This document shows, piece after piece, positions 1 through 22,002 of a stretch of DNA of 22,002 nt. Made by a program: the position numbers and the translations under genes. Every line of letters begins with the position of its first letter. Position 1 is the stretch's first letter. The notes under the pieces are model-generated. The model saw only the letters and a list, made by a program, of their open reading frames with translations, did not search any database and was not told the DNA's origin. Source of the DNA: a virus. The DNA lies in the IMG/VR virus record IMGVR_UViG_3300031523_000011, positions 1-22,002 of that record; one strand, given 5' to 3'.

Positions 1-353
1 GAGCCGTCAGCAAGTTCGGAAGCTATCTTCATAGCCGCGTTGCTTCGCTTTTCGCCAGCCATACCTGTCTTGAGCTTATCTAGCTCGCCCAGTGTCGACT
101 GATACCGCTCCTCGGAAGACTTGTGTAGCTGTTCAAAATTACCATCCCGTAGCGCTGCCGCGGCTGCGTCATCAGCTGCTTTAGCGTCAGACAGTCGCCT
201 CGCTTCTTTTGCTGCTTTCGTTTCGCCAAGTAACTCGTCCATTTTTGCCTTCATGCTGGCAGTTTCGCCGGTCATGGTTGCAACTTGGGCGGTCATTACG
301 GCGTTAGCATCTGTTAGCTCAACGTTTGCTGCTTGCAATTCTTCTAATGTCAT
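1..353 (-). CDS. Scaffold-like head assembly protein, N-terminal part
   Basis: The gene runs off the left edge of the window, so only the first 117 codons are visible (ATG at 353). The visible part begins MTLEELQAANVELTDANA and is strongly helical, charged and rich in Ala, Glu, Lys and Asp, with a likely coiled coil over most of its length and no Cys. That composition, and its position directly after portal and gpF-like head genes on the same strand, fits a phage scaffolding protein or minor capsid assembly protein made just before the major capsid protein. No catalytic motif is visible. The role is inferred from position and composition; the C-terminal part, where scaffold-capsid contacts usually lie, is missing. 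Confidence 0.6.
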   Translation of the reverse strand, partial: MTLEELQAANVELTDANAVMTAQVATMTGETASMKAKMDELLGETKAAKEARRLSDAKAADDAAAAALRDGNFEQLHKSSEERYQSTLGELDKLKTGMAGEKRSNAAMKIASELADG

Positions 354-373
354 AGATCACTCACTGAGTATGC

Positions 374-386
374 CATCCACCGGATG
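374..386 (-). other. Small hairpin between gpF-like and scaffold-like genes
   Basis: A perfect 5-bp stem with a 3-nt loop (CATCC-ACC-GGATG on the plus strand) sits in the 37-nt gap between the head morphogenesis gene and the scaffold-like gene. No T-run follows, so it is not an intrinsic terminator. It could tune translation or mRNA processing in the head operon, or be chance. Confidence 0.25.
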
Positions 387-390
387 ACGT

Positions 391-1389
391 TTAGTTAATC
401 GACAGCGCTAAATTGCTCATACTGTCCAGTTGCGCCAGGGTGTACGTTTTCCCTGTCGGGTCGGTAAATATGTCAAGCGTCACGGCGCCGTCGCGGAATA
501 GTTTAGAGCGGGCCTTGCCTAGCGCTTCATCAACAAAGCTTTTCGGTTGCTGTCGTAGCCAGCCCGAATACTTGGTGTTGCTTGAGACGACCTGCGTCCC
601 GTCGGCGCCAATCGACGGGCGTTGGCCCTTGATTTCCAGCCGATATTTTGGGTCCACCAAGGGGATAGTTGTTGATCGACAATTGAAATGGGCTGGCGGC
701 ATCGGGCCAACACCTACATCGTACTGATTCCCATCGCGCCCCATGCAAATCAGGCTTGTTAACCCGTCCAGAGTTGACACCCACTGATATTGCGAGACTA
801 GATTACTATTCTGCTCATAAGTCGCAAGGCGTCCGGCACTGCTTGCGTGACTAAGGATTGTGCTAACCAATGCTTGCGCCTGCCTGGTCAACAACGATTG
901 CACAAAGCCTTTTACCTGGCGCGCAATTGCTGGGGACGTCTTGCCCTCGGTTGCACCGTCCATGACGACTTGCAGTATCTCAGCCGCCTTTTTAGTCTCG
1001 AAAGCGCTCAGCATTGACGGGATGGCTGAGCCACCCTGTACCGGCACTGCGGCGCCCAGAGCGTTGGCCAATACAATCTCGCTGGGCACTACGAAAGTCG
1101 CCGACGTGCCCGTTGTCAGCATGTCAGCAGTGAATGCCGCTTCGCTAACCGCCAATGCCTTAGCCTCTGCTATCATTTCGGCGTGATCGATCATCTGCAA
1201 TTGTCGCAGGTCATCAATCAAGCGAGTCAGATCACGAGAACCAATGTCGCTTTGCAGTAATCTCGCGTCAAGTTCGCGCTGATAACGTCGAAGCTGGCGC
1301 GCAATCAGTCGATCATGACTCGTCATGTAGCGCTGCATGAAAACAGCCCTACGGGTTGCCGCGTCGATTAAATAATCGCGTGTAGTCAA
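391..1389 (-). CDS. Mu gpF-like head morphogenesis protein
   Basis: 332 aa. The C-terminal third carries the Phage_Mu_F signature: a Trp/Asp/Cys stretch (WVSTLDGLTSLICMGRDG) followed by PPAHFNCRSTTIPLV, matching the family's usual 'pP.HpnCRC' motif. Family members are minor head proteins needed for capsid assembly or DNA injection and usually follow the portal gene, as here. The N-terminal half is helical. The start is a TTG that overlaps the portal stop codon (TTGA); a GTGAG sequence 9 nt upstream could serve as ribosome-binding site. The next in-frame ATG is at codon 18, so a shorter form is possible. Family call firm, exact start uncertain. Confidence 0.88.
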   Translation of the reverse strand: MTTRDYLIDAATRRAVFMQRYMTSHDRLIARQLRRYQRELDARLLQSDIGSRDLTRLIDDLRQLQMIDHAEMIAEAKALAVSEAAFTADMLTTGTSATFVVPSEIVLANALGAAVPVQGGSAIPSMLSAFETKKAAEILQVVMDGATEGKTSPAIARQVKGFVQSLLTRQAQALVSTILSHASSAGRLATYEQNSNLVSQYQWVSTLDGLTSLICMGRDGNQYDVGVGPMPPAHFNCRSTTIPLVDPKYRLEIKGQRPSIGADGTQVVSSNTKYSGWLRQQPKSFVDEALGKARSKLFRDGAVTLDIFTDPTGKTYTLAQLDSMSNLALSIN

Positions 1390-2831
1390 AGAACGTCGCT
1401 CACAATCTCGGCGTCACTATCAAGCTGTTCGTCAGTCCTAGTCGAATCGATCAACCCTGACCTACGAAGCTGTTGCCGTATGTCGGGTAGCGCTATCACG
1501 CCTCTGTCGAGCAGCTGAATAGACGCAATAATCAATTGCGGGTCAACGGTGACCTCGTATAGATCTTTGTTAATAATGACTTCGGGCTCCACGCTACCGC
1601 CCATGAATTCGCCAGCCCACCTGATGCAAGTCACAAAAGCGGCCTCGACATTCGATACAATGGCGCCCAGCTTACTATTCTGACCGGCGAAACGGATCTT
1701 TGCAGCCTCGGCGGTCTCTGCGCCTGATTGATCTTGGATCACCCTAGCGCCCAGCTTGATCATCTGCGCCTCTTTAATCTCCATACCTTTAAGCGGCATA
1801 GTATTCGGGTCCGCTTGCAACAATTCAGCGCCGCCGCCCGCAGGCAACAACACCGCGGCGCGACTACCAAACTCCACACCGTTCTTCATGTTTTGATCTA
1901 CCCATGACTGCGTTAGCCCGGCAAAAGCCGGCGTTGGCTGCCCTACGATAAAACTAGACTCTTCATAATCGGCTGAGTTGCGATAATGCGCGACGTTTAC
2001 CTCGGCAATGTCGTAAAGCGGCGCCTTGTCTACTTTTGAGTCGTTGTTGATTGACCCTACAAAAGCGAAGGGGATGACACTCCAAGTCGAGCCATCGGCT
2101 TTGCGCGGGATCATATCGGAGACAAACGCGCCGTCAACCTCCTGGCCCAACAGCTCGTCGCTTTCATCGTACATGCGCTGGACGTAAGCGCCGCCTTCAA
2201 GCAGTAAAACGCGGTGATACATCTTTTCAACAACTCCAAAACCGTCATCCATGACAACTTGCGTGGGCTCGCGAAGCACGACCATGGTTAACTTGCTTTG
2301 CCCGTCAATAACTTGCGCTCGCCAGTTAATAATCGACTCAAACGGATAACTAAGGATCTTTGCCTGCAAGCCCACGCTTTGTGCGACAGTCAAGCCCTGG
2401 GGCGCAGCAGGGTAATCGACAAGCAGGCCGAATCTGCCAACCAGTAGCGCATCAGCCGCCACGGCTTTGATAAGCTGGTCAGCAGTCAAGCCTTGGCCGT
2501 CGGCGTTATCACGCAAATAATCAACGCTAGGGTCGAGCGTCAATTCGGTATTCTTTCGGAACACCATGCCAAGCATCCCTTCCTTTGTCGCGCTGACAAA
2601 GTTGACGAAGTTGGCGCGCAGCCTGTAAGCCTCATATCGAAGCTTGTTTTCAGTGCTGCCGTCGTCAGAGTTAGGGGCAGGCAAATAGACCGCGCCCGGC
2701 ATGCTGGATAGCAGCCCTATGCCGCCGGCGGTACGCGACTTAATCGCTGAGGCTCCGTCGTCGCAGTCTCGCAGCATTTGAGTTCGAGCTATGTGCTTGG
2801 TGTATTCTTCGTGCTGGTCAGAAGCTGGCAT
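1386..2831 (-). CDS. Portal protein, DUF4055 family
   Basis: 481 aa with an ATG start. The N-terminus (YTKHIARTQMLRDCDDG followed by AVYLPAPN) matches the DUF4055 pattern 'y...w..vrD...G...k..g..YLP', a family of phage structural proteins now regarded as portals. The dodecameric portal forms the DNA-entry channel at one capsid vertex and is the docking site for terminase. Supporting context: it lies between the large terminase (3 nt upstream) and the gpF-like gene (overlapping by 4 nt), the standard packaging order. The length is normal for the family. The ribosome-binding site (GAGATAAG) is weak, suggesting translational coupling with the terminase gene. Confidence 0.85.
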   Translation of the reverse strand: MPASDQHEEYTKHIARTQMLRDCDDGASAIKSRTAGGIGLLSSMPGAVYLPAPNSDDGSTENKLRYEAYRLRANFVNFVSATKEGMLGMVFRKNTELTLDPSVDYLRDNADGQGLTADQLIKAVAADALLVGRFGLLVDYPAAPQGLTVAQSVGLQAKILSYPFESIINWRAQVIDGQSKLTMVVLREPTQVVMDDGFGVVEKMYHRVLLLEGGAYVQRMYDESDELLGQEVDGAFVSDMIPRKADGSTWSVIPFAFVGSINNDSKVDKAPLYDIAEVNVAHYRNSADYEESSFIVGQPTPAFAGLTQSWVDQNMKNGVEFGSRAAVLLPAGGGAELLQADPNTMPLKGMEIKEAQMIKLGARVIQDQSGAETAEAAKIRFAGQNSKLGAIVSNVEAAFVTCIRWAGEFMGGSVEPEVIINKDLYEVTVDPQLIIASIQLLDRGVIALPDIRQQLRRSGLIDSTRTDEQLDSDAEIVSDVL

Positions 2832-2834
2832 ATC

Positions 2835-4076
2835 TTATCTCGCAAATTTTACACGTAAGTTAGCGGCCGGCCGCACGACTGGCATCTCAAAGGCAATGGG
2901 GTACGTGCCAGCGTCGGGCAAGTGATCAAGATTGGATTTTTTGTCAGGTACGCCATTCTTATCATATGCTAGCTGCTCCATGCAGCGCGCGTATTCCGGG
3001 CATTCTACGTCATTAATGAATAGTCTTCCATGATCAAACGCTGAATTAGTTGCTAAAATCCTGTCTTTGACGTAGGGATTTGACGCGTTTGCGTAAACTG
3101 CAAATCTAGCGCTTTCGAGTAGCGAAATATCGGATATTGAAGCGTCGACTGTTTTTCGACTACCGCCCGAGGCGTCAGGGTAAACCCTGATACTGTGATT
3201 GGGGTACTTTGTCTTAATCGCCTCGATCATTGCGGGCGTATCAAAGACGCTCTTTAACTCGCCAACAGCGTGCCATTGATCACCTCGTATGACGTACACC
3301 ACGGCGCTCATGTTTGTAACGTTGAAATCCATACCTATGCACAGCAACTCACCGGGCTTAATTGTCTCGGTGCTGCGGTGCTTCTCGCGAGCGTAAGCAT
3401 TAAACACCGTGCCAGATGTCATGTTGACAAACTCGCCCTTCAAGTACGCCTGAATCAGTTCTGAAGGGTAGGACTCGATTAGGGTTGAGATGTAGTCCGG
3501 CGGCAAGAACCGCGCGTTTTCGTATGTCGAGGCCTGAACCATCGAATAGCTTTCTGTCGGGTTCTCAGCGAACACTGAGTATACGAATTTAAACCCTTCT
3601 GGCGTTGTTGTAACCCCTACTCCGTTGACGACGCCATCAACTACCAGCCTTAGCCGCGCTATGATCTTCCTCCAGGCCTGCCCGGCCTTGTCCTTTGGCA
3701 GCGTGTCAATCTCGTCGACCAGCGCGTTTGCGATCTTAAAGCCCACAATAGAATTAGGCTTATCCATCGACCTGCATATAACGGTTCCATAATAACGACC
3801 GTTACGATAAACGCCCACCTCTTTGTTTGTCTCCTTGATGTCCGCGCGAAAACCCATCATATGCGCGGCTTCATCAAAAGTCGGGTAAAAGATGTCTCTG
3901 ATGCTGGGATAGGTCGGGCCAAAGTAACCTTGAACCACTTTCGGATGACGCCCAGCAAAAACAAGAAGGTCCAGGCACCCAACGAAAGTCTTGCCGCTGC
4001 CGTAGCCGCCAATATAACCTCGATACTTGGTTTTCAGTCCAGACAAAAAGATTTCCTGTGGCGCGCTTAATATCAA
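2835..4076 (-). CDS. terL: Terminase large subunit (packaging ATPase and nuclease)
   Basis: 413 aa. It pumps DNA into the prohead at the portal and cuts the concatemer. Walker A is GGYGSGKT (residues 23-30); Walker B with the catalytic Glu is ALVDEID (118-124); an ATP-coupling-like TTTPEGF follows at 156-162. The C-terminal RNase H-like nuclease domain shows the first Asp in GMDF (D250), the second in VYPDASGG (D301), and a distal acidic stretch DHLPDAGTY. The start is a TTG overlapping the stop codon of the small subunit (TTGA), with a good GAGGG ribosome-binding site 7 nt upstream; no ATG exists near the N-terminus ahead of Walker A, so the TTG is credible. Length and domain order are normal. 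Confidence 0.95.
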   Translation of the reverse strand: MILSAPQEIFLSGLKTKYRGYIGGYGSGKTFVGCLDLLVFAGRHPKVVQGYFGPTYPSIRDIFYPTFDEAAHMMGFRADIKETNKEVGVYRNGRYYGTVICRSMDKPNSIVGFKIANALVDEIDTLPKDKAGQAWRKIIARLRLVVDGVVNGVGVTTTPEGFKFVYSVFAENPTESYSMVQASTYENARFLPPDYISTLIESYPSELIQAYLKGEFVNMTSGTVFNAYAREKHRSTETIKPGELLCIGMDFNVTNMSAVVYVIRGDQWHAVGELKSVFDTPAMIEAIKTKYPNHSIRVYPDASGGSRKTVDASISDISLLESARFAVYANASNPYVKDRILATNSAFDHGRLFINDVECPEYARCMEQLAYDKNGVPDKKSNLDHLPDAGTYPIAFEMPVVRPAANLRVKFAR

Positions 4077-4501
4077 CTCTTGCCCTCGCCCCGAGTAACC
4101 TTAATCTCTTTGCTGGCTGGCGCCACACTAAAAGTAAAGGACATTGATTCAGTCTCGTCTTCAACAGCGGATTTTGGCGCATCAGATTGCCCTAGCCAGT
4201 TCTTTCCAAGCCATATAAGCATTGTGGGGTTGCCTGCCGCAGCTGATGCGAACTGCTTCCGGCGCAAGCTCATTTTACCGCCCGCGCTCTTTTGTGCGTA
4301 ATAGTCCGAAAAATCCATCTTCTTGTCACGTTTACATGCAGCGTTTAACGTGTCGTAGTTAATGCCTAAAATCGCCGCCTGCTCTTCACCTGTGCAATGA
4401 ACCTTGCACATGCTATCGACCGTCTTCCAGTTTACGACGGCCTTAGGTCGCCCTGCCTTGCCTTTGGCTTTCGACTTAACTTTGGCTTTGGGCTCAGTCA
4501 T
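4073..4501 (-). CDS. terS: Terminase small subunit-like DNA-packaging protein
   Basis: 142 aa. A Lys-rich N-terminus ending in GRPK is followed by a helix-turn-helix-like stretch (CTGEEQAAILGINYDTLNAA) and a conserved segment GKMSLRRKQFASAAAGN then MLIWLGKNWLGQ, typical of phage small terminase or terS-like packaging proteins that recognise the phage DNA and stimulate the large subunit. It overlaps the large-subunit gene by 4 nt, as expected. The start ATG at 4501 lies in a sequence that is repeated near 21.87 kb (see the repeat entries). The DNA-recognition role is family knowledge; the packaging site itself is not visible. Confidence 0.85.
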   Translation of the reverse strand: MTEPKAKVKSKAKGKAGRPKAVVNWKTVDSMCKVHCTGEEQAAILGINYDTLNAACKRDKKMDFSDYYAQKSAGGKMSLRRKQFASAAAGNPTMLIWLGKNWLGQSDAPKSAVEDETESMSFTFSVAPASKEIKVTRGEGKS

Positions 4502-4533
4502 ACGCTAACCATTCTATGTAAAAATTGACGTCA
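4495..4533 (-). repeat. Duplicated junction element, copy 1 (before terS)
   Basis: Read on the minus strand, this 39-nt stretch covers the end of the 448-aa structural gene (codons for ...IFT and TAG), the intergenic gap and the first ATGACTG of terS. Nearly the same sequence occurs at 21860-21897: core TTTTTACATAGA, then TGGT.AG.GTATGACTG, with three substitutions and one 1-nt gap over the alignment. In this copy it is partly coding; in the other it is not. Confidence 0.75.
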
Positions 4534-5860
4534 AAGACACGTCACTAGGCGTAGATGGTGGCGTTGCATCGGCATTAGCCGCGCCAAGCGTCATAGTCAT
4601 TGACAAGCCATTGGCAAAATCAAGACCGCTTAATGGCAGCGGGTAAGCCAGCGTACCGGCTGCTGGCAAACTTAGCACGATGACCGGCGCGCCCACTCCA
4701 GCGACCGGAGTGCTTGCCGTGTCGTAGATCTTAACGTGTTTTGGCGTCGCCGTGTAATTCGTCATGACTATGGCTTTCAGCGTGCAAGCCTGTGCACGAA
4801 TAACCCTTGAATTGTTATTGACTGGACCTGTAGCAGTAACGTAAAAATCTGTCGAGAGTGGCGCCGCAGGGTCAGCCGCAACTATAACTTTTCCGATCAC
4901 GTTAGGGCCTGCGGGCAGCGCCTCAACGATTGCAGTTTTCAGGTTGCCCGCTTGACTTAAAGCCCCTGGCAACACCTCGGACACCGGCGTAAGAGTGGTC
5001 GATACGTGCAGATTTGTTGTTGTGCTTGCGCTTGTGTTGATCACTCTAACTCGGTAGAAAGCAGACAAGGCCTTGAAATTGCGGTGTGTCGATGTACCCG
5101 CCGCCAGCAGATAGACATCTTCATGATCCCAGCTAACGCCTTGCTCAGACTGTTGAATTTGAATAGTCAAATTCTGGTCACATTCGGCTGACAAGTCTAT
5201 TGAGTTCGCGCCCTTCGTGCTTTGCGATACGCCGGTAAAAATTTGTGCGGCATCCAGGTTGGTCGTTGTTTGGTTGACTATAGACACGAACACATCTTGA
5301 ATCATGCCGACGGGGAAATGGTTTTGAAGGCTTGGGTCTTGCAGCATAGGGCCTGCTACAACTCCGTTGGCGTCGGCTATTGTGACCTGACCCGTGCTGC
5401 TTATTTGCCCCGTGGCGTTTTCCTCTTTGTGCGCGCTAGCCTTGCCGGTAATCGTGCCTGAGGTGTACGAGGTGACGCGAATTCGCAGGTAATTATAAAC
5501 GGTCGCTACTTTAACACCACCCGGCGCAGTCATTTCAAGGACGTTTGGCGCGTCTAATTCACCGGCCAATTCGCCAGTGATGTCAAAAAAAGTCCCGTTA
5601 TCCTCCGACGCTTGGAACTTTATGGTTCCGACCCACGTCCCGGTTAACTGTATTGCAAGAAACTTATACGCGCTAACGTCAAACGAGCCGATTAAGTCGT
5701 TATCAACAACTGTTACACTGCCCACGGGGATATCCACCGGAAGCAATGGGACTATTTCATTGCCTGCACTGTCGTACATCGTAAATCGCCCGGCATTACT
5801 TACCGCGTCCACCGTAAGTAACGCGTTATTACCGCTTCCGCTGATTAATTCTATAGCCAT
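4514..5860 (-). CDS. Virion structural protein, unknown role
   Basis: 448 aa, ATG start with a good AGGGG ribosome-binding site. I do not recognise a named family. The protein is rich in Thr, Ser, Val, Ala and Gly with short beta-like strands and almost no charged clusters, a composition typical of capsid decoration, neck or tail-tip proteins. At least two segments look like beta-sandwich units (around residues 90-145 with GTIKFQASEDNGTFFDI, and 220-300 with LTIQIQQSEQGVSWDHEDV). It lies immediately upstream of the small terminase in the late operon and downstream of two other structural-looking genes. A virion role is inferred from context and composition only. Confidence 0.6.
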   Translation of the reverse strand: MAIELISGSGNNALLTVDAVSNAGRFTMYDSAGNEIVPLLPVDIPVGSVTVVDNDLIGSFDVSAYKFLAIQLTGTWVGTIKFQASEDNGTFFDITGELAGELDAPNVLEMTAPGGVKVATVYNYLRIRVTSYTSGTITGKASAHKEENATGQISSTGQVTIADANGVVAGPMLQDPSLQNHFPVGMIQDVFVSIVNQTTTNLDAAQIFTGVSQSTKGANSIDLSAECDQNLTIQIQQSEQGVSWDHEDVYLLAAGTSTHRNFKALSAFYRVRVINTSASTTTNLHVSTTLTPVSEVLPGALSQAGNLKTAIVEALPAGPNVIGKVIVAADPAAPLSTDFYVTATGPVNNNSRVIRAQACTLKAIVMTNYTATPKHVKIYDTASTPVAGVGAPVIVLSLPAAGTLAYPLPLSGLDFANGLSMTMTLGAANADATPPSTPSDVSLTSIFT

Positions 5861-5868
5861 TTCGACCC

Positions 5869-6453
5869 CTAGTACACAATCCAGTTTACGTTATAAAGCC
5901 CACGCGCTGGCGCGTTGAACATTCTGCCCTCAATCGTAAATCCTACACTTTCCACAATGTTTTTTGCGACGACTTGAATGGGGTCAAAGCTTAGCTCATC
6001 GACCGAGTGATCCGCAGTAGCCTCCATTCTCACGCGCGCGTCAACGATGGAGGTAGCCGTAATGCCTGCCACGCCCGTAACCACCACCGTCGCGCTCATT
6101 TCTCCGGCGCCGAAGTCTAACGCTGCCGCGCCGGTGGTGTACGTGTTGCCTGCCACCCCCTGAATGCCTTGAATGCCCTGGTCGCCCTGTACGCCCTGAT
6201 CACCTTTCGGCCCAGCGCTTGAAAGCGCCAAAGTTGACGCCGTAATAACCGTGCTGACGCTGGTCTCTAGATCCACGGTAATAACTTGCGGGTTGGTCAC
6301 GCTTACAGTCGTGGCCGGGCTTTCGACTAATGTGATCTCTATACCGTTGCCGCCAGGTGTGGCAAGTGTGGTCGTGTGCGTAACATCGACCGTGCGCACG
6401 ACTTCTGTGGTCGTCACCGTGCTTTCAGCGTCGCCCGTAAGCGTGATTTCCAT
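5869..6453 (-). CDS. Collagen-like repeat virion protein
   Basis: 194 aa. The N-terminal half is a Thr/Val-rich beta segment (many TTTV-type strings). The centre has a run of about eight collagen-type Gly-X-Y triplets (GPKGDQGVQGDQGIQGIQG, residues about 84-105), and the C-terminal part (about 110-194) looks like a compact globular domain ending FNAPARGLYNVNWIVY. Collagen-like triplets in phages occur in trimeric tail fibres and other surface spikes, where they act as spacers that hold a trimer together. The start ATG overlaps the stop of the preceding gene (TAATG), so the two are probably translationally coupled. Trimerisation and fibre role are inference. Confidence 0.6.
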   Translation of the reverse strand: MEITLTGDAESTVTTTEVVRTVDVTHTTTLATPGGNGIEITLVESPATTVSVTNPQVITVDLETSVSTVITASTLALSSAGPKGDQGVQGDQGIQGIQGVAGNTYTTGAAALDFGAGEMSATVVVTGVAGITATSIVDARVRMEATADHSVDELSFDPIQVVAKNIVESVGFTIEGRMFNAPARGLYNVNWIVY

Positions 6454-6803
6454 TATCGGGTTACGCCTCTGCTGACAGCTACAGCGCCCTCAATCACGCG
6501 CGTTACGCTGCCGTCGTCAACAGTAAAAAGCTCCACATCATAAACGTAGGCGCCTGAAGACAGTACGCCGCTAACCGAATTATGCATAGTAACTGCAATT
6601 GCGCCGGTAGCCGGTGCTGAAATGGTACACGTAAAATTGCTAACGACAACGCCGGCGTCTTTTGTGTTGCGGATCTGTGAGCGAGCAAAATAGCCAGTCA
6701 GGTCTTTGATGACCCCATCTTCTTTGATCACCAATTCAATCGCAAAGTCGGCGCCTTGATCAATAGCAAGATTGTAAGTCGCAGCGGTCATGGCAAGGCC
6801 CAT
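6453..6803 (-). CDS. BppU-like N-terminal domain, virion protein
   Basis: 116 aa. It begins with the pattern YNLAIDQGADFAIELV and has DLTGYFARSQIRN, SGAYVYDVEL and RVIEGAVAVSRGVTR, which resemble small phage proteins and BppU-type baseplate N-terminal domains ('dltgy.ar.qiR ... y.YDlel ... G.v.v...VTR'). Such beta-sandwich domains attach to baseplate, neck or fibre structures. Two in-frame ATGs are possible: 6803 and 6791; the second gives the more typical N-terminus MTAATYNL. Neither has a strong ribosome-binding site. It is the first gene of the leftward virion operon, placed a few bases after a candidate -10 promoter. Exact role unknown. Confidence 0.6.
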   Translation of the reverse strand: MGLAMTAATYNLAIDQGADFAIELVIKEDGVIKDLTGYFARSQIRNTKDAGVVVSNFTCTISAPATGAIAVTMHNSVSGVLSSGAYVYDVELFTVDDGSVTRVIEGAVAVSRGVTR

Positions 6804-6815
6804 TCAAATACAGTA

Positions 6816-6824
6816 ATTATAACA
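6816..6824 (-). promoter_or_regulatory. Candidate extended -10 promoter for virion genes
   Basis: On the minus strand the sequence TGTTATAAT (consensus -10 with the extended TG motif) lies just upstream of the first virion gene. A TTGAAT lies 19 nt further upstream as a poor -35. Transcription would start at about 6809, giving a very short leader. It lies just downstream of the intrinsic terminator at 6860-6882, so it could drive the virion genes independently. Confidence 0.5.
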
Positions 6825-6859
6825 GAATTAACAGCAATTGATTCAATAATGTTTCAGGC

Positions 6860-6882
6860 AAAAAAAGCGCCAATGAAGGCGC
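6860..6882 (-). terminator. Intrinsic terminator, leftward
   Basis: Minus-strand sequence GCGCC-TTCATT-GGCGC forms a perfect 5-bp GC-rich stem with a 6-nt loop and is followed at once by seven T. It would stop leftward transcription from the replication operon and from any promoter in the 6883-7174 leader before it reaches the virion genes. Confidence 0.85.
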
Positions 6883-7142
6883 AAATCTAGCAGGGGATAA
6901 AGCGAGGAAATTTGAGGTTTTGGGAAAAACTTGGCAGTGAGTTCCGAGTGCAAACATCAATCGAGGAATTTAACCAGCATTTGATGCTTGCCCGGATTGC
7001 CCGCGTGTGCGGTAAAACCTATTCAATTTTTTTCAGGGTACCAGGCCTCAGAACCGTTCCCGTCTGCAGAACCAAGGGAGATTTAAAGGAATCTTGCCCT
7101 TGCAAACAAACACTCTTTAGAGATGATCACTTGCTGGCGTCT
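6883..7142 (-). other. Unexplained leader between candidate promoter and terminator
   Basis: About 260 nt with no gene I can support. It is bounded upstream (minus strand) by a candidate promoter and downstream by an intrinsic terminator. It contains several short hairpins (AGCAT-TTG-ATGCT near 6978-6990, CCGC-GTGT-GCGG near 6999-7013), the palindromes TCTGCAGA, AGGCCT and GGTACC, and the heptamer GGTTCTG twice, 18 nt apart (minus strand). The layout recalls phage late leaders where a Q-type protein or a structured RNA makes RNA polymerase ignore the terminator. No such activity can be proven from sequence. Confidence 0.4.
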
Positions 7143-7170
7143 AGTATACGCCGATCCCGAAGTCTTGCAA
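7143..7170 (-). promoter_or_regulatory. Candidate late promoter (pR'-like position)
   Basis: Minus-strand TTGCAA (7165-7170) and TATACT (7143-7148) are separated by 16 nt, a good sigma70-type match just after the end of the replication operon. Transcription would begin at about 7136 and run through the leader to the terminator at 6860-6882. Confidence 0.45.
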
Positions 7171-7174
7171 GGAT

Positions 7175-7609
7175 CTATTGATTTAAACGCTCTTTAAGCA
7201 AGTAACCCTCAAGCAACCAGATCTTTTCTCGCGCATTACGAAAAGCAATCTGCCCGCCTAGCTCGGCGTCGAAGTTATCAAGGCTGACGCAGGCACTCTC
7301 GCCGGTAACTGTGAACCCATTTTTCAGAGTTAAGCAGCACACCGTTAGCACACCGTTAAATACATGGTACTGAGCACTTGCGATTCGCTCGTCAATCAGT
7401 CCCGGCGTTAGCCGAGGGGCGGCTAGCCCTTTTTCTTGAATGTTTTTTTCGAGCGCTTGGTCATCTGCGCTGAATGCTACTGCTACTGCTACTGCGCTTT
7501 CATTCATTATTACTTCCTTGGCTTTGCGTTTGGATTTGAAGCGTACACCTTTTTTCTTGCACTTACACTCAGGGTCGCCGGTTTTGATCCAGCAGTCGCC
7601 GCAAATCAC
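7175..7609 (-). CDS. Gp49-like (N4 Gp49 / Sf6 gp66 family) protein
   Basis: 144 aa from a GTG that overlaps the ninG stop (GTGA). Residues about 60-144 match the Gp49/gp66 phage family: APRLTPGLIDERIAS, then LTVCCLTLKNGFTVTGESA, then NAREKIWLLEGYLLKERL at the C-terminus. The function of this widespread family is not known. The first 34 residues are unusual: four Cys (CGDC and CKC) and a basic tail, like a small zinc-binding segment. An in-frame ATG at 7507 has a better ribosome-binding site (AAGGA, 7 nt away) and would give a 110-aa protein of normal family length, so two products or simply the shorter one are possible. It is the last gene of the leftward early operon. Confidence 0.8.
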   Translation of the reverse strand: MICGDCWIKTGDPECKCKKKGVRFKSKRKAKEVIMNESAVAVAVAFSADDQALEKNIQEKGLAAPRLTPGLIDERIASAQYHVFNGVLTVCCLTLKNGFTVTGESACVSLDNFDAELGGQIAFRNAREKIWLLEGYLLKERLNQ

Positions 7610-8187
7610 TGGTCAAACTCCAATTCCTTAACCTTGGCTGTATAAACTTTGATCATGCCCTGAATTACTGGTATTTGAGGCGTTTTTGCCATTTCGTGCG
7701 GGCCTTCTAGCAGCTCAACCAGCTCCAGCCCGATCTTTTTGATTAGCCTCACCCGATATTGTATCAGATTCCCGGATAAGTGATTGTTGCAAGTCGCGCA
7801 CTGCTTATGACAATTCGACTCATCCCACCGCAAATTTCCATTCGAGCCCTTGGGCAAGTAGTGACCAGCGTGCATCTGTCCCTCTTTCGTATCGCAAGAT
7901 ATACACCCATCTTCTCGATCACGTAGCCTTATAAATTTATTGAACTGAGTATCGAGCTTTTTTACCCAGTACCGTCGATCAGTGGCCCTTTGATCCTCTC
8001 TAAGGGCTTTTGTCTCAGCCCTACACGCTTTCACCTTGTGCTCTTTTGCTGCTGGCGTGCCTGCCCACTCGATCGCACACGACACCTTGCCGCAAACTAC
8101 CTGCATCGTGCTGAACTTTGGCTGAAACTTGTCCTTACACACTTTGCAGATCCGGTTACCAGCAGTCTTTAGCCTTGCGACCTTCAC
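7606..8187 (-). CDS. ninG: NinG (Rap) recombination protein
   Basis: 193 aa. NinG/Rap of lambda is a structure-specific nuclease that resolves recombination intermediates and aids Red/RecBCD-mediated exchange. Seen here: an N-terminal zinc-finger-like CKVC ... C...C, then the core CISCDTKEGQMHAGHYLPKG, LRWDESNCHKQCATCNNHLSGN and YRVRLIKKIG, with the His/Cys/Asn pattern of an HNH-like fold. Length is typical. The start is GTG (8187), overlapping the stop of the preceding small gene. Position after NinB is the same order as in the lambda nin region, although one small gene separates them here. Confidence 0.93.
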   Translation of the reverse strand: MKVARLKTAGNRICKVCKDKFQPKFSTMQVVCGKVSCAIEWAGTPAAKEHKVKACRAETKALREDQRATDRRYWVKKLDTQFNKFIRLRDREDGCISCDTKEGQMHAGHYLPKGSNGNLRWDESNCHKQCATCNNHLSGNLIQYRVRLIKKIGLELVELLEGPHEMAKTPQIPVIQGMIKVYTAKVKELEFDQ

Positions 8188-8333
8188 TTGCTCTGCCTCT
8201 TCCAGTCTGGCCTGCCCGCTGGCTTTGCGTATCGCGCAAGTATCCGCTGCGCAGCTGGATTCAGCGTCACCCAGTTCACGTAACCAGGATCTCGGGGAGC
8301 GCTGAAGCCGACTGGACCATATTTCTTGCTCAT
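8184..8333 (-). CDS. Small basic protein between NinB and NinG
   Basis: 49 aa, ATG at 8333, five bases after the ninB stop. The product is basic (MSKKYGPVGFSAPRD at the start, RPDWKRQSK at the end) and has no Cys, membrane segment or motif I recognise. Evidence that it is real: it fills the gap between two firm genes exactly, starts with ATG, ends in a 4-nt overlap with ninG (GTGA) and carries the GCAAGTGA junction seen in its neighbours. A nucleic-acid-binding accessory role would be a guess. Confidence 0.7.
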   Translation of the reverse strand: MSKKYGPVGFSAPRDPGYVNWVTLNPAAQRILARYAKPAGRPDWKRQSK

Positions 8334-8337
8334 AACC

Positions 8338-8766
8338 TTATCGCCTTGGCTTTGTTAGCTGAATTCCAAGCCCAGTGAAATGCTTGTAGACCTCATCTAG
8401 GAACGTTGCTTTCTGCTTTGTTGTCATAGCGCTGGTAACCGGCAGATCGATTGGGATCATCATAAAACTGAGCTTGTCTTCATAGCTTGCAGGCCTAATC
8501 AAGCGGTCGTACAACTCTCGGAATGCTTCGCTTTCGGATCTCAGAATCGGCACGCCAAAATGCAGCTTGCAAAACCCTCGATACTCTTCAGCAGTGCAGT
8601 CGCCTTGATCTGCAGCCTCTAACATCCACATCCGTTGTAATTTATTCTGCTCAATCGAACGCGGCGCACCTTTGCTTATCTTAACAGAAAACGGCATTTT
8701 TCGGGAGCTAATCGCCTTAATCGCCATGCTTAAATCTTGCTCGTTTCTAACCGCCCAGGTTGTCAT
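8338..8766 (-). CDS. ninB: NinB recombination protein
   Basis: 142 aa, typical for the family. NinB (lambda Orf) binds SSB and single-stranded DNA and replaces RecFOR in loading recombinase during phage recombination. Visible family features: a KGAPRSIEQNKLQRMWML segment near the middle, CTAEEYRGFCKLHFGVP, and a C-terminal SAMTTKQKATFLDEVYKHF. The start ATG overlaps the stop of the DUF1289 gene (ATGA-type). A phage-encoded SSB is present in the divergent operon and is a plausible partner. Confidence 0.9.
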   Translation of the reverse strand: MTTWAVRNEQDLSMAIKAISSRKMPFSVKISKGAPRSIEQNKLQRMWMLEAADQGDCTAEEYRGFCKLHFGVPILRSESEAFRELYDRLIRPASYEDKLSFMMIPIDLPVTSAMTTKQKATFLDEVYKHFTGLGIQLTKPRR

Positions 8767-8939
8767 GGGACCGCCTCCAGTTCTCGTATCATTGCGCTTG
8801 CAATTATTTGGGTCCGCTCCAACCAGCCAGCACCCTTCCAGGCCGCAATCTCGTCAAGACTGCGGAAACAGCCGACGCAGTAACCCTCTTCGCTTAGATC
8901 GCAGACGTTGACGCAGGGCGATACGCTTGAGCCACTCAT
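8763..8939 (-). CDS. DUF1289 small Cys-rich protein
   Basis: 58 aa. The sequence SPCVNVCDLSEEGYCVGC followed by FRSLDEIAAW matches the DUF1289 pattern 'PC...C.....yC.GC.Rt..EI..W'. Four Cys (residues 9, 13, 21, 24) probably bind zinc or another metal. Bacterial members are short proteins of unknown function; phages also carry them. The start codon overlaps the stop of the previous gene (TAATG) and the stop overlaps the ninB start, so it is embedded in the replication/nin operon. Function unknown; the family assignment is good. Confidence 0.85.
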   Translation of the reverse strand: MSGSSVSPCVNVCDLSEEGYCVGCFRSLDEIAAWKGAGWLERTQIIASAMIRELEAVP

Positions 8940-9319
8940 TACTTGCTTCCCTCGTTAATTTGCTCGACGCTAGAAAGAAGGGTAATTATAGGCGCTGTGA
9001 GTACATACTCTTTGCCGTCCACATCACACCAGCTTTTAATGATGTTGCGGTGAGCGCGTAGCTTTCCGTTCTCTAACCTATACCGATCGTTCTCAGCATT
9101 CAACCGCTCGATCTTATGATTACACTGAGCGAGGTTGTGCATTAACTCCTCCTTCTCCCAAGCTGCGTTGACTTTGAGTCTTGCATTCAACCGCTCGATC
9201 TCAACGGCCGCCTCGCGCATTAGATATTTCCCGTTGTACCCGAGATCAGGTATGTCTTTCGGGTATTGACGCAGCGCTTCGACTAGTGTCGCTGTCTTGT
9301 AATCAAAGTCTTTGCGCAT
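8939..9319 (-). CDS. Coiled-coil protein, unknown
   Basis: 126 aa from the ATG at 9319, which has a GGGAG ribosome-binding site 8 nt upstream; a TTG five codons earlier is a weaker alternative. The middle (about residues 40-100) is a Leu/Glu/Lys/Arg-rich coiled coil (EIERLNARLKV, then KIERLNAENDRYRLENGK). The ends look globular. No enzyme motif. It resembles the small helical proteins commonly found in phage early operons. It ends ...GSK at the conserved GCAAGTRATGA junction shared with neighbours. Confidence 0.7.
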   Translation of the reverse strand: MRKDFDYKTATLVEALRQYPKDIPDLGYNGKYLMREAAVEIERLNARLKVNAAWEKEELMHNLAQCNHKIERLNAENDRYRLENGKLRAHRNIIKSWCDVDGKEYVLTAPIITLLSSVEQINEGSK

Positions 9320-9320
9320 A

Positions 9321-9584
9321 TCACTTGCTCCCAATTCTTGTAGGGCATTTAAAAATCTCTACGGCGTGCGTAGCGGCATTGTTCCTACTAGCAAATCCCG
9401 CCGTGTGCCGGACTTGAACGCCGGGGATAGTGCTGACTAAAGTCCAGCTTTTCCGCATCTTAAAAATCTGACCTAACAGTATTTCACCCGCGTAGAAATT
9501 GTATGCGGGGGAGTCGGCTTGATTATGTCTTACAAACATCCAATCCAGCACTTTTCCTTCATGAACCATGGAGTACTTACTCAT
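9321..9584 (-). CDS. Small unknown early protein
   Basis: 87 aa from the ATG at 9584, which overlaps the end of the upstream gene by 8 nt (ATGAGTAA). The protein is mixed alpha/beta (MSKYSMVHEGKVLDWMFVRH at the N-terminus, then a basic, aromatic stretch), with one Cys and no membrane segment. I do not recognise a family. It ends ...RIGSK, and that end codes the GGGAGCAAGTGAT sequence that is also the ribosome-binding site of the next gene. Confidence 0.65.
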   Translation of the reverse strand: MSKYSMVHEGKVLDWMFVRHNQADSPAYNFYAGEILLGQIFKMRKSWTLVSTIPGVQVRHTAGFASRNNAATHAVEIFKCPTRIGSK

Positions 9585-9750
9585 CACTAGCCACCTTTTT
9601 ACCGTTATACACCTTACAGTGACCAACTGCATCCGCTGCTTTCTTGCTGTAATTAACGCACCAGTTGTTGTACTTGCTCGCTAAACGCGAGCCTTTTTTG
9701 TGCCCCGCATTATGCCGATACACACACTCTTTACAGTGTCCATCACTCAT
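9577..9750 (-). CDS. Small Cys-rich protein, possible zinc binder
   Basis: 57 aa from the ATG at 9750. It has four Cys, one as HCKEC near the N-terminus (residues 6 and 9), one in NNWCVNYSKK and one in GHCKVYNGKK, with many Lys and His: a pattern like a small zinc-binding or phage 'treble clef' protein. No DNA-cutting motif is visible. The start overlaps the end of the preceding membrane-protein gene by 8 nt (ATGAGTGA). Longer upstream extensions of this frame lack a ribosome-binding site and run antisense to nothing useful, so I prefer the short form. Confidence 0.65.
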   Translation of the reverse strand: MSDGHCKECVYRHNAGHKKGSRLASKYNNWCVNYSKKAADAVGHCKVYNGKKVASDE

Positions 9751-9934
9751 CACTTGCCCTCGCGATAAGCCCAAGCATTGTCGTCGCGATAATGCCGATG
9801 AAAGAAAGCATGAAGAATCCCATTGCTCCAATCGAGTCTTTTTCGACGACTGCCACGCCAGCTTGTATAACATTACAGATTATTGACAGCGAGCCAACAA
9901 AGACCAACGATTTCAGCGTTGGTTTATTAATCAT
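9743..9934 (-). CDS. Small two-helix membrane protein
   Basis: 63 aa. Two hydrophobic segments are clear: LVFVGSLSIICNVIQAGVAVV (about residues 10-30; 20-residue core) and a second, GFFMLSFIGIIATTMLGLIA (about 39-58), joined by a short polar loop (EKDSIG). It would be an inner-membrane hairpin. The start ATG overlaps the preceding stop (TGATG); a GTG one codon earlier is possible. Role unknown; phage early membrane proteins of this kind often act on the host envelope or in superinfection exclusion, but nothing here proves it. Confidence 0.65.
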   Translation of the reverse strand: MINKPTLKSLVFVGSLSIICNVIQAGVAVVEKDSIGAMGFFMLSFIGIIATTMLGLIARASDE

Positions 9935-10119
9935 CACTTGCCACCCTCATATCGAGATATGGCTTGATCATCAGCAGTTATGTGAGCTGCAAAAAGCCCG
10001 ATTCCGAAACCGGACGAGATAACGATAAATATCACTAACAAAACCCCGGCAATGCAGCAAATGTCAAACAAATCAGCCTTTAGCTTTTGAATTCTATTTT
10101 CCCGTTCTTTTTGCTTCAT
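9934..10119 (-). CDS. Small single-span membrane protein
   Basis: 61 aa. A charged N-terminus (MKQKERENRIQKLKADLFD) precedes one strong membrane segment (CCIAGVLLVIFIVISSGFGI) and a short outer tail ending RYEGGK. Positive charges before the helix suggest an N-in orientation. I chose the ATG at 10119 because it overlaps the upstream stop as ATGA and has GGAG 7 nt upstream; an ATG at 10134 would overlap the upstream gene by 19 nt. Function unknown. Confidence 0.65.
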   Translation of the reverse strand: MKQKERENRIQKLKADLFDICCIAGVLLVIFIVISSGFGIGLFAAHITADDQAISRYEGGK

Positions 10120-10601
10120 TTTTGCTCTCCGCATTCGTCTTTGTGTCGCAACATTCCCGCCGATGGTCTGTAATTCAAAGCGGTGACAGCGCTAACCGGC
10201 GATTGATATACATCAGCAAAGTCCTTTGCTTTGAATTCAAGCTCTTTGTGAGTCATCCCGCAAATAACCTTCCATCCGCCAACTTTGTCGATTGCCTCGC
10301 GGATTTCAGGCGTCACTCTTGGCTTGCCGTATGATCCGGTCTTTCGGATCTCTATCATCACGCTAGCCCAGGCGTCAGCGTTTTTCTCCTTGCCGCTGCC
10401 CTCTATGGCCGATATAACCTGAGAAATCTTCGGAAACCACTCGCTTGTTAAAACGTGCGACTTGAACGCTCGCTGAATATCAGCAGGCTCGTACTCACTG
10501 AGCGCATCGTAATAGGCGGAAAGTTGGCCTTTGTTGACATCCACCGAGTACGCATTCCCGGCCTCGGTCATTAGCTGTAAAAAATCCGTTTGACTGATCA
10601 T
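10116..10601 (-). CDS. Replication protein P-like (helicase loader candidate)
   Basis: 161 aa, ATG with a GAGG ribosome-binding site 7 nt upstream. The N-terminal part (FLQLMTEAGNAYSVDVNKG, then YYDALSEYEPADIQRAFKSH, then WFPKISQVISAIEG) follows the layout of small phage replication proteins placed after the O-type initiator, which recruit or load the replicative helicase. There is no Walker motif, so it is not a DnaC-type ATPase. The C-terminal half (about 85-161) is less familiar. The assignment rests on this pattern and on the position directly behind the initiator gene; I would call it P-like rather than a proven lambda P homologue. Confidence 0.65.
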   Translation of the reverse strand: MISQTDFLQLMTEAGNAYSVDVNKGQLSAYYDALSEYEPADIQRAFKSHVLTSEWFPKISQVISAIEGSGKEKNADAWASVMIEIRKTGSYGKPRVTPEIREAIDKVGGWKVICGMTHKELEFKAKDFADVYQSPVSAVTALNYRPSAGMLRHKDECGEQK

Positions 10602-10612
10602 GGTCTTTCCTC

Positions 10613-10626
10613 GGGCATCACTGCCC
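10613..10626 (-). repeat. GNRA hairpin element E1
   Basis: Minus-strand GGGCA-GTGA-TGCCC: a 5-bp stem with a GNRA-type GTGA loop, 10 nt after the stop of the initiator gene. The ribosome-binding site (GAGGA) of the next gene follows the stem directly. It is the only copy found in the leftward operon, and it is in the sense orientation of that transcript. Confidence 0.85.
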
Positions 10627-10636
10627 TGCTGTTTAG

Positions 10637-11446
10637 TTAACCGTTTTTAAGCCAATCAAGCCCGACTTGGATATTCTTGTCGTTCACCGAACCAAAGCCG
10701 CTATCTTGCTTGATCCCAGTCTCCCAGCGCTCGCCAGAAAGCCAGCGTTCAGCGTGAGGCACGAACTTGCCGCCTTCGTCAATGAACACCTTATCCACTT
10801 TTACCCGAAGATCGATGTCGTCAATTACCAATTGGCGTTTGTCATCAGGGACTTTCTTCCACTCAATAAATGCACGCTTTTTGTTACCGCGTCGATCCGA
10901 TGGATAAGCCTGCCAGAATTGCTCAAACTCAATTGAGTAGCCCGCTTTTGCCTTAGCTATCACGGTCGAGACTTCGACAGTGTGTTTTGAACTACTATCT
11001 GTATTTGTATTTGTATCTGTATCTGTATACGTCGATTCTTGTCGACGCTTGTCGACGCTTGTCGACGCGCCTACAACTTTACTACTTGCTCGCTTTACTC
11101 TGGCATACTCAGCTTGATCAGCCTTACGTTGGTCCCTGTTCTGCTGATCTCGGTACTTGGCGTGATTTAGAACTATCCACCCGCCATCAGTCTCCTTGAT
11201 CCTTCGGCCCTCATTATCAGTCGTTCTACTGTACTCGTCGGGCGCTAAAAACATATCCAGCGCCTCCCTAGCCTTGTCAATCGACACCCTGGATAAATGC
11301 GCCAACCCAGGCACCGACGAAGAAACAAATCCATCCTTGTCTTTTAATGACAGCATGGTGATCCAGACCACTCGTATGTCAGACTCTTGGTCCCAGATCG
11401 ACGATCTCGTCAACTCAGAGTCAAGCTTGCTGTATGTAAATGCCAT
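10637..11446 (-). CDS. Phage replication initiator, O-like
   Basis: 269 aa. The N-terminal part (MAFTYSKLDSELTRSSIW through about residue 120) looks like a winged-helix DNA-binding domain: VVWITMLSLKDKDGFV, LAHLSRVSIDKAREAL and DGGWIVLNHAKYRDQQ are typical of phage O-like proteins. A Ser/Thr-rich linker (about 125-155, with TDTDTNTNTD) follows. The C-terminal domain has FEQFWQAYPSDRRGNKKRA, EWKKVP and FVPHAERWLSGERWE, the familiar 'FW..YP...gk..A...W ... f.Ph...WL...rW' signature. It would bind the origin and recruit the P-like protein. The linker-coding DNA carries decamer and hexamer tandem repeats that may be the origin itself. Confidence 0.88.
   Translation of the reverse strand: MAFTYSKLDSELTRSSIWDQESDIRVVWITMLSLKDKDGFVSSSVPGLAHLSRVSIDKAREALDMFLAPDEYSRTTDNEGRRIKETDGGWIVLNHAKYRDQQNRDQRKADQAEYARVKRASSKVVGASTSVDKRRQESTYTDTDTNTNTDSSSKHTVEVSTVIAKAKAGYSIEFEQFWQAYPSDRRGNKKRAFIEWKKVPDDKRQLVIDDIDLRVKVDKVFIDEGGKFVPHAERWLSGERWETGIKQDSGFGSVNDKNIQVGLDWLKNG
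10997..11070. repeat. Candidate replication origin: decamer iterons and hexamer repeats
   Basis: Inside the initiator gene, four tandem 10-bp units run at 11031-11070 (GTCGATTCTT, GTCGACGCTT twice, GTCGACGCGC), each built on the palindrome GTCGAC. Next to them, at 11001-11030, are five 6-bp units of the form GTAT(T/C)T or GTATAC, which are AT-rich. Iterons beside an AT-rich repeat within the initiator's linker codons match the lambda origin plan, although lambda's iterons are longer. The 10-bp spacing puts all units on one face of the helix. Confidence 0.6.
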
Positions 11447-11631
11447 CAGACTTCCATTTTCCTACCAGACAAATACTCATAGACAGCTTTCAGGTTTCTA
11501 AAGCCCGGGTTCGCGCCCGGCTTCATTATCCCGTAAACGCTTCCGAGCGCGATCCCGCAATCTGCCGCGATCCGCTCTTTTGCCAATTCGGTTTTCTTCA
11601 ATAACCGCTGCGTCTTCTCTAAATGATCCAT
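11446..11631 (-). CDS. Small HTH protein (Cro-like regulator)
   Basis: 61 aa, ATG with a GAGG site 8 nt upstream. A helix-turn-helix is visible at about residues 17-45: AKERIAADCGIALGSVYGIM, then a short linker and NLKAVYEYLSG, which resembles XRE/Cro-type folds. It is the first gene of the leftward replication operon, directly behind its promoter, and overlaps the initiator start (TGATG). By analogy with Cro it would repress one or both of the divergent promoters in 11632-11874. No partner CI-type repressor is seen. Confidence 0.75.
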   Translation of the reverse strand: MDHLEKTQRLLKKTELAKERIAADCGIALGSVYGIMKPGANPGFRNLKAVYEYLSGRKMEV

Positions 11632-11660
11632 TCGAATATCCTCACTGATTGATTTAACGC

Positions 11661-11689
11661 ATTGTAATATTATTTTGGGCCATCGTCAA
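11661..11689 (-). promoter_or_regulatory. Leftward early promoter
   Basis: Minus-strand TTGACG (11684-11689), 17-nt spacer, TACAAT (11661-11666). Transcription would start at about 11654, some 22 nt before the HTH gene. The 8-bp palindrome TAATATTA (11665-11672) overlaps the -10 and could be a binding site, though it is short and AT-only. Confidence 0.75.
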
Positions 11690-11718
11690 TCTGTTGCGCT
11701 TATTTATTGCCAAATTAC

Positions 11719-11816
11719 ACTATACATAGCAGTCAGGAAGCGTTGCCGGCCGGAAAGAGTAATTGCCTGGAGCCATAGAGAATCATTTCATTTATTTGTT
11801 ATAGTTACTTGACTAT
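11719..11816. promoter_or_regulatory. Candidate operators in the divergent control region
   Basis: ATAGT-N6-ACTAT (11801-11816) overlaps the -35 of the rightward promoter. A related dyad with ACTAT and ATAG half-sites 2 nt apart lies at 11719-11729. Both could be sites for the small HTH protein. Half-sites are only 4-5 bp, so this is a weak inference. Confidence 0.3.
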
Positions 11817-11836
11817 CAGCTGAAAGCGCGTATATT
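11809..11836 (+). promoter_or_regulatory. Rightward early promoter
   Basis: TTGACT (11809-11814), 16-nt spacer, TATATT (11831-11836). Transcription would start at about 11843. The leader then contains four copies of GCAAC in a short run before the first gene. This single promoter probably drives the whole plus-strand early operon, since I see no other strong promoter or terminator before 20349. Confidence 0.75.
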
Positions 11837-11874
11837 GAACTCATCAAGCAACGCAACGCAACGGGAGCAACATC

Positions 11875-12075
11875 ATGATCAAATCTTTTGAAAACTACAC
11901 AGCAAATGCAATCCAATGGAAAAAGCGCTACGCGGACGGCGAAACGGCTACGGTGGTTGTTGACAATTGCGGCGTGACGCGAGCAATGGTTCGAGAAGCG
12001 TTTGAAGCGCAAGAAGCCGGGTTTGAGATTGCATGTTTTGAAAAGTCTGACATGGGAATGTGGCAAGCCCGATAA
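11875..12075 (+). CDS. Small unknown early protein 1
   Basis: 66 aa, first gene after the rightward promoter, with GGGAG 7 nt before the ATG. The product (starting MIKSFENYTANAIQWKKRY, ending EKSDMGMWQAR) is helical and slightly acidic with two Cys and no recognised motif. First genes behind a strong early promoter often code for host-modifying proteins; that is only context. It is followed by hairpin element E2. Confidence 0.7.
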   Translation: MIKSFENYTANAIQWKKRYADGETATVVVDNCGVTRAMVREAFEAQEAGFEIACFEKSDMGMWQAR

Positions 12076-12080
12076 CAACA

Positions 12081-12094
12081 GGGTCAGGGATGCC
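12081..12094 (+). repeat. GNRA hairpin element E2 (diverged copy)
   Basis: GGGTCAGGGATGCC: stem GG/CC and CA/TG with a bulged T and a GGGA loop, still of GNRA type. It starts 5 nt after the stop codon, and the ribosome-binding site AAGGAG of the next gene follows closely. The flank AACAACA is shared with E4. Confidence 0.65.
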
Positions 12095-12110
12095 GAAGGA
12101 GAAGAGTAAC

Positions 12111-12269
12111 ATGGTAACGCTACAATATTTTAATGGCATAGAGTGGGTTGAGTGGGGCAAGTTCGGCCACGACAGAATGGCTTGGATTAGCTTAGGTGGT
12201 GATGACTTTAACTATCGAACAATTGACAGTGGCGGAAATGTCGTCACTGACAAATCAATACAAGCATAG
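12111..12269 (+). CDS. Small unknown early protein 2
   Basis: 52 aa, ATG with AGGAG about 9 nt upstream. The sequence is rich in Trp, Gly and Asp (YFNGIEWVEWGKFGHDRMAW) and looks like a small beta-sheet protein. No family recognised. It is flanked on both sides by hairpin elements (E2 before, E3 after). Longer forms starting upstream would run through E2 and lack a ribosome-binding site. Confidence 0.65.
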   Translation: MVTLQYFNGIEWVEWGKFGHDRMAWISLGGDDFNYRTIDSGGNVVTDKSIQA

Positions 12270-12275
12270 CAACGG

Positions 12276-12289
12276 GGGCAGTGATGCCC
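12276..12289 (+). repeat. GNRA hairpin element E3
   Basis: GGGCAGTGATGCCC, a perfect copy, 6 nt after the stop codon of the preceding gene and followed directly by the GAGGATAA ribosome-binding site of the next. Confidence 0.9.
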
Positions 12290-12302
12290 GAGGATAATTG
12301 AA

Positions 12303-12506
12303 GTGACAGCAGACTTAAAAGTAAATAGATATACCCTAAGCAATCGGCTCCGCGGAGTTTATGAAGTAGGCCCGAATGTCTATACAACAGCACCTTTTGC
12401 GGCTTTCATCCCGCCAATTTGCATCGAAGCAGCCGACAAGATTGATTTGTTGATAAGCGAATGTGCTGCACTAAAAATTAAAATTGCAAAATTAGAAGCT
12501 ATCTAA
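12303..12506 (+). CDS. Small unknown early protein 3
   Basis: 67 aa from a GTG start with GAGGA about 9 nt upstream; there is no ATG early in this frame. The N-terminal half (LKVNRYTLSNRLRGVYEVGP) looks like a short beta domain, and the C-terminal half is a helix likely to form a coiled coil (IDLLISECAALKIKIAKLEA). No family recognised. Flanked by hairpin elements E3 and E4. Confidence 0.6.
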   Translation: MTADLKVNRYTLSNRLRGVYEVGPNVYTTAPFAAFIPPICIEAADKIDLLISECAALKIKIAKLEAI

Positions 12507-12512
12507 CAACAG

Positions 12513-12526
12513 GGGCAGTGATGCTC
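12513..12526 (+). repeat. GNRA hairpin element E4
   Basis: GGGCAGTGATGCTC: the base change in the right arm turns a G-C pair into G-U, so the 5-bp stem is kept. It starts 6 nt after the stop codon and is followed by AAAGGATAA, the next ribosome-binding site. Confidence 0.85.
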
Positions 12527-12539
12527 AAAGGATAAAGCG

Positions 12540-12848
12540 ATGGCACTTAAATACATAAAAAGCTATTACGGCATCAGCGCCAGCATTGGTCAGCGTGTGA
12601 AGGTCGATGGCAAGCCCGGAATTATAGTGGCAGATCAAGGCCACCATCTGGGCGTTAATTTTGACGAAGACAAACCAGGAGCTGTAAGCAACTGCCACCC
12701 AACGTGGCGCGTCGATTATCTTGAAATGGGGGCGATCAGAAAGCAGACAAAGGCGCAGGCGCGTTACCAACATTATTTAGAAGTGGGCGACCAGTTTGAT
12801 AGTTTCCTGCACTTTTTGCAGGCCAACGTCAAACCCTCGCAAGCATAG
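12540..12848 (+). CDS. Unknown phage protein with SH3-like N-terminal segment
   Basis: 102 aa, ATG with AAGGA 7 nt upstream. The N-terminal 60 residues (IGQRVKVDGKPGIIVADQGH, then LGVNFDEDKPG and CHPTWRVDYLEMG) resemble a small beta-barrel segment I have seen in many phage early genes ('G..V.vdGkpG.i......l.v.fD......HPtW...Y'). The C-terminal 35 residues (ARYQHYLEVGDQFDSFLHFL) are helical. Function unknown. It is the last small gene before the recombination cassette and is followed by hairpin E5. Confidence 0.7.
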   Translation: MALKYIKSYYGISASIGQRVKVDGKPGIIVADQGHHLGVNFDEDKPGAVSNCHPTWRVDYLEMGAIRKQTKAQARYQHYLEVGDQFDSFLHFLQANVKPSQA

Positions 12849-12853
12849 CAACA

Positions 12854-12867
12854 GGGCAGTGATGCCC
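12854..12867 (+). repeat. GNRA hairpin element E5
   Basis: GGGCAGTGATGCCC, perfect, 5 nt after the stop codon. Unlike E1-E4 it is separated from the next start (the annealing protein) by 38 nt, an AC-rich stretch with its own AAAGGA ribosome-binding site. Confidence 0.9.
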
Positions 12868-12905
12868 ATAAATAAACACAGCACACCACAGCAAAGGACG
12901 GATAA

Positions 12906-13673
12906 ATGAGCGGAAAACTTGCAACAGTTCAGGATCAACAAACTTCTTTGATTGCTACATTTGGCAATCGTTACGGGGTCAACGAAAACAAAGTGCTCCA
13001 AACCTTGAAGGCAACAGCGTTCAAGCAGAGCGGCGGGAAAGATGTTAGCAACGAGCAGATGATTAGCCTTCTCGTTGTTGCGAACGAGTACAACCTCAAC
13101 CCTTTTACAAAGGAAATATACGCTTTTTCGTCAAATGGCGGAATCACTCCAATCGTCAGTATAGATGGATGGATGAAAATCGTTAACGCGCACCCAGACA
13201 TGGACGGGATGGAATTTAGCGACAATATTGTTGATAACAAGTTGGTTTCAATTACTTGCTCAATATTTCGAAAGGGCCGGTCGCACCCGACAACGGTTAC
13301 CGAATATTTGGAAGAGTGTAAAAAATCGACGGACCCATGGAAAAAATGGCCTGCGCGAATGTTGCGGCACAAAGCTGCTATCCAGTGTGCTCGCTACGCT
13401 TTTTCACTTTCGGGAATCTCCGATCCAGACGAAGCCGACCGTATTCAAGAGAGCATCAAAGTAGTCGACGACGAGTCTGTTGTAATTGATTGCGTAGATG
13501 TTGAGACAGCAAATTACCCTGAACAAAAATTCAACGACAACTATCCAGCATGGAAGGCCGCAATTGAATCGGGAAAGCTAACTCCGGGCGCGATCATTGC
13601 AAAGTTAGAAACAATCGGGCCGATCACTGACGGGCAAAGGAAATCCATTCACAGCATAGAGGCGAGATCATGA
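12906..13673 (+). CDS. bet: Single-strand annealing recombinase, Bet/RecT family
   Basis: 255 aa. It coats and anneals complementary single strands exposed by the neighbouring exonuclease. Family signature is clear: LNPFTKEIYAFSSNGGITPI, IVSIDGWMKIVNAHPD, ITCSIFRKGRSHPTTVTEYL and PWKKWPARMLRHKAAIQCAR followed by YAFSLSGISDPDEADRI, which matches the lambda Bet group more closely than E. coli RecT. The C-terminal 60 residues vary, as usual. The stop overlaps the exonuclease start (ATGA), so both are probably made together. Start ATG with AAAGGACGG upstream. Length is normal (lambda Bet is about 260 aa). Confidence 0.95.
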   Translation: MSGKLATVQDQQTSLIATFGNRYGVNENKVLQTLKATAFKQSGGKDVSNEQMISLLVVANEYNLNPFTKEIYAFSSNGGITPIVSIDGWMKIVNAHPDMDGMEFSDNIVDNKLVSITCSIFRKGRSHPTTVTEYLEECKKSTDPWKKWPARMLRHKAAIQCARYAFSLSGISDPDEADRIQESIKVVDDESVVIDCVDVETANYPEQKFNDNYPAWKAAIESGKLTPGAIIAKLETIGPITDGQRKSIHSIEARS

Positions 13674-15271
13674 GTGAAGCGATTACGCACACGGAAAAGC
13701 AAGGTTCAGCCGAGTGGCTTTCGCTGCGACAGAAGTTCAACACGGCATCAGAGGCCAGCGCAATGATGGGCGTTGACAAGCACACGACGAGAGACGAATT
13801 GCTTGCGCTGAAGGCTGGCGGACCTGCAAAAGAGTTTAGCGATTACACAAAAAACGTTGTTTTTCCGAGGGGTCATGAAGTTGAAGCCCTAGCCAGGCCG
13901 ATCGCGGAGACGGTGATAGGCGGCGAGCTTTACCCTGTCGTCATGAGCAGGAACGGCTTGCTTGCTAGTTGTGACGGGATTGTGATGCTGGAGGACGTTG
14001 CTTGGGAGCACAAACAATGGAGCGAGTCGCTAGCCGATTCCATCTTGAACTTTGGAATACCAGATTCTCATATTTGGCAACTCGTTCAAATTTGCTATGT
14101 CACCGACTGCGAAAAGATTTTATTTACTGTTTCCGATGGCACGGATGAAAATCTTGTAAATTGCTGGTATGACGCGAACGCGGACGACAGGCGCAAACTC
14201 CTTGCAGGGTGGGAACAGTTCGACAAGGACGTCGCTAATTACGTGCACGCGGCGCCAGCGCCAAAACCTGTAGCTGACAGCATCGATTCACTGCCGGCGC
14301 TTAATATTAGAATTACCGGAGAAGTCGCTGAGTCTAATCTAGCAGCTTACCGCGATCGGGCTATGCAGATCATTAGCGCGATCAATACGAACTTGATAAC
14401 CGATCAGCATTTTGTGGACGCCGAAGCTGCGGTTAAATGGTGCGCCAGCGCTGAAAGCAAGGTTGAATCAATCAAAGAGCAGGCGTTATGTCAGACACGA
14501 AGTATCGACGAACTTTTTAAAGCAATGGACGAGATCAAGGAAACGCTGCGTCAAAAGCGGTTATCGCTAGACAAGTTGGTCAAGACGGAAAAAGAAAGCC
14601 GAAAGCGCGAGATGATTAAAGCTGCAGAGGGCAATTTGTGCGACGAGATTCACATCGCAAACGAAGCTCTGAGCCCTGTTCGCGTCAATGTCTGCGCTGA
14701 CTTTGCTTCTGCGATCAAGGGCAAGCGCACTATTGAGTCACAACAAAACCAAATCAACACGGAGCTCGCCAGGGCCAAGATTGAGATAACTTGCCAGGCT
14801 CGCGAGATTACAAGCCGCCTTGAAGTTATCAAGAATTTTGAGGCGTACGATTTCCTGTTTCGCGATCTTCAGCATCTTGTAAGTCTTGAAGAAGACAATT
14901 TACTACTTGTCGCGACTGTGCGAGTCGAGGGCTACGAGCAAAAAGAAAAGGCAAGGCGTGTGGCAAAAGAAGCCGCCGAAGTTGCGGAAAAGTTACGAAT
15001 TGAAACAGCGATGGCCGCAAAGCTGGAGGCCGAAACGCCGCCATCTGCGAGCCTTCAATACGACTCAAAGATATCAACGGTAGTGTCAACAATAGCGCAG
15101 TGGGCAGAGCCAGCGGCAATGACGATTCAGCCGAGCAAACTTATCATAATCACATATAAGAACATGAAGTCAGGACCGAAATTACTGGAAATAATGGACG
15201 CGGAAGGCAACGAACTTTCGATAGAAGCAACCGGCGACGGTCAAATCAAAACTATTACAATAGAGGTGTAG
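13670..15271 (+). CDS. YqaJ-type exonuclease with long C-terminal helical extension
   Basis: 533 aa. The first 200 residues are a lambda-exonuclease/YqaJ-like PD-(D/E)XK nuclease: [20 protein letters not shown] (substrate-binding part), GHEVE (E70 or E72), the catalytic Asp in SCDGIV (D102) and E-x-K in WEHKQ (E113, K115). It would resect double-strand ends 5'-3' and hand the single strand to the annealing protein encoded just upstream. Residues about 205-470 form an extended helical/coiled-coil region ([36 protein letters not shown]), and the last 50 residues form a small beta domain. The extension at least doubles the size of a simple YqaJ nuclease and is seen in some other phages; its role is unknown. 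Confidence 0.88.
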
Positions 15272-15275
15272 AAAA

Positions 15276-15710
15276 ATGGCACGAGGAATCAACAAAGTAA
15301 TTTTAGTCGGCAATCTTGGCAATGATCCAGAGACGCGCAGCATGCCTAACGGCGGGAGCGTTGCAAATATCAGTATCGCGACCAGTGAGTCCTGGAAGGA
15401 CAAGACTACGGGTGACCAGCAGGAACGTACAGAATGGCACAAGGTCGTTTTTTTTGGAAAGCTTGCTGAGATTGTCGCCCAATACCTGAAGAAAGGTTCC
15501 AGCGTCTACGTTGAAGGCTCCTTACGCACAAATCAATGGGAGAAAGATGGGCAAAAGCACTATTCCACAGAAGTTATTGCCAGCGAGATGCAAATGTTAG
15601 GCGGTCGCGGCGATGGCGACAACGGCGGCGGTGGTCAGAGCAACTCAGGCGGCAATAGAGGCGGATCTGCGCAGCCGATTGACGACTTTGATCAGTCGAT
15701 TCCATTCTAG
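15276..15710 (+). CDS. ssb: Single-stranded DNA-binding protein
   Basis: 144 aa. It has the OB-fold of bacterial [60 protein letters not shown], and [20 protein letters not shown] Gly/Asn-rich linker follows (about 108-132), then the acidic tail DDFDQSIPF, the docking peptide by which SSB recruits partner proteins. It protects single-stranded intermediates in replication and recombination, and NinB and RdgC are likely functional neighbours. Five nucleotides separate it from the exonuclease gene. The intact tail indicates a fully functional protein. Confidence 0.97.
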
Positions 15711-15743
15711 CCGTTACTTTTACGCAGTAAATCAAAGGCAAGA

Positions 15744-16190
15744 ATGATGCAATCTAAAAAATGCTTTAAATGTGGGGCTGAAAAGCCCCTAGAGGAATTT
15801 TACAGGCATCCGATAATGGCCGATGGCCGTGTCAACAAATGCAAACTGTGCAATAAATTCGACGTTACAGCCAATCGCGTCAAAAATATTGAGCATTACA
15901 GGCTCTATGATCGCAGTAGAGGGGGCAGGTGGTCGCCGGGATATTCGCGGGCTTGGCGGGAAAAGAACCCGCAAAAGTATAAAGCTCAAAGCATGGTAAA
16001 CAACTCAATCCGAGACAAAAAGCTATCTCGACAGCCGTGCGAAGTTTGCGGAACTGATAAGAGCATTCACGGTCATCACGACGATTACCTGAAACCGCTA
16101 GACGTTCGATGGCTGTGCGCGGTCCATCACAGCCAATGGCACAAAGAAAACGGCGAAGGGCTAAATGGATCAGTCAACGCTAAAACATAA
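15744..16190 (+). CDS. HNH-like zinc protein
   Basis: 148 aa. Two Cys4-type zinc sites are visible: CFKCGAEKPLEEF with CKLC (residues about 7-37), and CEVCGTDKSIHGHHDDYLKP with LCAVHHSQWHKENG (about 98-138). The second resembles an HNH endonuclease (C..C ... HGHHDDY ... H..WH), with the paired His that would form the beta-beta-alpha metal site. It may be a free-standing phage HNH nuclease or a structural DNA-binding relative. It has its own AAAGG ribosome-binding site. Whether it cuts DNA, and where, cannot be told; it sits between the recombination genes ssb and rdgC. Confidence 0.75.
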   Translation: MMQSKKCFKCGAEKPLEEFYRHPIMADGRVNKCKLCNKFDVTANRVKNIEHYRLYDRSRGGRWSPGYSRAWREKNPQKYKAQSMVNNSIRDKKLSRQPCEVCGTDKSIHGHHDDYLKPLDVRWLCAVHHSQWHKENGEGLNGSVNAKT

Positions 16191-16220
16191 ATCAACCCAA
16201 TTAAATTAAGAGAAGATATC

Positions 16221-17171
16221 ATGAAATTTAAAGCAGCACGGATTTACACGCTAAAGCAACCGCTTGACCTTTCTACTTTTGACGAAGACCTGGCGAAGCT
16301 GGCGTTTGTCCCATGCTCTGGTTTGCGGGCCGAATCAGCTGGGTGGGTTGCGCCTTTCGACGGCGCCCCGGGACTTTTCCGCGACGCCCGGGAAGCGATT
16401 GCGCTGAAGCTGAGAAAGCAGAAAAAGGCAATCCCGGCGTCGGCGCTTGCTGACGCGCTGAAAGAAAAAGTCGACAAGCACACGGAATTATTTGGTTCAG
16501 CGCCAAGCGTCAAAGTCAAGCGAGATCTAAAAGACGACTGCATTGCAGAAATGACGCCGGATGCATTGCCCGTCACAGCCTCAATTGACATGCTGATCTT
16601 CGATAAATTTATCTGCATCGGTACGTCGTCGGCGGCTGACGCTGAACTAGCTCTGACGACGTTACGCTCGACGCTTGGGACTTTGCCCGTCCTGCCGCTT
16701 GCGTCTTGTAACGAGCCAAAAGAGGCGTTCACAGAATGGCTTTCTGATTATGCATCCCCAGAAGGTACTTTTTTGGGATGCAATTTTGATCTGATTGACT
16801 CTCAGCACGGATCGAAGGCGAAGTTTCGATCCGTGGAGCCAAGCGAGGATGTAACTGGATTAATTCGCGACGGCATGAGCTGCACGAAAATCCAACTTTC
16901 GACGCAAGACCTGCATTTTTCAGTAGATAACAACCTGGCATTTTCTTCGATCATCGATCGTCGAGAGATAAGCGACGAAATCGATGCAGAGGAGGATCCT
17001 GATGCGCGCTACGACGCCGATGTGATTCTAGCTGCGGACATGCTGCGGTTGCTCATAAATACGACCATCACTGCCCTAGGCGGTTCTCCTGAATCGACAG
17101 AAAAAGAGCTGCTTGCGCCGCCATTTCACTCAAACTGCCCGTTGATTTATTTATTTGATTTAATTGATTGA
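16221..17171 (+). CDS. rdgC: RdgC-like recombination-associated protein
   Basis: 316 aa, close to the 303 aa of E. coli RdgC. RdgC forms a ring on double-stranded DNA and limits RecA access. Visible family features: a start of the form MKFKAARIYTLKQPLDL, CSGLRAESAGWVAPF near residues 33-47, LRKQKKAIPASALADALKEK, and the C-terminal SCTKIQLSTQDLHFSVDNNL. The sequence is otherwise diverged from the E. coli protein, as phage copies usually are. It sits in the same operon as the annealing protein, exonuclease and SSB, so it probably controls RecA during phage recombination. The start ATG has a modest AGAGAAG upstream. Confidence 0.88.
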   Translation: MKFKAARIYTLKQPLDLSTFDEDLAKLAFVPCSGLRAESAGWVAPFDGAPGLFRDAREAIALKLRKQKKAIPASALADALKEKVDKHTELFGSAPSVKVKRDLKDDCIAEMTPDALPVTASIDMLIFDKFICIGTSSAADAELALTTLRSTLGTLPVLPLASCNEPKEAFTEWLSDYASPEGTFLGCNFDLIDSQHGSKAKFRSVEPSEDVTGLIRDGMSCTKIQLSTQDLHFSVDNNLAFSSIIDRREISDEIDAEEDPDARYDADVILAADMLRLLINTTITALGGSPESTEKELLAPPFHSNCPLIYLFDLID

Positions 17172-17227
17172 TGTATCAGATAGGATTTAGTAATATTAAT
17201 TACATCAACAACGAAGCAGGAATAGAA

Positions 17228-17470
17228 ATGATTGACGCAGTAGATTTGACAGGAACACAAGAGTATTTGAATAAAGACGGCATGCTGTGTGAAAAGAGTT
17301 ATCGCCTGATGAAACGCTATGCCCAAGGACATGACGAGTTCATAACTTGCATGGTCATAGACAGGCTGCCAGCCAGCGCCGCACGAATGACTTTTGACCG
17401 GGAAGCGCAACACTGCAGCATGAGAGACGAAGTTTGGCTAGAGTTGGATTGCAGCTACACAGTCAACTAG
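17228..17470 (+). CDS. Small unknown early protein
   Basis: 80 aa. I chose the ATG at 17228 because AGGA lies 6 nt upstream; an ATG at 17171 and a TTG at 17168 in the same frame have no ribosome-binding site. The product (MIDAVDLTGTQEYLNKDGML at the start) is mostly helical then beta-like, with five Cys and no CxxC pair, and ends WLELDCSYTVN. No recognised family. It lies between rdgC and the pentapeptide-repeat gene. Confidence 0.65.
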   Translation: MIDAVDLTGTQEYLNKDGMLCEKSYRLMKRYAQGHDEFITCMVIDRLPASAARMTFDREAQHCSMRDEVWLELDCSYTVN

Positions 17471-17510
17471 GCATCTAAAACATGACAATAACGCGCAGCG
17501 AGGCAAAGAA

Positions 17511-18206
17511 ATGAAAAAAATAACACAATCTGAATTTGAAGAAAAAGTCAAGCTGCACAGACTGTGGCGTGAGGACCATAGCGATGGCGTCAGGTTAGTT
17601 TTGACCGGCTGCATTTTGACCGGCATCGATTTTAGCGGCTGCAACTTTCGCGGCAGCGACTTGAGCTACTGCAACTTGCTCCACTGCGACTTGCGCAACA
17701 GTGACATGCGCCACTGCAACTTGAGCTACGGCAACTTGCGCCACTGCGACTTGCGCAACAGTGACATGCGCAACTGCAACTTGAGCTACTGCAACTTGAG
17801 CGGCAGTGACATGCGAGGCAGTGACTTGAGCGACAGCGACTTGACGGGTTGCAACTTGGATGGCTGCGACTTGACCGACGCAATCATTCCTTCGCCAGCG
17901 GCGCCTATTGCAACTCCAAAAGGCCCGCAGACCCGCCAAGGTATTTTAGACACAGCCCGAAGCCACGTCAGCAAGGATCGTGAGTCTACAAGCGAGTCGC
18001 CGGAGGATAGTTTCGGCGTCATTGCAGAATATTGGGAAACCCATCTGGGCCACCCAGTCAAAGCCACGGACGTGGCAATAATGATGGCATTGCTAAAGGT
18101 CGCAAGGCTGCGTACCACGCCTACCAGCCTTGACAGTTGGGTTGATTTGGCGGGTTACGCAGCTTGCGGTGGTGAGATCGCGATGAAGGACAAGACTGAT
18201 GCATAG
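17511..18206 (+). CDS. Pentapeptide-repeat protein fused to DUF6378 domain
   Basis: 231 aa, ATG with GAGG upstream. After a 30-residue helical start, about 18 pentapeptide repeats run from near residue 31 to 125, of the form (S/N/C)(D/N)(L/M/F)xx, as in GSDLSYCNLLHCDLRNSDM. Such repeats build a right-handed beta-helix; in MfpA/Qnr proteins this shape mimics DNA and binds gyrase, but many other functions exist. A short linker leads to a C-terminal domain (about 155-225): GVIAEYWETHLGHPVKATDV, then MALLKVARL and DLAGYAACGGE, which matches the phage domain DUF6378. I have not commonly seen this pairing. The repeats are unusually rich in Cys, which alternate with Ser at the same position. Confidence 0.85.
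   Translation: MKKITQSEFEEKVKLHRLWREDHSDGVRLVLTGCILTGIDFSGCNFRGSDLSYCNLLHCDLRNSDMRHCNLSYGNLRHCDLRNSDMRNCNLSYCNLSGSDMRGSDLSDSDLTGCNLDGCDLTDAIIPSPAAPIATPKGPQTRQGILDTARSHVSKDRESTSESPEDSFGVIAEYWETHLGHPVKATDVAIMMALLKVARLRTTPTSLDSWVDLAGYAACGGEIAMKDKTDA
17661..17840 (+). repeat. 60-bp tandem repeats encoding whole beta-helix turns
   Basis: Three 60-bp units begin at 17661, 17721 and 17781, and each starts TTGAGCTAC. Units 1 and 2 differ at 3 of 60 positions; unit 3 is more diverged after its first 20 bp. One unit codes four pentapeptides, that is one full coil of the beta-helix, so the array looks like a recent duplication of one structural turn. Confidence 0.8.
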
Positions 18207-18417
18207 GCTTATAGTAAGAAACGCCCTGGGCGAGCAAATTGGAATTAAGAAGATCGACATTGCCAAGATTTCGTCAGCTTTTGCGATGAGAACCGCGCAG
18301 CTCCGAGACGAAGCGCAAAAAATTGTCAAAAATATTAAGACTGAATCGGCAGAAAAAGATTTTCGGTGGGTACTAATAAGCCATTCAAACCGAGCAATTT
18401 CAGAGGGGAAGTTATGA
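18199..18417 (+). CDS. Small unknown early protein
   Basis: 72 aa. It starts with an ATG overlapping the end of the pentapeptide gene by 8 nt, with GGA 8 nt upstream. The product is basic and helical (IGIKKIDIAKISSAFAMRTA, then AQKIVKNIKTE), ending WVLISHSNRAISEGKL. No Cys, membrane segment or recognised family. The end overlaps the next gene's start (4 nt), and this overlap style continues through the following genes. Confidence 0.6.
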   Translation: MHRLIVRNALGEQIGIKKIDIAKISSAFAMRTAQLRDEAQKIVKNIKTESAEKDFRWVLISHSNRAISEGKL

Positions 18418-18665
18418 AGCCAATTATTTATGTAAGCATCGACGCCAGCGGCGGCATTGCCGCGATGCAAGTTGCACACCCGACAAGCCCGCCGGCAGAC
18501 GGACTCGCTTGGATCACATACGCACCCGCGAGCTCGAATCTCGCCGGTGCGTTGGAGGAAAACAAAAAGCTGGAAGCCCGAAACAGCCAGCTTCGCAAAG
18601 AAGTTCGCCACCACGATACGCGGGCCGCAATGCGGGCTCAAGAGCGATCTGAGGGAATGCCGTGA
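18414..18665 (+). CDS. Small unknown early protein
   Basis: 83 aa, ATG with a strong GAGGGGAAG site. The N-terminal half is beta-like (MKPIIYVSIDASGGIAAMQV), the C-terminal half a charged helix (LEENKKLEARNSQLRKEVRH) that could form a coiled coil. No family recognised. Confidence 0.6.
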   Translation: MKPIIYVSIDASGGIAAMQVAHPTSPPADGLAWITYAPASSNLAGALEENKKLEARNSQLRKEVRHHDTRAAMRAQERSEGMP

Positions 18666-18883
18666 TGAATAAATCCTGCTTGTTTTGTAAAAAAGAGCTA
18701 GTTCGACGCACGATAGCAGCCGGCAGGCTAGAAAACGTAACGCAGTATCGGCGCAGAAAGTATTGCAACAAAAAATGCATTGCAGCGCTTAAAAAGACGG
18801 GCGTTGTGACTTCGCCCACATACGCAAGCGATCATGTGCCCTTTGTAAAAATGGCACGCAAGCTTTGGAGATTACCGGCATGA
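18665..18883 (+). CDS. Small four-Cys zinc-finger-like protein
   Basis: 72 aa from the ATG at 18665 (TGATG overlap with the preceding stop); a GTG one codon earlier is also possible and better spaced from GAGGG. Two Cys pairs, CLFCKKEL near the N-terminus and YCNKKCIAAL around residues 32-37, separated by a basic stretch (RRTIAAGRLENVTQYRRRKY), look like a small zinc finger. The basic charge suggests nucleic-acid binding. Exact family unknown. It overlaps the next gene by 4 nt (ATGA). Confidence 0.65.
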   Translation: MNKSCLFCKKELVRRTIAAGRLENVTQYRRRKYCNKKCIAALKKTGVVTSPTYASDHVPFVKMARKLWRLPA

Positions 18884-19044
18884 CTGAATTTATGAGCATG
18901 GCTGAGGCAATGGCTGAAATCGAGCGTTTGAATGCAAGACTAGAGATTTTGCAAGATGCTGCAGACAACGGCGTGCTAGTAACACGCGCTGAGACCGAGC
19001 AGACGGACGACGTAATTCATGACGCTCTTTGGGGGTGCAAGTGA
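18880..19044 (+). CDS. Small unknown early protein
   Basis: 54 aa. ATG overlaps the preceding stop (ATGA); the product has an N-terminal helix of coiled-coil type (MAEAMAEIERLNARLEILQD) and an acidic end (TEQTDDVIHDALWGCK). It ends at a GCAAGTGATGA junction like those in the leftward operon. No family recognised. It is the first of four consecutive small genes with heptad-type helices. Confidence 0.55.
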   Translation: MTEFMSMAEAMAEIERLNARLEILQDAADNGVLVTRAETEQTDDVIHDALWGCK

Positions 19045-19193
19045 TGAATGAATTAATATGTAGTTGCGGCGCTACGTGCTCTGAAGTTGAGAGACTAGAA
19101 GCAGATTTGAAGCTAAGTCAGGAAGAGGTAGTTTATCTTCGCAAGCGCTTGAATATTGACGTGTACGGCAACCCATTGGCGGTAGAGCTATGA
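19044..19193 (+). CDS. Small Cys-containing coiled-coil protein
   Basis: 49 aa, ATG at 19044 overlapping the preceding stop (TGATG) with GGGGG and GCAAG upstream. The N-terminal CSCGATC has three Cys close together, followed by a heptad-type helix (VERLEADLKLSQEEVVYLRK). No recognised family. Its stop overlaps the next ATG (ATGA). Confidence 0.55.
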   Translation: MNELICSCGATCSEVERLEADLKLSQEEVVYLRKRLNIDVYGNPLAVEL

Positions 19194-19492
19194 GCATTAA
19201 AAAGTATGAACTTTACGTTGACAATTATCAAGATGACAACGGCGACGACTGCAGCAATGTCGAGCACATCGGCGACGACAAAGGCGATTGGTGCAAAGCC
19301 AGCGACGTTGAAGAGCTGCAAGCCAGTCATGCGGCTGAGATTAGGCTGGTGCGATCAGCCAGCGAGCGGCTTTTTCGAGACAATAAAAAACTGCAAGCTG
19401 ACTTGTACATTCTTGCAACAACTCGTGCAACTCTGTCCGACGAAAACGAAAAGTTGCGCAATTTAATCAAAGACTTGGAGCAAAAGTCATGA
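19190..19492 (+). CDS. Small acidic coiled-coil protein
   Basis: 100 aa. The N-terminal 40 residues are acidic, with a cluster of Asp (YELYVDNYQDDNGDDCSNVE), followed by a long helix with heptad pattern (EELQASHAAEIRLVRSASER, then NEKLRNLIKDLEQ). ATGA overlap with the preceding gene. No enzyme motif. An acidic surface patch is common in phage proteins that bind host DNA-binding partners, but that is speculation here. Confidence 0.6.
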   Translation: MSIKKYELYVDNYQDDNGDDCSNVEHIGDDKGDWCKASDVEELQASHAAEIRLVRSASERLFRDNKKLQADLYILATTRATLSDENEKLRNLIKDLEQKS

Positions 19493-19668
19493 TTGAAAGC
19501 ATTGCGGCAATCGAGCAGAAAATCAGCGAGTCAGACAAGATCTCCAAAGAAATCGATGAATTTTTAGCGAAAGGCCTGGAAATTACCGGCGTCGATTTTG
19601 GTGCCGGGCAAAGCAGCGATAAGCCTTGGGGCGATTATCAATCTAAGACTGAAAAAGAGGCAAGTTGA
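19489..19668 (+). CDS. Small unknown early protein
   Basis: 59 aa, ATGA overlap with the preceding gene. Helical first half (MIESIAAIEQKISESDKISK), then a short polar segment (TGVDFGAGQSSDKPWGDYQS). It ends EKEAS, whose codons contain the GAGGCAAG ribosome-binding site of the next gene. No recognised family. Confidence 0.55.
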   Translation: MIESIAAIEQKISESDKISKEIDEFLAKGLEITGVDFGAGQSSDKPWGDYQSKTEKEAS

Positions 19669-19669
19669 A

Positions 19670-19819
19670 ATGAAAATAACAAACGAAAACGGCCTTTACG
19701 TAGCGACATTTAGGCACAGAAGCGGCGAGATCTGCATGGGGTTCGCCCCTTCATGGATTGAAGCTGTTAACTACTGCCTGGAGCGGTTTAAAGAGCGTAA
19801 CGCCAAAGGACTAAGCTAA
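19670..19819 (+). CDS. Small unknown early protein
   Basis: 49 aa, ATG with GAGGCAAG upstream. It reads MKITNENGLYVATFRHRSGE followed by a helix (SWIEAVNYCLERFKERNA), a small beta-beta-beta-alpha arrangement that recalls DNA-interacting domains such as AP2 or Arc-like folds, but too short for a firm call. Its stop overlaps the start of the AP2 plus HTH gene (TAATG), so the two are probably made together. Confidence 0.55.
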   Translation: MKITNENGLYVATFRHRSGEICMGFAPSWIEAVNYCLERFKERNAKGLS

Positions 19820-20349
19820 TGCGCAAGATTAAATCGCCGTATCACATAGATCTAGACCTTGCAGACTCTCCTGAACCTGCATATCAGGCAGCGGGGGCTA
19901 GGAGCAAAACTGGCGTAAAAGGCGTTTCCATTTGCAAAAATGGAAAATACAGAGCATCTTTAACAGTGAGTGGCGCTCGTAAGTCGCTCGGATACTTTTC
20001 ATCTTTGCCGGAAGCCGCTGACGCTGTTAAGCACGCTGAAGCTTTTTATGGACCCTCATCAGGCAAACTTGTTCGAGTAGCTGTAAGCGTTCACCCAGAC
20101 CACATTCAAGCTCTACAGCAGCACGTTAAGCTAAATCTGCAGGAGCCGTTTACGCCAGATCCGCGATCAAGATTTACAGCCGACGAAATTTCGAGCATAC
20201 AACGGCTGTCCAGGAGCCGACAAAAAAAGCAAGTAGAGATTGCAGCAATGTATAACTGCGGCCAAGGCACAATATCCAAAATAATAAGAAGCGGATGTTC
20301 AACGGGGAAAAAGCGCGCCGAACAATCCTTGACTTTTTTGCGGATTTAA
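19819..20349 (+). CDS. AP2-like plus HTH DNA-binding protein
   Basis: 176 aa. Residues about 28-78 form an AP2/integrase-arm-like three-stranded DNA-binding domain: SKTGVKGVSICKNGKYRASL, then KSLGYFSSLPEAADAVKHAE. In phages AP2 domains usually come with an HNH nuclease; no HNH is visible here. Instead, residues about 116-158 look like a helix-turn-helix: FTADEISSIQRLS followed by QVEIAAMYNCGQGTISKIIR. The combination suggests a sequence-specific regulator or a degenerate homing-type DNA-binding protein. As the last gene of the rightward early operon it is a candidate late regulator, but nothing in the sequence shows its target. Confidence 0.75.
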   Translation: MRKIKSPYHIDLDLADSPEPAYQAAGARSKTGVKGVSICKNGKYRASLTVSGARKSLGYFSSLPEAADAVKHAEAFYGPSSGKLVRVAVSVHPDHIQALQQHVKLNLQEPFTPDPRSRFTADEISSIQRLSRSRQKKQVEIAAMYNCGQGTISKIIRSGCSTGKKRAEQSLTFLRI

Positions 20350-20360
20350 AATTAGGCAAA

Positions 20361-20374
20361 GGGCAGTGATGCCC
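20361..20374 (+). repeat. GNRA hairpin element E6
   Basis: GGGCAGTGATGCCC, perfect, 11 nt after the last gene of the rightward operon. Here no gene follows on the same strand, so it is the only copy not placed before a ribosome-binding site. It lies in the gap between converging operons and could also help stop transcription, but no T-run follows it on the plus strand. Confidence 0.85.
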
Positions 20375-20385
20375 CATACCTACCT

Positions 20386-20907
20386 TTAGTTATCTTTCAT
20401 CCCGTCTTTTGTTTTACTGCCAAGAGATGAACCAAAATGAAAGCTTGTAACCTGTTGGCGCTCGGTAATTAGCGCGCCTATAAAAACGCCAATCAGGTTG
20501 CTTACTACTGCAAGCAATGCCCCTAGCTCGCTCATGAAATACGCTGCCAGCAAATTCACCACAGTCATAAGCGCGATAATTGGCAAATTCCAAACCATTA
20601 TGCGCCACGCAATCTTATCGGCCATTTTGTGTGAAGTTTTGTATTGCTCACTGGCGCGTTGCCGCGACTGCTCGTCTAATCTTTCAAGCACGGTCTCGCT
20701 TTCCATAACCGCCATTTCAAACTTAAAAGCTAATTGCGGGTCAAGCATAAGCTTTGCAGTCGACTCGTCAATGCTCTTGCTATCTGTCACTGACTGCGCG
20801 ATCTCGGCAATTGTGCTGCCGATCTTATCGGCTTTGCTGTCGTCGTCGCCAAACAAGCTGATGATTTTTGGGGCGAATTGTAATAATGCTAATATTGCTG
20901 GAGCCAT
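20386..20907 (-). CDS. Holin-like protein (3-TM type)
   Basis: 173 aa from the ATG at 20907, one base after the endolysin stop. A hydrophobic N-terminal helix (MAPAILALLQFAPKIISLFG) is followed by a charged helical middle and two strong membrane segments near the C-terminus (IMVWNLPIIALMTVVNLLAA and a second, ALLAVVSNLIGVFIGALI). The segment KIAWRIMVWNLPI and the tail GSSLGSK resemble the phage 3TM holin family, in which the protein forms holes that release endolysin or depolarise the membrane. The order holin after endolysin is less usual but known. Extensions upstream of 20907 overlap the endolysin gene and are not needed. Confidence 0.75.
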   Translation of the reverse strand: MAPAILALLQFAPKIISLFGDDDSKADKIGSTIAEIAQSVTDSKSIDESTAKLMLDPQLAFKFEMAVMESETVLERLDEQSRQRASEQYKTSHKMADKIAWRIMVWNLPIIALMTVVNLLAAYFMSELGALLAVVSNLIGVFIGALITERQQVTSFHFGSSLGSKTKDGMKDN

Positions 20908-20908
20908 T

Positions 20909-21343
20909 TTATTTACCCACAATCGTGATCTTGTTTTCATAATTAGCACAAGCTATGTGCAGCCAACTTACGTCTTTTTCAATAACGACAGAATGCGGCA
21001 ACTCAGCACCGCCGTTAATTATATCATTCCGCACCTGGTCTGCAGTCACGTCTCTAAATATCATATCAAGCGCATTACCAAAAGTGTGTTGACTGTAGGG
21101 GCGGAACCACCTTGATTCAGGCGTGCGTATTCCGCACCACTCTCTTAGCTTGTAAACCTCGATGACCGAATCCCCGAGCCCGTAGGTGTTTATAAATGCT
21201 GGCCCGTAAGTCTCCCGCAGTAGATCCGCTAATTCTAAAACCTTGGGGTTTAGGAGGTGCAGCGCCTTCTCTCCCCGTTCCGCGAACATTTGCGGCGGCA
21301 CTAGCTCGTGAGCTGCAAAATATTTTGGCTTGTATTGAAGCAT
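20909..21343 (-). CDS. Endolysin, peptidase M15 type
   Basis: 144 aa from the ATG at 21343; a TTG three codons upstream is possible and neither has a strong ribosome-binding site, so translation is probably coupled to the preceding gene. The metal-binding signature of M15-type peptidases is clear: SQHTFGNALD (H86 and D93, the HxxxxxxD motif) and SWLHI (H129). This family cuts peptide cross-links in peptidoglycan (D-Ala-D-Ala or L-Ala-D-Glu bonds). No signal peptide is visible, so export would depend on the holin encoded next. Length is usual for a single-domain phage lysozyme of this class. Confidence 0.85.
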   Translation of the reverse strand: MLQYKPKYFAAHELVPPQMFAERGEKALHLLNPKVLELADLLRETYGPAFINTYGLGDSVIEVYKLREWCGIRTPESRWFRPYSQHTFGNALDMIFRDVTADQVRNDIINGGAELPHSVVIEKDVSWLHIACANYENKITIVGK

Positions 21344-21344
21344 A

Positions 21345-21866
21345 TCAGTCAACCGTGTCTGCGAGTGAAGTCATTAAGTTTTTAGCGCCCGAAACATCGA
21401 CGCCGATGTACTGAAAAACGCCGTAGACGATTATTACGACCACGCCCATGATGCCGACTTGAACAATTTTATTGTTAAAAAACTCAGCCAGCAGCCGTGG
21501 CGCCGGGACTCGCGACGGCAAGTCTTTTGCGATTGCGACGCCGGTCTCAAGCGCGACGATTCGCCCATACTTCTCTTTTCCCTGTGCTCGCAGGGTAGCA
21601 ATTGCGCCGGCCACCTCTCCATGACGCAACAGCTGCGCGTCCAATTTACCGTCTATTCGCTCAATAATCGCGCTTATGTTGGAGATTGCGCCGTTATGAT
21701 CCGACTGCAATTGCTGCATCACGCTTACTTTCGAAGCAACTTCGGCAAGAACCTTGTCTTGACGATTGTTGTTTTCCGCCGCTTCGGCTGCATGATCTAG
21801 CAGAGCTTGATGCAGAGGCTCCGCAGCTAATTTTATCACGTCATGAATTTCAGCGCTTACAGTCAT
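21345..21866 (-). CDS. Membrane-anchored coiled-coil protein, lysis region
   Basis: 173 aa. Residues about 1-120 are helical and coiled-coil-like (EAAENNNRQDKVLAEVASKV, and ISNISAIIERIDGKLDAQLL), and one membrane segment lies near the C-terminus (IVQVGIMGVVVIIVYGVFQY, about 135-155). It has no signal peptide or lipobox, so a classical spanin is not supported. It may be an accessory lysis or holin-like protein, or a virion membrane-interacting protein. Its stop precedes the endolysin ATG by one base, and its start lies in the duplicated junction element. Function unknown. Confidence 0.65.
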   Translation of the reverse strand: MTVSAEIHDVIKLAAEPLHQALLDHAAEAAENNNRQDKVLAEVASKVSVMQQLQSDHNGAISNISAIIERIDGKLDAQLLRHGEVAGAIATLRAQGKEKYGRIVALETGVAIAKDLPSRVPAPRLLAEFFNNKIVQVGIMGVVVIIVYGVFQYIGVDVSGAKNLMTSLADTVD

Positions 21867-21897
21867 ACTCTCACCACTCTATGTAAAAATTATGTCA
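21860..21897 (-). repeat. Duplicated junction element, copy 2
   Basis: 38 nt on the minus strand that match 4495-4533 (core TTTTTACATAGA and then TGGT.AG.GTATGACTG) with three substitutions and one missing base. Here the left part is not coding: the reading frame ending in ...IIFT-TAG has a stop 16 codons earlier, and the preceding gene ends at 21907. It precedes the 173-aa lysis-region gene. Confidence 0.75.
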
Positions 21898-21906
21898 GCG
21901 GGTATT

Positions 21907-22002
21907 TCATGCAGGCTGGCTTTCAGCTAAGTGAGCCACATACGCTGCTATCAACTCAGGCGTATGCGCTACGGCAGCAATTGCTTGTACGTCTGCACAC
22001 TC
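21907..22002 (-). CDS. C-terminal end of an unknown gene (truncated by window)
   Basis: The last 31 codons of a minus-strand gene are visible, reading ECADVQAIAAVAHTPELIAA and ending AHLAESQPA with TGA at 21907-21909. The piece is Ala-rich and helical. It runs off the right edge, so family and length cannot be judged; its position upstream of the lysis genes suggests a late gene. Confidence 0.55.
   Translation of the reverse strand, partial: ECADVQAIAAVAHTPELIAAYVAHLAESQPA

Follow-up and report, generated by a model that had tools for sequence, protein, structure and literature searches.

The locus described here raises the question of how a phage switches on its virion genes: by letting polymerase through a terminator with the help of an antiterminator, as in lambda, or from a promoter that lies past that terminator. 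The window, i.e. the whole stretch of DNA analysed, is a complete linear virus genome record of 22,002 bp. No phage record was matched when the whole window was used as a megablast query, and a blastn search with positions 6300-8200 gave, among the places listed, matches only in the Gp49 gene. The best relatives have single genes in common with the window, at 40-73% identity, and the leader is not among them.

The early operon runs on the minus strand from 11631 to 7175 and encodes a Cro-like protein, O-like and P-like replication proteins, small orphans, NinB, NinG and a PF13876 protein. Past the gap that follows it, tail-fibre-like proteins, TerS, TerL, portal and MuF are encoded on the same strand up to the fragment end. 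A left-type operon with RecT, exonuclease, SSB and RdgC occupies 11875-20349 on the plus strand, and lysis-like genes are found at 20386-21866 on the minus strand. Apparently, neither an integrase nor a CI-type repressor is recognised among the fragment genes examined. This gene plan is lambdoid, and the gap at 6792-7174 is therefore taken as the early/late boundary. The genes around it are:

8338..8766, minus strand: NinB (phrog_7283, E 8e-24)
7606..8187, minus strand: NinG (PF05766, E 4e-50)
7175..7609, minus strand: last early gene, PF13876 (N4 Gp49/Sf6 gp66 = Acb4 anti-CBASS family), E 2e-27
6453..6803, minus strand: first gene after the boundary (phrog_1084, also phrog_3304, L-shaped tail fibre assembly), for which ATG 6791 is the likelier start

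Elsewhere in the window, the RdgC homologue of the left operon is located at 16221-17171 (+) (PF04381, E 2e-49). At the end of the same operon, the protein encoded at 19819-20349 (+) contains a region common to HNH endonuclease families, probably an AP2-like domain, as well as a helix-turn-helix at its C-terminus, and is a possible regulator. The top-scoring terminator-like hairpin of the window, at 20352 (-), lies where the lysis-like genes and the left operon converge and is likely the end of the late operon.

A noncoding leader closed by a terminator

With 383 bp, the gap is the largest noncoding stretch in a fragment that is 95% coding (5% noncoding); the second largest is the 243-bp divergent region at 11632-11874, and every other gap measures at most 57 bp. 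An 89-codon plus-strand ORF in the gap scored -0.16 bits/codon, compared to a mean of -0.19 for antisense controls and approximately +0.1 to +0.25 for most genes, and the longest ORF of the gap (plus strand) had no phage match. Both strands score like noncoding controls, and the gap is noncoding. A gene within the leader, on either strand, was ruled out by the coding scores and the absent phage matches. From the last early gene to the terminator there are ~290 noncoding nucleotides. The elements of the gap, together with the divergent region used for comparison, are as follows:

7143..7170, minus strand: promoter-like site P7148, with TTGCAA at 7170-7165, a 16-nt spacer and TATACT at 7148-7143; expected start ~7136
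7136..7152, no strand assigned: 17-bp near-palindrome GGCGTCTAGTATACGCC, spanning the -10 of P7148
6883..7136, minus strand: noncoding leader of ~250 nt between P7148 and the terminator
6882-6860, minus strand: intrinsic terminator GCGCC-TTCATT-GGCGC-T7, with a 5-bp all-GC stem, a 6-nt loop and seven T
6816..6846, minus strand: predicted extended -10 promoter P6821, with TTGAAT at 6846-6841, a 19-nt spacer and TGT-TATAAT (TGTTATAAT) at 6824-6816; expected start ~6809
11632..11874, no strand assigned: divergent early promoter region, with a pR-like -10 at 11666 (-) and pL-like -10s at 11800 and 11831 (+)

The terminator is thus present where the original prediction had placed it, and the ~250 nt claimed to be without a gene are indeed noncoding. 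An equally strict terminator was found in 0.1% of dinucleotide shuffles of the gap, and the whole window contains two that are this strict, including the one at 6882-6860. The intactness of this terminator and of the promoter-like site, the fact that phages usually delete useless DNA and the missing phage match of the plus-strand ORF make it very unlikely that the leader is a functionless decayed remnant, e.g. of a lost Q gene or of an inserted accessory gene, as might be proposed from the noncoding scores of both strands and the adjoining accessory gene acb4.

The leader had also been proposed to act by its own RNA, like a put-type antiterminator, on account of several hairpins and a repeated GGTTCTG. 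The HK022 put RNA is ~70 nt long and forms two stems (PMC9378689), and two adjacent stem-loops (3-35 and 36-62) can likewise be drawn at the transcript start, within the first 63 nt of the leader, for which the fold gave a z of -2.2. However, this fold is not robust: z was -0.7 for 71 nt and +0.75 for 147 nt, where stem I is lost from the prediction, and only -1.6 for the whole leader, so that the several hairpins were overstated. GGTTCTG does occur twice, but as one among many short repeats of the region. The leader matched no Rfam family (the best weak match was TarA, with 20.6 bits versus a cut-off of 80 bits), put is absent from the Rfam matches, and HK022 putL and putR were not located by the comparison tried. 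Moreover, known put elements work on early transcripts, whereas this leader is in a late position. That the leader RNA itself renders polymerase terminator-resistant is therefore hardly credible.

The boxA-type sequence CGCTCTTTA occurs three times in the window, compared to 1.2 expected; the site near the leader, at 7188-7196, is on the plus strand and thus on the wrong strand for the leader. On that same strand, a strong terminator-like hairpin is found at 7407-7431, inside the Acb4-like gene, and together with the boxA-like site it might possibly belong to an antisense transcript.

Promoter-like sites before and after the terminator

P7148 had been described as a sigma70-like promoter with the arrangement TTGCAA-N16-TATACT. 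Its elements are present as described, but the site is weak, as it is a 9/12 match and 22.5% of the gap dinucleotide shuffles contain a match of 9/12 or better anywhere. A score at least as high within the first 90 nt past the last early gene was reached in 4.5% of the shuffles, and in the profile ranking the site is number 15 of ~44,000 positions on both strands. Its position directly behind the last early gene is its sole support. The modest match is nevertheless compatible with function, since the late promoter of HK022 is likewise only a 9/12 match. The spacer carries TCGG-N2-TCGG, as do 8% of shuffled spacers, and a -10-like GATCAT (4/6 match, 27% of shuffles) is located at +9 of the transcript; both sit where the binding and pause elements of lambdoid Q sites are found (PMC6606751), but they are near chance and only weak candidates for such elements. 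The near-palindrome GGCGTCTAGTATACGCC, which has no exact copy among viral contigs and about ten counterparts of similar score in the window, is a possible candidate operator.

P6821, past the terminator, ranks second of the ~44,000 positions on both strands, behind only the pR-like early promoter. The motif TGnTATAAT is found in 0.45% of the gap dinucleotide shuffles, and a site as good as P6821 past the terminator in 0.1% when the whole gap was shuffled and in 0.85% when the shuffle was local. Its -35 is weak (TTGAAT) and its spacing long (19 nt). In the divergent region, the sites at 11666, 11800 and 11831 rank 1, 8 and 3, respectively; that pR-like and pL-like sites come first and third suggests that the ranking finds real promoters. 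Noncoding DNA makes up only 5% of the window, and yet the top three sites of the ranking all fall between genes. No other predicted promoter of the region has as much support as P6821, which the original prediction had mentioned as an alternative route.

A 13-mer, TGTTATARTTACT, is identical at P6821 (6812-6824, -) and at the early promoter-like site 11800 (11797-11809, +) and occurs nowhere else in the window; by this sequence identity, the two sites may have a common regulator or belong to a common promoter class. An operator common to the gap and the divergent early region was rejected: the only candidate was this promoter-like 13-mer, and 13% of shuffles match a 13-mer so well.

Taken together, the region is probably an ordinary early/late switch of a lambdoid-type phage that resembles lambda's. 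The reading that we favour, with a probability of roughly one half and from sequence evidence, is that the early operon ends at the terminator and that most transcription of the virion operon begins at a sigma70 promoter of its own, P6821. The terminator at 6882-6860 would end the rightward early operon transcripts (Cro-like, O/P-like, NinB, NinG and Acb4-like) and would also stop any RNA begun at P7148, whereas host sigma70 polymerase would mainly start the virion operon at P6821, from 6791 leftwards off the fragment. P6821 would thus be the active start and P7148 a minor one. Since the strong P6821 lies past the terminator, no antiterminator would be required for the virion genes. On the other hand, start at P6821 explains neither the ~290-nt noncoding stretch, where other intra-operon gaps are at most 57 bp, nor the promoter-like site that, like that of a Q leader, lies right behind the early operon; the weak -35 of P6821 and its long spacing also count against this reading, and a strong unregulated promoter would switch the virion genes on early.

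The leader, which lies between a promoter-like site and a strong terminator, would also suit a stable ~270-nt RNA that runs from P7148 to the terminator, comparable to lambda 6S or a regulatory RNA, the virion genes being transcribed from P6821. The missing Rfam family and the whole-leader z given above argue against such an RNA, which we consider unlikely.

The gene in the Q slot and the search for an antiterminator

If P7148 acted as a pR', an unrecognised Q-like protein would load there and polymerase would pass the terminator into the virion genes. Such lambda-like late control is a tentative second choice, sustained chiefly by the long noncoding leader that is otherwise unexplained. The lambdoid gene order, the HK022 late promoter with its equally modest match and the TCGG repeat and GATCAT of P7148 also speak for it, although the two last are near chance, and P6821 removes the need for antitermination.

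The slot in which a Q gene would be expected is filled by 7175..7609. Acb4 is an anti-CBASS sponge, which binds cyclic dinucleotides and blocks CBASS. The family core of the protein begins at ATG 7507 and is preceded by an N-terminal Cys-rich extension (CxxC..CxC) that is absent in the 26 aligned relatives. Its profile matches the Acb4 structure PDB 9E4W (hmmsearch E 3e-8), and so does its predicted fold (Foldseek E 1e-5, with a core pLDDT of ~95); PF13876 has been named as the Acb4 family (PMC11722364). Because of these profile and fold matches and the naming of the family, the protein is most likely a counter-defence protein rather than an antiterminator, as far as sequence and model indicate. 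Acb4/Gp49 was also rejected as a Q protein because the family is found in many unrelated contexts, in addition to its match to the anti-CBASS structure.

The Q families of Pfam, PHROGs and NCBIfam gave no match at E<=1 among the right-operon proteins, and PF06530 and PF03589 are absent from the whole record in a six-frame search. The original prediction was thus right that no Q-like gene is recognisable in the operon. The antitermination that it proposed would need a Q of an unrecognised kind, which may exist, as there is no Q family match and the Q slot is taken by an Acb4/PF13876 gene. Candidates for such a Q would be orphan small proteins such as those at 8939-9334, 9321-9632 and 9577-9873; the first of these, modelled without an alignment, gave a low-confidence, helical structure. 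A working late antitermination leader, whose antiterminator belongs to a family outside the profile libraries and is encoded among the orphans at 8939-9873, with P6821 as a parallel route, is doubtful.

In other loci, the Q slot downstream of NinG is filled by phrog_3412, of unknown function (L119, 4054-5003; L118, L250, L206, L221 and L219). Most of the named ones are Pseudomonas prophages; in these loci, phrog_3412 has a promoter-like site and a terminator behind it. phrog_3412, which is absent from the record studied here, may be an unrecognised Q family.

Comparison with known late switches

When 295 sequences were searched for long gaps that have a terminator close to the following gene, 23 rows resulted. 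In L107 (phrog_943), L259 (phrog_127) and the weakly Q-like L279, the order is Q gene, promoter, leader, terminator and late genes. In such Q-type loci the -10 is usually found 18-62 nt past the Q stop, with the terminator and then the late gene after it; in the window, the -10 is at +26 and the terminator at +292 from the last early gene, and the layout fits. The likeness to lambda pR'-tR' was therefore fairly drawn, and it counts in favour of lambda-like control. However, only a minority of the long terminator-ended gaps in the fetched loci lie directly behind a recognised Q gene, and L072 and L096 show the same layout between structural genes, so that layout alone is no proof of antitermination. 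The window stands apart from the Q-leader controls by its site past the terminator. Where a Q or Q-like gene precedes the leader in relatives, no site between the terminator and the following gene scores above 10.2; in the window, the score is 12.4.

As in lambda and HK022 pR'-tR', a promoter-like site right behind the last early gene, a noncoding leader of some hundreds of nucleotides, an intrinsic terminator and late genes follow each other, with nin-type genes upstream. Unlike in these phages, no Q is recognised and an Acb4-family gene takes the slot before the promoter, the best promoter-like site is past the terminator, and the virion (tail-fibre-like) genes come first instead of the lysis genes. 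The short direct repeat in the spacer of P7148 and the -10-like hexamer early in its transcript recall the Q/qut system of phage 21. The two qut subsite positions, -21 and -13, are 8 bp apart (PMC6606751), whereas the repeat spacing in the window is 6 bp, the features are near chance and a Q protein is missing. As in late operons that have their own sigma70 promoter behind an early terminator, a strong predicted extended -10 promoter heads the virion operon of the window, a short distance past the terminator; unlike in them, a second, weaker promoter-like site and a ~250-nt noncoding leader lie upstream of the terminator. A start at P6821 and a lambda-like leader may also operate together.

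In uncultured phages, late-gene switches are for the most part inferred from layout only, and a convincing pR'-tR' layout can be found without a known Q and with a better promoter past the terminator. If an antiterminator acts here, a new Q family would be gained; if none does, the locus would call for caution against calling antitermination by layout.

Follow-up and report, generated by a model that had tools for sequence, protein, structure and literature searches.

Our analysis showed that a short sequence recurs between genes in the window, that is, the whole 22,002-nucleotide stretch of phage DNA analysed here. It stands after stop codons, mostly ahead of the next ribosome-binding site, always reads in the sense of its own transcript, is also present in four further phage contigs from metagenomes, and coincides with three breaks in DNA homology between phages (two at this linker and one at a related hairpin). 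We tentatively interpret it as an intercistronic expression linker, comparable to the start-associated sequences (SAS) of cluster K mycobacteriophages, which doubles as a short-homology joint; this is the best explanation we have, although we rate it at somewhat less than an even chance. Of the interpretation given in the first-pass annotation, the repeated, orientation-fixed intercistronic element between stop codon and ribosome-binding site stood, but conservation of RNA structure as its defining feature was not supported.

The 14-nt core, GGGCAGTGATGCCC, has four exact copies in the window, one copy with a single mismatch and one weak copy, all six at the positions first reported and after stop codons. 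With up to three mismatches allowed, the window contains seven matches; shuffled sequences averaged 1.56, and none of 100 reached seven. On the minus strand, an exact copy (10613..10626) follows the replication-initiator gene (10637-11446, −), with a GAGGA Shine-Dalgarno directly 3′ and the next ATG at 10601; its core-pair probability in context is 0.85. The other five copies are on the plus strand. The weakest (12073..12110, core 12081-12094) reads TAACAACAGGGTCAGGGATGCC and then GAAGGAG, with an ATG downstream at 12111, and has three mismatches when registered at 12082-12095. The exact copy at 12267..12302 (core 12276-12289, core-pair probability 0.96) consists of TAGCAACGG, the core and GAGGA, and GTG 12303 is next; a search of cultured phages returned no match for the genes at 12303-12506. 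The one-mismatch copy (12504..12539) is made up of TAACAACAG, GGGCAGTGATGCTC (12513-12526) and AAAGGA. Its next ATG, at 12540, belongs to a small gene of unknown function (phrog_16342/2730, 12540..12848, +), which is flanked on its other side by an exact copy at 12846..12905 (core 12854-12867) formed of TAGCAACA and the core. This copy, whose core-pair probability is 1.00, has its Shine-Dalgarno AAAGGA about 35 nt downstream, and is followed by the genes of a RecT/Bet-like annealing protein and a RecE-like exonuclease (12906..15271, +), a recombination system for which short homologies could be substrates. The last exact copy (20361..20374, core-pair probability in context 1.00) lies 11 nt past the stop of an HNH-like gene (19819-20349); no family-supported gene is found downstream on the same strand, and the ORF 20386-20949 points towards the copy. 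The seventh match, at 17063 (−), is antisense within the gene 16221-17171 and looks like chance.

The gaps from stop to stem, as given by the ORF ends and flanks, are 10, 5, 6, 6, 5 and 11 nt, so the distance of 5-11 nt stated earlier is correct. All six copies are sense, and four have a GAGGA- or AAGGA-type site directly 3′ of the stem, as the first-pass annotation had claimed. The gaps from the element to the next start are 11, 16, 13, 13 and 38 nt, and all window copies sit outside the head, portal and terminase genes. When 63 sources were compared, made up of 55 RecT-related phage loci, 7 loci with this or the related hairpin, and the window itself (1459 post-stop segments, with ORFs called by a simple greedy method), an exact 12-mer in at least three post-stop segments occurred in the window alone.

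The repeated unit exceeds the hairpin. It is composed of CAACA, then GGGCAGTGATGCC(C) and usually a Shine-Dalgarno, about 20-25 nt in all. This linker was found in four other metagenomic phage contigs, mostly beside unrelated genes, with two copies in L180, three in L188, two in L192 and three in L321; these relatives have it in DNA-polymerase, thyX and lysis/terminase regions. Copies occurring equally in both orientations and inside genes had been named beforehand as evidence against the element; all 16 copies in the five records are sense to their flanking ORFs, and none lies in a gene interior. In three of them (L180:2940, L188:1905 and L321:1126) the upstream gene stops at the TGA inside the loop, and its last codons extend into the element. 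For the copies at L188:1395 and L321:865, the last stop called lies 41 and 52 nt away; the copy at L188:1638, where a gene starts directly after GGGCAGTGAT, has no separate Shine-Dalgarno. A covariance-model search, which had been suggested as a check, scored the 16 copies at 26.1-43.0 bits against at most 14.3 bits in the 55 RecT-related loci; the model was built from 15 copies, and the one left out of building (L321:854) scored 30.6 bits. Conservation of the fixed element parts in the relatives is biased, because these relatives were found with patterns fixing those parts. The idea that the 5′ half is better conserved than the 3′ half was dropped, because a count of half-matches across the five records, allowing one mismatch, yielded nearly equal numbers of element hits (8 with the 5′ half, 7 with the 3′ half, and one non-element hit for each) and the relatives had been found by patterns fixing the 5′ half.

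GNRA hairpins with the same core precede Shine-Dalgarno sites in more than 120 stretches of phage contigs among the matches listed. Because such hairpins are common, the hairpin alone is not special, but the longer repeated linker is. In these intercistronic hairpins, too, a GGGGCA-GNRA-TGCCCC core is followed by AAGGA and a start codon. However, they are mostly single copies with longer stems and mostly without CAACA, a flank present in 0 of 28 such hairpins, in a count that leaves out loci found earlier such as L242, L281 and L283, which have it.

Their wide occurrence is one argument that the stem-loop itself acts in the mRNA, in processing, 3′-end protection or protein binding, and is repeated for that reason. 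The GNRA-type loop and the fixed orientation agree with this, as does the predicted fold of the exact copies (−7.7 kcal/mol). G-U or U-G pairs are retained at 12513, L192a and L192b, while L188a retains a GGC/GCC stem (probability 0.93) and L321b a GGGC/GCCC stem, each with a different loop. In addition, flanking pairs 1-2 were complementary above shuffles in 48 open-frame-covered hits (0 of 1000 shuffles), and pair 2 in 28 other hits (4 of 1000 shuffles), the split between the two sets being a crude one by any open frame of at least 150 nt. In the close family, however, 15 aligned copies from the five phage records showed zero two-sided compensatory changes, and pairing held in 83.8% of cells compared with 84.0% when the 3′ letters were shuffled. 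The outer pair was unformed in 5 of the 14 rows having letters, and the stem was missing altogether in 2 of the 16 copies, L188:1638 (L188b) and L321:1118 (L321a). Changes that break pairing in relatives, which the first-pass annotation had itself named as telling against it, are therefore found, and they weaken a purely structural claim; conservation of RNA structure does not hold as the defining feature. Core-pair probability in context exceeded 0.6 in nine copies and was below 0.6 in seven, and a scan of the window at Rfam 15 gathering thresholds matched no known RNA family. The 12081 copy had been described as a bulged stem with a GNRA loop, but its predicted fold differs and reaches only −0.6 kcal/mol, with a stem-pair probability of 0.00 in context. 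At 12513 the stem can form through a G-U pair (−4.7 kcal/mol), as the annotation held, but its core-pair probability in context is 0.08. To say that the variants keep the structure is thus too strong, and we consider it unlikely that the hairpin by itself accounts for the repeat.

Of the roles listed in the first-pass annotation, that of a mobile recombination boundary has the best comparative evidence. The window and L180 share a block of DNA homology (291 of 372 columns, 78%) that begins at one element (12506, in the 12504..12539 copy) and ends at the next (12865, in the 12846..12905 copy), and the genes outside the block differ. The L180 relative of the small gene at 12540-12848 (84% amino acid identity over 95 residues) likewise lies between two copies. 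In L321, two copies enclose the gene 890-1126, and a direct repeat (34/42) of the downstream thyX start flanks that gene. Between L242 and L359, two 93%-identical contigs, a gene replacement has its right edge at a related hairpin with a GCAA loop (L242 4585, L359 691), of which L242 has two identical 35-nt copies, and an edge of homology between L242 and L362 coincides with this hairpin too. These junctions suggest that the linker marks seams along which phage genes appear to have been swapped. A linker conserved wherever it is placed would make a homology block seem to end at its outer edge even if it had not caused the exchange, a consideration that weighs against causation.

The linker might be only such a seam, with no role in expression, and be repeated solely as short homology for exchanging or duplicating small genes. 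The three comparisons in which seams coincide with the element fit this, and so does the decay of copies to half-elements, e.g. L188:1638 and L321:1118. But a neutral seam is not expected so regularly between stop and Shine-Dalgarno, nor in the sense orientation in every copy, and we regard this explanation as rather unlikely.

The near-palindrome GGGCA-N4-TGCCC has a perfect 5-bp dyad, and the copies occur in two operons flanking a predicted divergent promoter region; it could thus be a putative DNA-binding site for a dimeric repressor, stoperator-like, in early operons. A DNA palindrome needs no single orientation, fixed loop or placement after stops, however, half-copies persist after losing the dyad, and the relatives have the element in the DNA-polymerase, thyX and lysis/terminase regions mentioned above, all of which makes this improbable. 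A mini-cistron reading, in which the hairpin's own ATG (AGGG...ATG) opens a short leader peptide whose translation is coupled to that of the gene behind it, is quite improbable, too. In four of the five gene-followed window copies the frame from this ATG closes no more than 4 nt away from the next start, and in the fifth, 12081, it runs in frame into that start; the gene start at L188:1638 would also suit such a mini-cistron. But L188a and L321b have no ATG at that place, the frames of L180a, L180b, L188c, L192a and L192b end 7 to 50 nt off the start, and near coincidences are likely given the short spacers. Weak intrinsic terminators or nut-like antitermination sites are very improbable. The hairpin does sit between genes, and with its stem of five pairs and its GNRA-type loop it is similar to lambda boxB. 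A T tract, however, is missing after the sense copies, the only copy picked up by a terminator scan was 10613, and that on the antisense strand (nine sites in the window, fewer than the shuffle mean of 13.3), and by eye no boxA-like sequence fits the 5-11 nt between stop and stem.

Exact matches to the 14-mer in viral contigs (at least 119 stretches) were rejected as relatives of the element, because the fetched loci, apart from the window's own pieces, had no more than one exact copy each and, by eye, mostly gene-interior- or terminator-like flanks. In another set of 88 stretches, the flanks of 79 were inspected, and those of L198 as well. No repeat of such kind was found at the 55 loci of RecT relatives, including the nearest, L125. 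A 34-nt consensus query against cultured phages gave five records (E 1-4) within "hypothetical protein" features, which are not relatives of the element. The cultured relatives of flanking genes in Vibrio, Tetrasphaera and Pseudomonas phages gave no covariance-model match at E up to 10, and in Aeromonas phage PhAER-1 (61% amino acid identity to the L180 gene) the element is absent at the corresponding junction. In bacterial genomes, a 19-mer gave only single matches in Microvirga and Bradyrhizobium, examined at their flanks, so no host repeat was found at this stringency. Plasmid RecE genes gave no useful context. Literature searches on phage intercistronic hairpins in translation, and on GNRA tetraloops in phage intergenic regions with Shine-Dalgarno sites, found none.

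We return to the linker as an expression element that doubles as a joint. It would separate small early genes and prepare translation of the next one, and may in this way affect expression. The unpaired A/C-rich stretch and the small hairpin might keep the ribosome-binding site that follows clear of the coding sequence before it, or might instead be bound by a phage or host factor; such insulation is not supported, because the predicted folds leave the Shine-Dalgarno accessible to unequal degrees (0.08 to 0.93). Since the same linker stands at many junctions in several phages sharing a community, it may also provide short homology for swapping genes singly among them, possibly assisted by the phage's own RecT/RecE-type enzymes, and would then be a cause of the exchanges instead of being carried along. 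The two stemless copies, the seven with low core-pair probability, the two far from a stop and the one lacking a separate Shine-Dalgarno (L188:1638) speak against the linker model. The wider proposal, that one linker in otherwise unrelated community phages is both an early-gene expression signal and a docking homology for trading genes singly, strikes us as doubtful. If true, it would give phages an equivalent of the gene-cassette joint that works with no dedicated site-specific recombinase.

How phage genomes come to be mosaics joined at gene boundaries has been asked for a long time. In one view, illegitimate recombination is followed by selection; in the other, exchange takes place at short shared boundary sequences. 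Boundary sequences cannot be identified at most mosaic boundaries, according to the available excerpt of PMC3029335. Here a defined sequence is found at several junctions within a single genome, in other phages, and at the edges of replacements and insertions, so the boundary-sequence view becomes directly testable. The proposed boundary sequences cited in that excerpt are likewise short shared sequences at junctions that end homology blocks, but the linker differs from them in being one sequence that recurs, always placed after a stop and mostly ahead of a ribosome-binding site, at more than one junction of a single genome and in other phages as well.

SAS, as described in the available excerpts of PMC3203893 and PMC12699233, is also a short repeat (13 bp, here 14) whose ends are GGG...CCC and whose middle is asymmetric. 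It is nearly always in one orientation, lies among non-structural genes adjoining translation starts, precedes genes of various families, and sometimes has the upstream stop inside the repeat. The linker agrees in orientation (16 of 16 sense) and in the place of its window copies outside the head, portal and terminase genes. Compared by eye, however, the window core departs by more than two deviations from the SAS consensus GGGATAGGAGCCC (Pope et al. 2011, PMC3203893, where, in the excerpt, SAS function is unproven). SAS in these excerpts holds the Shine-Dalgarno, 3-7 bp from the start, and is without the CAACA flank, whereas in the linker the Shine-Dalgarno follows the repeat on its 3′ side, with 11-38 nt between repeat and start. 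The extended SAS that is related to it is a 17-bp inverted repeat (excerpts of PMC3203893 and PMC12699233). Those excerpts describe the SAS phenomenon in cluster K mycobacteriophages; the linker would extend it to phages of environmental origin that have gammaproteobacteria-like relatives.

Our analysis of the window, a complete 22,002-base virus record, showed four exact copies of GGGCAGTGATGCCC (10613 on the minus strand; 12276, 12854 and 20361 on the plus strand), one copy with a single mismatch (12513) and one weak form (12081). As the first-pass annotation had stated, every copy is sense-oriented and lies 5–11 nt 3′ of a stop codon, and the claimed GAGGA or AAGGA ribosome-binding site just 3′ of the stem is present in four of them. 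With up to three mismatches, 7 matches were found in the window against a shuffle mean of 1.56, and none of 100 shuffles reached 7. As an independent yardstick, exact 12-mers were compared among 1459 post-stop segments from 63 sources after greedy ORF calling. Only the window had an exact 12-mer in at least three segments, under a strict criterion that L188 and L321, phage contigs with three diverged copies each, escape. The repeat in the window is real and unusual. Four of the six stems are preceded on their 5′ side by TARCAACA(G), the one at 10613 by AACAGCA and the one at 20361 by GGCAAA; the repeated unit (the linker) exceeds the hairpin, comprising flank and stem, then often GAGGA or AAGGA.

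The head, portal and terminase genes occupy the left end of the window on the minus strand, followed by the replication initiator (10637–11446, minus strand); the RecT, RecE and SSB genes run rightwards from 12906 on the plus strand. Direct repeats of TGTAT(C/T) and GTCGACGCTT units inside the initiator gene (11001–11070) are possibly origin iterons. A 27-nt stretch ahead of the first rightward gene (11843–11869) is 74% like the linker region 12254–12280 and is possibly a decayed copy, or chance. At 17511–18206, a DUF6378 domain is fused to a pentapeptide-repeat protein.

IMG/VR scans that included the flank identified the unit in four further contigs, L180, L188, L192 and L321 (2, 3, 2 and 3 copies, respectively), all from datasets 3300047666/3300047667. 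Scored with a model trained on 15 copies, the 16 copies gave 26.1–43.0 bits, while the best match in 55 RecT-related loci gave 14.3 bits. L242 (26.8 bits) and L345 (22.8 bits), two other phage loci, are possible distant members. A 34-nt query did not recover the element from 50,697 cultured phage records, and a 19-mer gave no convincing match in a bacterial genome collection; diverged forms would escape both searches. The claim of a single orientation extends to the relatives (16/16 copies sense), a constraint that would be unneeded if the element were a DNA operator. Outside the window, five of ten copies lie 5–20 nt 3′ of a gene's stop, three carry the upstream gene's stop codon (TGA) within the loop, and two lie 41 and 52 nt past the last called stop. 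For a terminator the T tract is lacking, and for a nut site no boxA-like sequence was seen by inspection of the 5–11 nt between stop and stem in the window. An ATG within the element could start the leader frame of a mini-cistron; this fits the window well (5/5 copies that have a following gene) but fails in those relatives that lack an ATG at that position.

The evidence for RNA structure within the close family is weak. Among 15 aligned copies, the five stem pairs formed in 83.8% of cells against 84.0% in shuffles, with no two-sided pair changes. Shifting the partner by 1–3 columns lowered pairing to 20–58%, as expected of any sequence that happens to be palindromic. Contrary to the claim that variants keep the structure, L188:1638 and L321:1118 have no stem and the 12081 copy has a predicted fold of only −0.6 kcal/mol. 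Core-pair probability in context exceeded 0.6 for 9 of 16 copies. That the element works as an RNA structure is favored by L188:1395 and L321:2019, whose loops are altered but whose GGC/GCC and GGGC/GCCC stems are kept; this reading is secondary. Among the matches listed in a flank-free scan, hairpins with the core GGGCA-GNRA-TGCCC ahead of AAGGA were common in phage contigs (at least 120 stretches), so the core hairpin alone is ordinary, and its stem was often extended by flanking pairs above shuffle expectation. What stands out is the recurrence of the core together with a constant flank, both within a single genome and between phages. The intergenic leaders of three other loci (L300, L301 and L304) are of another type, ACAACAGGGGCATAGTTGCCC with a non-GNRA loop, then an AAAGGA site and ATG.

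The linker also coincides with edges of gene replacement. DNA similarity between the window and L180 (291/372 columns) has its left edge at ACAACAGGGGCAGTGATGC of the 12513 copy and its right edge at CAACAGGGCAGTGATGC of the 12854 copy. Between these edges lies a homologous gene (84% aa over 95 residues), whose neighbours differ: in the window they are a 67-aa orphan gene and RecT, in L180 a gene with DUF7446 and one for a DNA helicase. Among L180, L188, L192 and L321 themselves, DNA matches at E ≤0.1 were the linker and two short others (28 and 23 bases). In L321 (810–1177), two linker copies enclose a 78-aa gene, and the start of thyX (assigned by PF02511) occurs on either side of this unit as a 42-nt direct repeat. 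The two repeat copies are identical at 34/42 positions, whereas the best match elsewhere in that contig reaches 24/42. This arrangement suggests that the linker-gene-linker unit was inserted at the thyX start as a single-gene cassette. In contigs with a related GCAA-loop hairpin (91–93% identical), L242 and L359 are 93% identical outside a segment where three ORFs of one contig give way to a single ORF of the other. On the right, this replacement ends at the hairpin (L242:4585, L359:691); L242 and L362 share this right edge (L362:3487). L242 also has two identical 35-nt copies ahead of successive genes. Small genes at 7175–7609 and 9173–9319 of the window are common to L188 (66% aa) and L321 (78% DNA over 139 bases), respectively, with no adjoining linker, although the remainder of both contigs is mostly unrelated to the window.

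A mobile recombination boundary had been among the roles first proposed. The edges in the window/L180, L321 and L242/L359 comparisons do coincide with the element, but a cause of exchange does not follow from coincidence. A serious caveat is that a linker kept wherever it stands would mimic a seam without causing exchange, and seams were tallied at linker or hairpin junctions only.

The position after stops and before Shine-Dalgarno sites, the single orientation and the recurrence before different genes indicate that the linker may serve expression of the next gene, and the coincidence with gene-swap edges indicates that it may also be used there as short homology. Both roles together make the most likely reading, which we favor tentatively, the expression part being deduced from placement. 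The Shine-Dalgarno sites differ strongly in predicted accessibility (from 0.08 to 0.93), which gives no demonstration of simple insulation. Of the readings compared, that of a seam lends itself best to testing and is of the greatest interest.

The nearest published phenomenon found is the start-associated sequences (SAS) of cluster K mycobacteriophages. In PMC3203893 and PMC12699233, these are described as short and asymmetric, with GGG...CCC ends, in one orientation, among non-structural genes near starts, sometimes with the upstream stop codon inside, and of unproven function. The window element differs from the SAS so described in sequence, and its Shine-Dalgarno lies outside the element; it is therefore not a member. 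The boundary-sequence hypothesis of phage mosaicism is stated in PMC3029335. The repeat seems akin to SAS-like linkers and to boundary sequences, yet probably represents a distinct form.
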